Assembly: GCF_001922585.1 (NCBI RefSeq)
Contig: NZ_MRBS01000001.1
Coordinates: 496,001-560,000, forward strand
Origin: Pantoea sp. 1.19
GTDB lineage: Bacteria > Pseudomonadota > Gammaproteobacteria > Enterobacterales > Enterobacteriaceae
Length of the DNA stretch: 64,000 bases
Direction of reading: 5' to 3'
The first letter of the stretch is position 1. Each line of letters begins with the position of its first letter. This document shows, piece by piece, positions 1 to 64,000 of the stretch. Under the pieces are notes generated by a model. That model did no database searches and was not told where the DNA came from. It was given only the letters and a program-made list of their open reading frames with translations. Position numbers and translations under genes: made by a program.

Positions 1-12
1 CGGGCTTTTTTG
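1..12 (+). terminator. 3' half of a terminator cut by the window edge
   Basis: The window opens with CGGGC followed by six T. This looks like the right arm and T-tract of a rho-independent terminator whose left arm lies outside the window. It would separate the sugar operon from whatever lies upstream. The hairpin itself cannot be checked. Confidence 0.35.
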
Positions 13-51
13 CGTTGAATCACAAATCCGTTACCTCTTTTTTTACCTAGC

Positions 52-78
52 TTGACACCAAAATTGAACAGTGACAAT
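52..78 (+). promoter_or_regulatory. candidate promoter of the sugar operon
   Basis: A perfect -35 hexamer TTGACA lies at 52-57. The best -10 match is GACAAT at 73-78, but the spacing is only 15 bp, which suggests an activator-dependent promoter. It lies about 210 bp before the binding-protein gene. Sequence match only. Confidence 0.3.
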
Positions 79-85
79 GCTGCTC

Positions 86-113
86 CATCGATTGAGCAAT
101 TGTGAGATCGATG
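86..113 (+). promoter_or_regulatory. operator-like dyad with CRP-like half-sites
   Basis: CATCGAT (86-92) and ATCGATG (107-113) form the outer arms of a dyad centred on CAATTG (97-102); 10 of 14 positions are symmetric. This size and shape fits a LacI/GalR-family operator. TGTGA half-sites (102-106 and again near 124) resemble CRP half-sites. No regulator gene is in the window; it may lie upstream. The function is inferred from position just downstream of a candidate promoter of a sugar operon. Confidence 0.35.
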
Positions 114-288
114 TGTTCAATGTGTGAGCTTGATGTGAAATTAGGTGAAGAAGTGTCCATTCGGGAGGCGTCCGCCGCGTTGCCAGGCGTCCTGATGTCC
201 CGCTGAACCTTTCGCTCCCGTCAGTCATCCCGCGGTCTACGGCAACCTCCGCGCGTTGACAGGTTTTCCGCTACCTGAGGAATATGAC

Positions 289-1335
289 ATGCGTTACCGC
301 ACAATGTTGATGGCATCCGTCGCCGTGATGATGGGAATGAGTTCGCAGGCGCTGGCAGAAGACGCCGCGACGGTCGCTTTTTTGATGCCGGATCAGGCCT
401 CGACCCGCTATGAGCAGCACGACTATCCCGGCTTTAAAGCCCGAATGAGCAAGCTATGCGCCAGCTGTAAAGTGATTTACCAGAATGCGAACGCCAGCGC
501 GGCGCTACAGCAGCAGCAATTTAACTCGGCGATCGCCCAGGGCGCGAAGGTGATTGTCCTCGATCCGGTGGATTCGTCGGCCGCCGCCGGACTGGTGGCG
601 ATCGCGCATCAGCAGGATGTGAAGGTGATTGCCTACGACCGGCCGATTCCAAACCAGCCGGCCGACTTCTACGTCTCCTTCGACAACGAGGGGATCGGCT
701 ATGCCATCTCCCAGTCGCTGGTGGCGCATCTGAAAGCCAGCGGCGTGCCGCAGGGCGCCGGCGTATTGGAAATTAACGGGTCTCCCACTGACGCCGCTGC
801 CGGGCTGATTCGCGACGGCATTCATCGCGGCCTGAAGGATTCGGGCTATAAAACCCTGGCCGAATTTGACACCCCGGAGTGGGCGCCGCCCAAGGCGCAG
901 GAGTGGACCGCTGGCCAAATCACCCGCTTTGGCGACGCCATTAAGGGGGTTGTCGCCGCCAACGACGGCACCGGCGGCGGCGCCATTGCCGCCTTTAAGG
1001 CCGCGGGCATCGCGCCGCTGCCGCCGGTCACCGGTAACGACGCTACCCTGGCGGCGCTGCAGCTGATTATCGCCGGCGATCAGTACAACACCATCTCCAA
1101 ACCGTCTGAGGTGGTGGCCGCCGCCGCCGCACAGGTGGCGGTCGATCTGCTGGCCGGTAAAACGCCGAAGGCCACCACCACGCTGTATAACACGCCGTCG
1201 CAGCTGTTTGTACCGGCGGTGATCACCGCCCACAACATCAAGGCGGAGATTTTCGATAAACAGATCCAAACGCCGGCGCAGGTCTGCACCGGTGATTACG
1301 TGCAAGCCTGCAAAAAATTAGGCATAGCGCCGTAA
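289..1335 (+). CDS. sugar ABC transporter periplasmic binding protein (XylF-like)
   Basis: 348-residue periplasmic sugar-binding protein of the type I fold (Peripla_BP_4; XylF/RbsB relatives). It opens with MRYR, a hydrophobic core and an ALAE cleavage site, a classical Sec signal peptide. The mature chain starts AATVAFLMPDQASTRYEQHD, as in D-xylose-binding XylF, and ends with a Cys-containing tail (VCTGDYVQACKKL) also typical of XylF-like proteins. The ATG at 289 is preferred over an in-frame TTG at 256 because CTGAGG sits 8-14 nt upstream and the signal peptide begins exactly there. It is the first gene of an operon with its ATPase, permease, a dehydrogenase and an FGGY kinase. The ligand is probably a pentose, pentulose or pentitol, inferred from the kinase type. 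A strong hairpin follows the gene. Confidence 0.88.
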   Translation: MRYRTMLMASVAVMMGMSSQALAEDAATVAFLMPDQASTRYEQHDYPGFKARMSKLCASCKVIYQNANASAALQQQQFNSAIAQGAKVIVLDPVDSSAAAGLVAIAHQQDVKVIAYDRPIPNQPADFYVSFDNEGIGYAISQSLVAHLKASGVPQGAGVLEINGSPTDAAAGLIRDGIHRGLKDSGYKTLAEFDTPEWAPPKAQEWTAGQITRFGDAIKGVVAANDGTGGGAIAAFKAAGIAPLPPVTGNDATLAALQLIIAGDQYNTISKPSEVVAAAAAQVAVDLLAGKTPKATTTLYNTPSQLFVPAVITAHNIKAEIFDKQIQTPAQVCTGDYVQACKKLGIAP

Positions 1336-1345
1336 ACCGGTCCGA

Positions 1346-1373
1346 CGGGTCCCCGATGGAGCGCGGGGACCCG
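1346..1373 (+). other. intercistronic stem-loop after the binding-protein gene
   Basis: CGGGTCCCC (1346-1354) pairs perfectly with GGGGACCCG (1365-1373) over a 10-nt loop. There is no T-tract, so it is not a simple terminator. Stem-loops here commonly stabilise the upstream mRNA and give excess binding protein over transporter; that role is inferred. Confidence 0.6.
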
Positions 1374-1395
1374 CTCACAGCAAGAGGTCTTCGTT

Positions 1396-2217
1396 ATGTC
1401 AAAGCAACCGGACCTGGGGGCCGTCAACGGCAGCCAGCCCATTTTACAGCTGCGTAAGGTGTCAAAGCATTTTGGCGCGGTGTCGGCGCTGACCGATATC
1501 GATCTGGAGGTCCACGCCGGTGAGGTGGTGGCGCTGGTGGGAGATAACGGCGCGGGCAAATCGACGCTAATTAAAGTGCTGGCCGGCGTCCATCAGCCGA
1601 GCAGCGGCAGCATCGAATTTGCCGGGCGGGAAGTGACGCTCGACAGCCCGGGCAAAGCGCTGGAGTTGGGCATCGCCACCGTGTTCCAGGATCTGGCGCT
1701 GTGTGAAAATCTCGACGTGGTCGCCAACCTGTTTCTCGGCCACGAGCTCTCGCCCTGGCAGCTGGATGAAGTGGCGATGGAGGTCCGCGCCTGGACGCTG
1801 CTGCAGGAGCTGGCGGCGCGTATTCCGTCGGTGCGGGAGCCGATTGCCTCGCTCTCCGGTGGCCAGCGTCAGACGGTAGCCATCGCCCGTTCGCTGCTGC
1901 TGAATCCGAAAATCGTCATGCTGGATGAGCCCACCGCGGCGCTGGGCGTGGCGCAAACCGCGGAAGTGCTCAACCTGATTGAGCGGGTGCGCGCCCGCGG
2001 CCTCGGGGTGATCATCATCAGCCACAATATGGAAGACGTCCGCGCGGTCGCGGACCGCATCGTGGTGCTGCGGCTGGGGCGAAACACCGGCGTATTTACC
2101 CCGGAAGCCAGTAATCAGGAGCTGGTCGCCGCCATCACCGGCGCCACGGAAAACGCGGTCTCGCGCCGCATCCAGCGTAAAGCGCAATCCGTTCAGTCAG
2201 AGGTTCACTCATCATGA
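1396..2217 (+). CDS. sugar ABC transporter ATP-binding protein
   Basis: 273-residue single-domain ATPase of the carbohydrate-uptake (CUT2-type) ABC family. Visible motifs: Walker A GDNGAGKST near residue 50, signature LSGGQRQ, Walker B VMLDEPTAALG, and a switch His in IISHNMED. CUT2 ATPases are often about 500 residues with two fused domains; this one has a single domain as in fructose-type FrcA, so it should act as a homodimer. AAGAGG lies 9 nt before the ATG. The stop overlaps the permease start as ATGA, implying translational coupling. It energises import of the sugar bound by the preceding protein. Confidence 0.9.
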   Translation: MSKQPDLGAVNGSQPILQLRKVSKHFGAVSALTDIDLEVHAGEVVALVGDNGAGKSTLIKVLAGVHQPSSGSIEFAGREVTLDSPGKALELGIATVFQDLALCENLDVVANLFLGHELSPWQLDEVAMEVRAWTLLQELAARIPSVREPIASLSGGQRQTVAIARSLLLNPKIVMLDEPTAALGVAQTAEVLNLIERVRARGLGVIIISHNMEDVRAVADRIVVLRLGRNTGVFTPEASNQELVAAITGATENAVSRRIQRKAQSVQSEVHSS

Positions 2218-3480
2218 CGCTCATCACCAATAAGCCGCCGGTGGCGGCGCGGGCGCTGGATCGCAGCGACGAACGCGTACAGCACAGCGACGGCCTGGCC
2301 GGCGTGCTGCGCGCCTTTATCAGCCGAATCAAAACCGGCGATCTCGGTATGCTGCCGGTGCTACTGGGGCTGATTCTGATCGCCACCGTATTCAGCGTGC
2401 TCAACCCGGTATTCCTCGCGCCAAACAACCTGGTCAATATGCTGTTCGACTGCGCCACCGTGGGCTTTATTTCGCTGGGCATTGTCTGCGTGCTGATGCT
2501 GGGCGAAATCGACCTGTCGGTCGGGTCCATGAGCGGGCTCGCCTCAGCGTTGATTGGCGTCCTGTGGGTGAATCTCGGCTGGCCGGTGGCCGGTGGCCGG
2601 TGCCATCGCGGCGTCACTGGCGGTGGGAGCGGCGGTCGGGCTGGTGTACGCGCTGCTGTTTACCCGCCTCGGCATGCCGAGTTTTGTTGCCACGCTGGCC
2701 GGCCTGCTGGCGCTGCTGGGACTGCAGCTCTATATCCTCGGACCGTCGGGCAGTATTAACCTGCCGTACGCCTCGCCGCTGGTGCGCTTTGGCCAGGTTA
2801 TGGTGATGCCGGACGGACTGGCGCAGGCGCTGGCGCTGCTGCCGGGCGCGGTGATGGTGCTGCAGGGGCTGCGTACCCGGGCGCGCCGCGCGGCGGTGAA
2901 TCTCTCCTCCGGACCGGTCAGCGCCCTGTGGCTACGCGCCGGCATCCTGACCGCGGTGCTGGCGTGTGCGGTGTTTTACCTCAACCTCGGTCGCGGCGTA
3001 CCGTGGATTTTCGGTGTGTTCGTGCTGCTGGTGGTCACACTGAACTACGCCCTGAAGCGCACCCAGTGGGGCCGCTCAATGTTTGCGGTGGGCGGCAATC
3101 GCGAGGCCGCGCGCCGCGCCGGGATTAACGTCCGGGCTATCACCGTCAGCGCCTTTGTGCTCTGTTCGACGCTGGCCGCGGTGGGGGGCATTCTCGCCGC
3201 GTCGCGACTGGCGTCGGCCAGCCAGCAGGCGGGCACCGGTGACGTCAACCTGAATGCCATCGCCGCGGCGGTGATCGGCGGCACCAGCCTGTTTGGCGGT
3301 CGCGGCAGTGCCTGGTCTGCGCTGCTCGGCATCATTGTGATTCAGGCCATTTCTAACGGCCTGACGCTGCTGAACCTGCCGTCCTCACTGCGCTACATGA
3401 TAACCGGCGCGGTGCTGGCGATCGCGGTCATTGTCGATTCCCTGGCGCGGCGTTCGCGGGCAACTCACGGTCGCGCCTGA
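2214..3480 (+). pseudogene. sugar ABC transporter permease, frameshifted by a heptamer repeat
   Basis: Inner-membrane permease of the BPD_transp_2 (RbsC/XylH/FrcC) family, read in two frames. The N-terminal part (2214 to about 2590) holds the family-typical GEIDLSVGSMSGL. The rest (about 2595-3480) continues in another frame with GLVYALLFTRLGMPSFVATL and GGTSLFGGRGS. The break coincides with three tandem copies of GGCCGGT. Removing one copy (7 nt) restores a 419-residue frame reading GWPVAGAIAAS, so the cause is very likely a one-unit gain. As printed the protein stops early (at 2759) and the transporter would be inactive. It could be a reversible slippage state, a fixed mutation or an assembly artefact. 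Confidence 0.85.
2581..2601 (+). repeat. 3 x GGCCGGT heptamer inside the permease gene
   Basis: Three perfect tandem 7-mers. A change of one unit shifts the reading frame; two units would give an intact permease. This is a typical slipped-strand structure, although three copies is short for a dedicated phase-variation tract. Confidence 0.9.
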
Positions 3481-3506
3481 CCCTTCACTGTAACGGGAGA
3501 AATACG

Positions 3507-4235
3507 ATGCAACACGCCTTAGAAAACAAAGTGGTCGCCATTACCGGTGCCGCCTCGGGAATCGGCTTGGCCTGCGCCAAAGCCTTTCTGGCCGCCGGGG
3601 CCACCGTGGTGATGATTGACCGCGCCCGCGAACGACTGGAACAGCTGACCGACGAGCTGGGTGACAACGCCCTGCCGCTGGTGGTGGATCTGCTGCAGCC
3701 GCAGCAGGTCTCCGGCATGCTCTCGGGCATTCTGGCGGCGGCCGGGCGGCTGGATATCTTCTATGCCAACGCCGGCGCCTATGTCGGCGGCGCGGTGGCC
3801 GAAGGCAATCCGGATGAGTGGGACCGGATGCTGAACCTGAACGTGAACGCCGCGTTCCGCTCAGTACACGCGGTGCTGCCGCACCTGATTGCGCAGAAGT
3901 CGGGCGATATTCTGTTCACCAGCTCCATCGCCGGGGTAGTGCCGGTGGTCTGGGAGCCGATTTATACCGCCTCGAAATTTGCCGTTCAGGCATTTGTGCA
4001 CAGCACCCGTCGGCAGGTGGCGCAGCACGGCGTGCGGGTCGGGGCGGTGCTGCCTGGCCCGGTGGTGACCGCGCTACTCGACGACTGGCCAAAAGCCAAA
4101 ATGGAGGAGGCGCTGGCCAACGGCAGCCTGATGCAGCCGGAAGAGGTGGCCGAGGCGGTGATGTTTATGGTCACCCGCCCGCGCCACGTGACGGTCCGCG
4201 ATCTGGTGATCCTGCCCGGCAGCGTCGATCTTTAA
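3507..4235 (+). CDS. short-chain dehydrogenase/reductase
   Basis: 242-residue classical SDR. The NAD(P) motif TGAASGIG lies near residue 15, MIDR follows beta-2 (Asp suggests NAD preference), the structural NAG is in YANAGAY, the catalytic Ser is in FTSSIAG and the Tyr-Lys pair in YTASK. The length is normal. GGGAG sits 9 nt before the ATG, 26 nt after the permease. In this operon the likely job is oxidation of an imported sugar alcohol to a ketose, or the reverse, before phosphorylation by the next gene. The substrate is not readable from sequence; ribitol, arabitol or xylitol are reasonable guesses. Confidence 0.85.
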
Positions 4236-4283
4236 TCGCCGGCGCCGGGGGCGCCAGCAGTTTACGCAGTAAGGGAGAAGAAC

Positions 4284-5921
4284 ATGAGCGGCGAAGCAGC
4301 GCACAGTGCGCAGACGGCGGAGCGGGTGTTTATCGGCATTGACGTGGGCACTGCCAGCGCCCGCGCCGGCGTGTTTGACGGCGAGGGAACGATGCGGGCC
4401 AGCGCCCGCCGCGCCATCACCCTGTACCGCGGCACCGGCCAGGCGGTGGAGCAGTCGGGTGACGAAATCTGGCAGGCGATCGCCGGGGCAGTCAGGGAAG
4501 CGGTCAGCGAGGCGGGGGTTGACCCGGCGCAGGTCGGCGGCATCGGCTTCGATGCCACCTGCTCGCTGGTGGTGGTCGGCGAGGACGGTGCGCCGCTGGC
4601 GGTGGGCGACAGCGAGGATCCGCAGCGCAACATCATCGTCTGGATGGATCACCGCGCCACCCGCGAAGCGGAGCAGATTAACGCCACGCAGCATCCGGTA
4701 CTGCGCTACGTCGGCGGGCGGCTGTCGCCGGAAATGGAGCCACCAAAACTGCTGTGGCTGAAAACTCACCGGCGCCACATCTGGGACCGTGCCTGGCAGT
4801 TTTTTGATCTTGCCGATTACCTGACCTGGCGCGCCAGCGGCGATTTGGCGCGCTCCACCTGCACGGTTACCTGCAAATGGACCTACCTGGCGCATGAGTC
4901 GCGCTGGGATCCCGACTTTTTTCACCAGGCGGGGCTGGGGGACCTGGCGGAGGAGGGGTTCCGCCGTATCGGCCAGCGGATGCACGAGCCGGGGACGGCC
5001 TGCGGCAACGGCCTCACCGAGCGGGCGGCGCGCGAACTGGGGCTGCCGGTCGGCACGCCGGTGGCGGCCGGCATGATCGATGCCCACGCCGGCGGCATTG
5101 GCACCGCAGGGGCGCAGGGCGACGCCCAGGACACGCTGGCCTACGTGTTTGGCACCTCCTCCTGCACCATGACCAGCAGCCCGGAGCCGGTATTTATTCC
5201 CGGCGTCTGGGGACCGTACTACTCGGCGATGGTGCCCGGCCTGTGGCTGAACGAGGGCGGACAGAGTGCCGCCGGCGCGGCAATAGACCGGCTGCTGGGC
5301 ATGCATCCGGCGGCGGCGGCGCTGGCGCAGCAGGCGCAGGCGCAAGGCTGCACGCTGCCGGTGCTGCTGGCCGATCGCGTGCTGGCCAGGGTGGCGCAGC
5401 CATCCGATGCCGTGGCGCTGATCGCCGGGCTGCACGTGGTGCCGGAATTCCTCGGTAACCGCGCGCCCTTCGCCGATCCGCGCGCGCGCGCGGCGATCGC
5501 CGGACTGGATATGAGCGAAGACGATGCCAGTTTGCTGGCGCTGTATGTTGCCGGCATCTGCAGCATTGGCTACGGCCTGCGGCAGATTATCGATGTGCAG
5601 ACAGAGGCGGGCGCGACGGTGCGGCAAATCGCCATCAGCGGTGGTGCCGGGCAGCATCCGCTGGTGCGTCAGCTGCTGGCCGATGCGACCGGGATACCGC
5701 TGCTGGCGACCCGCGCCAGCGAACCGGTGCTGCTCGGTGCCGGGATCCTTGGCGCCTGCGCCGGTGGGCTGGTCAGCTCGGTGAGTGAAGGGATGGCGCG
5801 CTTTACGCGGGCGGCGGCGGTGTGGACCCCGTCCGCTGCGCAGCAGACGCGTCATCAGCGACGCTATCAGGCGTTTTTACACCTGCAGGCCAGCGCGCGC
5901 GACTTGCAGGCGTGGGACTAG
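4284..5921 (+). CDS. FGGY-family carbohydrate kinase (D-ribulokinase-like)
   Basis: 545-residue FGGY sugar kinase. The N-terminal phosphate-binding loop reads FIGIDVGTASARAGVFD. The substrate region IVWMDHRATREAEQIN and the length match the subgroup that includes Yersinia YpCarbK and human FGGY, known as D-ribulokinases. The C-terminal ATP-binding part has AISGGAGQHPLVRQLLADAT. AAGGGAG precedes the ATG. It should phosphorylate a pentulose so that it can enter the pentose phosphate pathway. It is the last gene of the operon and ends 7 nt before the convergent gamma-carbonic-anhydrase-like gene, with no obvious terminator between. D-ribulose as substrate is inferred from subgroup resemblance. 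Confidence 0.88.
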   Translation: MSGEAAHSAQTAERVFIGIDVGTASARAGVFDGEGTMRASARRAITLYRGTGQAVEQSGDEIWQAIAGAVREAVSEAGVDPAQVGGIGFDATCSLVVVGEDGAPLAVGDSEDPQRNIIVWMDHRATREAEQINATQHPVLRYVGGRLSPEMEPPKLLWLKTHRRHIWDRAWQFFDLADYLTWRASGDLARSTCTVTCKWTYLAHESRWDPDFFHQAGLGDLAEEGFRRIGQRMHEPGTACGNGLTERAARELGLPVGTPVAAGMIDAHAGGIGTAGAQGDAQDTLAYVFGTSSCTMTSSPEPVFIPGVWGPYYSAMVPGLWLNEGGQSAAGAAIDRLLGMHPAAAALAQQAQAQGCTLPVLLADRVLARVAQPSDAVALIAGLHVVPEFLGNRAPFADPRARAAIAGLDMSEDDASLLALYVAGICSIGYGLRQIIDVQTEAGATVRQIAISGGAGQHPLVRQLLADATGIPLLATRASEPVLLGAGILGACAGGLVSSVSEGMARFTRAAAVWTPSAAQQTRHQRRYQAFLHLQASARDLQAWD

Positions 5922-5928
5922 CGGGCCA

Positions 5929-6489
5929 TTACAGCTCGTTACGCAGCCGCTGATAGCCTTCAACCAGCGCCACGTTGGTCTCGGCCACCTCTTCGGAGAA
6001 CTGCACCGAGGCCGGATCCACCCGGGCAAAATCGCTCAGGACCGAATCCGGCCCTACGCGTTCGGTAGAGGGAACGTAGGTGTGCGGCGGCAGCGTCACG
6101 CCGTCGACCACCGCGTTATAGCGCACCACGCAGCCGGTTTGAATATGGCAGTTAAACAGCACGCTGTTAAAACCAATAAACACCCGTTCATCCACGCGGC
6201 ACGGGCCGTGCACGATGGCGCGGTGCGCAATTGAACTGCCGCTGCCCACGCTCACCGGCGCGCCGCTTTTCGAGTGAATCACCACCCCGTCCTGAATATT
6301 GGCGTGGGCATGAATCTCTATCGGTTCCATTTCGCCTTCGGCATTCACCTCGTCGGCGCGGATCACCGCGTAGGGACCAACGTACACATAATCGTGAATA
6401 ATGACCCGGCCGCAGATCACTGCCGTAGGGTCGATAAAGGCGTTGGGCGAGACCTGCGGCAGATGGCCGGAGGGATTTTTACGTAACAT
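5929..6489 (-). CDS. gamma-carbonic-anhydrase-like hexapeptide protein (Zur-type operon)
   Basis: 186-residue left-handed beta-helix protein of the gamma-carbonic anhydrase / YrdA superfamily. Hexapeptide-type repeats (IGF, VVRYNAVV, NIQDGVVIHSK, SIAHRAIVHG) fill the middle, and the His residues in IHAHANIQDGVVIH and SIAHRAIVHG fit the metal-site pattern. The ATG at 6489 is chosen because AAGGAGCC lies just upstream and the family start MLRKNPSGHLP follows; a longer upstream frame is not supported. It overlaps the end of folE2 by 11 nt. In other bacteria paralogues of this kind sit with folE2 under Zur control, which suggests a zinc-sparing role. Enzyme activity is unproven. Confidence 0.82.
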   Translation of the reverse strand: MLRKNPSGHLPQVSPNAFIDPTAVICGRVIIHDYVYVGPYAVIRADEVNAEGEMEPIEIHAHANIQDGVVIHSKSGAPVSVGSGSSIAHRAIVHGPCRVDERVFIGFNSVLFNCHIQTGCVVRYNAVVDGVTLPPHTYVPSTERVGPDSVLSDFARVDPASVQFSEEVAETNVALVEGYQRLRNEL

Positions 6490-7399
6490 CTGAGGCTCCT
6501 TTCCAGTGGGTAACGGCGACGGCGTTGTGCGCATGCAGGCTCTCCTGATGCTCGACCCGTATCGTTGCCGCGGTACACCATGCGGCCGCCTGAAACGCCC
6601 GTTCCAGGCGGCGCGCGGCGTCTTCACAAAACAGCAGGTTCGCGCCGTTAGCCAGCGCAAAGGCGCGTTCATCGCAGCGTTTCACCGCCGTCTGCACGGC
6701 GGTGCCCAGCGCCTGCTCGGCGCAGGCAATCGCCGCTGCGACCGGCAGTTCGCGGGCTTCGGGATCGAGACGCAGACGGATGTGTGCCCAGCTCCGCTGG
6801 CTATGCGGCGTGGCGGGCATTCCTGCCGCGGCCAGCCAGTCGGCGATCTCCGCCACCGTCAGTCCGTTGCGGCGATCGCCAAACGCCTGCAAAAAGTGCG
6901 ACTGTGCGGCATGACGGCTGAGTGCCGCGGAGGCCGGGCAGGTGGAGGAGTAAGGCACCGCCACGTCAAGCGTTAATGAAAACGTCTTCTCCAGCGTGGC
7001 CTCCACGCCGATCGGATAGGCTTTCCAGCCGCTGTGCGCCGAGACCAGCGCGCGACGCGAGAGCAACACATCGCCGGATAGGGTCAGGCTGGCGCGATCG
7101 CAGCGCCCCGGATGGGAAGCGAGAAAGCCCGCCAGCACGGTGCGCAGCCGCGCCGGCGTCAGTTCCCCCTGGGTGAGTTCGTCCAGCTGCAGGTAGAGGC
7201 GCGACATATGGATGCCGCTGCCACCCTGGGGGTCGGCGAGGAGATTAATGCCGGCGTTAACCCGCGCCGATACCGGTCTGCCGGCGATGTCGACCGGCAA
7301 CGCGATATGCTCCATGCCGACCCAGGCCAGCGACTGGTGTTGACCCGGACCGGGAGCGGCCTGCGCATCCGGCAGGGCATCAGTGGTGGTTGTTAACAT
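6479..7399 (-). CDS. folE2: GTP cyclohydrolase I type 2 (FolE2)
   Basis: 306-residue FolE2 (GTP cyclohydrolase IB / MptA family). It makes dihydroneopterin triphosphate for folate and can use metals other than zinc, unlike FolE. Family signatures: WVGMEHIALPV near the N-terminus, HMSRLYLQLDEL, AHSGWKAYPI and PYSSTCPASAALSRHAAQSHF, which carries the conserved Cys. The ATG at 7399 gives MLTTTTDALPDAQ; in-frame ATGs at 7423 and 7489 exist, but the latter lies inside the Zur-like palindrome and is unlikely. The gene overlaps the downstream gamma-CA gene. FolE2 with a Zur box means folate synthesis can continue under zinc starvation. Confidence 0.88.
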   Translation of the reverse strand: MLTTTTDALPDAQAAPGPGQHQSLAWVGMEHIALPVDIAGRPVSARVNAGINLLADPQGGSGIHMSRLYLQLDELTQGELTPARLRTVLAGFLASHPGRCDRASLTLSGDVLLSRRALVSAHSGWKAYPIGVEATLEKTFSLTLDVAVPYSSTCPASAALSRHAAQSHFLQAFGDRRNGLTVAEIADWLAAAGMPATPHSQRSWAHIRLRLDPEARELPVAAAIACAEQALGTAVQTAVKRCDERAFALANGANLLFCEDAARRLERAFQAAAWCTAATIRVEHQESLHAHNAVAVTHWKGASDVT

Positions 7400-7465
7400 G
7401 ACAGACCCGTGATTGTTGTTCATGACAAATAAACAGGACGGCTCGTCGACCGCCGCGGTATTAAT

Positions 7466-7492
7466 GTGTGTTATGTTATAACGTAACATTGG
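7466..7492 (-). promoter_or_regulatory. Zur-like operator upstream of folE2
   Basis: ATGTTATAACGTAACAT (7473-7489) is a near-palindrome matching the enterobacterial Zur pattern (ATGTTATA / TATAACAT arms). It lies 74 nt before the folE2 start. Gene content (FolE2 plus gamma-CA) independently points to Zur, so Zn-dependent repression is a good inference. Confidence 0.72.
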
Positions 7493-7550
7493 TGACTTGC
7501 CAAAGGGGGCGTAACATCCGCATCGCTGGCGGAAGGCGGATACGGCGCGG

Positions 7551-7632
7551 TAAAGCAGCAGAATTGCGCTAAAGCAGAGCAGCGGGGCGGCGCTAAAGCA
7601 GAATTACACCGAAGCAGAACCGCGGGGCGGCG
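7551..7632. repeat. imperfect tandem repeat, 2 x about 41 bp, in intergenic DNA
   Basis: Copy 1 (7551-7592) and copy 2 (7593-7632) both begin TAAAGCAG/CTAAAGCAG and end GCGGGGCGGCG. They lie in the gap between folE2 and the DUF2938-like gene. A GC-rich 8-bp hairpin (7685-7703) follows, without a T-tract. No gene is seen in 7490-7714. Confidence 0.6.
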
Positions 7633-7714
7633 AAGACGCAGAGCCGCGCGACGGTGGGGGAACGGCAGTAAGAGGGGGCCAGGCGCCGCCGCGTCGCGGC
7701 GGCGGCACCGACAA

Positions 7715-8206
7715 TCAGAGGCCGCCGGCCAGCCGCAGCGCGCAGCCGCTAAGCCAGAGCCCCACGCCGAAGGAGAGGTGAGCGATCAGGCTGCGCCGGC
7801 GCGCCACCGACGGATGAGGCGTGCGCGCGGCGGCCACGCCAAAGCCAAACGCCGGTTGCATAATCAAAAATGGCGACAGCACGCTGATAATACCGGCCAG
7901 CAGCGCCGGCAGTAAGGCGGGGGCCTGCAGCCAGGATGGCCCCACGCAGCTCAGAAACAGCGTGGCAAACAGCACGCCGATCAGGTAGTGCGCCAGCCAA
8001 CCCAGCGGCTTCTCTCCGGCCACGACGGGGGCCTGCAGAATGGTCCGGTGGCGCCACTCGCCGTACCGCATCCGGCCAATCCAGCGCCCCACCAGCCGGT
8101 AATCCAGCGAGGGAATTTTGAGCACCCGCGCCTGAAACAGCGCCCAGAGATCCATGATCAACGTTGCGCCGACGCCCAGCGCAATCCCCTGCCACCCCAT
8201 TTCCAT
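7715..8206 (-). CDS. DUF2938-like inner-membrane protein
   Basis: 163-residue membrane protein with about four hydrophobic segments: GIALGVGATLIMDLWALF, the stretch around AHYLIGVLFATLFLSCV, ALLPALLAGIISVLSPFL, and the C-terminal GVGLWLSGCALRLAGG. The conserved-looking LVGRWIGRM and GEKPLGWLAHYLIG resemble the DUF2938 family, whose function is unknown. AGGAT lies before the ATG. It is divergent from an ArsR-rhodanese regulator, which suggests co-regulation and perhaps a sulfur-related role, but nothing in the sequence gives a substrate. Confidence 0.7.
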   Translation of the reverse strand: MEMGWQGIALGVGATLIMDLWALFQARVLKIPSLDYRLVGRWIGRMRYGEWRHRTILQAPVVAGEKPLGWLAHYLIGVLFATLFLSCVGPSWLQAPALLPALLAGIISVLSPFLIMQPAFGFGVAAARTPHPSVARRRSLIAHLSFGVGLWLSGCALRLAGGL

Positions 8207-8320
8207 ATATTTATCCTGTATGTCATCAAGTTTGCGATACTGCGCCCATTTTTTTTACCCTGCCGTGTGGTCAGTCACACCAGGACTGGCTGGTCGGGCT
8301 GCCGTTTGCTAAAATAACTA

Positions 8321-8341
8321 TCAAATAATTTATTGAATGAT
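8321..8341. promoter_or_regulatory. AT-rich dyad, candidate ArsR-family operator
   Basis: TCAAATAATTTATTGA (8321-8336) is a near-dyad 18 nt before the ArsR-rhodanese gene. ATTGAATGAT (8332-8341) recurs twice in the MFS/NRPS intergenic region (10558-10567 on the opposite strand and 10863-10872). ArsR/SmtB regulators usually bind TTCAA/TTGAA-type dyads, so this may be the autoregulatory site. Confidence 0.45.
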
Positions 8342-8358
8342 GAAACAAAGGCGAAACT

Positions 8359-9030
8359 ATGTCAACCAGCAGTATGGAGAATGCGCAAATGATATTCGGC
8401 ACGCTGGCGGAGGTAGCCCGCTCCCTTGCCAATCCTCACCGACTGATGCTGCTGGAGCACATCGCTCAGGGCGAGCGGCCCGTTGAACGGCTGGCAGAGT
8501 TGTCGCAGTTATCGCTGGCGAACGCCTCTCAGCATCTGCAGCAGCTCAAGCGCGCCGGCCTGGTGCAAGCGCGTCGCGACGGCAAAAATGTGCTGTACCG
8601 ACTGGGGGACGGGCCGGTGCAGTCGCTCCTCGCCGCGCTACACCAGTACGTCGCCTTCCGACACGGTGAGATCAGTCAGTTCGTGAGTGAGAGCGTCAAC
8701 CGGCAAGCCGATCTTGAATCCGTATCCCGCGGGGAATTGCTGCAGCGCCTCAGCGAGGGGGATGTGACGCTGCTGGACGTGCGGCCCAGCGAAGAGTATC
8801 GCCTGGGGCATCTGCCCGGCGCGATTAACATCCCGGCAGAGGAGCTGGAGGACCGTTTGGCCGAGCTCACCCATCAGCAGGAGGTGATCGCTTACTGCCG
8901 CGGTCCCTGGTGCGTGCTGTCGCAGGAAGCCATGACTCTGCTGAAGCGCAAAGGGTATCGCGCCCGCTGTCTGGAAGACGGTTTTCCGCAGTGGAAAGCC
9001 GCCGGACTGCACGTAGAGGCCAGTGAGTAA
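8359..9030 (+). CDS. ArsR-type regulator fused to a rhodanese domain
   Basis: 223 residues. Residues about 8-100 form an ArsR winged helix (ANPHRLMLLEHIAQG, recognition segment LSLANASQHLQQLKRAGLVQARRDGKNVLYRL). Residues about 120-220 form a rhodanese domain (LLDVRPSEEYRLGHLPGAINIP) with active-site loop YCRGPWCVLS. The HTH half has no Cys, so it lacks the Cys pair of BigR-type persulfide sensors; any sulfur sensing must come through the rhodanese Cys. GGCGAAAC precedes the ATG. It is divergent from the DUF2938-like gene and convergent with the MFS gene, with a shared terminator between. It may regulate the adjacent exporter and NRPS locus through the shared ATTGAATGAT sites. Confidence 0.85.
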   Translation: MSTSSMENAQMIFGTLAEVARSLANPHRLMLLEHIAQGERPVERLAELSQLSLANASQHLQQLKRAGLVQARRDGKNVLYRLGDGPVQSLLAALHQYVAFRHGEISQFVSESVNRQADLESVSRGELLQRLSEGDVTLLDVRPSEEYRLGHLPGAINIPAEELEDRLAELTHQQEVIAYCRGPWCVLSQEAMTLLKRKGYRARCLEDGFPQWKAAGLHVEASE

Positions 9031-9037
9031 TTGCCAG

Positions 9038-9064
9038 CGGGCAGCCGTCCCGGCTGCCCGTTTA
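9038..9064. terminator. rho-independent terminator between convergent genes
   Basis: CGGGCAGCCG (9038-9047) pairs perfectly with CGGCTGCCCG (9051-9060) over a 3-nt loop, followed by TTT. It ends the ArsR-rhodanese transcript and sits just beyond the stop of the convergent MFS gene. Confidence 0.8.
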
Positions 9065-9068
9065 GCAA

Positions 9069-10490
9069 TCACTGACGGCGATAAATGCGCTTAGCGACCA
9101 GTGCCGCCGCCGCCGCGGCCAGTAGATAGACGACACCGGCCGCGTTAAATGCAAGAGTAAACCCCGCCAGGCTCTCCGTCTGCGTCGCGGCCAACGCCAT
9201 CAGCGCCGCCAGCCCCATCGTCGGGCCCAGCTCCATTGCCGTATTCATCACTCCGCCCGCCAGCCCGCCGCGGTGAAGAGGGACATGAGCCGTTGCCAGC
9301 ACGGCGCTACCTGAAAACACCAGCGAGGCGCCGGCCGGCAGGATAAACAGCCCCGGCAGCAGGTCCCAGCCATAGTGAGAGTGTGGCGTCAGGTGACCCA
9401 GCAGGAACAGGCCGACCGCGCCAATGACTAATCCACTGAGGGTTAACGTCAGCGCGTGGAAGCGGCCAATTAGCCAGTGTGCAGCGCGATTAACCACCAA
9501 TAACGCCACCGTATAAGGAATAAACGCCAGCGAGGTGGCCAGCGGGCTCCAGCCGCGAATCTGCTGCAGATACAGCGACAGCAAAAACGTGATCAGTCCC
9601 ATCCCGGCGGCGGCCAGCAGGATACCCACCAGGCCCGCGCCGCGCGTCAGGTCGAACAAAAAATCAACCGGTAATAATGGGTGCGCTACCCGGCATTCGT
9701 AAACGAAAAACAGCATCAGGCACAGCGTACCGGCCAGTACCGGCGCGTACACGACCGGTGCGGACCATGCCGCTTCGCCACTGGCAATCAGTCCAAAACT
9801 CAGCAGCATAATACCCAGCGTGGCCAGCAGGGCACCCGGTATATCAAGCGGCGCCGGAGCAGGTGATGTTTTCAAATCGCGCAGCGGTTTATGCACCATC
9901 CACAGCCCCAGCAGGGCAACCGCCACGGGGACGATGAACATCCAGCGCCATGATACCCAGGTGGTCAACATGCCGGATGAGAGAAACCCGACCGCGCCGC
10001 CCAGTACGGATACGCCGCCCCAGGTGGCCATCGCCCGCCCAAACGCCGCCGGATCCGGATAGAGCTGACGAAGAATCGCCATCAGGGCCGGTGCGATCAG
10101 CGCCGCGCCGACGCCCTGCAGCAGCCGTACCGCCACCAAAATGGCGTAGGAAGGAGCAAACAAACCGACCAGTGACGCACCGCCAAATAGCAGCGCACCG
10201 GCACGTAGCAGGCTTTTCCCGCCAAGACGATCGCTGAGACGACCGCCAAACAGCAGCAGTCCACTGAATGGCAAGCCGTAACCGGCGCTGATTAGCAGCA
10301 GTTCCGGCTGTGCCAAAGAAAACTCCTGTGCAATCGCCGGTAGCGGCACCCCGACCATGACGATAGTGAAGATAAGCGTTGCCTGCATGATGGCCAGCGC
10401 CAGAAAGAGGCCGGATCGATGCCGGCTCTGCTCCGGCGCACGGCTATCCGCTGCCAGCGATTCTGGCAGAACGACGTCAATTTTACTCAT
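9069..10490 (-). CDS. MFS efflux transporter (DHA2-like)
   Basis: 473-residue major facilitator with about 14 hydrophobic segments, the size and layout of DHA2 drug:H+ antiporters. Motif A is visible as GGRLSDRLGGKSLLRAG after TM2; motif C-like glycines occur in WGGVSVLGGAVGFLSSG. It is divergent from the NRPS operon across a 505-bp AT-rich region, the usual place for the exporter or self-resistance pump of a biosynthetic locus. The product it exports is unknown. It could instead be an unrelated multidrug pump controlled by the neighbouring ArsR protein. Confidence 0.82.
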   Translation of the reverse strand: MSKIDVVLPESLAADSRAPEQSRHRSGLFLALAIMQATLIFTIVMVGVPLPAIAQEFSLAQPELLLISAGYGLPFSGLLLFGGRLSDRLGGKSLLRAGALLFGGASLVGLFAPSYAILVAVRLLQGVGAALIAPALMAILRQLYPDPAAFGRAMATWGGVSVLGGAVGFLSSGMLTTWVSWRWMFIVPVAVALLGLWMVHKPLRDLKTSPAPAPLDIPGALLATLGIMLLSFGLIASGEAAWSAPVVYAPVLAGTLCLMLFFVYECRVAHPLLPVDFLFDLTRGAGLVGILLAAAGMGLITFLLSLYLQQIRGWSPLATSLAFIPYTVALLVVNRAAHWLIGRFHALTLTLSGLVIGAVGLFLLGHLTPHSHYGWDLLPGLFILPAGASLVFSGSAVLATAHVPLHRGGLAGGVMNTAMELGPTMGLAALMALAATQTESLAGFTLAFNAAGVVYLLAAAAAALVAKRIYRRQ

Positions 10491-10995
10491 GGCCCACTCC
10501 TGTTCGGTAAAAAATCAGTAACGATGACTGTTTAATACATCTACACGTATTTATTAAATCATTCAATATATAAATTGATTGAATGCGATCGCGAAGCCAT
10601 CGTCGGGTGTTTTTTGCACAGTCGGGGAGTTTGGATAAGTTAAATATTGCTAATGGTAATTTGGCGATGTTTATCAATTCAAGATGGGTTTACGCCCTGA
10701 CTTATGGGCTTTTCTTGTTTATATCAATTAAAACAGTCTGATAGTATATTTCAGTCGGTTAAGAATATTCTTAACTATATAATAATTTATTATATACATC
10801 AGTATTGCTTACTATTGACGGCGCTAAGGTGTGCGTCGTACATTATAACAATTCAGTAAAGCATTGAATGATTGATTGCTTTACTATTTATTTTTTTCAT
10901 TAAATATAAATTTTATTTATTCGCAGTGGTGACTCCCGCCCGGTCGGGCGGTCTGCCACTGCGCTCAATCTTGCTCGCATGATAAGGAGTGTGCA
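10491..10995. promoter_or_regulatory. AT-rich divergent control region of the MFS gene and NRPS operon
   Basis: No gene is seen. The segment is far more AT-rich than its flanks. ATTCAAT (10561-10567) and ATTGAAT (10578-10584) form a dyad with a 10-nt spacer. ATTGAATGAT occurs at 10863-10872 and, on the opposite strand, at 10558-10567, matching the site in front of the ArsR-rhodanese gene. AAGGAG (10984-10989) is the NRPS ribosome-binding site. The low GC is compatible with H-NS binding, which is only inferred. Confidence 0.5.
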
Positions 10996-13900
10996 GTGGA
11001 ACGTTTTCGCGATGCTGTCGCCAGTCTGGGATTACGGCTGAATCCCGGACAGATGATACCGAATACCGTTTTATTACCGGACAACCCGCGCGTACTGGTA
11101 AAACAGATCATGGCGGTTAATCAGTGCCGCTTGCCGGAACCGCTGGATAATCTCGCGGTGGATGAGCATGCTGCCGATGCGGTAACGGGATTTCCGCTCA
11201 CCGATATGCAATATGCCTACTTAATTGCCCGCAACGCGGCAATGCCTCTGGGCAGCATACCAGCGCAACATTATATCGAAATGGAGGTGTTCAAGACTGA
11301 TGAAACCCGACTGGCTGCTGCGTTAAACCAGGTTGTTCAGCTCCATCCGATGATGCGGGCTGAGCTGACGGACAATGCGCGCCAGCGTATTATCCAGCAT
11401 GTGCCTCCGGTACAGCTTGCCGTTGAGGATACGTGCGGGTTCAGCGAGGAGGCGCGCAGTGCCTATCTGCAGGCCACCCGCGACGCAATGCATGCCGCGC
11501 AGGCGCTGTCCGACAGTACGCTGCCCTTTCGCGTGCAGGCTACGCGCCTGCCGGAAGGCTGGTTAAGGCTGCATCTCTGCTTCGATTTGATGTTCTTCGA
11601 TCTGCTCAGCATTCAGCTGGTATTACGCGACTGGTGGACGTTTTACTGTTTACCACAGCGTGAAGCTAAACCGGTTCAGCTGTCTTTTCCCTCCTACATC
11701 AGTTTACAAGAGCGACTGCTGCTGACGCCTGAGGGCCAGCGGGATGTAACCTACTGGCGCAGCAAACTTGCCACCCTGTCGGGCCCGCCGGAATTACCGC
11801 TGCGCCAGGCTCCCGAACGTATTCATCAGCCGCGGATGCAGCGCATTGCGCGGACGGTACCCGCCGGGTTAGTGAACCAGTTGCGCGCGCGCGCGGGAGA
11901 CGTGGGGCTGACCCTGGAGACCCTTTTTCTGGGGGCTTTTACAGAAGTCCTGCAAAAATGGTCCCGCCGTGATGCTTTTTCACTGACCCTGACCCAGTTC
12001 AGCCGCCGTCCTTTCTCGCCGGATGTCAGCGCGCTGGTGGGGAATTTTTTACAACCACTGCTGCTGACCTGCGCGCCGGCGCCGCAGTCCACCCTGGTCG
12101 AACGCTGGATCGATCTGCAGACGGAACTGCTGTTAAACCGACTGCACAGTGCTTGCAACGGTATCCAGGTGCTGCGGGATAAAACCCGCCTTGATCAGGA
12201 TGGGCGGGCCTTTTCCTTGCCGGTCGTGTTCAGCAATACGCTGGATGCTGATTTGCGCAGCTGTCTGCCGGACACCGGCTGGGAAGGGACGGCCCGTATT
12301 GCCTGGTGTAGCAGTCAGACGCCAGGGGTATGGTTGGAAAACCAGCTTATGATCCTTAATGGTGAGCTGGTGATGAACTGGAATTACGTGGCCGATTTAT
12401 TCCCTGAGGGGATGATTGACGATCTGTTCCAGAGCGTCTGGCAATTACTTTACCGCTGCGCGGAAGAGCACGCCGTATGGCAAAGGGGTAGCGATACGGT
12501 GCCGCTGCCTGCTGCGCAGCAGCAACGGCGCGATCGGGCTAACGACACCGGGTGCGTCTTCCCGCAGCGGCTACTCCATCAGTCACTCTGGCAGGCCGCC
12601 CGGGCTAACCCGGATAAAGTGGCGGTCATCCAGGAAAATCAGCGGATTACGTTTGGGCAGCTGGCGGCGACGGCCTTGCAGTGGCAGGCACAGCTTGAGG
12701 CGCAGGTCAAAGTCCGGCCCGGTGACATCATTGCGGTGTCCCTGCCGCAGGGGCCGAGGATGCTGTCAGCAATACTGGCCGTTTTACTCGCCGGAGCGGC
12801 CTATGTGGTACTGGATCCGGCGCTGCCGGAAGAGAGGAAGCGTCGTCTGCTTGAGCGGACGGATGCCCGCGCCGTGCTGGGAGAAGCAGCGTTACCTCAT
12901 GCTTCATCGCCCTGGCTGTCCGTCGGGGAGATGCTAACACACCCCCAGGCCGCGCTCCCTGAGTGGCAACCGCGTCAGCAGGTAAGCGATCTGGCTTATG
13001 TGATCTTTACGTCGGGGTCGACCGGAGAACCCAAGGGGGTGATGATCAGCCATCAGAACGCCGTGAATACGCTGCTTGATATCAATCAGCGCTTTCAGGT
13101 TAGCGCCGAAGATCGCGTTTTCTCGGTTGCGCCCGCCGGATTCGATCTCTCGGTCTATGACTATTTTGGCGTGCTGGGCGCCGGCGGCAGTCTGGTGTTT
13201 GCCGCGGCGAATGCGCTGGCCGATCCGAAAGCCTGGGCCGATACCATTAAGCAGCAGAAAGTAACCCTCTGGAACTCCGTTCCAGCGCCGGTCAAAGCGC
13301 TGATTGAGCAGGGTGGAGAGGCGCTACAGGGCAGCGCGCTGCGGCTGATTCTGATGAGCGGCGACTGGATCCCCCCGTTGATTTGCCGGGCCAGATTCGG
13401 CAGCGTCTCCCGCGCGCGGCGATCATCAGCCTCGGGGGGGCTACTGAAGGCTCTATCTGGTCAATCATCTACCCGATTGGCGACATCGATCCTGGCTGGA
13501 CCAGTATCCCCTACGGCCATCCGCTCGCCAATCAGCGGTGTTACGTGCTCAATGAAGCTGGCGAAATCTGCCCGGACTGGACGACCGGAGAGATTTATCT
13601 GGCCGGTGCCGGCGTTGCGCAGGGCTACCTTGGCGATCCGCACCGCACTGCGCAGCGTTTCATCGACCATTCCCTGCGCGGCGAACGCCTGTATAAAACC
13701 GGGGATTTGGGGCGTTATCAGGCCAGCGGCGAGATAGAAATTCTGGGACGTGAAGATAACCAGGTCAAGATTAACGGCTACCGCATTGAGCTGGGCGAGG
13801 TTGAAGCGGCTCTGCTGCAGCATCCCAACGCGGGCCACGTGGTTATTCATACTTCAACCCATCCGAAAACCGGCCACAAGCAATTGGCAGCATGGATTGT

Positions 13901-14354
13901 GGATTCCGGAGAGGCCGGTCGGGATCGTGAAACTGAATACCGGCAGCTGGCGCAGCAATTATTGCCCGCTTATATGCTGCCCAACTGGTACACCTTTGTG
14001 GAACGTATTCCACTGACAGCCAATGGCAAAGTGGACAGAAATGCCTTGCCATCGGTCTGGAGCGCCTGCGGCGATGAGACTGCCCAGCCAGGCAGTGAAC
14101 GTGAGGCCTTTTTGCTGACCCTCTGGCAGGAAGAGATGGAGCACAGTGAGTTCAGCATCACCGACGGCTTTTTTGACATCGGCGGCGACTCCCTGCATGC
14201 GGTCAGCCTGCTCGCCACGCTGCGGGCGGCGTTCCAGGTCGATCCCTCCCGCGAGCAGGAGATGATAGAAAGCCTGTTTATGAATGCCTCCGTCCGGGAT
14301 TTTGCCCGCATTCTGGCTGACACGCCGCGCGTTTGCGCATCGGGAGTGGCCTGA
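10996..14354 (+). pseudogene. single-module NRPS, Cy-A(Cys)-PCP, frameshifted at a C6 tract
   Basis: Starts GTG behind AAGGAG. Residues about 70-480 form a heterocyclization domain: FDLMFFDLLSIQLVLRDW carries the DxxxxDxxS motif that replaces the condensation HHxxxDG. The adenylation domain follows (IFTSGSTGEPKG, FDLSVYDYFG, YKTGDLGRY, NGKVDRNAL). Aligning by eye to GrsA, the pocket reads D-L-Y-N-L-S-L-I-W-K, the known cysteine code. A carrier domain (FFDIGGDSLHAVSL) ends the protein; there is no thioesterase or epimerase. The frame breaks at C6 (13371-13376): upstream ends LMSGDWIP, downstream resumes LPGQIRQRLPRAAIISLGGATEGS. Two fewer C, or one more, rejoins them. As printed no full adenylation domain is made; a sequencing error is possible. 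Confidence 0.86.
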
Positions 14355-15970
14355 TGACCGCTTATCGTGAGCACTATGATTTTATTGTGGTTGGCGGCGG
14401 AACCGCGGGCTGCGTCATGGCCTCGCGCCTGTCAGCGAACGAACATGCCACGGTCCTGTTAATTGAATCCGGTGAAGACTCGCAGGCGCGTGAGGCCCAA
14501 AGCCCGCTGAACGATGCCTCACGCCTGGTTCTGGAACACTACAACTGGTCATACGAAGCGAACGTCCACGGCGGCGATCGCTTCGCCCCGGCCATTGGGG
14601 AACAGGAAGCCCCCCTGATACCGGGAAGCCGCCGCAAGCCGTTTGCTTACCGACTCGGGAAGGTGTTGGGAGGATCCTCAGCCATTAATGGCGCGGTGGC
14701 ACTGCGCGGTTTTCCCGGCGACTTTGCCTGCTGGGCGGCGGCAGGTGCTCCGCGCTGGGACTGGCCTGCGGTACTTCCCTGGTACAAAATGCTGGAAAAT
14801 GACCGCGATTGCGGTGACAGCGCGCTGCACGGCGGGAGTGGACCGCTGACGATACGCCGCCCCGCTGACGCGGACATTTTGCCGGTAGAGCGGGCGTTCG
14901 CCACCGCCTGCCAGGCGCAGGGCACGCCCTGGGTGACGGATTTTAATGCGGGTGAACAGCCGGCAGTAGGAGCGGTTCCGGCCAATGTATTAGGCGGTAG
15001 CGAACGCTACGATTTCTGCCGTGCCTATCTGATGCCAACCCGTGGGCGGAAGAACTTAGATGTCATCACCCGGGCTACCGCGGAGCGCGTGCTGTTCCAT
15101 GGGCAGCGCGCCAGCGGCATCGAAATACGCTGTGCAGGGAAACATCACCTTTTCCGCGGGACCCAGCTGGTGCTCTGTGCTGGAGCGGTCGGTTCGCCGG
15201 CGCTGCTGCAGCGCTCCGGCGTAGGCGATGCGCGCCTGCTGCAGCGGCATGCCATTCCGGTGCAGGCGGATAATCCTGCTATTGGCAATCATCTCTCCGA
15301 TCATGCGTCAGTGGTGCTGTGGGCGCTACCGCGTGCTGAAAATAGTCGGGTCAAGACGCCCTGGCGGCAAACGGCCGCCCGACTGGCCAGCGGCGTGGAC
15401 CACCAGGTCGATGTACAGCTGGGATTAATGAATAACATCGCCAGTGACACCGTACCGGGATTCCTTAACCGGACCGCCTATCCTTCGCTGGTGGGCGCCT
15501 CGGTGATGCTTATGCGACCGCAGGCGCGCGGGCGGGTCTTTATCCGCTCTCGTCACAGTAGCGATCTGCCAGCGATTGATTTGCCTCTGACCCGCCATCC
15601 GGAAGATATCCGGCGGCTGGCGGGCGGCGTGCGTAAAATGTGGCAGCTGCTACAGCATCCCGAACTCCACGCCTGTCTGGATGGCATCCAGTTTTGGAAC
15701 GCCGGCATGATCGACAATGACGACGTGTTGCACAACGCGGTGAAAAATCTGGTCAGTCCCGGCTGGCACGCGTGCGGCACGGTGAGAATGGGCTCGGCGG
15801 GCACCGCGGATATTGCAGCGGATGAGCACGGGCGCGTGCTCGGTGTCTCGCACCTCACCGTGGCCGATGCCTCACTGTTTCCCTGCATTCCTTCTATGCC
15901 CACCAATCTGACTACGGCGATGGTCGCCGAGCGGCTGGCCGCCGATCTGCTCAAGGAGTATCGATTGTGA
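14354..15970 (+). CDS. GMC-family FAD-dependent oxidoreductase
   Basis: 538-residue GMC oxidoreductase. The N-terminal FAD motif is FIVVGGGTAGCVMASRL with IES ending beta-2. GMC signature 1 is around KVLGGSSAINGAVALRG. The C-terminal part has the catalytic His in WHACGTVRMGS and the partner Asn in SMPTNLTTAMVAERLA. The ATG overlaps the NRPS stop (TGATG), so it is translationally coupled to the NRPS. GMC enzymes oxidise alcohols, among other substrates; here it probably tailors a carrier-bound or released thiazoline-type product, but the reaction is not readable. Annotators often call such proteins choline dehydrogenase; the NRPS context argues against that. Confidence 0.88.
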   Translation: MTAYREHYDFIVVGGGTAGCVMASRLSANEHATVLLIESGEDSQAREAQSPLNDASRLVLEHYNWSYEANVHGGDRFAPAIGEQEAPLIPGSRRKPFAYRLGKVLGGSSAINGAVALRGFPGDFACWAAAGAPRWDWPAVLPWYKMLENDRDCGDSALHGGSGPLTIRRPADADILPVERAFATACQAQGTPWVTDFNAGEQPAVGAVPANVLGGSERYDFCRAYLMPTRGRKNLDVITRATAERVLFHGQRASGIEIRCAGKHHLFRGTQLVLCAGAVGSPALLQRSGVGDARLLQRHAIPVQADNPAIGNHLSDHASVVLWALPRAENSRVKTPWRQTAARLASGVDHQVDVQLGLMNNIASDTVPGFLNRTAYPSLVGASVMLMRPQARGRVFIRSRHSSDLPAIDLPLTRHPEDIRRLAGGVRKMWQLLQHPELHACLDGIQFWNAGMIDNDDVLHNAVKNLVSPGWHACGTVRMGSAGTADIAADEHGRVLGVSHLTVADASLFPCIPSMPTNLTTAMVAERLAADLLKEYRL

Positions 15971-16743
15971 AATCGCAACCATTACGTACTGTCTTTGCCT
16001 TCCCGCACGCCGGTGCGGGGGAAGGCGTCTACCGCCCCTGGGCGCGGCAGTTAGCTGGCGATCCCGGCCTGCGCTTCTGTCCCCTGGCTATTCCCGGGCG
16101 CGATTCGCTATCGCAGGAGAAGCCGCCAACGGATCTGATGACGCTGGTGTGGCGGCTGGCTGAACAAATAGACGGCCTGCTGACGTCGTCTGAACAGTCC
16201 GGCGGCGATTTTATTACGTTCGGCCACAGCTTTGGCGGTGTGATCAGTCTGCTGGTGACCGACGTGCTGGCCACGACGTTTCAGCGCCAGCCCAGCTTTT
16301 CAATTCTCTCGGGATCGGTTGCTCCGTCAATACAGACGGAAGACGATCGCCATCAGTGGTCCGATGCGCAAATCCTGGCGCGGATTCGGGAAGATAAAGG
16401 CACGCCGGAAGCCATTTTAAATGAAGCGGCGATGGCCCGCCGGCTGGTGACCGCGATGCGGACAGATTACCTGCTGCGGCAGCAGTTTTTACGCTATCGC
16501 CATCTGCAGGTCGCGCAACCGCTGGTGCTTATCTCGGCCCGTGAAGATGTGCACGTCCCACTCGCTGCCCAGTCTGCCTGGCAGCAGCACACCCGCGCGC
16601 TAACGGAGATAACTGAGATTCCCGGCGGCCACTTTGCCGTCTATCAACATCTCAATACCGTCAACGCGCTGTTCCACCGTGCCGGTCTGCGTAGCGGCCT
16701 CCCCCGAGCAGCAGAGACCGGGGAGGCGTGCCGCTATGTTTGA
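15967..16743 (+). CDS. type II thioesterase of the NRPS operon
   Basis: 258-residue alpha/beta hydrolase of the NRPS/PKS external thioesterase family. FAFPHAGAGEGVYRPWA is the typical start, the nucleophile elbow is FGHSFGGV, the Asp is in ISAREDVHVP and the His in IPGGHFAVYQH. The start GTG overlaps the previous stop (GTGA) and the end overlaps the dehydrogenase start by 8 nt. Such enzymes remove misprimed acyl groups from carrier domains. Because the NRPS has no internal thioesterase, this one might also release the product; that is an inference. Confidence 0.88.
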   Translation: MKSQPLRTVFAFPHAGAGEGVYRPWARQLAGDPGLRFCPLAIPGRDSLSQEKPPTDLMTLVWRLAEQIDGLLTSSEQSGGDFITFGHSFGGVISLLVTDVLATTFQRQPSFSILSGSVAPSIQTEDDRHQWSDAQILARIREDKGTPEAILNEAAMARRLVTAMRTDYLLRQQFLRYRHLQVAQPLVLISAREDVHVPLAAQSAWQQHTRALTEITEIPGGHFAVYQHLNTVNALFHRAGLRSGLPRAAETGEACRYV

Positions 16744-17863
16744 TTCACTGGAGGCATTTCGCCAGCACTGCCGGGCGTTTCTGGCCCGGGAAGCGGTCCC
16801 TTTTATTGCCGACTGGGAGCGTGATGGATGCGTCAGCCGCACGTTCTGGCTGCGGGCTGGGGAGGCAGGTTTGCTGGGACTGGGGGAAGACCCCCGCTGG
16901 GGCGGCGGGCAGCAGCCTGATTTTCACTACGCCGCCGTGCTGACTGACGAGCTGATCCGAGCGGACATGACCGCGCCCGTTGTGATTGCCCACAACGACG
17001 TGATTGCCAGCTATATCAGCCAGCTCGGCAGCGAAGAGCAAAAGCAGCGCTGGCTGCCGGGGCTGCTGCGCGGTGAGCTGATCGCCGCCATTGCCGTGAC
17101 GGAACCGCAGGGCGGCTCGGATGCGGCAGCGCTGACAACCGCGGCGGTCAGAGAAGGCGATCACTATGTGGTCAACGGACAGAAAGCCTTTATCACTAAT
17201 GGAGTACAGGCGGATCTGGTGCTGACCGCGGTGCGGACCTCCGCCGCGGATCGCGGACAGGGCATCAGTCTGCTGGTGATAGAACGCCATCATGATGGAT
17301 TTAGCCGCAGTGCGCCGCTGGAAAAACTGGGCTGGCATGCCAGCGATACCGCAAACCTGACGTTTCAACAGTGTCGCGTTCCCTGCGGTAATCTGCTGGG
17401 CAAAGAAAATCTGGGCAATCTCTATTTCATGGGGGGGATGCCGCGCGAGCGCCTGAGCATCGCGACGGTGGCGGTATCCACGGCAGAGCGTCTGCTGGCG
17501 CACACGCTGGAATACGTGAAACAGCGCCGCGCGTTTGGTCAGTCAGTGGGGTCCTTCCAGAGTAACCGTTTCCGCCTGGCCGAGTTGGATACCGAAGTCA
17601 AAATAGCCCGCATTTATCTCAATGACGCGATCGCGTCATTTAACGCGCGCGCGCTGAGCGTGACCGATGCGGCACGGGTCAAGCTGTGGACCACCGAGCT
17701 GCAGTGGAAAGTCGCCGATGCCTGTTTACAGCTTCACGGCGGCAGCGGCTATTTACGCCACGGCCTGGTCGGTAAGACTTGGGTAAACAGCCGGGTACAA
17801 ACCCTGTACGGCGGAACCAGCGAAGTCATGAAAGAATTGATCAGCAAATCCATGGGGCTTTAA
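16736..17863 (+). CDS. acyl-CoA dehydrogenase family flavoprotein
   Basis: 375-residue acyl-CoA dehydrogenase fold protein. Signatures: IAVTEPQGGSDAAAL (FAD/substrate motif), YVVNGQKAFITNG, QRRAFGQSVGSFQ, LQLHGGSGYL and the C-terminal TLYGGTSEVMKELISKS. Its Y-G-G-T lacks the Glu of medium-chain enzymes (YEGT), so any catalytic base must lie elsewhere, as in long-chain and isovaleryl types. GGGGAGG precedes the ATG at 16736; an earlier in-frame start at 16634 is inside the thioesterase gene and is rejected. In NRPS loci such enzymes desaturate carrier-bound amino-acyl groups; oxidation of a thiazoline or of its acyl partner are possible roles. Confidence 0.86.
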   Translation: MFDSLEAFRQHCRAFLAREAVPFIADWERDGCVSRTFWLRAGEAGLLGLGEDPRWGGGQQPDFHYAAVLTDELIRADMTAPVVIAHNDVIASYISQLGSEEQKQRWLPGLLRGELIAAIAVTEPQGGSDAAALTTAAVREGDHYVVNGQKAFITNGVQADLVLTAVRTSAADRGQGISLLVIERHHDGFSRSAPLEKLGWHASDTANLTFQQCRVPCGNLLGKENLGNLYFMGGMPRERLSIATVAVSTAERLLAHTLEYVKQRRAFGQSVGSFQSNRFRLAELDTEVKIARIYLNDAIASFNARALSVTDAARVKLWTTELQWKVADACLQLHGGSGYLRHGLVGKTWVNSRVQTLYGGTSEVMKELISKSMGL

Positions 17864-18744
17864 TGATGAAAGATACCGTGATTGACCATCCGGGCGAACA
17901 ACGGATGTCGTGTCAGATTACCGTTGCCAGCCAGGACGACTGGCGGGAAGTGGAAGCGATGGCGCGATCGGAGCGCTGGAATTTGGGCCAGGGCGATAGC
18001 CAGCGCTTTCAACAAACGGACAGTGAGGGCTTTTTTGTCCATCGCTGTAACGATCGCGTGGTGGCCTCCGTCTCCGTTGCCAATCTCGCCGACGACTACG
18101 CGCATTTAGGGCACTACATCGTGCATCCCGCTTTTCGCGGCCGCGGATGGGGACTGAAATTGTGGAGCCATGCGATCGATCATGCGGGAGCGCGCTGCAT
18201 CGGACTGGATGGCATGCCAGAGCAGGAAAAAAACTATGCCCGATGGGGGTTCAAAACCCATTACCACACCTGGCGCCTCTGTGGTAAGGCTTTTGCTTCC
18301 CCCCACAGCCCGCAGATTGCCCCCGTTGCGCCGTCAGACGATGCGGCCGTGGCCCGACTCGATGCCGAAAAAGTGGGCTATCGCCGTTCGGCGCTGCTTC
18401 GCGACTGGTTCAGCGGTGACGGGCGACTGGCGTTTTGCGTAAGGATCGCGGGGCAGGTGGTTGGGCTGGTGGCGCTGCGTCCCGCCGATGAGGGATATCG
18501 TCTGGGGCCACTTTACGCCGACGATCCGGCCATGGCAGAGGCACTGTTTACCGCTGCGCTTAACGCGCTGCCGGCCGGGACGGCGGTAACGCTCGACGTG
18601 CCTGAACAACAAACCGCTTTTTTACAGCGCCTGCAGCAGTGGGGGTTTACCTCGCTGTTTCACACCTGCCGAATGTATCGGGGCACACCGCCGGTCAGCG
18701 CACCGCAGGGAATTTGTGCCATCGCCTCGCTCGAACTGGGTTAA
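17863..18744 (+). CDS. tandem-domain GNAT N-acetyltransferase
   Basis: 293 residues with two GNAT-type halves. The first half has the acetyl-CoA loop VHPAFRGRGWGLKLW near residues 86-100. The second, beginning near residue 150, resembles the C-terminal domain of YitH-like acetyltransferases (VGYRRSALLRDWF, VVGLVALRP). ATGs at 17863 and 17866 are both possible; the first overlaps the dehydrogenase stop (TAATG), so it is coupled. It may acetylate the NRPS product or intermediate, either as tailoring or self-protection. The substrate is unknown. Confidence 0.8.
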   Translation: MMKDTVIDHPGEQRMSCQITVASQDDWREVEAMARSERWNLGQGDSQRFQQTDSEGFFVHRCNDRVVASVSVANLADDYAHLGHYIVHPAFRGRGWGLKLWSHAIDHAGARCIGLDGMPEQEKNYARWGFKTHYHTWRLCGKAFASPHSPQIAPVAPSDDAAVARLDAEKVGYRRSALLRDWFSGDGRLAFCVRIAGQVVGLVALRPADEGYRLGPLYADDPAMAEALFTAALNALPAGTAVTLDVPEQQTAFLQRLQQWGFTSLFHTCRMYRGTPPVSAPQGICAIASLELG

Positions 18745-18762
18745 CCATGAGGAATCAAGCCT

Positions 18763-19224
18763 GTGACCGAACACACACCGACGCTTTTTGAATGGATGGG
18801 GGGCAGGGAAGTGCTGCTTAAACTGATGCAAACCTTTTATCGCAAAGTGGAACAGGACCCGCTGCTGGCGCCAATGTTTCAGCATATGCATGCCGATCAT
18901 CCGGAGCACGTGGCAATCTGGCTGGAAGAAGTCCTGGGCGGGGAGGCAAATTACACGGCCCACCGCGGCGGTTTTAAGGGGATGGTTGCGAAACATCGCG
19001 GGCGGGCGATTCAACCGGCGCAGCGTCAGCGCTGGGTAGCATTGATGATGGAGAGTGCGGATGAAGTCAATCTGCCCGAAGACCCCGAGTTTCGCTCCGC
19101 GTTTGCAGGCTACATTGAGTTTGGTTCGCGTCGCGCGCAGGCCAACTCGCAGCCCGGTGCGCGCTCAAAACGGGAAAGTGTGAAGCTGTGGGGCTGGGGA
19201 GAGGCGCCACCGGGAACGCTCTGA
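18763..19224 (+). CDS. group II truncated hemoglobin
   Basis: 153-residue truncated hemoglobin of the group II (trHbO/GlbO) type. Tyr B10 is in QTFYRKVEQDP, the proximal His in GMVAKHRGRAI and Trp G8 in QRQRWVALMM. The C-terminus has an extra Lys/Arg-rich stretch and WGWGEAPPGTL. It starts GTG with GAGG about 10 nt upstream, 18 nt after the acetyltransferase, so it is in the same transcript. Such proteins bind O2 or NO and can donate oxygen or protect against NO; in a biosynthetic operon it might serve an oxygen-using step. A rho-independent terminator follows. Confidence 0.83.
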   Translation: MTEHTPTLFEWMGGREVLLKLMQTFYRKVEQDPLLAPMFQHMHADHPEHVAIWLEEVLGGEANYTAHRGGFKGMVAKHRGRAIQPAQRQRWVALMMESADEVNLPEDPEFRSAFAGYIEFGSRRAQANSQPGARSKRESVKLWGWGEAPPGTL

Positions 19225-19233
19225 TCCCGCCGT

Positions 19234-19255
19234 GCGGGCCTGCGGGCCCGCTTTT
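19234..19255 (+). terminator. terminator after the truncated hemoglobin gene
   Basis: GCGGGCC (19234-19240) pairs with GGCCCGC (19245-19251) over a 4-nt loop and is followed by TTTT. It lies only 23 nt before the flavoprotein start, so that gene depends on read-through or a weak internal promoter. Confidence 0.7.
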
Positions 19256-19277
19256 GTTACCTGACTGGAATGACACC

Positions 19278-19841
19278 ATGCTACGCATCCTGATTGGCGC
19301 CACCGGCTCGGTGGATGTCACTGCGCTACCCGGCTATCTTCGGGCAATAAAAGCCGCGTTCCCCTGTACGATTACGCTGCTGATGACGCACACTGCCGGG
19401 CAATTTTTGCCTGCAGAAACGCTGAACATTTGGGCCGATCGGGTGATCGCCGGAGAATCTCCGACCGACTGGCCGACGGATAAACCGTCAAAAATCGTGG
19501 CTGACCACGACCTGCTGTTGGTGCTGCCCGCCACGGCGAATATCCTAGCCCAGGTGGCCCAGGGGGCCGCGCCCAATCGTCTGGCCGTGGTTATCATGGC
19601 GGCGACGTTCCCGGTGATTTTCTTTCCGGCGATGGGCGGCGTGATGTGGCAGCGGCCAGCGGTTCAGCGTAATGTCGCCCAGCTTCGTGAAGACGGCTAT
19701 GAAGTCTGTGAGCCTACGTGGGTGGAACATCACGATACGGCACTCAACAAACGGGTGCGCCATCCGTCGCTCCCGCCGGAGGAGAGGCTGGTGGTGTGGC
19801 TGCAGCGGCGGCTGTCGGCCAGGGCGTCCGCCACTGTCTGA
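19278..19841 (+). CDS. HFCD-like flavoprotein (EpiD/Dfp fold), key residues missing
   Basis: 187-residue flavoprotein of the homo-oligomeric flavin-containing Cys decarboxylase fold. RILIGATGSVDVTALP is the FMN-binding start and LLLVLPATANILAQVAQG the PASANT-type motif. However, PAMNxxMW reads PAMGGVMW (Asn lost), and by eye the catalytic His position of Dfp (GHIELGKWADL) is Pro in KPSKIVADHDL. Cys decarboxylation is therefore doubtful and a different flavin reaction is possible. The ATG at 19278 is chosen because family homology begins there. It follows a terminator after the trHb gene; its 3' end is part of a tandem duplication. Grouping with the Cys-activating NRPS is suggestive but unproven. 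Confidence 0.72.
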   Translation: MLRILIGATGSVDVTALPGYLRAIKAAFPCTITLLMTHTAGQFLPAETLNIWADRVIAGESPTDWPTDKPSKIVADHDLLLVLPATANILAQVAQGAAPNRLAVVIMAATFPVIFFPAMGGVMWQRPAVQRNVAQLREDGYEVCEPTWVEHHDTALNKRVRHPSLPPEERLVVWLQRRLSARASATV

Positions 19842-20078
19842 GCGCGCGGGCCCGTCTGCGCGTGAGTGGACCGCCCATCATGCCAGCGCGCCGCGGCATT
19901 CACGGCGGCTGACGGCGGAGGACGACGGCGTCCTCCGCCGGAAGGGGGGCTGGTGGCGTGATTGCAGCCGTGGCTGTCGGCCAGGGTGGCGTTCGCCACT
20001 GTCTGAGCCCGGGGCCTGCCTTCGCGTGAATGGGCCGCCTATCGGGCCAGCGCCGCCGGCATCCGCCTCAGCAGCCGT
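19762..20078. repeat. about 162-bp imperfect tandem duplication at a convergent junction
   Basis: Copy 1 (about 19762-19916) and copy 2 (about 19924-20078) share CCGCCGGA, GGCTGGTGG, GGCTGTCGGCCAGGG, GCCACTGTCTGAG and GCCAGCGC in the same order, offset 162 bp. Each copy carries the 3' end of the flavoprotein gene and runs to the last bases of the convergent desuccinylase-like gene. A small GC hairpin lies between copies (CGGCGGAGGACG / CGTCCTCCGCCG, about 19913-19940). No other gene lies in 19842-20067. Confidence 0.75.
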
Positions 20079-21159
20079 TGCGGCAGCGGTCTGCGGGATT
20101 TTTGGCCAGGATTCTCACCAGCAGCGCCCGGGGTTCACGCACCACATCGGTCCCCACGGCCAGCACTTTGCCCGAGCGGTCGGCGGTGTAGTGTGCTACG
20201 ACATCGCCAAACGCATTGCGCTGCAGCGCCACGCGCTGTCCCTGTTTTACCGTGTCACCCACGCGAACCAGGATCTCCGCAAATCCGCCGGTGGTGGCGC
20301 GGATGGAACTGATTTCATTCCCGATCCAGCTCGCGTGACTCTGCGCCGTGGCGCCCAGCTGCCCGTCGATCACCTTGTAATGAATCAGAACGTTTAGCGC
20401 ACCCTGGAGGCCGCGATCGATCATATCCTGCTGATACACGCGCGGCTCCCCCACCTCAGCGGTGATCGCTGGAATGCCCTGACTGACAAAGGTGGTTTCC
20501 ACCGAGCCGGCCTCGCCGGGATCTTTCTTAATCTGATCGGCCGGGAACAGCTCGGCCAGGGTCTGCACCTCCGGCTGACGGTAATCGGCGTAGATGAAGA
20601 GCGGATAGGCGGTCCCGGTGGACTGGGTGTGATAATCAATCGCCACGTCTACGTTGTTGCGGTAGACCTTATTCCACATCAGCCACGCCTGGCGCTCGGG
20701 CGCGTTGCCGTGCTCTTTGCCCGGATGAACGCGGTTGTAATCGACGCTATCACCGCCGTCGGTGGCCATCGCCCAGGTACGCGAGACGCGTTCAAGGCCC
20801 GAGCGATTCGGACCGATCACCCCGATGACCGTCCCCCGCATAGTGGCCGGATCCAGCTGGTCCAGCGCTTTTTGCACGATCCGCACGCCGTTCAACTCAT
20901 CGCCATGCACGCCGGCCTGCAGCAGCACCTTTTTCCCCGCGGACGCCCCCCTGGCCACCATGATCGGCACATACCAGCGCTGGCCGGTCCCCGTTTCCAC
21001 CCCCTCAAACATGAAACGATGTTTGCCGGCGGCAAGATCGGAGACGTCCAGCGCGGTGATCACCGGCACGCCCTGTACTTTATCGCCGTTGTATTGCGTC
21101 GCTGCGTGGGCCACGGAACCCATCAGCGTCAAACCGATCGTACATGCCAATAAACGCAT
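20068..21159 (-). CDS. exported succinylglutamate desuccinylase/aspartoacylase-like protein
   Basis: 363 residues with an N-terminal signal peptide (MRLLACTIGLTLMGSVAHA, cut after AHA). Zinc-ligand motif QAGVHGDELNG and the later DYHTQSTGT fit the AstE/AspA (M14-related) zinc amidohydrolase family. A C-terminal beta-rich domain (residues about 270-350, VRVGDTVKQGQRVALQ) resembles a barrel-sandwich hybrid found in many such proteins. It is probably a periplasmic deacylase or carboxypeptidase of unknown substrate. It is monocistronic and convergent with the NRPS operon; its last bases are included in the adjacent tandem duplication. Confidence 0.8.
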   Translation of the reverse strand: MRLLACTIGLTLMGSVAHAATQYNGDKVQGVPVITALDVSDLAAGKHRFMFEGVETGTGQRWYVPIMVARGASAGKKVLLQAGVHGDELNGVRIVQKALDQLDPATMRGTVIGVIGPNRSGLERVSRTWAMATDGGDSVDYNRVHPGKEHGNAPERQAWLMWNKVYRNNVDVAIDYHTQSTGTAYPLFIYADYRQPEVQTLAELFPADQIKKDPGEAGSVETTFVSQGIPAITAEVGEPRVYQQDMIDRGLQGALNVLIHYKVIDGQLGATAQSHASWIGNEISSIRATTGGFAEILVRVGDTVKQGQRVALQRNAFGDVVAHYTADRSGKVLAVGTDVVREPRALLVRILAKNPADRCRNGC

Positions 21160-21273
21160 TTAACTCATCCTGTTAGTAAAACAGTGGAACACATCTCTTT
21201 ACACCAGGAGTGTGTGCTTATCAAGGCCGGAGGTACCGCGTATGCCAACGGCAGTTGGATAAGCTGGCGGCAG

Positions 21274-21399
21274 AGCGGCAAGAGCGGCAAGAGCGGCAAG
21301 AGCGGCAAGAGCGGCAAGAGCGGCAAGAGCGGCAAGAGCGGCAAGAGCGATAAGAGCGATAAGAGCGGCAAGAGCGATAAGAGCGATAAGAGCGATAAG
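21274..21399. repeat. 9-bp minisatellite, 14 units
   Basis: Fourteen tandem 9-mers of AGCGGCAAG (eight first) and AGCGATAAG variants, ordered 8 G, 2 D, 1 G, 3 D in the plus-strand frame where they would encode Ser-Gly-Lys and Ser-Asp-Lys. An 81-codon plus-strand frame (21184-21429) contains it but has no good ribosome-binding site or recognisable domain, so it is treated as repeat DNA. Copy number is probably variable between strains. Confidence 0.9.
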
Positions 21400-21429
21400 A
21401 GCGGTGCGCCGATAACGGGGCCGCGGTGA

Positions 21430-21848
21430 GACCAGGAAAAGGGCCCGGCAGGCGCTGTTACCGTGAGCACGTAGCAGAGAAAAAACCACCGACAAAGCGC
21501 GCTACCGCGGCTGGCGACCCCGCAACGCAAACCGGCTCAGCCCGGCCTTCACGGCGCATACCGCGCGTATTGTTGTGTTTTCACCTTGATAATTGGAAAC
21601 CCGACTACGGTATGACTATTGGGTTAATTAAAAAACGACATTTAATTCATCCAGTTGAGATAACGAAGATTCCTTGTTTGTCTGATTTTCGCGCAAAATG
21701 AGTATCCTGAAAATAGGGTGCTGATTATATTGGCGGGGTTTCATTCGGACCGGGCTGTTCGGATAAACAGACGAGCGGCTGAAAGTGAAGGTGCAGGCCT
21801 GAAAGCCGCTGCAATGCAATAACTCGCATTATTAAAGGGAAATAATAA
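21430..21848 (+). promoter_or_regulatory. leader region of the common-pilus operon
   Basis: No gene is seen. AT content rises from about 21570 up to ecpA. AAAGGGAAAT just before the ecpA ATG is a good ribosome-binding site. No ecpR-type regulator gene is present where E. coli has one. I could not pick a single convincing promoter. Confidence 0.45.
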
Positions 21849-22478
21849 ATGAAAAAGCTGGTAATTACCGCGATAGGTTTAGGCAGTCTGGCGACAGTGA
21901 GCGGCGCAATGGCGGCATCAACCGCGATGTCAACGGCCATCTGGCAGGCAGAAGCGAAAAAAAATACCACCAATGAACTGGTGGTGACGCCCACGCGGGC
22001 GCTGCAGTTTAATTACGCTGCTTCCACTAAATCCTTCAATCAGGACACCGGTACCTTTGATGTCGCAATTCGCGGCGATCATTCGGCGGCAACGGGATTC
22101 AAGCTGGAAGCGCGCGTAGACGACAGCAACAATACGCTGCGTTCACTGGGTGATACCTCGACCGTGGCCGTCGGCGCCTACTGGGGCGGTACGGAACTGG
22201 GCTCCTCCAAAGGCGGTAACGGCGGCGTAGGTAAAGATGCCAACTGGACAACGTTAGTGGATTCCGCGCAGGAAATCGGCAGCGGTAGCGGCCTCTGGGC
22301 GTTGACCACGTCAGCCGGATCGCCGGCGGATACCGAACTGACCGCCCGCGATAACTTCAAGTTTCAAATCGTGAGTGCAACCAGCGACGGCAGCACGGCG
22401 ACCACCTTTGACAAGCTGCCGGACGGAATGTGGCAGGGTGAAGTCGCCGTGGCGTTCCGCGCGACCTGGAGCAAGTAA
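21849..22478 (+). CDS. ecpA: common pilus major subunit EcpA
   Basis: 209-residue pilin of the alternative chaperone-usher (alpha) class. The signal peptide MKKLVITAIGLGSLATVSGA ends with MAA. The mature protein follows E. coli EcpA closely in pattern: AIWQAEAKKNTTNELVVTP, FNQDTGTFDVAIRGD, TARDNFKFQIVS and the end LPDGMWQGEVAVAFRATW. It is slightly longer than the 195-residue E. coli protein because of a Gly-rich insertion near residue 115. It polymerises into the adhesive fimbrial shaft. First gene of a five-gene operon; stops 54 nt before ecpB. Confidence 0.9.
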   Translation: MKKLVITAIGLGSLATVSGAMAASTAMSTAIWQAEAKKNTTNELVVTPTRALQFNYAASTKSFNQDTGTFDVAIRGDHSAATGFKLEARVDDSNNTLRSLGDTSTVAVGAYWGGTELGSSKGGNGGVGKDANWTTLVDSAQEIGSGSGLWALTTSAGSPADTELTARDNFKFQIVSATSDGSTATTFDKLPDGMWQGEVAVAFRATWSK

Positions 22479-22532
22479 TCGTAATGCAGCCAGAGTCTCT
22501 TCTCTGGCTGTCTATGATGATAAGGAAATCAC

Positions 22533-23198
22533 ATGTTTATCAGGCCTGTTATTGCGCTGCTGGTGATCTTTATTTTTCCCACCGTGGCTAACGCTATCAA
22601 TGTCGGAAGCGTTACGACGTTTATCCCTTCAGATAAAGATCTGGTCGGCAAAGAGATAAAAAATGAATCCCCTATGGGCCGCATGATCGGTGTCAAAGTT
22701 GAACGCATCGACACGCCGCTAAGCAGCGGTGTGGTTATTCCGTTTGGAAAAGAAGATGAGCTGCTGCTTTCCCCCTCACAGTTAATGATGCCAGGCAACA
22801 CAAAAAACATCATTAAGTTCTGGTATCAGGGTAAACGTGATGCCAAAGAGCGCTATTATCGAATCACCTTTACCGACGAGCCGATCAGCGACGCGCAAAC
22901 AAAAAACGAAAAAAAATATGCGGAAGCCCAGGCCAGAGCAATCATTAGTACCATTTTAGTCGTTCAGCCCAGAGAAAAGAGTATCGATTTCGGCGTTGTG
23001 TCAGATGGTGTAATAAATAAAGGCAATGCCTCACTGCGGGGAACGGCCATCGGCGAATGCCTGCATGATAAAAAAGAGTGTCGGGAAATATTCTATGTTC
23101 TACCGGGGCGAACATATCATCTCAAACAGGTAAATTTACGCAGCAAAGGGGCTCACCTTAGTCTGTGGGATAACGAAAGGTTTATTCCTGTAAATTAA
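22533..23198 (+). CDS. ecpB: common pilus chaperone EcpB
   Basis: 221-residue periplasmic chaperone. A signal peptide (MFIRPVIALLVIFIFPTVANA) is followed by an immunoglobulin-like fold of the EcpB/EcpE type: SQLMMPGNTKNIIKFWYQGKRDAKERYYRITFTDE is the donor-strand region (split here by family comparison). Two Cys (GECLHDKKECREI) may form a disulfide. It keeps EcpA folded for the usher. TAAGGAAAT precedes the ATG. A second chaperone, EcpE, ends the operon and shares its pattern. Confidence 0.86.
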   Translation: MFIRPVIALLVIFIFPTVANAINVGSVTTFIPSDKDLVGKEIKNESPMGRMIGVKVERIDTPLSSGVVIPFGKEDELLLSPSQLMMPGNTKNIIKFWYQGKRDAKERYYRITFTDEPISDAQTKNEKKYAEAQARAIISTILVVQPREKSIDFGVVSDGVINKGNASLRGTAIGECLHDKKECREIFYVLPGRTYHLKQVNLRSKGAHLSLWDNERFIPVN

Positions 23199-23220
23199 TA
23201 TCCGACAAAAAGGTGATGCA

Positions 23221-25827
23221 GTGAATAAAAACATTACGCTTACCATGCTCACCGCTGTAGTCGCACCGGTGGCTATGGCAGGCAGCGCTGATGTTCATAC
23301 ACCCTCTTATATCATCGATGGCTATCGTTTTCCCCGGGCACTTTATGAGATGTTGCAAAGCGGTATCGCCCTGCCGGTGCTGATAAATAATAAGCCGGTG
23401 ACTGCCGAACACCCGCAGGAACATACCTTTGTACAAATAGGTACGGCCACATTATTTATAACAGATGGAAAGCTGGCTTTAAAGAACGTTAAAATTGCAA
23501 ATGACGATGATAACAAAATTCATCTCAAGGACGCGCTCATTGAGAAAATCAGTGAAAATAAAAATGAAGTATTTGATGAGCAGATGAAACTGCCTATCTC
23601 TAAAGATGCCTGGTTTACGCTGGACGGGAAAAAAATGCAATTGATCCTGAACATTAGTCGGGATAATTTTGCAGCATTAATTACACCGCGGGAATATGAT
23701 ATCGATGAGCCAGCCACGCGTTCGCCAAGTGGCACACTGGCATATGATTTTGGCGGGTACACGACTCACGCATCCCATGGTGAGACGCGAAACTCGGCCT
23801 ATGTCAATTTCAACTCGACCAGTTCAGTTGGGGTCGATCACCTGATCCTGAACGGTTCACTCTATACCGGCAACAGTTTCTCCTCCGATCGGGATGGACG
23901 CATTAATGCTGCACTGATGGAACGGGATTATAAAGGCTTTCGCCTTGCTGGCGGTATGCTGGATAACTGGGGGATGCAGTCGGTGGCCTCCGTCAGTGCG
24001 CTGACCGGCGGTGAAATCTACGGCTTTTCACTCGGTAACGCAGCAAACTCCCGTAAGCGAAACGCGGCGCTCTCACTCTCCCCGGTCGTGGTCTTTTTCC
24101 CCACGGCCGGCGAGGCAAGGATACGCCGCGATGGCAATCTGCTCAGCATCCAGCGCTTTACCGTCGGTAGCCATGAAATCGACACCTCGGTATTGCCGTA
24201 CGGTATCTATTCCGTGGAGGTAGAAGTGGTGAGCGGCGCGCGCACGGTGTCGCGTGAAATATTCCAAATCAATAAGCCTTTTTCTGCCGATATGCCCGAT
24301 TCACTGAAGTGGCAGCTGTGGGGAGGCGCGTATAATCGCGATAGGGTGTACGACTATCGCCATCAAGAGGAGAATAACGCGGACCATCGGCAGGTCAACA
24401 GCGCGACGGATAAAGCGATGATGTCGCTTATTGGAATGTCCGTCGGAAAAAGTCTCGGCGTCGTTGACTGGAGCCTGTCCGGTTACATGCTCAAAAATCG
24501 CATCATCTCTGAGCTCTGGGCATCAACGAACCTCAGCCGCTGGCTATCGATCAATACCCAGGCGATGAGCGCCTCTGACGGCTCATGGCGCGGTAACTAC
24601 GGCGGCACACTGCGGCTGCCTTTTAATATTGGCAACATCTGGTACAACCGCAGCCAGTTGCACAGCGGTCGTTTCCTCTCGTTATATGAAAATAAAGGCA
24701 GCAACTGGGGGATCTCCATTAATCTGCCCTCCATGGGTGCCGCCTCCGGCGGTGTCATTAGCTGGAGTGAGGATCGCGACAGCGTATACGGTTACAAAAG
24801 ACGCCGTTTGAGCTATTCGCAGGGATTGTACGCCGGCCGCTATGGATCCGTGCGCCTGCGTACCGGGATCAGTTACAACAGCAACAGCTATGGCGGGTAT
24901 GGCCGCAACAATCATTTTAACGAACGTGAGCGCTATGTGATGCTCGACTATTCCGTGCCGCTCGGTAATACCGTTTCAATGGGGGTATCCCACTCGAAGG
25001 AGAGCGGGACGGCGCTGAATGTTAATGCCAGCCATGATTTTCAGGGCGATTATTTAAAAAATGCCTCGGCTAATATCTCTAAATCATTCAGCGGCGATAC
25101 CGAGCGTTCGGTGACCGGTGGCGCTACGGTAGGATTCGATACGCCGTATAACAGCAACGCGCTGAGTTATCAGACCGATAATGCCGCCGGCTGGAACAGC
25201 ACCTTAACCAGCCAGGGCTCCGTCGCCTGGGCGGGCACGCACGTCGGTGCCGGGAAAGGTCGTGAGAGTGCCGGGGTGTTAATTGATACCGGGCTGGGCC
25301 ATGGGGAAAGATTAACGCTGGATATTGATGGCAGTAAAAAGCTTCTGACGGGCAACCGAAACTACGTCTCTCTGCCCCCTTACGCAAAATATAAAATGGA
25401 GATCCTCAATAACGAGGATACGCTGGAAAGTTATGACATTAATGAAGGCTCGCGTAAAACGATTACCGTCTATCCGGGTAACGTAGTGTATATGCAGCCG
25501 GAAGTGAAGAAAATCATCACCGTCTTCGGCAGGCTGATGAACAATGACGGTTCTGTGGCGGCCAACCGTGAGATAAAAAATAAAATCGGCCTGGCGAAAA
25601 CGGATGCGAACGGTCGCTTCGTCATCGATATCGATCGCGATGCGCCGCAGCTGAGTTTTGCTAATAACGATGAAGGAGTGTGCAGCGTTGATATTAATGT
25701 CAATACGCAGAATAAAGAAGGGGCCCTGTGGCTGGGTGATGTGGCCTGTGGCCAGCAAAATTATGTCAAACAATCTCCGCACGGCGTGAGGGAAAATGAA
25801 AGTGGAACTGAGAAAAAAGGCTCTTAA
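23221..25827 (+). CDS. ecpC: common pilus outer-membrane usher EcpC
   Basis: 868-residue usher. It starts GTG behind AAAGGTG; residues 1-20 are a signal peptide (AVVAPVAMAG). The N-terminal domain carries YIIDGYRFPRALYEMLQSG as in EcpC. The central part is rich in alternating beta-barrel strands (RLAGGMLDNWGMQSV, YNSNSYGGYGRNNHF). The C-terminal part has GRLMNNDGSVAANREIKNK, a carboxypeptidase-regulatory-like plug or CTD fold. E. coli EcpC is of similar size (about 840). It overlaps ecpD by 32 nt. It assembles and exports the pilus. Confidence 0.9.
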   Translation: MNKNITLTMLTAVVAPVAMAGSADVHTPSYIIDGYRFPRALYEMLQSGIALPVLINNKPVTAEHPQEHTFVQIGTATLFITDGKLALKNVKIANDDDNKIHLKDALIEKISENKNEVFDEQMKLPISKDAWFTLDGKKMQLILNISRDNFAALITPREYDIDEPATRSPSGTLAYDFGGYTTHASHGETRNSAYVNFNSTSSVGVDHLILNGSLYTGNSFSSDRDGRINAALMERDYKGFRLAGGMLDNWGMQSVASVSALTGGEIYGFSLGNAANSRKRNAALSLSPVVVFFPTAGEARIRRDGNLLSIQRFTVGSHEIDTSVLPYGIYSVEVEVVSGARTVSREIFQINKPFSADMPDSLKWQLWGGAYNRDRVYDYRHQEENNADHRQVNSATDKAMMSLIGMSVGKSLGVVDWSLSGYMLKNRIISELWASTNLSRWLSINTQAMSASDGSWRGNYGGTLRLPFNIGNIWYNRSQLHSGRFLSLYENKGSNWGISINLPSMGAASGGVISWSEDRDSVYGYKRRRLSYSQGLYAGRYGSVRLRTGISYNSNSYGGYGRNNHFNERERYVMLDYSVPLGNTVSMGVSHSKESGTALNVNASHDFQGDYLKNASANISKSFSGDTERSVTGGATVGFDTPYNSNALSYQTDNAAGWNSTLTSQGSVAWAGTHVGAGKGRESAGVLIDTGLGHGERLTLDIDGSKKLLTGNRNYVSLPPYAKYKMEILNNEDTLESYDINEGSRKTITVYPGNVVYMQPEVKKIITVFGRLMNNDGSVAANREIKNKIGLAKTDANGRFVIDIDRDAPQLSFANNDEGVCSVDINVNTQNKEGALWLGDVACGQQNYVKQSPHGVRENESGTEKKGS

Positions 25828-27433
25828 CATTCTGTTGATGACCCTTGCCATCAGCGCGAAGGCGGATGAAACGCTGCCGTTTGTGGCGTTTCACAACAGC
25901 GGTGCCACCCTCGGGGCAAACAGCGCGGCTATCTTCAGCCTGAACGAAGTCTATCTAGACAGCGCCCAGCTGGTGGGATCGCTGGAGTATCCGATACTGA
26001 GCAGCAACACGTCGCTCACCGTAGCCACTTATGTTCCAACCTCTGTTAACAATTCTGGCGTTGGCCGGCTCACGGACCCCTTCGTATGGCGCTACGCTAT
26101 CTCAAATTTTTCTGACATCCCTTTTACCGGCAGCTACTGCTCATCGTGCAGCGGCGGATATAAACCCGCGCTGAAAACCTCCTCCTCGCAGATGACGATA
26201 CCCTATAACCCGATTGGCGGACTGTACGGTAAGGTTGGACTGACCCTGAGCAGCCCTTTCTTTAATAAACTGCTGTCGCTGGGCAGCGGTGCCATCGTCA
26301 ACATCAGCACCAGTCCCTATGAAAATGAGCAAAGCGACATCCCGCTCTCTACCCAAAATAATAGCCTGATGAAAGTGGGGGATTTCTATCTCGATAACTC
26401 CGCAAAGTTGGCGTTTCTGATCGATCCGATCACCGGGGAAATTTCTTTAAAAAACAGTACCACGGGGCAGCGCTGTACTGACTATCAATATATCGCGCTG
26501 AAAGGACAGCTGTGTGAGGTAATGAAGTACCGCTATCAGGGGAATTCGGTGACGCCTTACGCCGGCATGCTGTCGATGACGGTGTCTGACGTCAATGACG
26601 CGCTGAATCGTTTTCAGTCTTCCGGGCTCACCATCGCGCTAACGTTTGATGAAAAAAATTGGTATAGCTTATCCAACGCCAGCGTGGGAAACGGCATGAT
26701 ATTTGCCGACAGCTTTATGCAACAGGCGGCAAAAGCTGGCGGAACCGCCAGTTTGAAGATGTTTTTCCCTAACGACTTTATTAAGCAGGTCGCGCTAAGC
26801 GGCCAGGAGTCGGACCTGACGGACATTGCCACCCTCTGCATTAGCAAACCAATGATGACGATCGGGGCGGATTTTTGTTTTCACCCCGGTAACGGGATGA
26901 ACATTGACCCGATGGAGCCCAATATTGAGATAAAACCCGATAATCCCGACTACACGCTCGATCCGAAAGGCTACGGCGCCAGCGGTCAGGGGACGGTGGG
27001 CAGTGCGAGCCCCATTACGATCCCTTATACGATCTATACGATTTCTGAAGACCCGGCGGTTGCCGTCAGCGTCCGCGTGACCGGTCCGTCGCGCGCCTTA
27101 AAGGGTAAAAACTATTGTCTGTTTTCCGGTTCGGGGGCGGCAGCCGGTATTGCTGTGCCTGTGCCTGGCGATGTGCTGATTGGCGCTTCGCGGCAAAAGT
27201 ACGCGCACAACTGCGCGGGAGAATCTTTTCCCGTCGCGGCTCCGGCCACCGCACCGGGGGAGTGGTTAAAAAAGGACAATTTTAATGTAGGGGCCCTGAA
27301 CGTTTGGCAAACTCCGCTGATACTCGAGTTTCCGATGAACGATCCTGTGACGACAAAAACGTACTCCGGCACGTTGTGGGATGGCATCGTCAGCGCGCAG
27401 GGGACGGTGGAGGTCTCCGCCACATGGAATTAA
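25796..27433 (+). CDS. ecpD: common pilus tip adhesin EcpD
   Basis: 545 residues, close to E. coli EcpD (about 547), the polymerised tip adhesin. Its N-terminus (MKVELRKKALNILLMTLAIS, cut after AKA) is a signal peptide. Paired Cys occur in SYCSSCSGGYKPA and near residues 225-240. A Pro/Asp-rich linker (IEIKPDNPDYTLDPKGYG) leads to a C-terminal pilin-like domain ending WDGIVSAQGTVEVSATWN, the subunit part that joins the shaft. It starts inside ecpC and its stop overlaps the ecpE start by 10 nt. Confidence 0.87.
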   Translation: MKVELRKKALNILLMTLAISAKADETLPFVAFHNSGATLGANSAAIFSLNEVYLDSAQLVGSLEYPILSSNTSLTVATYVPTSVNNSGVGRLTDPFVWRYAISNFSDIPFTGSYCSSCSGGYKPALKTSSSQMTIPYNPIGGLYGKVGLTLSSPFFNKLLSLGSGAIVNISTSPYENEQSDIPLSTQNNSLMKVGDFYLDNSAKLAFLIDPITGEISLKNSTTGQRCTDYQYIALKGQLCEVMKYRYQGNSVTPYAGMLSMTVSDVNDALNRFQSSGLTIALTFDEKNWYSLSNASVGNGMIFADSFMQQAAKAGGTASLKMFFPNDFIKQVALSGQESDLTDIATLCISKPMMTIGADFCFHPGNGMNIDPMEPNIEIKPDNPDYTLDPKGYGASGQGTVGSASPITIPYTIYTISEDPAVAVSVRVTGPSRALKGKNYCLFSGSGAAAGIAVPVPGDVLIGASRQKYAHNCAGESFPVAAPATAPGEWLKKDNFNVGALNVWQTPLILEFPMNDPVTTKTYSGTLWDGIVSAQGTVEVSATWN

Positions 27434-28092
27434 GGCTGCCGGGATTACTGCTTACGTTCAGTCTGCTGCTAACCAGTGGAACCTGTAATGCGTTATTTAT
27501 TGAAAATCTCAATATCGATCTGCTTCCCAAAAAAGGCGTAAAGTTCGTCAGCATTGCCAATCGCACTACCGGTGCCAAAGCCTACACCGTCAATGTGGTT
27601 CAAATCAGCACGCCGCGTGCAGAAGGAACTGAAACCGTCATCAATGATGGTTCGCTACTCTACTCACCGCAAAAACTGATTCTGAAATCAGAACAAAGAA
27701 GTGGTTTTAAGTTTTATTATAACGGCAAAAATGATAACAAAGAGAGATACTTCAGGATCACTTTTATTGAAACTCCGCTGCAAACTGATAAAGTAACATT
27801 GTCTCACAAGGAGCTGTATTACGATTATCGGATTATTGTTAAGGCGATCATGATTGTCAGGCCGAAATCTGAGCGGTTCGCGTATCGCTATCAAAATCGA
27901 ACGATTACAAATACGGGTAATACCTATTTTAAATACATGTCGTCTAAGCACTGTCAGTCGGGATATAGCCACTCTACATTTTTACCACCCGGTGCCTCAC
28001 TGTCGCTCAGCGATGAGGAGACGAAAGAAAATCGGGTGATTATTTATAAAAACAGTATATTAACTTTGTCAACGTGCCTGGCAAAGTCGTAA
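27424..28092 (+). CDS. ecpE: common pilus chaperone EcpE
   Basis: 222-residue periplasmic chaperone, second of the operon. ATG 27424 is chosen because the signal peptide MELRLPGLLLTFSLLLTSG starts there and overlaps ecpD's stop by 10 nt; a longer frame from 27304 lies inside ecpD. The core repeats the EcpB pattern (SPQKLILKSEQRSGFKFYY, GKNDNKERYFRITFIET). It probably serves the tip adhesin EcpD. Only 42 nt separate its stop from the first bacteriocin-like peptide gene, with no terminator seen. Confidence 0.84.
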   Translation: MELRLPGLLLTFSLLLTSGTCNALFIENLNIDLLPKKGVKFVSIANRTTGAKAYTVNVVQISTPRAEGTETVINDGSLLYSPQKLILKSEQRSGFKFYYNGKNDNKERYFRITFIETPLQTDKVTLSHKELYYDYRIIVKAIMIVRPKSERFAYRYQNRTITNTGNTYFKYMSSKHCQSGYSHSTFLPPGASLSLSDEETKENRVIIYKNSILTLSTCLAKS

Positions 28093-28134
28093 GGGTAATG
28101 AAATAAGGCACTTTAATTTATAAGGAAATTGACT

Positions 28135-28335
28135 ATGAAATACGTAGATATGGCAGTAGCTGATAAACTCGTTGGCGGCGCGCTTAACCCCATCTCTGGC
28201 CTGGTGAGTGGCATCACTTCCGGTTACCAAACCGGCGCCGGCATCATGGGAATGCTTGGCGGGCTGGTTGGCGGCATTGTCGGCGGCGTCCTTGGCTTTG
28301 TGGGCGGGTTTGTCGGCATGCCGGCAGACAAATAA
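28135..28335 (+). CDS. double-glycine-leader glycine-zipper peptide 1 (bacteriocin-like)
   Basis: 66-residue peptide. Leader MKYVDMAVADKLVGG ends in a double glycine, the cleavage site for C39 peptidases. The predicted mature part is 51 residues, starts ALNPISG and is dominated by GxxxG spacing (GMLGGLVGGIVGGVLGFVGG), ending MPADK. TAAGGAAAT lies 6 nt before the ATG. The same leader pattern, M-x-x-V-x-M-x-V-A-x-K-x-x-G-G, occurs in the second peptide. With the downstream C39 exporter this is a strong class II/two-peptide bacteriocin or Cdz-like glycine-zipper toxin candidate. It lies 42 nt after ecpE and may be read through from the pilus operon. Confidence 0.82.
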   Translation: MKYVDMAVADKLVGGALNPISGLVSGITSGYQTGAGIMGMLGGLVGGIVGGVLGFVGGFVGMPADK

Positions 28336-28530
28336 CACCGGCAGTTTTGCTATCAGTCGGTCATGCTAATCGCAGACGGCTGAGTTTCGTAGCCCGATGA
28401 TTTAATGTCGGATAAAGTAAGATATACCCCTGAAACGTTGCAAGGGGGCCTACGCTTTTTAGGGCATCATGGGGCTATGATACGTTAATTATACACACCT
28501 GAAAGGTGTACTCGAATATAAGGACATATC
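28336..28530 (+). other. spacer between the two peptide genes
   Basis: 195 bp without a supported gene. A small hairpin ACACCT/AGGTGT (28495-28509) lies just before the second peptide's ribosome-binding site (AAGGAC). A 27-codon frame at 28405-28488 lacks a ribosome-binding site. It may hold a promoter for the second peptide, but no clear boxes were found. Confidence 0.5.
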
Positions 28531-28716
28531 ATGAACGTTGTAAAAATGAAAGTCGCAGAAAAAGTCATTGGCGGTTGGGATCCCTTTGGCCAGGCTATCG
28601 CCGGTGCACAAAAGGCCTATGAAACCGGCAATAAACTGTTAGGCCCACTGGGCGGTACCATTGGTGGGATCTTCGGACTGGTCGGCGGTTTTATCAACGG
28701 CTTCCTCTCAGCCTGA
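28531..28716 (+). CDS. double-glycine-leader glycine-zipper peptide 2 (bacteriocin-like)
   Basis: 61-residue peptide. Leader MNVVKMKVAEKVIGG is the same length as that of peptide 1 and shares V4, M6, V8-A9, K11 and the double glycine. The mature part (46 residues) starts WDPFGQAIAGAQKAYETG and then has a zipper stretch GPLGGTIGGIFGLVGGFING. Peptide 1 has a comparable Q-(T/A)-G motif (GYQTGAG) and the same layout, so the two probably act as a pair. AAGGAC precedes the ATG. A perfect hairpin follows, then the exporter gene. Killing activity is inferred from gene context and composition. Confidence 0.82.
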   Translation: MNVVKMKVAEKVIGGWDPFGQAIAGAQKAYETGNKLLGPLGGTIGGIFGLVGGFINGFLSA

Positions 28717-28735
28717 ATGAAATAATAAATTAATT

Positions 28736-28763
28736 CAATGACCCGATTTCGGGTCATTGTTTC
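28736..28763 (+). terminator. hairpin (attenuator-like) between peptide and exporter genes
   Basis: CAATGACCCG (28736-28745) pairs perfectly with CGGGTCATTG (28750-28759) over a 4-nt loop, followed by TTTC. With so few T it is probably a leaky terminator or mRNA stabiliser, giving more peptide than exporter transcript. Confidence 0.6.
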
Positions 28764-28780
28764 AACATCGCCAGGATAAC

Positions 28781-30889
28781 ATGTTTTCTATATTTCAATC
28801 GCGTTCTTCATCGCCAACCCCCATGATTCGGCAGTACGAGCACACAGAATGTGGCCTGGCGTGTCTGGCCATGATTTTGGGTCACTATGGTCACGATACG
28901 TCTATCAGTCAGCTACGCCGCGAATACGAGGTGTCCGAAGACGCCGGTACGTCGATGGCGACGTTATCCAACTGGGCGGCCGAAAAGGGCCTGGAGGGGC
29001 GGATCCTTCAGGGCGAAGTGACAGAAATAAAAAAAACGCATTTACCGGTCATCGCTTTCTGGCGTAATAACCATTTCGTGGTGATCGTGCGGGCCGATGA
29101 GCGCGGGATGGTGATTCACGATCCGGCCAGCGGTATCCGACGCTACAAATATCGCGAGGCAAAAGGGCTTTTTTCGGGATATATCCTCGAACTTCGACCG
29201 CAAGCGACGTTTACCAAGCGAGAAGCTGATGCGGTATTTACGCTCGGGCAGCTGGCAAACAACATTTCAAAATTAGCTCAGCGTCAGGTGGTGTTATTAA
29301 CCTTTTCGATTTTTACGCTGCTGATCATGCTTATTTCTCCCTCATATATCCAGCTGGTGTTGGATGAGGCTATTGCCAGAAATGATTTTGATCTGGTAGT
29401 GTTGTTAACCTGCGCGTTTGCCATTGTCTTCATCTTTGATGTGGTGAACCGTTTTCTGAAGCAAATTCTCGAAATCTGTATGCGGAACTTTGCCTACGAT
29501 GAGCTCAGTCAGTCGATTCGGCGCTACTTACTGCGCGCCCAGAACAGCTGGTTTCGTACCCGCCCGGTGGGCATCATTTTGGCGATTGAAAAATCGCTAC
29601 ACAGCTGCGCAGAGTTCATCAGTAATGGCTACGTCGCGATGTTATTCTCTCTGCTAATCAGCTTTTTTAGTTTGATATTTATGCTGTTTTACAGCGTACA
29701 CATCGCCGTCGTCACTCTGTTACTGATGTCCATTTTTTTTATTATTCGTTTTTCTCTGATTGTCCCCTACCAGCGCGCAGTCGATAACTCAATCAATAAA
29801 ACGGCTGAGTATGAGTCTCTGCTGGTAGAAACGCAAAAAGGGATCGTAACCTTAAAAGCGAATAATATGCTGCACAATATCAACGGCGTGATTGATAAGG
29901 CGATGAGGAAACACATCGGCGCGCTAATGAAAAAAGAGCGCCTGCTGGCGAGATTCGATGCGGCCTCGGTGGTGGTCATTAATCTTGAACAGCTTGCCGT
30001 GGTCTGTATGGGGGCGTGGGCGATCCTGCACGGCGAAATGACCATTGGTATGCTGATCGCTTATATCAGTTACAAGCGATATTTCTCTGATGCGATGATC
30101 GACTTTGCACATAAATATCTGGAAAAGAATGCACTCAAAGGCCCACTGGATCGTATTGGTGATCTGGTAAGCTATCCTGCAGACGAAGACGTTTTTGGCG
30201 AGCGCAGTGCGGAACCGCCCAGCTCGCTGCTGTTTGATAACGTCACGTTTGCCTGGCCGGGTAAGCAGCCGGTGTTGAAAAACATCTCGCTGACGTTTTC
30301 TCCGGAACAAGAAACGGTGATCATAGGGCAAAGTGGATCCGGTAAGACCACGCTACTGCGGTTAGTGAGTGGCATTTTGCAGCCGGTCAGCGGGGCGATT
30401 ATTTTTAATGGATTTCCCCTTGCCTCCTACCGACTCAGAGAATTAAGGACCATCATCCGCATTGTGCACGCCGACGATCAGCTTTTTAGCGGCACCCTGC
30501 TGGAAAACATCTCCGGTTTCTCGCCGGAACCGTCGCTGGAAGAGGCGATTGCGGCGTGCCGGGTTGCCGAAATCCATGAGGTGATTCGCGCGTTGCCCCA
30601 CGGCTACGACACGCCGTTTATCCCCGGTAATCCACTCTTTTCAGCGGGGGAGGTGCAGCGGTTGGTCCTGGCGAGAGCGCTCTATGCCAGACCCGGCTGG
30701 TTACTGTGTGACGAAGTGACGGCAAACCTGGATAAAACAACCGCCGCCGCGCTGTTGTCGAATCTTCGGCAGCTCAATATTGGGCTGATCTTTGTGACCC
30801 ACTCTCCGGAAATGGTTTACCAGTCAGGACAGCTTATCACGCTGGAAAACGGCGTCGCGACGCGGCACGCTGCCGGGGAGCAGCCGTGA
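28781..30889 (+). CDS. C39-peptidase ABC exporter (CvaB/PCAT type)
   Basis: 702 residues. Residues about 15-135 form a C39 peptidase: Gln18, Cys24 (HTECGLACLA), His98 (NNHFVV) and Asp114 (IHDPASG) supply the active site. Six hydrophobic segments follow (about 165-440). The C-terminal ATPase has Walker A IIGQSGSGKTT, signature FSAGEVQRL and Walker B LLCDE. The signature lacks the usual LSGGQ but keeps S-x-G. ATG 28781 with AGGA upstream is preferred over TTG 28757. It should cut the double-glycine leaders of the two upstream peptides and export them with the HlyD-type partner. Its end overlaps the next gene as TGATG. Confidence 0.92.
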   Translation: MFSIFQSRSSSPTPMIRQYEHTECGLACLAMILGHYGHDTSISQLRREYEVSEDAGTSMATLSNWAAEKGLEGRILQGEVTEIKKTHLPVIAFWRNNHFVVIVRADERGMVIHDPASGIRRYKYREAKGLFSGYILELRPQATFTKREADAVFTLGQLANNISKLAQRQVVLLTFSIFTLLIMLISPSYIQLVLDEAIARNDFDLVVLLTCAFAIVFIFDVVNRFLKQILEICMRNFAYDELSQSIRRYLLRAQNSWFRTRPVGIILAIEKSLHSCAEFISNGYVAMLFSLLISFFSLIFMLFYSVHIAVVTLLLMSIFFIIRFSLIVPYQRAVDNSINKTAEYESLLVETQKGIVTLKANNMLHNINGVIDKAMRKHIGALMKKERLLARFDAASVVVINLEQLAVVCMGAWAILHGEMTIGMLIAYISYKRYFSDAMIDFAHKYLEKNALKGPLDRIGDLVSYPADEDVFGERSAEPPSSLLFDNVTFAWPGKQPVLKNISLTFSPEQETVIIGQSGSGKTTLLRLVSGILQPVSGAIIFNGFPLASYRLRELRTIIRIVHADDQLFSGTLLENISGFSPEPSLEEAIAACRVAEIHEVIRALPHGYDTPFIPGNPLFSAGEVQRLVLARALYARPGWLLCDEVTANLDKTTAAALLSNLRQLNIGLIFVTHSPEMVYQSGQLITLENGVATRHAAGEQP

Positions 30890-31623
30890 TGCGCGACCGG
30901 TTCTTCCACTGGTTAGCCGCTCGATCGCAGCACAGTTTTGCCGCCGAGCGTTTCCACCACAATTATCTGCAGCTGACGCACGCCAGCGGGGAGTCCACTC
31001 CCGGGGAGCTGTTCGTACAGAATATGGCGCAGCGATTATGCCTGTCGTTCCGCGTGCATCCGCTGCCGGCGCAGCGCTGGCCGCAATTTCTCAGCGCGGA
31101 CAACCGACAGACGGTCCAACGCTGGGCCGACGAGCACGCGCTGTTTCGTCACCGAACCCTGATGCCGCTGCTGCGCTGGAACGGCCTCGAAACCGTTCTG
31201 GCCACGCTTTTCCAGCTGGCTCCCGCCTGCTGTGACATTGTTCTGCTGACGGAAGATCCCCTCTACCAGCGGCTCTTTGCCCTGAAACCGCCGGCCGGAC
31301 GCTCCTTTTTTTTGCATCGTCCGCTGCTGGTGATCCTTTTTCTTGACGAGCGGCTGCCGCAGTCGCCCCTATTTCCTCTCAACATCAATGGTAACCGCTG
31401 CATGCTGACGCAGGTCTCTGACCGGGTGATACAGCGGCTCGGGCTGCAGGTGCAGACGCTGATACCGCATCATCTCTTTTCACCGCACGCCTTCCGCATT
31501 ACCGGGCTATCGCAGACCCCGGCCAGCTGGCGAGAGGCGGCGGTAGAAAATTTTCACGCTCTGCTTCAGTCACCGGCGTCATGGGGATGCTGGGATGACC
31601 TTGCGGTACTTTTTCATGGATGA
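30889..31623 (+). CDS. uncharacterised protein inside the peptide-export operon
   Basis: I do not recognise this 244-residue protein. It has no signal peptide and no clear membrane segment, and is rich in Leu, Arg, His and Pro. Visible stretches include FHHNYLQLTHASGESTPGEL near residue 22, LLTEDPLYQRLF and SFFLHRPLLVILFLDERLP near 135-155. It is coupled to the exporter (TGATG) and overlaps the HlyD gene by 29 nt, so its function belongs with export, immunity or peptide handling. Immunity proteins are usually small and hydrophobic, which this is not, so a cytoplasmic accessory or assembly factor seems at least as likely. Confidence 0.65.
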   Translation: MRDRFFHWLAARSQHSFAAERFHHNYLQLTHASGESTPGELFVQNMAQRLCLSFRVHPLPAQRWPQFLSADNRQTVQRWADEHALFRHRTLMPLLRWNGLETVLATLFQLAPACCDIVLLTEDPLYQRLFALKPPAGRSFFLHRPLLVILFLDERLPQSPLFPLNINGNRCMLTQVSDRVIQRLGLQVQTLIPHHLFSPHAFRITGLSQTPASWREAAVENFHALLQSPASWGCWDDLAVLFHG

Positions 31624-32881
31624 AAAAATGATAACGATCAGAGATAAAAAAAGACATTCGCCAGGGGTGGGCAAACGCGCCTATGCCAAAATATACGATA
31701 TCAATTTACCCGGCCTGCGCGCCTCGCTGCTCCTGTTTTCAGCCTTCTTTCTGTGCCTTTTTATTTACAGTTGTATTGTCCCCTATTCTGAAACCACCCT
31801 GGCGCAGGGCATGGTGATCACCGCCAAAGGCGATATCCAGGTTCGCGCGAAGGTCTCCGGCACCATAGTGGCGCTGCCGATAAGAGAAGGGGAGTACGTG
31901 AAGGCCAACCAGATACTCTTCACGCTCTCCCAGGACTACGGCGGGAAAGAGGGGTCGGTGATGGAGTATGAGTCCCAGCACTATGTTGATGAGGCAAAAC
32001 GCAATACGGCCAGGGTAAACAGCATGACGACCTCGATTGCCAACCTGAAAAGCAATCAGGTCAGCCAGCTGGCGGCGATCGACGCGCAAATAGCGGCGGC
32101 TAAAGTGAAGGTGATCAAAGCCAGGGAGTTGGTCAACAACAGCGAGGAGACCTTCCGCTCTTTCAAAAAAATGGTCTCGCAGGGCTATGTATCAAAGCTG
32201 GAGATTACGCAAAGAGAAAATGAAGTGTTGAATGCGCAGCTAAACCTGAAGTTGGAAGAGTCGGCCATTTTACAACTGCAAAGTAACCGAACCGCCATGA
32301 TGGATAATACCCAGTATCAAATTGACGACCTGTCGACGCAAATGCTGTACCTGAAGAACCGCAACAGCGAAATTGAACGAATCATGGCGACGCAGGGAAA
32401 TAAATCGTTGTCGATGCTGGCCCCCACCGATGGCTACGTTGTCGCGATTAATTTCCCACCGGGTAAGGCGGTCAGGCAGGATGATGAAGTGGTGGTGGTC
32501 ATCCGGCACGATACCCGCAGCCCTCTGGAAGGGTATCTCTACATTCCCTCTACCGGGGCGGGGCGGATCAAGCCGGGCGATAAAGTCAATGTCCGCTTTG
32601 ACGCCTGGCCGGTGGATAAGTACGGCAGTCTGACCTCCACGCTGGAGGCGTTTTACCCCGTGAACATCGATCCGCGCTCCGCCCTGATTCCGCTTGAACA
32701 AGGGCAAACCTACTACCTGGCGCGCGTCAAGCTGCCCGCGTCCTTCACCGACCCGACGCACCGGCGGCGGCTGATTTTGGGCGGGATGAAGATCTATGCG
32801 GACATACACGTTGACTCGCGCCCGCTGATTATCTTACTGATCGCGCCGCTGGAGCGCGCCCGACAGCGCTTCCTTACCTGA
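31595..32881 (+). CDS. HlyD/CvaA-type membrane fusion protein
   Basis: 428 residues. One N-terminal transmembrane segment (LLLFSAFFLCLFIYSCIV, about residues 46-64), then a split lipoyl half-motif (VRAKVSGTIVALPIREGEYVKANQILF), a long coiled coil (about 120-260), the second lipoyl half (LSMLAPTDGYVVAINFPPGKAV) and a beta-barrel domain. The C-terminus ends in a hydrophobic RPLIILLIAPLERARQRF as in CvaA-like proteins. An alternative start ATG lies at 31616. It should link the C39 exporter to an outer-membrane TolC, which is not in this window. Last gene of the bacteriocin-like operon. Confidence 0.88.
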   Translation: MTLRYFFMDEKMITIRDKKRHSPGVGKRAYAKIYDINLPGLRASLLLFSAFFLCLFIYSCIVPYSETTLAQGMVITAKGDIQVRAKVSGTIVALPIREGEYVKANQILFTLSQDYGGKEGSVMEYESQHYVDEAKRNTARVNSMTTSIANLKSNQVSQLAAIDAQIAAAKVKVIKARELVNNSEETFRSFKKMVSQGYVSKLEITQRENEVLNAQLNLKLEESAILQLQSNRTAMMDNTQYQIDDLSTQMLYLKNRNSEIERIMATQGNKSLSMLAPTDGYVVAINFPPGKAVRQDDEVVVVIRHDTRSPLEGYLYIPSTGAGRIKPGDKVNVRFDAWPVDKYGSLTSTLEAFYPVNIDPRSALIPLEQGQTYYLARVKLPASFTDPTHRRRLILGGMKIYADIHVDSRPLIILLIAPLERARQRFLT

Positions 32882-33032
32882 CCGGCAGAGGCGGGAACCC
32901 CGGTGGCCACCACGCGTCTGTCCGCCGCGCGCTTCCCGGCCGCGGCGATAGCCATCGGGTGCAGCCTCGCGGAGGTGGCCGGCCGGCTCGCCAAGGGCGC
33001 GCGCCGCGCAAGCGTTCCCGCCCCGGCGTGGA

Positions 33033-33497
33033 TTAATTTTTCTTACAGCTGTAGGCAATCACCGGATCGTTATAGAAAAAGTATTGCCCGCTTCGCTGAT
33101 AGACGATACGCATAAACATACTTTTCCCACTCTCAACATAAAAGTCCGACAGGTTTTTTTTTATCGTCGGATTATCCACCGTATCCGACGAGGTTCGGAT
33201 ACTGCTTTCCGACGTTAGCATATAGTACTGATTTTCTCTTTTATAATTGAACAACACCCTGCGGGAGATGTTTTTAGTTTCACCATCCGCAAGGTGCATT
33301 TTGCCATTGATACATAAAAGGCCGCGTCGCTTGCCAAAGGAGTAGCTGAGAAATAAATCCATTTTTGCGTCCTGACTATGCTGTACATAATAGGCGGTGC
33401 AGCTAAACTTTTCCCCTTGGCTGAGCGAGTAGAGGTATCCTGCAGCGATAAGCAGTAACAGGATAAGCATGACCAGGGTGGCCCTTATTTTAAACAC
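33033..33497 (-). CDS. FidL-like membrane-anchored protein
   Basis: 154 residues. One N-terminal membrane anchor (TLVMLILLLLIAAGYLYSL), then a periplasmic domain with SCTAYYVQHSQD near 32-43, GLLCINGKMHL, and the end DPVIAYSCKKN. This matches the enterobacterial FidL-like family, usually found next to a membrane-anchored winged-helix regulator and often near fimbrial genes. It directly follows the regulator (1 nt apart), so they form an operon. The function is not established; a sensory partner of the regulator is a reasonable guess. It is convergent with the HlyD gene. Confidence 0.72.
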   Translation of the reverse strand: MFKIRATLVMLILLLLIAAGYLYSLSQGEKFSCTAYYVQHSQDAKMDLFLSYSFGKRRGLLCINGKMHLADGETKNISRRVLFNYKRENQYYMLTSESSIRTSSDTVDNPTIKKNLSDFYVESGKSMFMRIVYQRSGQYFFYNDPVIAYSCKKN

Positions 33498-33498
33498 G

Positions 33499-34338
33499 TT
33501 ATTCTTCCTCCTTGAAATAATCTGTGATGCATATGCCTTTTATGCCCGCCTGCGTGCTGCACCTTAATACGGAAACCTCAGCCAGCTGTGGAAAGGCATC
33601 CACATAGATCCACGGATACTCATGACATGCCTGAGTGAAATTGTTTGCAAAATCCAGCGATCGGCTCTGTAGCGTCTTATCTGTCTGGTTAGGCGAGAGA
33701 AATATTTTACAGGTCTTTTCCTGACTAAAGGGAATGTACTGTTGCAAATCGTTAGGCGTGGTGTAGTACTGTACGGAAACCACCGCGATAAGGAGAATTG
33801 CCATCAGCAGGCTGAAGCAAACGATGCGGGTAACCTTGCGTTTTTTTTGGGCAGTCTGCGGCTGGCTATCGGTGAATGCATCGGATGGATGCAGCCGGCT
33901 TGCCGCTCTTTTGGCCCGGCTGTCCGCGGGATCATCAACACGCGGTGCGGTGTCACTTGTCGCTGTCGGCCCGGGGTTGGGAGCGTTACTTTCATCATTG
34001 ACCTGCTGAATGCTACAGGACTCTGACAGCGTAAGCCCGATTCTGGGGATGGTCATGATGATCTCTTCTTCCAGTCCCGCCTCCTTCAATCCTTTTCTTA
34101 AAATAGAAATATTTTGATAAAAGGTGTTTGGTGAAACCATCACGCCATTTTTTTTCCACACTTCTTCCATAAAATCGTGTTGGCTAACCACCGTACCGTG
34201 ACGTTGAATTAGCAGGAGAAAACAGCGGCTGGCTGGCGAATTGAGAATGATTTTATCATCGGGGTGAGCATGAGGATTTAACATATTAGCAACCGGATAA
34301 AACTCAATCTTACCATTTATCAGATAGTGCTCTTGCAT
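33499..34338 (-). CDS. membrane-anchored winged-helix regulator (ToxR/CadC-like)
   Basis: 279 residues. An OmpR/CadC-type winged helix occupies residues about 1-105 (ASRCFLLLIQRHGTVVSQHD, SPNTFYQNISILRKGLKEAG, IPRIGLTLS). A charged linker follows, then one transmembrane helix (IVCFSLLMAILLIAVVSV, about 175-193) and a periplasmic domain with four Cys (KTCKIFLSP, QACHEYPW, LRCSTQAGIKGICITDY). This is a one-component membrane regulator. With FidL it probably controls the nearby pilus genes and perhaps the bacteriocin-like operon; that is inferred from position. Confidence 0.78.
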   Translation of the reverse strand: MQEHYLINGKIEFYPVANMLNPHAHPDDKIILNSPASRCFLLLIQRHGTVVSQHDFMEEVWKKNGVMVSPNTFYQNISILRKGLKEAGLEEEIIMTIPRIGLTLSESCSIQQVNDESNAPNPGPTATSDTAPRVDDPADSRAKRAASRLHPSDAFTDSQPQTAQKKRKVTRIVCFSLLMAILLIAVVSVQYYTTPNDLQQYIPFSQEKTCKIFLSPNQTDKTLQSRSLDFANNFTQACHEYPWIYVDAFPQLAEVSVLRCSTQAGIKGICITDYFKEEE

Positions 34339-35220
34339 AGATATCCCTATTACTTCTCAGCAATGTTAATCATCTTTTATTGATGAGTGCAGAGTTCAGA
34401 TTCCTTTTCTCACTCTGTTGATCAAGGAGGTGATGTTACTGCCAGGTTTTTTAATTTGCAAACGATTAAGTGTGAAGTCTCCGGGGGTATTAGTTAGTTT
34501 TCCTTAAGCTCCATACTCTCTTTTCTTATTTTTTTCTTATCTATGGCTATTATTTAAAGATAAAGTTTTTGTTTAAGTGCTTTCCGTGCCTGGCGCATTT
34601 TTTTCTTGTATTGCTCTCCATTGTTTTACTGTTGTTTTTTTTGTTATTTGTGGCGGGTAACCTGTTTTTTTAACATTTATCCATGAGCCGACTATTTTCA
34701 TTTATTTAACATTCCATTCACTGTCGATTATGCGTCCCGTGCCGTATTTTTCCGTATCCGGACTGATCAAATTTAATATGATAAAATATTATTTTTATCC
34801 TCTGCCTGTCCGTATAAATGCCTGTAGCTACCGGATTTCCTTCTGCCGGCGACGTTGTTGGCTACCACGCGCAGCAGCGGAGCTGAAGGATCCCATCGCG
34901 CTTCATCCCGCAACCCCGATCGGCCCGAAGGCGTGCAGTCTCTCCAGCTGGCGCCACTCGCAACGCGCCGATCGCCGGCGGCGGCATGACGAATGTCCGG
35001 TATGCGCCAGCGCCACTCCCGCTGTCGGGGATGATCGCTGCGCCGCTCGCGCAGGCGTCGGCCAGCGGAGCGCGGTGCATTACGCCAGCGCTCAGCGCGC
35101 TTCTCCGTCCTGGTGCATCGGGCGCTCGAGTCCGCCGGGCTGAAGATCGCGGCGAGCGAGCGGGCTTGCATCAGCAGACGACTTTCCCTAAGCTTGCAAA
35201 AAGCATGCTACTGCTTGCCA
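34339..35220. other. 882-bp gap, AT-rich then GC-rich, no supported gene
   Basis: 34339-34850 is very AT-rich with long T-runs and probably contains the promoter of the winged-helix regulator. 34860-35200 is GC-rich, with overlapping open frames on both strands and no recognisable protein; it could be a decayed gene. The first frames here start without ribosome-binding sites. Confidence 0.55.
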
Positions 35221-35221
35221 A

Positions 35222-35301
35222 TGACTCGGGGTGCCCTTCTTTGTGAAGGCTGAGAAAGACCCGTATTACCTGATCTGGATAATGCCAGCGTAGGGAAGTC
35301 A
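35222..35301 (+). ncRNA. TPP riboswitch (THI element)
   Basis: The conserved cores of the thiamine pyrophosphate aptamer are present in order: GACTCGGGGTGCC at the start, CTGAGA in the pyrimidine-sensing arm, then ACCCGTATTACCTGATCTGG and GCGTAGGGAAGTC. TGACT (35222-35226) pairs with AGTCA (35297-35301) as P1. It lies 45 nt before thiM, so thiamine pyrophosphate should shut off thiMD, probably by masking the ribosome-binding site GAGGAGAG. Confidence 0.95.
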
Positions 35302-35346
35302 GATGCCGTCTCGCATCGCCTTCTTGATCGCCGGTGAGGAGAGACG

Positions 35347-36138
35347 ATGACCCCTTCTGACCCGCTTGCCGACGGCGATGCTGCCGCCGCGCTCACGCTG
35401 TTTACCCAACGCGCGCCGCTGATCCACTGCCTGACTAACGAGGTGGTGCAGGCCTTGACGGCTAACGTGCTGCTGGCGCTCGGCGCATCGCCGGCAATGG
35501 TGGTGGCGCCGCAGGAGGTCGCCCAGTTCAGCGCGGTGGCTGACGCGCTGCTGATTAACGTCGGCACGCTGACCGCCGACCGCCGTGACAGTATGGCCGC
35601 CGCGGTGCGCGCCGCCCGCGCGCAGGGCACCCCGTGGGTGCTCGATCCGGTAGCGGCAGGCGCCCTGACGTTTCGCACCGATTTTTGTCGACAGCTGCTG
35701 CGCGAGGCGCCGGCGGCGATCCGCGGCAACGCGTCGGAAATACTGGCGCTGGCCGGAGAGGGCGCTGGCGGTCGCGGCGTTGACAGTCGGCATGATGCCG
35801 CCGACGCGCTGGCGGCGGCTCGCGACCTGGCGCGCCGCGTCAACACGGTGGTGGCGGTGACCGGTGAGGTGGATTATGTCACCGACGGCGAACGGCTGCT
35901 GCGCGTGCCGGGCGGATCGCCCCTGATGGCCCGGGTCACCGGCACCGGCTGCGCGCTGTCAGCGGTGGTCGCCGGTTTTTGCGCGCTGCCGGGCGACCGA
36001 CTGATCCTCGTGGCCAGCGCCTGCCGGGTGATGGCCGGAGCCGGTCAGCGCGCCGCCGCCGCCGCGCGCGGGCCGGGCAGCTTTCTGCCCGGGTTGGTGG
36101 ATGCGCTGTGGCAGGCGGCGCAGGCGGCCCAGGCATGA
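35347..36138 (+). CDS. thiM: hydroxyethylthiazole kinase ThiM
   Basis: 263 residues, normal for ThiM. It phosphorylates 4-methyl-5-(2-hydroxyethyl)thiazole for thiamine salvage. Family motifs: [65 protein letters not shown] and the C-terminal ATP/Mg site [21 protein letters not shown] lies before the ATG. It is behind the TPP riboswitch and overlaps thiD by ATGA. Confidence 0.95.
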
Positions 36139-36935
36139 GCCCGGTGAACGCGTTGACCATCGCCGGCACCGATCCCAGCGGCGGGGCCGGTATTCAGGCC
36201 GACTTAAAGACGTTTTCCGCGCTGGGCGTTTACGCTACCAGCGTGGTCACCGCGCTGGTGGCGCAAAATACCCGCGGCGTGCAGTCGGTTTGTCGCGTAG
36301 CCCCGGCGTTCGTGCTCGCCCAGCTCGATTCGGTGCTAAGCGACGTGCGTATTGACAGCGTAAAAATCGGCATGCTGGCCGAGGCGGATATTGCGCTGGC
36401 GGTGGCGGAGCGGCTGCAGCAGGCGGCGCCGCGCTGGCGGGTGCTTGATACGGTAATGCTGGCGAAGAGCGGCGATGCGCTGTTGTCGCCATCGGCGGTG
36501 GCGGTGCTGCGCGATCGCCTGCTGCCGCTGGCCTCGATGGTGACGCCAAACTTGCCGGAAGCGGCGGCGCTGCTGGGCTGCGCACCGGCGGTCAATGAGC
36601 GGGAGATGCGCGCCCAGGGGCGCGCGCTGCTGGCGATGGGGGCGCAGGCGGTACTGATGAAAGGCGGCCACCTGCGTGACGATGAGAGCCCGGACTGGCT
36701 GCTGACCGCGGACGACGAGCGGCGTTTTACCGCCCCGCGGGTGGCCACGCGCCATACGCACGGCACGGGCTGTTCGCTGTCCTCGGCGCTGGCGGCGCTG
36801 CGCCCGCAGCGTGCGGACTGGGCGGAGACGGTGCGCGATGCCAAAGCCTGGCTGCAGGGGGCGCTGATACACGCCGATTCGCTGCGGGTTGGTAGCGGAC
36901 AGGGCCCGGTACACCACTTCTGGCGCTGGTGGTAA
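36135..36935 (+). CDS. thiD: bifunctional HMP kinase/HMP-P kinase ThiD
   Basis: 266 residues. It phosphorylates hydroxymethylpyrimidine to HMP-P and HMP-PP for thiamine synthesis. Motifs: [20 protein letters not shown] at the start, [34 protein letters not shown], and the catalytic anion hole [14 protein letters not shown] near residue 212. Translationally coupled to thiM (ATGA) and under the same TPP riboswitch. Confidence 0.95.
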
Positions 36936-37013
36936 CCCGCCGCCGGTGCCGTCAGGCCAGCAGACCGGCGCCGCGCCGCGCGGGCCGCGCCAGACGGCGC
37001 CCGGCGCGGCACA

Positions 37014-37916
37014 TCAGGCAATCAGCGGGCAGTCCGGCGGCAGCCGGCAGCGCAGGGCGTCCGGCAGAATCTCCATGCGAAAGTGGGTGCCACTCAGCGG
37101 CTCGCCGTCGAGGTTAAAGGTCATCTCGTGCGGGGCGGTGATCTCCAGCCACGGCAGCGAGGCGCGGACGATATTGGGGTTGTCATCATCGCCGCCAAAC
37201 AGCGAGTTGAGCAGCGTGGGCAGCAGCTCCTGCGCGGTAACGATACTCACCTCCAGCTGGCCATCATCGATCAGCGCATACGGACACAGACGCTGGCCGC
37301 CGCCCGCCTGGCGACCATTCCCAATCCCGATCACCAGCGCGTCGCCCTGCCAGTGAAAGCCGGGGCCGCGCAGCTCACAGCTGTCAGCCTTGAGCTGATC
37401 CATCCGCAGCAGGCCGTGCACGAAATAGGAGACACCGCCGAGCGCGGACTTCAGTTTTGCCGGCGTTTCGGTAGTAATGCGCGTACCGAAGCCGCCGGTC
37501 GCCATGTTGATGAAGTAGTGGTGATCATTCACCTTCGCCAGGTCCACCGGATACGCTTTGCCCTGAATGGCCAGCCGCAGGGCGTTCCCCATTTCCTGCG
37601 GGATGCCGACGCTGGTGGCGAAATCGTTGGCGGTCCCCAGCGGCAGAATGCCCAGCACCGGGCGTCGGGCGCTGTCGACACCGGCCAGCGCGCTGGCCAG
37701 CTCGTTGATGGTGCCGTCGCCGCCGCCGGCCACGACGGTACTGGCGCCGAGGGCGATCGCTTCCCCAAGGTAGCGGCCGGCATCGCCGTGCTCCCAGGTG
37801 ACCCGCACCTCAATGGGGAATCCCTCCTCGCGCAGGGCGTGTACGGCTTCGCGCAGCGCTTCGTGACCCGCACCTTTACCGTTAAGGATCAGCATGGTAA
37901 TTGCCTGATTGTCCAT
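37014..37916 (-). CDS. yegS: lipid kinase YegS
   Basis: 300-residue diacylglycerol-kinase-catalytic-fold lipid kinase. The nucleotide motif [17 protein letters not shown] lies near residues 62-78 and [11 protein letters not shown] at about 95. The C-terminal beta-sandwich contains NLDGEPLSG with the expected Asp-Gly-Glu. E. coli YegS (299 residues) phosphorylates phosphatidylglycerol in vitro. It is convergent with thiD across 78 bp and monocistronic. Confidence 0.93.
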
Positions 37917-38201
37917 ATCAACTCTCTGTAGCTTCGGTGACCAGAATTGCCTGCCTGCGGCGCGCGGCCGTCAGGTTCAATCGGCAGGGATACAGGATTT
38001 TATAGCACATAAGCGGGACCAGCAGGACGGCGGCGACAAAACTCGGACAAAGAAACGCCCGCGCGGGGGAGCCGGGCGGGCTAATGAGGTGGTTCCTGTC
38101 GCAGATGCTGTTGATTATTGCTGATTGGAAGCCCGCGTATCATAACCAGATTGCTGCGGGCAGACCGTGATCCGATGCTAAAAAACGTTAACCTGTACAG
38201 G

Positions 38202-39503
38202 TTACGATGTTGCGGGCGCGCCGGGCAGATCGCGAATCAGCAGCGCGTACTCCAGGCTGACCTCCGCCGGCAGCGGGATCCATACCCGGTGGCCATCCCC
38301 GGGAGCAACGGCGGTCGCGGCCCCGCGCTCGCTGCACATAGACGCCAGCGTGAAGCGGAGGTTGCCGGCCGGCGTCATCAGCTCCAGCGTATCGCCAACG
38401 CTAAAGCGGTTCTTCACCGCCACCCGCGCGAGTCCGTCGCGCCGCTCGCCGGTCAGTTCGCCGACAAACTGCTGTCGCTCGGACTGTGAGTGGCCGGTGG
38501 CGTAATTTTGCAGGCTGTCATGCGTATGGCGGCGTAAAAATCCCTCGGTATAGCCCCGGTGCGCCAGCCCCTCCAGCGTGGTCAGCAGGGTGGGGTCGAA
38601 CGGCTTACCGGCGGCGGCATCGTCAATTGCCCGGCGATACACCTGTGCGGTGCGGGCACAGTAATAAAACGATTTGGTTCGCCCTTCAATTTTCAGCGAG
38701 CGTACGCCCATCTGGCTGAGTCGTTCTACGTGCGCCACGGCCCGCAGATCCTTTGAATTCATGATGTAGGTGCCGTGCTCATCTTCCAGTGCCGGCATCG
38801 CTTCGCCCGGCCGCTGCGCCTCTTCCAGCATAAAGATTCGGTCGGTTGGCTCATGTTGCTGCACGATGTTGCCGTTCTCATCCTGCTGACCGGGAGTGAC
38901 GCTGTACTGCCAGCGGCAGGCGTTGGTGCAGGTACCCTGATTGGGATCGCGTTTGTTCAGGTAACCGGAGAGCAGGCAGCGGCCGGAGTAGGCCATGCAC
39001 AGCGCACCGTGCACAAACACCTCCAGCTCCATCTCCGGCACCCGCTGGGCAATTTCGGCGATCTCCTCCAGCGACAGCTCGCGCGATAAAATCACCCGCG
39101 ACAGTCCCTGCTGCTGCCAGAATTTAACCGTGGCCCAGTTGACCGCATTGGCCTGCACCGAGAGGTGCACCGGCATCCGGGGGAAAGCCTCGCGTACCAG
39201 CATGATCAGGCCGGGATCGGACAGGATCAGCGCATCCGGCGCCAGGTCTATCACCGGCTGCAGATCGCGAATCACGGTGTTAAGCTTGGCGTTGTGCGGC
39301 GCGATATTCACCACCACGTAAAACCGTTTGCCCAGCGCGTGGGCCTCGTTGATGCCGATCGCCAGCGTTTCGAGGGTAAATTCGTTGTTACGCACGCGCA
39401 GGCTGTAGCGCGGCTGGCCGGCATAGACCGCGTCAGCACCGTAGGCAAAGGCGTAACGCATATTCTTCAGGGTGCCGGCGGGGGAGAGCAGTTCAGGCTT
39501 CAT
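38202..39503 (-). CDS. trhP: tRNA hydroxylation protein TrhP (YegQ), U32 family
   Basis: 433 residues, starting MKPELLSPAGTLKNMRYAFAYGADAVY, the standard U32 start. The family Fe-S/Cys cluster is visible in FVHGALCMAYSGRCLLSGYLNKRDPNQGTC (split here by motif: GALCMAYSGRC, then GTCTNACRW) and later KSFYYCARTAQVYR. E. coli TrhP/YegQ is known for prephenate-dependent 5-hydroxyuridine formation in tRNA wobble positions. The C-terminal beta-barrel (SVGDTLELMTPAGN) is present. E. coli's protein is about 20 residues longer. Confidence 0.92.
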   Translation of the reverse strand: MKPELLSPAGTLKNMRYAFAYGADAVYAGQPRYSLRVRNNEFTLETLAIGINEAHALGKRFYVVVNIAPHNAKLNTVIRDLQPVIDLAPDALILSDPGLIMLVREAFPRMPVHLSVQANAVNWATVKFWQQQGLSRVILSRELSLEEIAEIAQRVPEMELEVFVHGALCMAYSGRCLLSGYLNKRDPNQGTCTNACRWQYSVTPGQQDENGNIVQQHEPTDRIFMLEEAQRPGEAMPALEDEHGTYIMNSKDLRAVAHVERLSQMGVRSLKIEGRTKSFYYCARTAQVYRRAIDDAAAGKPFDPTLLTTLEGLAHRGYTEGFLRRHTHDSLQNYATGHSQSERQQFVGELTGERRDGLARVAVKNRFSVGDTLELMTPAGNLRFTLASMCSERGAATAVAPGDGHRVWIPLPAEVSLEYALLIRDLPGAPATS

Positions 39504-39614
39504 GGGATCTCATGCAGGTAGCGGGTGACTATGCGCGGCGCACGGCGCGCAGCGCAAAAACGCCCGGCAGGATAGCGCAGCACCCCGGTGTGCACTTTGC
39601 GTCAGATCAATCCG

Positions 39615-40319
39615 CTACCGTTTTTGGCAGGCGTCGGCCTCCCAGCGGTAGCCCATGCCGTACACCGCGCGAATAAACGGCTGGTCGGCATCCAGCGCCT
39701 CCAGTTTGCGGCGCAGATTTTTGATGTGGCTGTCGATGGTGCGGTCGGTGACCACCCGATAGTCATCGTACAGATGGTTCAGCAGCATCTCGCGCGAGAA
39801 TACCTTCCCCGGCTCCTGCGACAGCGTGCGCAGCAGGCGGAACTCCGCCGGGGTCAGATCCAGCGGCCGGTCGGCCCAGCTGGCGTGGAAGCGGCTTTCA
39901 TCAATGACCAGCAGGGATGCGGGAGCCGGCGCCCCGGTCGCGCGCTGCACGCGCTTCAAAATGGTTTTCACCCGGGCGACCACCTCGCGCGGGCTGAAGG
40001 GTTTACAGATGTAATCATCGGCCCCCAGTTCCAGTCCCAGCAGGCGATCGATCTCTTCGCTTTTGGCGGTGACCATGATCACCGGCAGTTCGGAGAAGCG
40101 GCGCAGTTCGCGGCATACCGTCAGCCCGTCCATGCCGGGCAGCATCAAATCGAGGATCAGCAGATCCGGCGGCGCGGCGCGCACGGCCTCGATAACCTCA
40201 TCGCCGCGCAGCAGATGCCGGGTGCGGTAGTTGGCCGCCTGCAGATAATCAATCAGGAGCTGACCGAGTTTGGGCTCATCCTCAACAATCAGGATCAGCG
40301 GAGCAGTTGCGTCGTTCAT
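39615..40319 (-). CDS. baeR: response regulator BaeR
   Basis: 234-residue OmpR-type response regulator. The receiver domain has the phospho-acceptor Asp in [14 protein letters not shown], acidic pocket VEDEPKLG, and Lys in [11 protein letters not shown]. The winged helix ends with [20 protein letters not shown] and YGMGYRWE. It controls mdtABC in response to envelope stress and toxic compounds. It is 15 nt after baeS, in the order mdtABC-baeS-baeR of E. coli. Confidence 0.94.
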
Positions 40320-40334
40320 GCGGTTTCACTGGCT

Positions 40335-41723
40335 TCAGAGCGGAATGTCTGTCGGCAAGTGTAACACAATCAGCAGCCCGCCCCGCTCGGAGTGCTCTGC
40401 TTTGATGCTGCCGCTGTGCGCCTCAACAATGTTCTGGCAGATAGCCAGCCCGAGTCCGGAGCCGCCGCTGGCGCGGCTGCGCGAACCCTCCGCGCGGTAA
40501 AAGCGCTCGAAGATGTGCTGCCGCTGCGCGTCGTCAACCCCGGGCGCGGTGTCGTCAAACAGCAGCGTGATGCCCTGCGGGTCTGGTCGCAGACGGATAG
40601 TTAACCCACCGCCGGCGTCGGTATAACGCAGGCTGTTCTCCAGCAGGTTGCTAAACAGCTGCATCAGCCGATCGGCATCGCCAAACAGCGGCGCCCGCGG
40701 CGGCAGATCCAGCGTCAGACTCAGCCCGCGGTCGGCAAAGCGGCTGCGGAAGCTGCCGGCAACCAGTTCAAGCAGCGCCACCGCGTCAATCGGCGCTTTA
40801 CGGTAGGCCAGCGCGCCCTCATCGGAGAGCGACAGCTGATGGAGATCGTCCACCAGCTTACTAAGAAGCCCGACCTCGGCCTGCAGCGAGCCGATCGCCT
40901 CGGGGCTCAGCTGACGGACGCCGTCCTGCATCGCCTCCAGTTCGCCGCGCAGAATGGCCAGCGGCGTGCGCAGCTCGTGGGAGATATCGGCCATGAAGGC
41001 GCGGCGCATGCGTTCGTTTTTTTCCAGCGTCCCGGCGAGGCGATTAAAGTCCTGTGCCAGCCGCCCCAGCTCATCACGGCTGCTGACCGCCACCCGGCTG
41101 GCGTAGTCGCCCGCCGCCAGCCGCCGCGTGCCCTCCACCAGCCGCTTCACCGGGGCCAGCAGGCCGCGCGACAGCAGCCAGGTGACCGCCGCCGCCAGCA
41201 GCGTCGATAAGCCCACGATCAGCCAGCTGGTCCGGCGCTGCTGCTGGTCAAAATGGATATCGGTGCTGCGGGTCAGCCGCTCCGGCGGCGCGCTGACGAT
41301 CCAGCCGACCACCCGGCCATCGTCAAGGGCAATATCGTGGCGGATACCGTCCGGCGGCAGCGGCCCGCGCGGTCCGACCATCACCCGAAAGCGATCATCG
41401 AGCACCCAAAACTGCGTACGCCAGCCGTGCGGCGGCAGCGGTTTGTTGCCGTCGGGGTTCTGATCAAACGAGCGCATCATCTGCCATACCAGCCGCTCGT
41501 TACGGCGTAAAAAGTCCCAGCTGCCGTGATCCTGGTACTGATCGGCCAGCGCGTCGCTGAGCATGGCCACCCGCTGCTCATTGCCGAGCCGGATATAGTC
41601 GATAAAGCCGCGCTCGAAGCTGAGGCGGACGCCCCAGTGCATGATCGCCAGCAGCAGCAGGCAGGTGGTAAAAATGGCCAGAAACAGCTTGGCACTGATG
41701 CCGGGGCGCAGTTTTTGTATCAA
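40335..41723 (-). CDS. baeS: sensor histidine kinase BaeS
   Basis: 462 residues. TM1 near the N-terminus (LFLAIFTTCLLLLAIMHWG), a periplasmic sensor, TM2 (LIVGLSTLLAAAVTWLLS), HAMP, then HisKA with the phospho-His in MADISHELRTPLAIL and an ATPase domain with NLLENSLRY (N box) and SGGSGLGLAIC (G2). It phosphorylates BaeR. E. coli BaeS is 467 residues. Confidence 0.94.
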   Translation of the reverse strand: MIQKLRPGISAKLFLAIFTTCLLLLAIMHWGVRLSFERGFIDYIRLGNEQRVAMLSDALADQYQDHGSWDFLRRNERLVWQMMRSFDQNPDGNKPLPPHGWRTQFWVLDDRFRVMVGPRGPLPPDGIRHDIALDDGRVVGWIVSAPPERLTRSTDIHFDQQQRRTSWLIVGLSTLLAAAVTWLLSRGLLAPVKRLVEGTRRLAAGDYASRVAVSSRDELGRLAQDFNRLAGTLEKNERMRRAFMADISHELRTPLAILRGELEAMQDGVRQLSPEAIGSLQAEVGLLSKLVDDLHQLSLSDEGALAYRKAPIDAVALLELVAGSFRSRFADRGLSLTLDLPPRAPLFGDADRLMQLFSNLLENSLRYTDAGGGLTIRLRPDPQGITLLFDDTAPGVDDAQRQHIFERFYRAEGSRSRASGGSGLGLAICQNIVEAHSGSIKAEHSERGGLLIVLHLPTDIPL

Positions 41724-41898
41724 GGACGTTCACTCCTGCGGCTAAAGAGGGATTCAGGGCGGCGCGCACGGGGTAGCCGTAACCCCTTACGCGGGCCGCG
41801 CCAGCGGTCAGTGCGGCCACGCACCGCGACCGCTGGCCGCCCGCATCGGCGCGGGCGACGTCCCGCGCGGCGGGGCGGTTTATTCACCGTCGCGCCGG
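41724..41898. other. 175-bp gap where E. coli carries mdtD
   Basis: GC-rich spacer between baeS and mdtC. E. coli has mdtD (an MFS gene of about 1.4 kb) at this position. No mdtD fragment could be recognised in the spacer, so the loss looks complete. Confidence 0.6.
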
Positions 41899-44800
41899 TT
41901 ATCCGCTGACGCTCGCCGGACGGCGCCGCGGGCGTCGACGCAGCTTATCCATATACAGATACACCACCGGCGTGGTGTAGAGCGTCAACAGCTGACTCAT
42001 CACCAGCCCGCCGGCAATGGTTATCCCCAGCGGCTGGCGGATCTCGGCGCCGTCGCCGCTGGCCAGTACCAGCGGCAGTGCGCCCAGCAGCGCCGCGAGG
42101 GTGGTCATCATAATTGGCCGGAAACGCAGCAGGCAGGCCTGGAAGATCGCCTCGTGCGGCGTCAAATGGCCGTGGCGCTCGGCATCCAGCGCAAAATCAA
42201 CCATCATAATGGCGTTTTTCTTCACGATACCAATCAGCAGTAAAATACCGATGAGCGCAATCAGGCTGAAGGGCGCAGAAAACATCTCCAGCGCCAGCAG
42301 CGCCCCGACGCCCGCCGAGGGCAGGGTGGACAAAATGGTCAGCGGATGGACGTAGCTCTCATACAGGATGCCCAGCACGATATACACGGTGGCGATCGCG
42401 GCAAGGATCAGCCACAGCTGGCTGCTCTGGGTTTGCTGGAACAGCTGGGCGGTGCCGGCAAAGCTGCCGCGCACGCTGGCGGGCACGCCCAGCCCGACCA
42501 TCGCCCGATCAATCGCCGCGGAAGCCTGCGACAGCGAAACCCCTTCCGGCAGGTTAAAGGAGAGGGTCGAGGCGGCGTCCAGCCCCTCATGGTTGACCGA
42601 CAGCGGCGCGTTGGCCGGCTGCCAGCGGGCAAAGTAAGCGAGCGGAATCGCCTTGCCGTCGCGGTTAACCACAAACATCTGATCGAGGGCGCTGGCATCC
42701 CGGGCGTAGCGCGGATCGACCTCCATGACCACCTTATACTGATTAAGCGGTTGATAGATGGTGGAGATTTGCCGCTGGCCGAAGGCGTTGTTCAACAGCG
42801 TATTCGCCGCCGATACGTCGATACCCAGTCGCGCCATGCTGTCGCGATCGTAAGTCAGCGCCAGCTCGGCGCCATTATCCTGCTGATCGGAGTTGACGTC
42901 CGCCAGCTCCGGCAGGGCCGCCAGCGCGGTGCGGATTATCGGCTCCCAGCGGCGCAGGGCATCCAGATCGTCCGACAGCAGGCTGTACTGGTAGCCGGCG
43001 TTAGACTGGCGGCCACCAAAGCGTAAATCCTGCACGGCCATGAGAAACAGGCTGGCGCCCGGCTCCTTCGCCAGCTTGCCGCGCAGCCGGCCGATGACCT
43101 GCTGGGCGGTTTCGCTGCGCTGGCCGAGCGGCTTTAAGGCGATAAACATCGACCCGCTATTGGTACGCGATCCGCCGGTAAAGCCCACTACGCTCTCCAC
43201 CGCCGGATCGTCACGCACGATGGTCATAAAATCCTGCAGTTTGCCGCGCATCGCCTGAAACGAGATGCTCTGATCGGCCTGGATAAAGCCCATCAGCCGT
43301 CCGGTATCCTGTTCGGGGAAAAAGGTCTTCGGGATGGTCATGTACAGGTGGACGCTCAGGCCGACGGTGGCCAGCAGCAGCAGCAGCGTCCAGCGGCGGT
43401 GGTTCAGCACGACGCGCAGCGTACGCGCATAGCCCTGCTCGAGGTAGGTAAGCAGCCGGCCGACACCGCGGTTGCGCGGTTGCGCACGCGGTGGCTGCGG
43501 CTTCAAGAGGCGGGCGCACATCATCGGCGTCAGGGTGACCGAGATCAACAGCGAGATAGCAATCGCCACCGACAGCGTCACGGCAAATTCGCGAAACAGC
43601 CGGCCGACCAGTCCGCCCATAAACAGCAGCGGGATAAACACCGCAATCAGCGATATGCTCATCGACAGGACGGTAAAGCCCACCTCACGCACCCCCTGCA
43701 GAGCGGCCTGCAGCGGCTTCATGCCGGCTTCAACATGGCGGGCGATATTCTCCAGCACCACGATGGCATCGTCGACCACGAAACCGGTGGCAATGGTCAG
43801 CGCCATCAGCGACAGGGTATTCAGGCTGAAGCCGCACAGGTACATGGCGGCAAAGGTGCCCAGCAGCGACACCGGTACGGCGATGGCCGGGATCAGCGTC
43901 GCGCGGCCGGAGCGCAAAAAGACAAACACGACCAGGATAACCAGCACCACGGCGATCGCCAGCGACTGTTCTACTTCCGCCAGCGAGGCGCGAATGGTCG
44001 GCGAGCGATCCTGGGCAATCGCCAAATCAATCGCCGCCGGAATGGTCTCGCGCAGCGCCGGCATCCGCGCGCGGATGCGATCCACGGTATCAATGATGTT
44101 GGCTTCCGGGGTTTTACGCACCAGCAGCAAGATGGCCGGTTTCCCGCTGGCCATCCCGGCGTTGCGCACGTCTTGCACGGAATCGGTGACGGTAGCGACG
44201 TCGCGCAGCCGTACGGCGGCGCCGTCGCGGTAGTGCACCACCAGCGGCTGATACGCGCTGGCGGTCTTCAGTTCGTCGTTGGTTTTGAGCTGCCAGCGCT
44301 GCTGCCCATCCTCTACCGCCCCCTGCGGCTTACGCACGTTGGCGGCGGCGATCGCCTGGCGGATCGCATCCAGCGACACCCCCTGATTAAACAGCGCCTG
44401 CGGATTGAGATCGACCCGCACCGCCGGCAGCGAGCTGCCGCCGACCGACACGTCGCCCACGCCGTCGGTCTGCGCCAGCGTCTGCGCCAGCTGGGTGGAG
44501 GCAAAGTCATACAGCTGGCCGGGGGAGTAGGTATCCGAGGTCAGCGTCAGGATCATGATCGGCGCGTCGGAGGGGTTGGCCTTACGGTAGGTTGGACGGC
44601 TGGGCATGCCGCTCGGCAGCAGACTCTGCGCCGCATTGATCGCCGCCTGCACGTCGCGCGCCGCGCCGTTGATGTCGCGGTCAAAATCAAACACCAAAAT
44701 AATGCGCGTGCTGCCAAGCGAGCTGGTGGAGGTCATTTCGCTGACGCCGGCGATGCGCCCCAGCGAACGCTCCAGCGGCGTCGCCACCGACGAAGCCATG

Positions 44801-44973
44801 GTTTCCGGCGAGGCCCCGGGCAGCGAGGCGCTGACCATGATCACCGGAAAATCGACCTGCGGCAGCGGCGCGACCGGCAGCAGGCGGAACCCCAGCGCGC
44901 CGGCCAGCGCGATGGCCAGCGTCAGCAGAAGGGTTGCCACCGGGCGGTGAATAAACAGCGCAAAAAATCTCAC
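41899..44973 (-). CDS. mdtC: RND efflux pump subunit MdtC
   Basis: 1024-residue RND transporter (E. coli MdtC 1025). It starts [21 protein letters not shown] and has the usual twelve membrane segments and large periplasmic loops. The proton-relay Asp pair is in [13 protein letters not shown] (TM4). It forms a heteromultimer with MdtB, a hallmark of this pump. It starts 4 nt inside the mdtB stop (ATGA type). MdtABC exports bile salts, novobiocin and metal-stress compounds in E. coli; in Erwinia it has been linked to resistance to plant phenolics. Confidence 0.95.
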
Positions 44974-47900
44974 TCCGCCTCCTTCTGCCGCAGGCGGCCG
45001 CGGGTGGCGCGCGCCAGGCGATCAAACAGCAGGTAGATCACCGGGGTTGTAAACAGCGTCAGCACCTGGCTTAGGATCAGTCCCCCGACCATGGCGATGC
45101 CCAACGGCTGGCGCAGTTCGGCGCCCACGCCCTGGCTCAGCATCAGCGGCAGCGCGCCCAGCAGCGCCGCCAGCGTGGTCATCAGGATGGGACGAAAGCG
45201 CAGCAGGCAGGCCTGCCGGATCGCTTCGTCGGGCGTCATGCCCTGCTCGCGCTCGGCCGCCAGCGCAAAGTCGATCATCATGATGGCATTTTTTTTCACG
45301 ATCCCGATCAGCAGGATAATGCCGATGATGGCGATCACGTCCAGCTCGCTGCCGCTCAGCATCAGCGCCAGCAGTGCGCCGACGCCGGCGGTCGGCAGGG
45401 TCGAGAGGATAGTGATCGGGTGAATAAAGCTCTCATACAGTATCCCGAGCACGATATACATCGTCACGATCGCCGCGACGATCAGCCAGACCGTGTTGCC
45501 CAGCGCCGCCTGGAAGGCGAGGGTGCTCCCCTGGAAGGCGGTCAGGATATCCGCGGGCATTGCCAGCCGCTGCTCGGCCGCGGTAATGGCATTCACCGCG
45601 TCTTCCAGCGCGTAGCCCGGCGCCACGTTAAAGGAGAAGGTCGTCGACGGAAACTGGTCGAGATGGTTAATGGTCAGCGCCCCGTGGCGCTGCTCCACCT
45701 GCGCCAGCGTGCTGAGCGGCACCATCGCCCCGTCACTGCCGGTCAGGCGGATGCTGTCCAGCGCCGCCAGCCCCGGGGTTTCGCGGCTGTCCTGCTCCAG
45801 CACCACCCGGTACTGGCTGGACTGGGTGTAAATCGTGGAGATCAGCCGCTGGCCAAAGGCGTTGTACAGCGCGTTGTCGATGTCGGCCAGGCTGATGCCG
45901 AGGCGCGCCGCGTTATCGCGGTCGACGCGAATAAAGGCCTCCAGCCCCTGATCCTGCCAGTCACTGCTCACCTCTTGTAGTTGCGGCAGGGCACGCAGCT
46001 CGCTCAGCAGGGCCGGCACCCAGTGCCCAAGGGCATCGAGCGATCCGGCCTGCAGGGTAAACTGATAAGGGGTGCGGCTGACGCTGGTATCGATGGTCAG
46101 GTCCTGCACCGGCTGCAGCCACAGTTCAATGCCCGGCAGCGCGTCGCTCTGCCGCTGCAGGCGGGCGATCACCGCGGGGATACGATCCTCGCGCTGGTCC
46201 AGCGGCTTCAGATTAATTTGCAGCCGTCCGCTGTTCAACGCCGGGTTGGTGCCGTCAACGCCGACGTACGAGGTGACGCTCTCCACCGCCGGATCGCGCA
46301 TGATAACCGAGACCACCTGGCGCTGCCGGTCGGCCATGCTGGCGAATGACACGCTCTGCGGCGCCTGTACGGTGCCCTGAATAATGCCGTTATCCTGCTG
46401 CGGGAAAAAGCCTTTCGGGATCCACAGCCACAGCAGCACGGTCAGCGCCAGCGTGCCGAGCGCGACGCCGAGCGTCAGCCACGGGTGCCGTAATACGCGG
46501 TTCAGCAGCTGACCGTAGCGGGCAATCACCCGGGCGAAAAACGCCTCGCTGGCGCGCGAGAAGCGGTTCTGCCGGCGCAGAGCGTCGTGGCTCAGCATCC
46601 GCGCGCACATCATCGGCGTCAGCGTGAGCGAAACGATAGCGGAGATAAGGATCGCCACCGCCAGGGTCACGGCGAATTCGCGGAACAGCCGGCCCACCAC
46701 ATCGCCCATAAACAGCAGCGGGATCAGCACCGCAATCAGTGAAAAGGTCAGGGAGATGATGGTAAAGCCGATTTCGCCGGCGCCCTTCAGCGCGGCGGCC
46801 AGCGGCTTTTCCCCTTTTTCGATATAGCGCGAGATGTTTTCGATCACCACAATCGCGTCATCGACCACAAAACCGGTGGCGATGGTCAGCGCCATCAGGG
46901 TCAGGTTATTGATCGAGAAATCCAGGAACACCATCACCGCAAAGGTGCCTACCAGCGACAGCGGCACCGCCACCGCCGGAATGATGGTGGCCGGCACGTT
47001 GCGTAAAAACAGATAGATAATCATCACCACCAGCGCCATCGCCAGCATCAGCTCATGCTGAGTGTCGCTGACCGACGCGCGAATGTTGGTGGTGCGATCG
47101 GAGAGAACCTTCACGGTAACCGATTTCGGCAGCGACGCGGTCAGCGACGGCAGCAGCTGACGAAGGGTGTCGGCGGTGCTGATGATGTTGGCTCCCGGCT
47201 GGCGCTGCACGGTGATCACAATCGCCTGCTGGCGATTGGCCCAGGCGCCCAGCCAGCTGTTTTCCGCCCCCGGCTCCACGCTGGCCACGTCGCGCAGCCG
47301 TACCGGTGCGCCGTTCTGGTAGGCCACAATCAGCTGGCGATAGCCCTCGGCGGACTTCAGCTGATCGTTCGCCGACAGGGTAATGGCGCGCTCCGGGCCA
47401 TCCAGGCTGCCCTTGGCCGAGTTGACGTTGGCCTCGCTGATGGCGGTCCGTACCGCCTCGCTGTCCAGCCCGCGCGCCGCCAGCGCCTGGGCATTCATTT
47501 TCACCCGTACCGCCGGGCGCTGCCCGCCGGCCAGCGTCACCAGGCCCACGCCGGAGACCTGAGAAAGCTTCTGCGCCACCCGCGTCTCGACCATGTCCTG
47601 CACCTGCGTCATCGGCACGGCATCGGAGGTGACCGCCAGGGTCATGATCGGCGGATCGGCCGGGTTCACTTTATTGTATACCGGCGGATTGGGCAGATCG
47701 TTCGGTAGCAGGTTGGTGGCGGCATTGATCGCCGCCTGCACTTCCTGTTCCGCGACGTCGAGCGGCAGGGTCAGCTGAAACTGCAGGGTCACCACCGAGG
47801 CGCCGCCCGAGCTCTGCGACGCCATCTGCTTCAGCCCGGACATCTGGCCAAACTGGCGCTCCAGCGGCGCGGTGATGGCTGAGGTGATCACATCCGGGCT

Positions 47901-48086
47901 GGCGCCAGGATAGAGGGTCACAACCTGAATCGTCGGGTAATCCACTTCCGGTAGCGCTGAGACGGGCAGGGCGCGATAGCCGATAATCCCGGCGATCAGC
48001 AGGGCGATCATCAGCAGGGTGGTGGCCACTGGCCGCAGAATAAACAGGCGGGACGGGCCGCCCTGGGAAGGAGGAAGCGCCTGCAT
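44970..48086 (-). CDS. mdtB: RND efflux pump subunit MdtB
   Basis: 1038-residue RND transporter (E. coli MdtB 1040). It starts [30 protein letters not shown]. It has twelve membrane segments, the TM4 motif [19 protein letters not shown] and repeated [19 protein letters not shown] near the end. It shares its overall plan with MdtC but the two are clearly different subunits. It overlaps mdtA by one base (TGATG type). Confidence 0.95.
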
Positions 48087-49297
48087 CAGCCGCGCTCTCC
48101 CTTCGCCGACTGCGCGTGACCGGCCGGCAGGGGGCTGCTTTGCGGCGCCACCACCTCGACGGTTGCGCCCTCGGTCAGGCGATCCACGCCGTCAGTGACA
48201 ACCCGCTGCCCGGCGGCCAGGCCGCTCTGAATCACCACAATCTCGCTGGTCTGAATACCGGTGGTCACCGCTTTTTTACTGACCCGGTTGTCGTCGTTGA
48301 CCACCCAGACAAAGCTGCCCTCATTGCCCATTTGCAGCGCGGCGCCCGGAATAACTACCGCATCTTGCAGGGTCTCAATCTTCAGGCGGGTGTTGACGAA
48401 CTGATTCGGAAACAGGCGGTCATCGCGGTTATCGAAGCGCGCTTTCAGCTTAATGGTGCCGGTGGCGGTATCAATCTGGTTATCCAGACTCAGCAGGCTG
48501 CCGCTGGCCAGCTGGGTGGTATTGGTACGATCCCACGCTTCCACCGGCAGCGCCGCGCCGCGGTGACGCGCCTGCAGCAGCTGTGGGATCACGTTTTCCG
48601 GCAGGGTGAAGAGCACATCGACCGGATGGGTTTGGGTGATCACGACCAGCCCGGCCGTGTCGCCGCTGCTGATGTAGTTTCCCACGTCCACCACCTTCAG
48701 GCCAACGCGACCGTCAATCGGCGCGGTTACCCGGCTGTAGGTCAGATTAAGGCGGGCACTCGCCACGCTGGCGCGATCGGCCTGAATCGTCCCTTCGGTT
48801 TCGCTGACCAGCGCCCGCTGGGTATCGAGTTCCTGACGGGAGATAACGTTGGTCTTCATCAGCTGCTGATAGCGCGCCAGATCGCGGCGGGCGTTGGCCA
48901 GCGTGGCTTCATCTTTTGCCAGCTGTCCCTCCGCCTGCGCCAGCGCCACCTCGAATGGCCGCGGATCGATTTCCGCCAGCAGGTCGCCGGCTTTCACCTG
49001 CTGCCCCTCGGTAAAGTGCAGCCGCATCAGCTGACCGTCGACGCGGCTGCGCACGGTCACCGTGTTGGCGGCGGTCACCGTCCCCAGCCCGGTCAGGTAT
49101 TGCGGCACGCTCTGGCTGCGGGCGGTGGCGGCCTGCACCGGTGCCTGGCCGCCGCCGCGCCGTCCCGCGCCGCGCCCGCCCGCCGCGCCCTCGCTGTTTT
49201 TTGCCTGCGGTGTGGCGTCATGGGTCAGCCGCCAGCCGCCATAGCCTGCGGCAGCAATCAGAATCACTAAGAGGGCAATCAGGGGTTTACGGCGCAT
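48086..49297 (-). CDS. mdtA: RND membrane fusion protein MdtA
   Basis: About 403 residues from ATG 49297 ([19 protein letters not shown]), which aligns with the E. coli N-terminal anchor; ATGs at 49336 and 49339 would add 14 residues without a ribosome-binding site. Lipoyl half-motifs [20 protein letters not shown] and [10 protein letters not shown]-type [15 protein letters not shown] flank a helical hairpin. The linker region is Gly/Arg-rich ([12 protein letters not shown]), longer than a typical periplasmic tether. It links MdtBC to TolC. A BaeR-box-like sequence lies about 80 nt upstream. Confidence 0.93.
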
Positions 49298-49375
49298 AGC
49301 AGGACTCGCTCTCCGGCAAAAAAAGGGCAGTTTCATCATGAAAATATCAGCGACCAGTTTACTCAGTATAAACCG

Positions 49376-49393
49376 GGTAAAAATGGAGGAAAT
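49376..49393 (-). promoter_or_regulatory. candidate BaeR box upstream of mdtA
   Basis: On the minus strand ATTTCCTCCATTTTTACC matches 13 of 18 positions of the known BaeR site (TTTTTCTCCATDATTGGC), including the TCCAT core. It is about 80 nt upstream of the mdtA start, a suitable distance for activation. Match by eye only. Confidence 0.5.
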
Positions 49394-49527
49394 AAGGATA
49401 TCATCGCCGGCCCGGGTAAGGCGCGCTCTCCGTCGGGGGCGCGGCGCAATCGCCCACTTTGTGCGCAGCCGCTCGCGAGGCTTTGCTACACTTGGTCACT
49501 TGCGCTAACCCATAACAGGAGCCTTCC

Positions 49528-50490
49528 ATGAGCACATTCTCTCTGCGTCCGCTGGGCCGCAGCCCGCTGCAGGTCCCGCCGCTCACTTTTGGCGGTAACG
49601 TCTTTGGCTGGACGGTGGATGAAGCCACCTCGTTCTCCCTGCTGGACGCGCTGGTCGACAACGGGCTGTTTTTTATCGACACCGCCGACGTCTACTCCCG
49701 CTGGGTGCCGGGCAATCAGGGCGGCGAGTCCGAAACCCTGATTGGCAAATGGCTGAAAAAGAGCGGGAAGCGCGATCGCATCGTGCTGGCCACCAAGGTG
49801 GGCATGGACCTCGGCGAGGGGAAAACCGGCCTGTCGGCCAGGTGGATCCGCGCGGCGGTAGAGGCGTCGCTCACCCGGCTGCAAACCGATCGTATCGATC
49901 TTTATCAGGCGCACCGCGATGATGCCGACACGCCGCTGGAGGAGACCCTGCAGGCCTTTGACGATCTGATCCGGGCCGGCAAGGTTCGGGTCATCGGCGC
50001 CTCCAATTACAGCGGCGCGCGGCTGGAGGCGGCGCTGCAGGTCAGTGAGCAGCACGGGCTGGCGCGCTATGAGACGCTGCAGCCGGAGTACAACCTGTAC
50101 GATCGCCGCGACTACGAGCAGGATCTGGCGCCGGTGGTCAGTCGCCACGGCCTCGGGGTGATCAACTATTATGCGCTGGCCAGCGGTTTCCTCAGCGGCA
50201 AATACCGCACGCCGGCCGATGCGGCGAAAAGCGCGCGCGGACAGGGGGTGGTGGATAAGTACCTCAACGATCGCGGCCGGGGCATTTTGCAGGCGCTGGA
50301 TGCGGTGGCCGCTGAGCAGAACGCCAGCGTGACTCAGGTGGCGCTGGCGTGGCAAATCGCCCGGCCGGGCATCACCGCGCCCATCGTCAGCGCCACCTCG
50401 CTGTCGCAGCTGCATGAGCTGGTGCGCGCGGCCACGCTGACGCTGACGCCAGCGCAGCGAGATGCCATCGACCGCGCCTCCGCCGGCTGA
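49528..50490 (+). CDS. aldo/keto reductase
   Basis: 320-residue NADPH-dependent (beta/alpha)8 oxidoreductase. Catalytic residues: Asp in FIDTADVYS, Tyr in the same motif, Lys in LATKVGMDLG, His in YQAHRDD. The phosphate-binding region near residue 220 and ending is TAPIVSATSLSQL. It resembles broad-specificity YajO/Tas-type enzymes. GGAG precedes the ATG. Its last about 130 bp form the first unit of a tandem duplication, but the frame ends normally. Confidence 0.9.
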   Translation: MSTFSLRPLGRSPLQVPPLTFGGNVFGWTVDEATSFSLLDALVDNGLFFIDTADVYSRWVPGNQGGESETLIGKWLKKSGKRDRIVLATKVGMDLGEGKTGLSARWIRAAVEASLTRLQTDRIDLYQAHRDDADTPLEETLQAFDDLIRAGKVRVIGASNYSGARLEAALQVSEQHGLARYETLQPEYNLYDRRDYEQDLAPVVSRHGLGVINYYALASGFLSGKYRTPADAAKSARGQGVVDKYLNDRGRGILQALDAVAAEQNASVTQVALAWQIARPGITAPIVSATSLSQLHELVRAATLTLTPAQRDAIDRASAG

Positions 50491-51040
50491 GCGGCCGCGG
50501 TTCAGCCCGGCGTCCGCTGCGCCCGGCGCGCCGGCCGGGCATCACCGCGCCCATCGTCAGCGCCACCTCGCTGTCGCAGCTGGATGAGCTGGTGCGCGCG
50601 GCCACGCTGACGCTGACGCCAGCGCAGCGAGATGCCATCGACCGCGCCTCCGCCGGCTAAGCGGCCGCGGTTCAGCCCGGCGTCCGCTGCGCCCGGCGCG
50701 CCGGCCGGGCATCAGCGCGGCTATCGTCAGCGCCACCCCGCTGTCGCAGCGGGATAAGCTGGTGCGCGCGGCCGCGCCGAGGCCAGCGCAGCGCGACGCC
50801 ATCGACCGCGCCTGCGCCGGCTAAGCGGCCGCGGTTCAGCCCGGCGTCCGCTGCGCCCGGCGCGCCGGCCGGGCATCACCGCGCCCATTGTCAGCACCAC
50901 CCGGCTGTTGCAGCGGGATAAGCTGGTGCGCGCGGCCGCGCTGACGCCAGCGCAGCGCGACGCCATCGACCGCGCCTGCGCCGGCTGCGCGGCCGCGGTT
51001 TAGCCCAGCGTCAGCTGCGCCCAGCGCGCCAGCCCGGCGG
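50361..51040. repeat. four-unit tandem duplication (170/170/164 bp) of a convergent 3' junction
   Basis: Units start at 50361, 50531, 50701 and 50865 with CCGGCCGGGCATCA. Each unit holds the last about 130 bp of the aldo/keto reductase gene, a short spacer containing GCGGCCGCGGTT and about 30 bp resembling the end of yegD. Unit 2 differs from unit 1 at only two positions by eye; units 3 and 4 are more diverged. Unit 4 runs into the true yegD 3' end. No additional gene lies in 50491-50999. Confidence 0.9.
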
Positions 51041-52352
51041 TCACCGAGCCAAAATCGTCCCCGCTGGCCAGCGGAATCTCCGGCCAGCGCTGCTGCAGCG
51101 CCGCGCGGATCAGCGGCGAGCGTGCGCTGCCGCCGGTCAGGTAAATCACGTCCGGTCGGGTCTCGCTCAGCGCCATGGCCAGGGAGACCTGTTCGAGGAT
51201 CCGCTCCAGCGGCTGGGCAATCGCTTCCGGCAGCGCGGATTGCTGCAGGGTGGTCTCCAGGCCGTCGGCGATAAACGCCAGCGATGTCAGCGACGAGGCC
51301 GTCGCCGATAAGGCAATTTTGCTCTCTTCCGCGGCGCGGACCAGCCGGTACCCCAATCGCTGCTGCCACACCTTCAGCAGTCGGGCAACCGCATCGGGAT
51401 CGGCCGCATCGCGCACCATCTCCTGCAGCTGTTTGCGGGTGGCGGCGGCATAAAAGTCGCTTTGTGCCGGCACGTCGTTAATGGCCACCGCGTTCCACCA
51501 CGGCAGCGCCGGCAGGGCGATGCCGCGCTGGGTGGTGGTGCCGAGTCCCAGCTGGGGCATCAGCGTCTTAAAGGCCAGCATAATATCCAGATCGTTACCG
51601 CCGACGCGGCAGCCGCTGTGGCCCAGCAGGCTGGCGCTGCGGTCGACCTGCTGCTGCCACGCCGGGCCCATCAGCAGCAGCGAGCAGTCGGTGGTGCCGC
51701 CGCCGATATCCACGACCAGCACGCGGGTCTCCTCGCTGAGCGTCGCTTCAAAATCCAGCCCCGCCGCGACCGGCTCAAACTGAAACGCCACCTGGCGGAA
51801 GCCGGCGCGCGCCGCGGCGCGCGCCAGAATGCCCTGCGCCTGGGCGTTTGCCTCATCGCCGCCCAGCCCCTGAAAGTTCACCGGACGGCCAATCACCGCG
51901 CCGCTGATCGCGTGGTTCAGCGCCGCCTCTGCGCGCTGGCGGATGTTCAGCATCATCGCGCACACCAGATCTTCAAACAGCGCCAGCTGTTGCGGTTTCA
52001 GCCCGCTGGCGCCGAGGAACGATTTGGGGGACTTCACAAACCAGGTCTCATCGGGATCGGTCATGTAGCTGGCCAGCGCATCCAGGCCGAACTGCACCGC
52101 CTCCGGGCCAATCTCCAGGTCCTCTTCGCGGTTGGCGCGCAGGGCGCGCTGCAGCATGGCGCGGTTCTCTTCGTGGGGCGTGGGGACCCGGTGGTGACGG
52201 AACAGCCACTCGGAGATTGCTTCGCGACTGGTGCCGGAAATCATGGAAGGCAGCCACGGCGAACCGTTATGCAGCGGCAGCAGTTCGGCCACGCTGTTGC
52301 GCATCACCGCCACTGAACAGTTCGCCGTACCATAGTCAAAACCAATAAACAT
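51000..52352 (-). CDS. yegD: Hsp70-family protein YegD
   Basis: 450-residue actin/Hsp70-fold ATPase, the size of E. coli YegD. Phosphate loops MFIGFDYGTANCSVAVMR and VLVVDIGGGTTDCSLLL; adenosine motif IYLTGGSARSPLIR. It lacks the long Hsp70 substrate domain. ATG 52352 is chosen because GGAGGGAG directly precedes it and the protein then starts as in E. coli; the longer frame from 52481 is not supported. Function is uncertain; it is an atypical chaperone relative. Confidence 0.93.
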   Translation of the reverse strand: MFIGFDYGTANCSVAVMRNSVAELLPLHNGSPWLPSMISGTSREAISEWLFRHHRVPTPHEENRAMLQRALRANREEDLEIGPEAVQFGLDALASYMTDPDETWFVKSPKSFLGASGLKPQQLALFEDLVCAMMLNIRQRAEAALNHAISGAVIGRPVNFQGLGGDEANAQAQGILARAAARAGFRQVAFQFEPVAAGLDFEATLSEETRVLVVDIGGGTTDCSLLLMGPAWQQQVDRSASLLGHSGCRVGGNDLDIMLAFKTLMPQLGLGTTTQRGIALPALPWWNAVAINDVPAQSDFYAAATRKQLQEMVRDAADPDAVARLLKVWQQRLGYRLVRAAEESKIALSATASSLTSLAFIADGLETTLQQSALPEAIAQPLERILEQVSLAMALSETRPDVIYLTGGSARSPLIRAALQQRWPEIPLASGDDFGSVTAGLARWAQLTLG

Positions 52353-52863
52353 CACTCCCTCCGGGGTCGCGGCCAGAAAAAAGGGAGCGACTGTAGCCTG
52401 TCTTGCCGCCGCGGGCAAGGCCAAACTCAGCGCGGGCGTTGCCTGCCGCCTGGGGGCCACGTCGGGTGAAGTGACCGGCAATTCAGGGTGATGCCAGCGC
52501 GGGAGGGGCGAGGCCCGGACTTCGCCCGGCGTGGAGAGTCTGACGCGGATGCCGCTATCCCCTTGTCCCGCCCACGTGGGTCAGGGGAGGCGCCGGCGGC
52601 GGGAAGCGGGCGGTGGAGGTAAAACGCGTCGGCAGCCGTCCTGCCGCGATCGGCGGGCCTGACGGACGGCGGCGGCGATCGCGGCGATGTTGCCGAGCGG
52701 GTCGCGCACCGGTCGGCGCCGGACAGACCGCCGGCGTTCAGGGGCGGAGCGTCGGGCCTACCGCGGAACGGCCCGGCGCCATCAGATAAGCGGGATTCGC
52801 GCGCCTGGCTAACGGCGGGAGCGCGTCTCCCCGCGGTGAGGTTGGGGGGCAAAACCCGCGCGC
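52353..52863. other. 511-bp GC-rich gap between dgcE and yegD, alkA position
   Basis: E. coli carries alkA between yegD and yegE. Here only GC-rich sequence remains, with an open minus frame (52427-52852) of low-complexity composition. I could not recognise AlkA motifs. The segment next to 52352 must contain the yegD promoter. Confidence 0.5.
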
Positions 52864-55800
52864 TCAGCGGATAGCAAAATAGCCTTCGGCAAGCAGCTCA
52901 TGCAGCGCGCGGCGTTCGCCAATCGCGCTGCCCCAGGCGCCTTCCACGCCAATATGACTCAGCGTTGTCAGCGTCGCCGGCAGATCTACCGGGCCGGCAA
53001 GGGTAGTCATATTCAGCCGCTGGGCATGGCCGTGAATGATCGAGGCCATCATTTCATCCATCAGATTACAGTGGATATTGGCGACCAGCTCCGGATTCAG
53101 GCTCAGGTAATCAATCTGATCGCTGCGCAGCTGGCTGAAGGCCTCCAGATTGCGGCCAAACGCGGTGACAAGGATCCGACAACCCAGCGCTTTCAGCTGC
53201 TGCAGGTGGTAGTGAATCAGCGGATTCTCCTCCAGCACCGCATCCAGCTGCACGGCAATCAACAGCAGCGTGGGGCAGAGCGTACTGTGCCGCAGCGCCT
53301 CGAGAAAATCCTGGCACACGCTCTTATCCCGCAGCCCGGCCGCCGAAAGCGGCAGCGAAAGGGTGATCCCTTTTTTGGCCACGCCGTCGGCAAACTGACT
53401 GAAGAAGGTGTGGATCACTTTTCGGTCCAGTTCGACCTGCAGTGCGCAGCTTTGCAGCCCGCGGCGGAAGCTGGCCTCGTCTATTTCCCTTTCGTCGGGC
53501 GCAATCAGGCGCAGCTCGGTGAGCCACAGGCTGGTGGTGTCGGTCAGGCGCGGCGGACTGACCGGCCAGGCGCAAAAGCGGAGCGGGCGCTCGCGCAGCA
53601 CCCATGCGTTCTGCTCCTGGCTGAGCGACAGCGTGCGCGTGGCCTGCTGCTGCTGTTCATACTGGGCTATCTGTCCGCGGCCGCGGTGTTTGGCGTTGTA
53701 GCAGGCAATGTCGGCCTGCGTCAGCACCTCGCTGGCCTGGTGGTTACCGGCGTTAATCAGCGTCAGTCCGGCGCTGGCCCCCACCCGGTACAGGCGACCT
53801 TCCCAAATAAAGCGGTGATGGTTGATCGCGCTGACGATCCGCTGCACCCCCTCGCGCGCCTGCTCCAGCGTGCAGTCGGGCAGCAGAATGCCGAACTCAT
53901 CGCCGCCGAGGCGGGCGAGGAAATCGCTGGTGCGCAGCGTGCGCAGCATCAGCGCCGCCAGTTCGCACAGCAGCGCATCGCCGGCGGCGTGGCCGGCGGT
54001 ATCATTCACCGATTTAAAACGGTCGAGATCGACAAACGCCAGCACGTGCTGCTGACCAAATTCGCTGGCCCCAAGCAGCAGGCGCTTCAGCTGCAGCTCA
54101 AAGTTCATGCGGTTTGGCAGACGGGTCAGCATGTCATGGGACGCGCTGTAGCTGAGGCGCTTCATCATCTCGCGCGATGCGCTGACATCATTGATCACCA
54201 TCACGCTGCCTATCTGATTGCCGTCGAGGGTTTTCAGCGGCGTGATGCTGTAGTGAATATCATATTGCGAGCCGCTCTTGCTGTGCAGCACCAGCTCCTC
54301 TTCCAGATTCGGGCTGGATTTGGCGCCCGGCAGATCGCACAGCAGCAGGTTGTCAATGACCGGTCCGCTGCGGCCGCGGGTAACGTGCAGAACGGTGGCG
54401 AGATTTTTGCCGGCGGCGTCGGCCTGCGTCCAGCCGCTCATCTTCTCCGCTACCGGGTTCATGAAGGTGACGCTCATCTCCTCATCGGTGCTGATCACCG
54501 CTTCACCGATCGAGTCGAGGGTAATTTGCATCCGCTCCTTCTCCTGGAACAGCGCTTCGTTCAGTTCGCTAAGCTGGCTGATATCCTGCACGATGCCGAG
54601 CATGCGCGTTACCTGGCCCTCCGGACCGGACTGCGCCTGCGCCTGCGTGCGCAGGTAGCGCACGCCGGAGAAGGTTTCGATGCGGTGCTCTACGTTCAGC
54701 GGATGACGGTCGGTGAGCGCCGACTCAATGGCGCCGCGCACCCGGGCTTTATCATCAGGAAGAATCCGCGACATGATCAGCGCGTAGTTTGGCTCGGTGC
54801 TGGGGTTGACCTCGTAGATCTCAAACATCCGCTTGTCCCAGTTCATCTCGCCGGTTTGCACGTTCCACTCCCAGACGCCGATGCCGCCGGCTTCGTTGGC
54901 CAGCGTAATCCGCTCCATCAGCCGCTGATTGATCTGCTCCGAGCGCTTCAGCTCGGTAATGTCTTCAATCTGGGCAATCAGGTAGAGCGGTTGCCAGGCG
55001 TCATCGCGCACCAGCGAGACCGCCAGCAGCACCCAAACGATATGCCCATCACGGTGCAGGTAGCGTTTCTCGAGGGTGTAGTTGTCAATGTCGCCCTGCA
55101 GCAGGGCGTCAAACTGGCGCAGATCGGCGTGCAGATCGTCGGGGTGCGTCACCTGCTGAAAATCGAGCCTGAGCAGCTGCTCGGGGGGATAGCCCAGCAG
55201 GCGGCAGAGGGATTTGTTGACCTGCAGCCATTTACCGGAGGGCGCCACCAGCGCCATGCCGATGGTGGAGTACTCCATCGCGTGACGAAAACGGGTCTCG
55301 CTTTCGCTGATGTGCTTTTTTTCTTCGCGGAACGAGGACATCACCAGCGTCATTACCTGACAGGGGATCAGCGCCAGCATAAACGGCAGCCACGGGGCGC
55401 TGAGCATCAGCGACGAGGAGGCCGGAGAGAGCGTGTGGTCATACTGGGTGGAGAGCTGCAGCGACAGCATCACCAGGTTGATCAAAAAGATGGTGAAGGC
55501 TTCAAAGCGCGGCAGGCGTACCGCACACCAGAACAGGATAACCACAATAAAGGTAAACGGTGAGGGCAGGTAGTGCAGCGCCACGTAGCTGAGGATCAGC
55601 GTGGCGGCCAGCGTCAGCAGGGTTTCCAGCAGCTGCGCACGCCGGAGCTGCTTAACATAGTCCCGGCGCCACAGCAGCGCCACCGGCGCCAGCGCCATGG
55701 TACCGATGATTTCCGACAGCACCCAGACACCGATAAAGCTGCTGGCCGCCTCCCCGGTATAGCGAAAGATAACCAGCGCCAGAGCGCCGGTTAACAGCGG

Positions 55801-56205
55801 GGCGAAGAGGCCCGAGATGAGGATAAGCTTACCCCAGCAGGTCAGGCTGTGCAGCGGGGCCCGCGGATTCAGCAGGCGCCGCAGCAGCAGGCCGGCCAGC
55901 AGCGCATGCAGCAGGTTCAGCAGCGGAAAAATCACGCTACTGATGCTGATGCCAAACAGGCTGAAGTTGGCGGTGACCACCCCGCACAGGCTGCCGGTCA
56001 GGGCCAGCGCCAGCTGCGCAGCGCGCAGGCGGAAGACCAGCACGGTCATCAAGGCGGAGGGGAACCACAGCGGTGAAATGTCACTGTTCAGCAGAATCAG
56101 CTGCAGGCAGAGCAGCGTCAGCAGGAAGGCGATGAGGCCGGGCAGGGCGGCGTAGCGCCAGCTTACGGACTGTTTAGTAACCGGTTGGAGTGTGTCTGAT
56201 GTCAT
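52864..56205 (-). CDS. dgcE: diguanylate cyclase DgcE (YegE)
   Basis: 1113 residues. An N-terminal MASE1 membrane sensor (about 1-300), then three PAS regions (ETRFRHAMEYSTIGMALV; GIGVWEWNVQTGEMNWD; TLDSIGEAVISTDEEMS). The GGDEF domain has an intact active site (RLGGDEFGILLPD) and the inhibitory RxxD site (RTSD five residues before it). The C-terminal EAL-type domain lacks EALLR and DDFGTGYSS, so it is degenerate as in E. coli YegE. It makes c-di-GMP and would favour biofilm and exopolysaccharide production; the pilus and EPS operons in the window are plausible targets. Confidence 0.93.
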   Translation of the reverse strand: MTSDTLQPVTKQSVSWRYAALPGLIAFLLTLLCLQLILLNSDISPLWFPSALMTVLVFRLRAAQLALALTGSLCGVVTANFSLFGISISSVIFPLLNLLHALLAGLLLRRLLNPRAPLHSLTCWGKLILISGLFAPLLTGALALVIFRYTGEAASSFIGVWVLSEIIGTMALAPVALLWRRDYVKQLRRAQLLETLLTLAATLILSYVALHYLPSPFTFIVVILFWCAVRLPRFEAFTIFLINLVMLSLQLSTQYDHTLSPASSSLMLSAPWLPFMLALIPCQVMTLVMSSFREEKKHISESETRFRHAMEYSTIGMALVAPSGKWLQVNKSLCRLLGYPPEQLLRLDFQQVTHPDDLHADLRQFDALLQGDIDNYTLEKRYLHRDGHIVWVLLAVSLVRDDAWQPLYLIAQIEDITELKRSEQINQRLMERITLANEAGGIGVWEWNVQTGEMNWDKRMFEIYEVNPSTEPNYALIMSRILPDDKARVRGAIESALTDRHPLNVEHRIETFSGVRYLRTQAQAQSGPEGQVTRMLGIVQDISQLSELNEALFQEKERMQITLDSIGEAVISTDEEMSVTFMNPVAEKMSGWTQADAAGKNLATVLHVTRGRSGPVIDNLLLCDLPGAKSSPNLEEELVLHSKSGSQYDIHYSITPLKTLDGNQIGSVMVINDVSASREMMKRLSYSASHDMLTRLPNRMNFELQLKRLLLGASEFGQQHVLAFVDLDRFKSVNDTAGHAAGDALLCELAALMLRTLRTSDFLARLGGDEFGILLPDCTLEQAREGVQRIVSAINHHRFIWEGRLYRVGASAGLTLINAGNHQASEVLTQADIACYNAKHRGRGQIAQYEQQQQATRTLSLSQEQNAWVLRERPLRFCAWPVSPPRLTDTTSLWLTELRLIAPDEREIDEASFRRGLQSCALQVELDRKVIHTFFSQFADGVAKKGITLSLPLSAAGLRDKSVCQDFLEALRHSTLCPTLLLIAVQLDAVLEENPLIHYHLQQLKALGCRILVTAFGRNLEAFSQLRSDQIDYLSLNPELVANIHCNLMDEMMASIIHGHAQRLNMTTLAGPVDLPATLTTLSHIGVEGAWGSAIGERRALHELLAEGYFAIR

Positions 56206-56351
56206 TCAGTGTTCCAGCGAATGGCTGCAGGACGCCGCCGTAAAGCAGACGTCACCCTGATAACGATGCTAACACATGTGCGATATTCTGCCCGGTCTAA
56301 AACGCAGGAATGTTGGCTTTCTTCTGCTTTCTGCGGGTTTTGCGGCATCGG

Positions 56352-57002
56352 TTACTGACGCGCCGGTGCGGCATCGGCTTCGGGTCTGGCCGCCTGGCCC
56401 ATGTCGGTGCGTTTCCAGGGGCGATCCCGTCCGCTGACCTGCAGCGACAGCTGCTGCAGCAGATACTGCGTTTTGGCGGTTTTTCCCTGGCTCACCAACA
56501 GCAGCGGCAGCAGCATCGCCGCCGCCAGCTGTACCAGGGTGAAGCTCCGCAGGCGGGTATGCCGCTGGCTGAGCAGAAACGCACTGCTCAGCACCAGCCC
56601 CAGCAGCAGGCCGGCAAGCACTTCGCTGTCGGAGTGGGCGTTCAGAGTGAGTCGCGAGACGCCCACCAGCACCGCCAGGGCGTAGCCCAGCGCAATCAGG
56701 CTGCCGCGCACCGCGGCGGAAAAACCGCCGCCCACCAGCCAGAACATCACCGGCCACAGGGTTGCCGCCATCGCGGTGTGGCCGCTGAAGCCGGTAAAGT
56801 CGAGGCGCTGATTGCCGATGCCCCAGCCCATAAAGGCCAGCTTTGACAGGCTGACGATCAGGCCGGTCAGGCCAAACACCGCCACCCAGTACCCGGCGGC
56901 CCGGCGGTTATCGCTTTTCCACAGCAGCAGCAGGGCGATGATCGCCGCGGTGGGGATCAGCAGCATGCTGTCGCCAAAATAGGTCAGGGTTCTCCAGCTC
57001 AC
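56352..57002 (-). CDS. PAP2-family membrane phosphatase
   Basis: 216 residues with several membrane segments. The PAP2 motifs are visible: FSGHTAMAATLWP (SGH with catalytic His) and GVSRLTLNAHSDSEVLAG (SRxxxxxHxxxD). GTG at 57002 is chosen because AAGGAGG lies just upstream and the family start (V/M-x-W-x-T-L-T-x-F-G-D-S) follows; a frame from 57236 is spurious. It probably acts on undecaprenyl-PP or lipid phosphates. It is upstream of dgcE on the same strand. Confidence 0.85.
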   Translation of the reverse strand: MSWRTLTYFGDSMLLIPTAAIIALLLLWKSDNRRAAGYWVAVFGLTGLIVSLSKLAFMGWGIGNQRLDFTGFSGHTAMAATLWPVMFWLVGGGFSAAVRGSLIALGYALAVLVGVSRLTLNAHSDSEVLAGLLLGLVLSSAFLLSQRHTRLRSFTLVQLAAAMLLPLLLVSQGKTAKTQYLLQQLSLQVSGRDRPWKRTDMGQAARPEADAAPARQ

Positions 57003-57342
57003 GCGGCCTCCTTCGGTTACCGACGCCTCCACGGGCGTCACGGGCAGGCAGTGTAGCGGGGATGCGGGCCGTTGCCTAAGCGTAAAGTCTGAATGTGGCG
57101 CACTCCGGTGGCCGCTGGCAGCGGCGGGCGATGCTTTTTTCTGGCATCGCCTGGCGCGAATCCCTATAATTGCCGCACCCTTACCGCCGCCGGTGGCCGG
57201 CCTCGGATCCGGCGGCGGTGAGGTGAGCTGCATCATTCCGCGACTATCCGGACCAGCGTCCGTCGGCTGAGGCGTTATCGCCGGTTAGCGGGCGCCCCCG
57301 GTGACCGTCGCGCTTCTTTGAAAATACCAGGTTCAACTATTT

Positions 57343-57981
57343 ATGACTGATTCTCACCCGTGCGTCATTGTCGGCATTGCCGGCGCCTCTGCATCCGGAA
57401 AAAGCCTTATTGCCAGTACGCTGTATCGTGAAATTCGCGCGCAGGTGGGCGATGAAAACATTGGCGTAATCCCGGAGGACGCGTACTACAAGGATCAGAG
57501 TCACCTCACCATGGAAGAGCGGATAAAAACCAACTATGACCATCCCAGCGCCATGGATCACGACCTGCTGCTGAGCCACCTGCAGGCGCTGAAAGCGGGG
57601 CAGGGGATTGAGCTGCCGGTGTACAGCTACGTGGAGCACACCCGCACCGCCGAAACGGTGCAGCTGAAACCGAAAAAAGTGATTATCCTTGAGGGCATTT
57701 TGCTGCTCACCGACGCGCGACTGCGCGACGAGTTGAACTTCTCCATTTTTGTCGACACGCCGCTGGATATCTGTCTGATGCGCCGGATGAAGCGCGACGT
57801 CAATGAGCGCGGACGCTCGATGGATTCGGTGATGGCACAATATCAGAAAACGGTGCGGCCGATGTTTTTGCAGTTTATCGAGCCCTCCAAGCAGTATGCC
57901 GATATCATCGTGCCACGCGGAGGGAAAAACCGCATCGCTATCGACATCCTGAAGGCGAAAATTACCCAGTTTTTTGCCTGA
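57343..57981 (+). CDS. udk: uridine kinase Udk
   Basis: 212 residues (E. coli 213). P-loop [14 protein letters not shown]; the uridine-binding [32 protein letters not shown] and [13 protein letters not shown] follow the family order. It phosphorylates uridine and cytidine using GTP or ATP. It is followed 122 nt later by dcd. Confidence 0.96.
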
Positions 57982-58103
57982 TACCGCCGGCGGCGAGCCG
58001 GGATCGCGGCCCGCCGCCTGAACCCGAGTCATTTCTCTGTTACCCTGAGTAGCGGAGCCGCTCGCCGCCCCCGCGCGGCGCGCAACCAAGGGAGTGAAGC
58101 ACC

Positions 58104-58685
58104 ATGAGATTATGCGACCGCGACATCGAGGCCTGGCTGGACAGCGGTAAGCTGGCCATTGACCCGCGCCCGCCGGTAGAGCGCATCAACGGCGCGACGG
58201 TAGATGTGCGTCTCGGTAACCAGTTCCGCACCTTTCGCGGCCATACCGCCGCCTTTATCGACCTGAGCGGGCCAAAGCAGGAGGTCAGCGCGGCGCTGGA
58301 TCGCGTGATGAGCGACGAGATCGTGCTGCCGGAAGGAGAGGCGTTTTTCCTCCATCCGGGCGAGCTGGCGCTGGCGGTGACGCTGGAATCCGTCACCCTG
58401 CCGGACGATTTGGTCGGCTGGCTGGATGGCCGCTCATCGCTGGCGCGGCTCGGGCTGATGGTTCACGTCACCGCTCACCGCATCGATCCGGGCTGGCAGG
58501 GGCGCATCGTGCTGGAGTTTTACAATTCCGGCAAGCTACCGCTGGCGCTGCGCCCGGGCATGCTGATTGGCGCGCTGAGCTTTGAGCCGCTGTCAGGACC
58601 GGCCGCGCGTCCTTACAACCGTCGGGAAGATGCCAAATACCGCGACCAACAGGGTGCCGTCGCCAGCCGGATTGACAAAGATTAA
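58104..58685 (+). CDS. dcd: dCTP deaminase Dcd
   Basis: 193 residues, the standard length. It converts dCTP to dUTP for thymidylate synthesis. Motifs: [15 protein letters not shown] at the start, the catalytic segment [24 protein letters not shown] (split: Arg-Ser-Ser and Glu in [10 protein letters not shown]). In a conserved udk-dcd-asmA order; GGGAG before the ATG. Confidence 0.96.
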
Positions 58686-58715
58686 CGGCGGGTGCGGTCA
58701 GACTGAGAGGGTGTG

Positions 58716-60563
58716 ATGAGAAGAGTGATTACCACGCTGGCGATCCTGCTGGTGGTTATTGTCGCCGGGATGACGGCGTTAGTGTTATTGGTAAACCCGA
58801 ACGATTTTCGCTCTTACATGGTCAGGCAGGTCGAACAGCGCAGCGGCTATCAGCTGAAGCTGGAGGGGGACCTGCGCTGGCACGTCTGGCCGCAGCTGAG
58901 TATCCTCGCCGGGCGGATGAGCCTGACCGCCCCGGGCGCGACGCAGCCGCTGGTGAGCGCGGAAAATATGCGGCTCGATGTGCACCTGCTGCCGCTGCTG
59001 TCGCATCAGCTGGCCGTGCGGCAGGTGATGCTGAAAGGGGCGGTGATCCGCGTCACGCCGGAGAGCGCCGCCCGTCGTCCGGACAGCGCACCGCACGCGC
59101 CGGATAATGACCGCGACGCGCTCCCGATCGATCGCGGCTGGAGCTTTGATATTGGCCGGCTGGAGGTGGCGGACAGCCTGCTGGTGTGGCAGCCGTCCGG
59201 CGGTGAAGCCATTACCTTCCGCGATATTGATCTGCTGATGAAGCAGGACAACCGCCAGCAGGCGCAGATCGCCCTCTCCAGCCGGGTCAGCCGCGATCAG
59301 CGCACGCTGCAGTTCTCGCTGGCGGCGGAGATGAACGTGTCCGGCTGGCCGCGCCAAATCGACGGCACCCTCCACCAGTTTGATTACCGCCTCAGCGGCG
59401 CCGATTTGCCGAAGCAGGGGATCGCGGGTCAGGCGAGCCTGCAGGCGCGCTGGCGTGACGATCAACACTTTGCGCTGGATAAGCTGGCGTTCAGCGCGAA
59501 CGACTCGGCGTTTACCGGCCGCCTGAGCGGCTCGCTGGCCAGCGCCAGTACCCTGCAAATGGATCTGCATGCCAGCAACCTGAATCTCGATTCGCTGCTC
59601 GGCATCAGCGAGGCCGCGGGCAGCGGCAGCGCCGGTGCCGCCAGCGGTAACGGGGTGAGCGGGGCGCGGCCGGTGATTGCCACGGCGGCCGACTCATCGT
59701 CGCCGCCGACGCTGATTCGCGATTTTACCAGCCGCCTGAAGCTCAGTGCCGACGCGCTGCACTGGCGCGGCCTCAATCTGCAGCAGGTGGTGCTGGACGC
59801 GGAGAATCAGCGCGGCATCATTACCCTGAATACCTTTCGCGGCCGCAGCGGCGCGGGGCACTTCTCGCTGCCCGGCACGCTGGATTTGCGCAGCGCACCA
59901 AGCCAGGTGGCGCTGGCGCCGGACGTGACGGATCTGGCGCTGACGCCGCTGCTCACCGCGTTCAATCTGCCCACCTCGGTCAGCGGCAATCTGACCCTTA
60001 ACGGGCAGTTCAGCGGCCGCGGCATGAGCGTGGAGGACGTCAAACGGCACTGGACAGGGCGGGCAGACGTCCGCCTCAACGCGGCGCGACTGCACGGCCT
60101 CAACTTCCAGCAGATGATTCAGCGCGCGGTGGCCAGCAGCAGCGATAAGGTGCAGGGCGAACAGAGCGACGTGGACTACACCGAGCTTAAGCAGCTGCAG
60201 GCCAATGCCGTGCTGGACAGCGGATCGCTGGCGCTGGATCAGCTGCGCGGCGACGCGGCGCTGCTCACGCTAACCGGCGAGGGCAGCGTCAGTCTGGCGC
60301 GCCGCCAGTGTGACATTCAGTTTGCCATCACCGTCACCGGCGGCTGGCGCGGTGAAAGCCAGCTTACCCAGCTGCTGAGCACCACGCCGATCCCGCTGCG
60401 CCTGTATGGCAACTGGGATGCGCTTAACTACAGCCTGAAGGTGGATGACGTCCTGCGCGGTCAGCTGGAGTCCGAAGCGAAAAAGCGCCTCAATCAGTGG
60501 GCGGATAAAAATCAGCACAAGCAAAGCGGTAAAGACCTGAAGCAGTTCCTCGATCATCTGTGA
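58716..60563 (+). CDS. asmA: AsmA outer-membrane assembly protein
   Basis: 615 residues (E. coli 617). N-terminal anchor VITTLAILLVVIVAGMTALV; the AsmA domain starts FRSYMVRQVEQRSGYQLKLEG. The C-terminal part has FNLPTSVSGNLTLNGQFSGRGMS typical of AsmA/VPS13-like bridge proteins involved in lipid transport to the outer membrane. GTG 58713 lies one codon upstream; ATG 58716 is used. The segment around 630-660 of the coding path (residues about 290-330) is Ser/Gly/Ala-rich and probably a variable linker. Confidence 0.94.
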   Translation: MRRVITTLAILLVVIVAGMTALVLLVNPNDFRSYMVRQVEQRSGYQLKLEGDLRWHVWPQLSILAGRMSLTAPGATQPLVSAENMRLDVHLLPLLSHQLAVRQVMLKGAVIRVTPESAARRPDSAPHAPDNDRDALPIDRGWSFDIGRLEVADSLLVWQPSGGEAITFRDIDLLMKQDNRQQAQIALSSRVSRDQRTLQFSLAAEMNVSGWPRQIDGTLHQFDYRLSGADLPKQGIAGQASLQARWRDDQHFALDKLAFSANDSAFTGRLSGSLASASTLQMDLHASNLNLDSLLGISEAAGSGSAGAASGNGVSGARPVIATAADSSSPPTLIRDFTSRLKLSADALHWRGLNLQQVVLDAENQRGIITLNTFRGRSGAGHFSLPGTLDLRSAPSQVALAPDVTDLALTPLLTAFNLPTSVSGNLTLNGQFSGRGMSVEDVKRHWTGRADVRLNAARLHGLNFQQMIQRAVASSSDKVQGEQSDVDYTELKQLQANAVLDSGSLALDQLRGDAALLTLTGEGSVSLARRQCDIQFAITVTGGWRGESQLTQLLSTTPIPLRLYGNWDALNYSLKVDDVLRGQLESEAKKRLNQWADKNQHKQSGKDLKQFLDHL

Positions 60564-60740
60564 GTCAGCGCGGGCGGATCGGCGCCCCGCGCACGCCATC
60601 CCCGCATCGCGGCCGTCGCCGCGTGCCGCCCCTTCTCTGCGCCGGGGCACGCGCCGCACCCAGCTTAGCGGCGGCCCGGCCTGCCGTCCGGCAGGCGGAT
60701 GGCGCGGCAGGCCGTCCAGCGGCCACCCGCCGCCGACCCG

Positions 60741-61104
60741 CTGCGGCCATCCTCCCGCCGCTCACCCTCGCGGCAGCGCCCCGCACCGGGCGCCTCAATC
60801 TCACCCGGCAGTGCGCCGGCGCGGGGGCAGCACGTCAGCCAGCGTCACCCTCTCGACGCCGTCAGGATCACCCACCACCGCGGCGACGCGCGGGGCGAAA
60901 CGGGGCGGCCGCCGGCCGCCTACCCGCCTGCGGCCATCCTCCCGCCGCTCACCCTCGCGGCAGCGCCCCGCACCGGGCGCCTCAATCTCACCCGGCAGTG
61001 CGCCGGCGCGGGGTCAGCACGTCACTCAGCGTCACCCTCTCGACGCCGTCAGGATCACCCACCACCGCGGCGACGCGCGGGGCGAAACGGGGCGGCCGCC
61101 CTCC
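60741..61104. repeat. 187-bp tandem duplication in the yegH relic
   Basis: CTGCGGCCATCC starts at 60741 and again at 60928. The following about 170 bp are nearly identical in both copies, ending GGCGAAACGGGGCGGCCGCC. Each copy holds the CorC/CBS relic on the minus strand. The near-identity shows that the duplication is more recent than the decay. Confidence 0.9.
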
Positions 61105-61408
61105 GCGGCAAACGCCGGCAGAAGGGCGCCTCGCGCCGTTGCAGATGCCGCCAATCCCGTCCGGGCACCACGCGTCACCGCGGCGCGCCGCCTGACGGGG
61201 AGGCGGGCTGGCAGCCGCACGGCGCGTCGGGAGCGAGCGGCAGCAGGTCATGGCGCGGGGCATGAGCGGACTGACGGTGCGGTTATTCAGGCCCGTACCC
61301 GGCCAGCATTCGACGCTTCAGGCAGTGAAACCGCGCCGGATCCTGCGGCGCGCCGGTGCCCGTTCCCCGGGCTGCCGCGCCGACAGAAAGCGGCGGCGGG
61401 TCAAGAAA

Positions 61409-61454
61409 GGCAGCTGACGGCCTCCCTGTCGGCTCCGGTAAGCCGTCAGCTGCC
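61409..61454. repeat. 13-bp perfect inverted repeat (REP-like hairpin)
   Basis: GGCAGCTGACGGC (61409-61421) and GCCGTCAGCTGCC (61442-61454) flank a 20-nt loop. It separates the two halves of the TerC relic, so it appears to have been inserted into or grown within the dead gene. It could be a REP/MITE-like element. Confidence 0.6.
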
Positions 61455-62053
61455 CTGAGCTGGCCTGGCGGGTTAGCGCAGGCTCTCCGCCACCCGGCTA
61501 ACGCCGAAAATCAGCCACACGCTCAGGCCAAAAATGATGCGCCCGGGAGGGCGGTGGCTAAAGGGCGTCCGTGGCCTGCGGGCAAAGATAGTCAGGCAAT
61601 GGCACCGGCACCGCGGCAATCATTACCGGCAGGGTCTCCACCCTGCCCACGGCGGCGCCCGCCGCGGCGGGTGAAAACAGCGCGCCGACACCTCGATCTG
61701 CCCCACCGCCGGCCGCGCGCCCGGTGACCGTCTGGCCCGCGGCCCGGGCTCGCCGGGCGTGCGTTCAGCCGCGGGGCGTTAATCAGCATAACCAGCCCGG
61801 CATCCCGATTGGATGCGGGCGCTGAGCGGATGAGGAGCCCGCGTGAACCGCGGCCGGGTCAGGGTTACCGGGCGATCGGCGCCAGCCGCACTCCCCGCGC
61901 CAGCGTCAGTCGGGTCAGCCGGGCGCAAGCGCGCAGTGTCGGCGGCAGCGTCCCTGCCGGAGTGATGCTAAACAGCGGCTTATCGCTACCCCATACCGGA
62001 GCCCCCGCGTCAGCCAACCGGCCCGGATGGTCAGATCGGCGATCCACGCCAGG

Positions 62054-62559
62054 GCGGTATGGTCCGGGCAGTCAGAAAAGTTGTGAAGACGCTGTTGGCG
62101 AGAATGCCGGGCTTGACCACAACAGATAAACGGCGAGCGGCCCCGAACCTCAGCGGCGGTACGCCGCGTTTCCTTCTTTCCTCACGCGAGAGAGGCCGGT
62201 AACCGGCACGATTATGTTGCCGTTTGCCCCGACGATATTTCCTGGCAGCGGATGACTTACTATTAGCAACAGGGATTAATCTGGAAATAACGTTGTCACA
62301 TCCTTTTTGTAACTCACTGAAAATAATCAGCTAAATTTAAAAATTCTTAGTCTTATTCCGAAAGTGACACCGGAAGCCTGTCCCGCACTTGTCACAAACA
62401 TGCATTAGTATAAAAATCTAGCCAACAACTTTGCAGATCGTGACAAATCTTTATCATTACGTCCTGCTACTGAATGAGACGTTAATGAGAGTATTTACCT
62501 CTGTAATGCCCTGAGTTGGCGAATCATTAATTTATTAATATAAGAACTATCTTATAAAA
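62054..62559 (+). promoter_or_regulatory. promoter region of the exopolysaccharide operon, with RcsAB-box-like site
   Basis: No gene. From about 62260 the DNA turns AT-rich. TAGTCTTATTCCG (62348-62360) matches 10 of 13 positions of the RcsAB consensus TRVGAAWAWTSYG. RcsAB boxes drive colanic acid, amylovoran and stewartan operons. The match is by eye and moderate. No -35/-10 pair stood out. Confidence 0.35.
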
Positions 62560-62595
62560 CAGCATTGGTAGCTGTAAGCCAGGGGCGGTAGCGTG
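62560..62595 (+). promoter_or_regulatory. JUMPstart element with ops site (RfaH recruitment)
   Basis: The JUMPstart pattern is nearly complete: CAGCATTGGTAGCTG, TAAGCCAGG, then the ops sequence GGCGGTAGCGTG (62584-62595). Ops pauses RNA polymerase and recruits RfaH, which suppresses Rho and allows long surface-polysaccharide operons to be read through. Confidence 0.93.
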
Positions 62596-63024
62596 TCTGA
62601 ATAATCGTGTTCAGACGATATTTAAATCAGGTCAATAAAAATTATCCTAATTCCGTTCTTTGATTTCATTTTTAGGAAATTACGGAATAAACATTATCAG
62701 GCTATTCCGAAGCGTCATTCCCGGCGGTGAGTCCGGCAGTGCCGTTCGGAATATTGTTGATAAGCCACGGTCCGGCTTTTCCGTTGACGCTGAGTGCGGG
62801 GCGCGTCGGGGGTTGGACGACAATACACCCCTGCCGAAGAGGGCCCTATGACAGATGACGGAACAGTCTCCCCCTCCGGGTGAGCAGGCGCGGCCGGGCA
62901 ACACGCCAGATGGCTTATTCCTCGCGCTGCCGCACCAGCCGGGTGGCCGGCTTGATACGCGATATAACACTTTTACGGTTAACACCGTACAAGATCATAA
63001 ATCAGCAATAGCGATGATACATCA
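62596..63024 (+). other. 429-nt untranslated leader of wza
   Basis: Leader between ops and wza. A 63-codon frame (62660-62851) has no ribosome-binding site and no recognisable product. Several imperfect hairpins could form but no convincing terminator was found. Long leaders downstream of JUMPstart are usual. Confidence 0.55.
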
Positions 63025-64000
63025 ATGACGACATTAAACTTTAAGCTGGCACCGTTGCTGGTGGCTATCTCTCTGATTAGCGGCTGTACCGTTATTCCGG
63101 GGCAGAATCTTTCAACCAGTGGAAAAAATGTCATTAAACAGCAGGACGCTGATTATGACATTAATAAAATGGTCAATGTTTATCCGTTGACGCCTTCGCT
63201 GATCGAACGCCTGCGCACTAAGCCGGTGGTGGCTCAGCCCAATCCGGCGCTCGACAGCGAGCTGGCGAACTATGAATACCGCGTCGGTCCCGGCGATGTG
63301 CTCAACGTCACCGTCTGGGATCATCCGGAACTGACCACCCCGGCCGGCCAGTACCGCAGCGCCAGCGACACCGGTAACTGGGTGCACGCCGATGGCACCA
63401 TCTTTTATCCCTACATCGGTAAAGTGAAAGTGGCCGGCCGTACGCTGAGCCAGATTCGCGGCGAGATCCAGCGCCGCCTGGCGGAATTTATCGAGAGCCC
63501 GCAGGTCGACGTTAATGTGGCGGCGTTCCGTTCGCAGAAAGTGTACGTCACCGGTGAAGTGGGCACCTCCGGCAAGCAGGAGATAACTAACGTCCCGCTG
63601 ACGATCCTCGACGCCATCAACAACGCCGGCGGCCTCGCCGCCGCCGCCGACTGGCGTAACGTCATTCTGACCCATAACGGCCGCGAAGAGCGTATTTCGC
63701 TGCAGTCGCTGATGCAAAACGGCGATCTGATGCAAAACCGCCTGCTTTATCCGGGTGACATCCTCTACGTGCCGCGCAACGACGATTTGAAAGTGTTTGT
63801 GATGGGGGAAGTGACCAAACAGCAGACGCTGAAGATGGACCGCAGCGGCATGACCCTGACCGAAGCGCTGGGTAACGCCGAGGGCCTGAATCAGGAAGTC
63901 TCCGACGCCACCGGCGTGTTCGTGATCCGGCCGAGCCGGACGCCGGGCGGTAAAATCGCCAATATCTATCAGCTGAATACGGCCGATGCCACGGCGATGG
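63025..64000 (+). CDS. wza: polysaccharide export lipoprotein Wza (truncated by window end)
   Basis: The first about 325 residues of the outer-membrane octameric export protein (Wza/AmsH). Lipoprotein signal peptide [20 protein letters not shown] with the acylated Cys at residue 21 (LISGC). The first domain starts [32 protein letters not shown] opens the Poly_export domain; [15 protein letters not shown] and [15 protein letters not shown] are SLBB repeats. The ribosome-binding site is weak (GCGATGATACATCA). It is the first gene of an operon that should continue with wzb and wzc. In Erwinia and Pantoea the homologue belongs to amylovoran or stewartan synthesis. Confidence 0.93.

Follow-up and report, generated by a model that had tools for sequence, protein, structure and literature searches.

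Organization of the locus

The window is a 64,000-nucleotide stretch of the Pantoea sp. 1.19 genome. The preliminary description had a two-peptide export system starting at 28135. This start could not be kept, as a pilus operon at 21849–28092 precedes the peptide module and is continuous with it. The operon-like unit, 21849–32881, comprises Ecp-type pilus genes, peptides and an exporter module.

Judged by its domains, 21849–28092 is an Ecp-type pilus operon. The five genes on the plus strand encode an EcpA-type major pilin (21849–22478; Pfam MatB, 122.6 bits against a cut-off of 27), an EcpB-type pilus chaperone (22533–23198; Pfam EcpB_C, 59.6 bits against 26.1), an EcpC/CS1-type usher (23221–25827; Pfam CooC_C and TcfC), a diverged EcpD-like tip adhesin (25796–27433) and a second pilus chaperone in the EcpE position (27424–28092). 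Pilin, first chaperone and usher stand in order, and all their Pfam matches are above the cut-offs. The second chaperone matched EcpB_C weakly, under the cut-off. With the NCBIfam models, the pilin scored 162.1 bits for EcpA (cut-off 200) and the adhesin 79.2 bits for EcpD (E 2e-22, cut-off 900). By these scores, the window pilus fails the equivalog cut-offs of the E. coli common pilus proper.

The pilus genes are followed on the same strand by peptide 1 (28135–28335, 66 aa), peptide 2 (28531–28716, 61 aa), a hairpin with a 10-bp stem that resembles an attenuator or terminator (28736–28759), a C39-peptidase ABC exporter (28781–30889), an orphan protein (30889–31623) and an HlyD-type membrane fusion protein (31616–32881). 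The HlyD-type frame is also open from an ATG at 31595. The two peptides are the sole small proteins among the ten genes. On the minus strand lie a single-span protein (33033–33497) and a membrane-bound, CadC/ToxR-like winged-helix regulator (33499–34338; Pfam Trans_reg_C above cut-off). The GC content of the block is below that of its surroundings. An Rfam scan of 21000–35000 gave no match.

Conservation and distribution of the ten-gene unit

The same ten genes were found collinear and on one strand in 19 of 19 linked loci, uninterrupted in 16 of them. These loci comprise the window, genome G027, 14 genomes of one genus and three plasmid records. Gaps inside the block are short and its flanks differ among lineages. 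A stand-alone two-peptide bacteriocin locus beginning at 28135 was rejected as the unit because the five pilus genes precede the peptides in all 19 loci. The right flank of the block, read as thiM/thiD, is present in a congener (G068), where no insertion point could be demonstrated because the tested left-flank genes are missing from its 20 kb stretch.

The window usher is 48–51% identical to the ushers of the linked loci and 28–39% identical to all other ushers found, the 39% being a partial match. Adhesin counterparts in five linked loci are 41–42% identical, and second-chaperone counterparts in linked loci 45–48%. In the usher tree the linked ushers form one clade with support of 100/100. 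The exporter tree unites the linked loci with two sister loci in one 100/100 clade, with its inner order left open; for both trees the program warned of long branches meeting. Peptides, orphan protein and HlyD-type protein were absent from all 20 of the next-best, ordinary Ecp operons examined. The window genome itself carries a second, ordinary Ecp operon (L100).

A peptide profile gave three matches in 392 genomes of the family, all of them carrying the full block. The order-wide peptide search matched 6 of 375 genomes, four of them weakly (E 0.0007–0.0045). Inspection of one weak match (L132) found no GG peptide there, and the other three were set aside, judged solely from open frames of 404–511 aa. 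The orphan protein occurs in 1 of the 369 class genomes (the window's own), in 14 of the 61 from genus g144, in the one genome of G027's genus and in one of the two genomes of the window's own genus. With the exporter, one scan of genome contigs found three relatives, 22–26% identical, and the viral contigs held none. A phage search returned 18 records, with the best exporter 28% identical. A DNA search with 28100–31630 against 20,395 E. coli records found no match.

The two GG peptides

Two adjacent peptide genes with matching leaders had been described, and this held: M1, V4, M6, V8-A9, K11 and G14-G15 are common to both. Each peptide has a 15-residue GG leader; the predicted core is 51 residues starting ALNPIS in peptide 1 and 46 residues starting WDPFGQ in peptide 2. 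The cores had also been called GxxxG-rich, and for both the counts exceed those in shuffles of the same core. Peptide 1 has 11 GxxxG motifs where shuffles average 4.5 and none of 5000 reached 11, and peptide 2 has 6 against 2.7 (P 0.016). In five loci with exporters 62–65% identical, both peptides have counterparts of 54–67% identity in the same order; because these recur, the peptide observation is more than chance. The zipper cores look membrane-seeking, and those of the window have zero net charge.

The leader had further been thought unlike the usual class II microcin leaders. Its length, at least, is not unusual: precursor minus mature length is 15 in eight of ten class II microcins in the available part of PMC10233263, taking the columns of its table to have that meaning. 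With Pfam Bacteriocin_IIc (PF10439; cut-off 27.1 bits), window peptide 1 scored 13.8 bits and the L038 peptides 17.4 and 12.7 bits, all under the cut-off; window peptide 2 gave no match at E ≤ 1.

The 195 bases that separate the window peptide genes are not repeated elsewhere in the genome. In the 16 other loci with an intact exporter, 22–32 bases lie between the peptide genes and 64–68 bases before the exporter.

In one genus, the peptides have the highest mean amino-acid identity of the ten proteins (97.5% and 98.5%), above pilin, adhesin and exporter, and they are under purifying selection. The dN/dS is 0.045 for peptide 1, 0.027 for peptide 2 and 0.038 for HlyD. HlyD being below peptide 1, it is amino-acid identity, together with the value for peptide 2, that supports ranking the peptides as most conserved.

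Exporter, HlyD-type protein and hairpin

The exporter was found intact as described, with C24, H98 and D114 present, and Q18 in addition. It also carries Walker A, signature and Walker B motifs, and its Peptidase_C39, ABC_membrane and ABC_tran scores are far above the Pfam cut-offs. ComA-type exporters are among its PDB matches. The assignment of the HlyD-type fusion protein was likewise borne out, with HlyD_D23 and HlyD_3 above the Pfam cut-off.

Near the two sister exporters, which are 47–49% identical, there are small Cys-containing GG ORFs whose leader is similar, and no pilus. Read by eye, these ORFs look like bacteriocin-like cargo.

Counterparts of the hairpin between peptide 2 and the exporter were present in 17 of the 17 loci folded. 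A consensus scan listed the hairpin on the minus strand only.

The orphan protein

The protein between exporter and HlyD had been described simply as unknown. It indeed has no Pfam match at E ≤ 1, and Pfam and PDB sequence searches gave nothing credible, but it is not featureless, since the model of a relative is PatA/LpxM-like. For the window protein, the AF2 model is of too low quality for use (pLDDT 49.2). The model of the L038 relative, 30% identical, has pLDDT 72.8 and a predicted fold of the PatA/LpxM (LPLAT) type. It aligned to PatA with VIA Z 11.1–11.4 (rmsd 4.0–4.1 over 206–211 residues) and to LpxM with VIA Z 10.2 (rmsd 4.4–5.5 over 219–228 residues). The next chain had VIA Z 5.6. 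An hhalign profile comparison with LpxL gave no significant alignment, and a BFVD structure search gave no match at E ≤ 0.001.

The HX4(D/E) catalytic motif of LPLAT acyltransferases is apparently absent from the orphan family. The pattern occurs in 12 of 16 sequences, at residue 15, 34, 46 or 76, with no position common to all. At the place expected from strand and helix order, rather than from a residue-level alignment, HX4(D/E) never occurs in the 16 sequences and [RQ]-W-x-G stands instead. All three LpxL-family proteins of the same genome have the motif, at residue 132, 150 or 140. Across 14 loci, divergence of the orphan protein tracks that of HlyD (r 0.84) more than that of the exporter (r 0.54).

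Regulator pair and search for immunity genes

Of the 18 other linked loci, 16 have a similar regulator upstream of their pilus genes, and regulator relatives occur in 8 of 20 ordinary Ecp stretches. The single-span partner is 20% identical to the L042 partner (E 4e-4) and 22% identical to the partner at L098, which is an ordinary Ecp operon. It is also weakly related to one beside L090. Given these weak relatives at ordinary Ecp operons, L098 and L090, we read it as regulatory and not as an immunity candidate.

Hydropathy of the ten-gene block revealed no multi-span immunity gene. For the window and the 18 other loci, we also clustered the ORFs in as much as 4.5 kb of downstream and 4 kb of upstream sequence. 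With ATG-started ORFs of at least 50 aa and BLAST E ≤ 1e-8, settings which a small or diverged gene could escape, no immunity candidate common to the lineages was seen among the largest clusters. None of the largest downstream clusters included the window or L037. Immunity genes of Cdz-like systems are hard to recognise, according to the available part of PMC5380434. The conservation of the peptides and the failure to find a usual immunity gene both count against an ordinary bacteriocin.

Possible functions of the unit

We tentatively favor a pilus-coupled surface weapon resembling Cdz, a reading that we place a little below an even chance. The ten genes would share one transcript and build an Ecp-type chaperone-usher pilus. 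The C39 exporter, the HlyD-type adaptor and presumably TolC would cut the GG leaders and export both peptides, and the hairpin may make peptide transcripts outnumber exporter transcripts. The peptides would stay on the surface of the producer and act as a pair, inserting into the membrane of a neighbor held by the pilus in a contact-dependent antagonism like that of Cdz. The PatA/LpxM-fold protein, in which the acyltransferase motif is apparently missing, may act with the exporter at the inner membrane, where it would either help to load the peptides or protect the producer. In favor of this reading are the collinear block, the single usher clade, the intact exporter and HlyD-type protein, the hairpin kept after peptide 2, the purifying selection on the peptides, the bacteriocin-like cargo near the sister exporters and the fit to most criteria for Cdz-like proteins. 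Against it speak the lack of a recognised multi-span immunity gene, the high conservation of the peptides in one genus, the zero net charge of the window cores, the Bacteriocin_IIc scores under the cut-off and the missing tail of peptide 2.

Close behind, though also short of even, comes the possibility that the peptides are non-toxic surface partners of the pilus, which would aggregate at the outer membrane or the fiber, anchor or bundle the pilus, or glue cells together. Linkage to one pilus clade, a conservation exceeding that of pilin, adhesin and exporter in one genus, the zero net charge of the window cores and the lack of a recognised immunity gene all speak for such partners. However, the 20 ordinary Ecp operons examined do without peptides, the closest other exporters sit with small GG ORFs and no pilus, and our literature searches brought up no precedent. 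We consider it rather unlikely that the pilus is one that requires a second, C39 export line to its base or shaft, with the peptides as integral, non-toxic parts and a repurposed, non-catalytic acyltransferase-fold protein as helper. No pilus combining a chaperone-usher pathway with a C39 peptide line came up in these literature searches.

It is improbable that the peptides form a two-peptide microcin or class IIb-type bacteriocin that diffuses and shares a transcript with the pilus by happenstance. The C39 ABC and HlyD proteins, the two related GxxxG-rich peptides and the GG leaders, whose 15 residues are the length seen in most class II microcins, would fit such a system, but the cores are shorter than the 60–90 residues of class II microcins (available part of PMC10233263). 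Moreover, no adjacent immunity gene was recognised, and the pilus linkage is kept over about 50% usher divergence.

Peptide pheromones, too, are made with GG leaders and sent out through C39 exporters. Together with the ComA-type PDB matches and the membrane-bound winged-helix regulator pair at the locus, this would fit exported signals that control the pilus. We regard such signals as very improbable: the same regulator type lies beside peptide-free, ordinary Ecp operons, family matches reveal no histidine kinase among the ten genes, and the cores look suited to membranes. Pilus operons and bacteriocin loci are often carried on islands, and the GC of the block is lowered, but a chance neighborhood of a pilus operon and a bacteriocin locus that have nothing to do with each other is close to refuted: all 19 loci have the same ten genes in one order and on one strand, separated by short gaps, while the flanks differ between lineages.

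If the peptides kill, as in the weapon that we favor, grip (the pilus) and charge (the zipper peptides) would be encoded as one unit, and the idea in PMC5380434, in its available part, that adhesion genes near Cdz-like loci aid toxin delivery would become directly testable. If they are non-toxic, the pilus would have an additional export line, and the practice of calling bacteriocins from GG leaders and glycine zippers alone would have to be reconsidered. Whichever holds, the predicted fold gives an initial structural clue to an orphan family that is linked with a C39 exporter.

Comparison with known systems

The likeness to Cdz noted earlier stands, as the locus combines two small glycine-zipper proteins with type I secretion. 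According to the available part of PMC5380434, the Cdz system of Caulobacter crescentus (CdzA-D, CdzI) has two small GG-leader zipper proteins, an ABC exporter and an adaptor, all shared by the window, and neither cluster includes a TolC gene. The criteria given there for Cdz-like proteins are 60–151 residues, a leader ending in GG, GA or GS, glycine zippers and a short charged or polar tail. Applied by eye, most of these criteria fit the window peptides; peptide 2 is without the tail. The likeness is one of architecture and of these criteria; for CdzC and CdzD the same source had no BLAST hits. It also places fimbrial adhesion genes near many Cdz-like regions, and finds that Cdz-like systems resemble each other most in their secretion parts and little in their toxins. 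Unlike Cdz, the window peptides are conserved (in one genus) and not variable, pilus genes precede them in the same operon-like unit, and a protein of predicted LPLAT fold lies between exporter and adaptor. The Cdz peptides are 86 and 84 aa, compared with 66 and 61 aa here. Cdz has an immunity protein of three predicted spans, CdzI (PMC5380434, available part), whereas none was found in the window block.

Class II microcins, in the available part of PMC10233263, share with the window a 15-residue GG leader, a C39 ABC exporter and an HlyD-type adaptor. Their cores are 60–90 residues and an immunity protein is adjacent. In contrast, the window has cores of 51 and 46 residues, two zipper peptides and a pilus operon, with no adjacent immunity gene recognised.

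The predicted model of the orphan protein's relative has a fold like that of PatA/LpxM acyltransferases, but an HX4(D/E) motif common to the orphan family is apparently lacking.

The E. coli Ecp gene order is pilin, chaperone, usher, adhesin and second chaperone, and the window order is the same. MatB, EcpB_C and CooC_C domains are shared with the E. coli common pilus (EcpABCDE) and with ordinary Ecp operons. Unlike these, the window has an usher of a separate clade, and its pilus genes are followed by two peptides and an exporter.

Structure of the peptide locus

The preliminary description had placed a two-peptide bacteriocin-like system at 28135-32881. Its genes were found where it put them: two peptide genes with double-glycine (GG) leaders (28135-28335 and 28531-28716), a C39 exporter with Q18, C24, H98 and D114 intact (28781-30889), an unknown protein (30889-31623, here called the middle protein) and an HlyD-type protein (31616-32881). 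The extent of the locus had to be revised, since an Ecp/CS1-type pilus operon lies directly upstream of the peptide genes at 21849-28092. It starts with the pilin (MatB) and also encodes an EcpB-type first chaperone, a CooC_C/TcfC usher, an adhesin that is EcpD-like with a score far under the EcpD cut-off, and a second chaperone.

Twelve window proteins were compared with seven fetched loci by tblastn. All ten genes were present in five of these, from genomes G027 and G144 and the plasmid records NZ_OX147917, NZ_CP077309 and NZ_OX147903. Identity to the window in these five loci was 54–58% for the pilin, 48–49% for the usher, 41–42% for the adhesin, 54–67% for the peptides, 62–65% for the exporter and 51–53% for HlyD, but just 29–31% for the middle protein. 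The same ten genes are carried by 13 further loci of genus g144, which is probably Enterobacter, as its loci resemble those of E. hormaechei and E. mori records. With the window counted, all ten genes are present and in order in 19 of 19 loci and the block is uninterrupted in 16; of the other three, plasmid loci L041 and L043 have a damaged-looking exporter gene, and g144 locus L122 has a broken adhesin.

Gaps between genes are small and nearly constant in the 16 loci, other than the window, whose exporter is intact. The peptide genes are 22–32 bases apart, the exporter follows after 64–68 bases and overlaps the middle gene by 4 bases, and HlyD comes 6 bases on. The window is an exception, with a strongly structured gap of 195 bases (28336-28530) between its peptide genes; this gap has no other copy in the window genome and no Rfam match. 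A G+C-rich hairpin between peptide 2 and the exporter was found in 17 of 17 loci folded (the 16 and the window, with plasmid loci L041 and L043 left out). A T-rich stretch follows it in the 16 loci, whereas the window has a short T run there, and the consensus scan lists this site on the minus strand only. Two hairpins upstream of peptide 1 in the 16 loci are absent from the window. From the sequence we infer that the peptides may be produced in larger amounts than the exporter.

In 16 of the 18 non-window loci, genes upstream of the pilus encode a winged-helix regulator, which has one hydrophobic span, and a single-span partner. In the window a similar pair lies downstream of the block on the other strand. 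Because relatives of the window regulator occur in 8 of the 20 ordinary Ecp stretches inspected, we assign the pair to the pilus.

Specificity and spread of the linkage

The peptide profile matched 3 of 392 family genomes (E ≤ 0.001), all three with the full block. An usher search of the family genomes (E ≤ 1e-60) returned 68 places in 61 genomes. Two linked relatives scored 905 and 918 bits (50–51% identity), and the best unlinked usher 502 bits (35%); the top identity among unlinked ushers was 39%, in a partial match. In 29 plasmid records, three linked ushers reached 49.0% and the other 26 at most 33.3%. Six linked usher rows formed a single clade with 100/100 support in a 26-row tree, which carried a long-branch warning.

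We inspected the best 20 of 65 unlinked Ecp places, one of them a stretch of only 12.3 kb ended by a contig end. Pilin, chaperone, usher and adhesin were matched in all 20, and the second chaperone at its own place in 17. The peptides, the middle protein and HlyD were absent from all 20 (E ≤ 1e-4). Four held partial exporter matches (191–208 codons, 25–30% identity), short of a whole exporter. Outside the window, the same genome also has an ordinary Ecp operon without peptides (L100, contig C12, 534001-554000).

The middle protein was found in 14 of 61 genomes of g144, so the block is patchy in that genus. GC content per kilobase is 43–58% over 21000-35000, compared with 59–71% in the flanks (17000-21000 and 35000-38000), as would be expected of an acquired island. 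Elsewhere in the window, 10996-17863 holds ORFs named by eye: NRPS-like condensation/adenylation ORFs, apparently two frames meeting near 13.4-13.7 kb, then GMC oxidoreductase-, thioesterase- and acyl-CoA dehydrogenase-like ORFs.

Two linked blocks, L041 (NZ_OX147917) and L043 (NZ_OX147903), lie on conjugative IncFII plasmids of Enterobacter mori. The plasmid names of both, and the gene table of L041, show blaIMI-2. In both records the exporter gene looks damaged: one has it split over two frames, and the other has its annotated start past the catalytic Cys codon. The peptide genes and the middle gene are open in both. A third locus, L042 (NZ_CP077309), is recorded as a 606 kb non-mobilizable plasmid. 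Its genes downstream of the block recur at that place in up to 11 other g144 loci, several on chromosome-sized contigs, so this record may represent part of a chromosome.

Peptides and exporter relatives

Peptides 1 and 2 of the window have 43% identity to each other. An alignment of ten peptides shows the common core pattern P-x6-G-x4-Y-x2-G-x4-G-x2-GG-x2-GG-x2-G-x3-GF, from which the later locus L122 deviates at the Tyr. GxxxG spacing is more frequent in peptide cores than in shuffled cores. Net charge is zero in both window cores and 0 or -1 in those of linked loci L037 and L038.

Divergence within g144 was calculated from 15 loci (14 for the adhesin, L122 being dropped), excluding pairs without synonymous change. 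The peptides are the most alike, with mean identities of 97.5% (peptide 1) and 98.5% (peptide 2). Their dN/dS values are 0.045 and 0.027, respectively, and that of HlyD is 0.038. The middle gene changes fastest in the block, with 85.4% mean identity and a dN/dS of 0.16.

The next-closest exporters, in genomes G060 and G046, are 47–49% identical to that of the window and are accompanied by an HlyD-type gene (34%). Beside them we found no pilus and no middle protein of credible score. Nearby small ORFs (L039:887-1030; L040:11129-11266 and 12341-12541) encode short cores, each containing one to several Cys, behind a 15-residue GG leader that looks similar by eye; one of the three leaders begins at an internal Met. 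By eye, this other cargo looks bacteriocin-like. In a 33-row exporter tree these two exporters and the linked loci form one 100/100 clade whose inner order is unsettled. Since pilus-free exporters join the linked clade, this lineage of exporters may predate the association with the pilus or extend beyond it.

The middle protein

The middle gene of the window had no Pfam match at E ≤ 1. Sixteen family members searched against Pfam (E ≤ 10) gave one match, in one member, at E 0.29, and a PDB profile search gave a single hit at E 0.53. AF2 with the window protein as query gave an unusable model (pLDDT 49.2); the L038 relative gave pLDDT 72.8 and pTM 0.69. The 14 best Foldseek matches of the L038 model in the PDB were all PatA (12) or LpxM (2), with E from 1.2e-6 to 1.2e-3. 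VIA gave Z 11.1–11.4 (rmsd 4.0–4.1) for PatA and Z 10.2 (rmsd 4.4–5.5) for LpxM over 206–228 residues; the next chain, RNase J, had Z 5.6.

The catalytic motif of the LPLAT fold is HX4(D/E). It is present in each of three LpxL-family proteins from the same genome, at residue 132, 150 or 140. In the middle family the pattern occurs somewhere in 12 of 16 sequences, at no position common to all, and its expected place, set by the order of strands and helices, is occupied by [RQ]-W-x-G. We regard the middle protein as a probable non-catalytic LPLAT-fold protein; the fold reaches the window protein solely via its 30% identity to the L038 relative.

Function and comparison with known systems

Export of the peptides is very likely, because exporter, adaptor and leaders are all present. 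By analogy, Cdz-like antagonism by the peptides is a real possibility that falls somewhat short of an even chance. In Cdz, two glycine-zipper proteins remain at the surface of the producer and kill on contact (PMC5380434). The likeness to this system counts for antagonism, as does the observation of the same authors that many Cdz-like regions have fimbrial adhesion genes nearby. The peptides might instead be a non-toxic partner of the pilus, a role that is only slightly less likely. No immunity gene was recognised, the peptides are strongly conserved and they were never credibly found apart from the pilus, all of which argues for a pilus partner and against antagonism.

Our literature search, which covered part of the matching papers, found no account of GG-peptide export built into a pilus operon. 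Already in print is the general remark on fimbrial genes near Cdz-like loci (PMC5380434). The same paper names Erwinia sp. among the hosts of Cdz-like clusters, so the window locus may be in its table.
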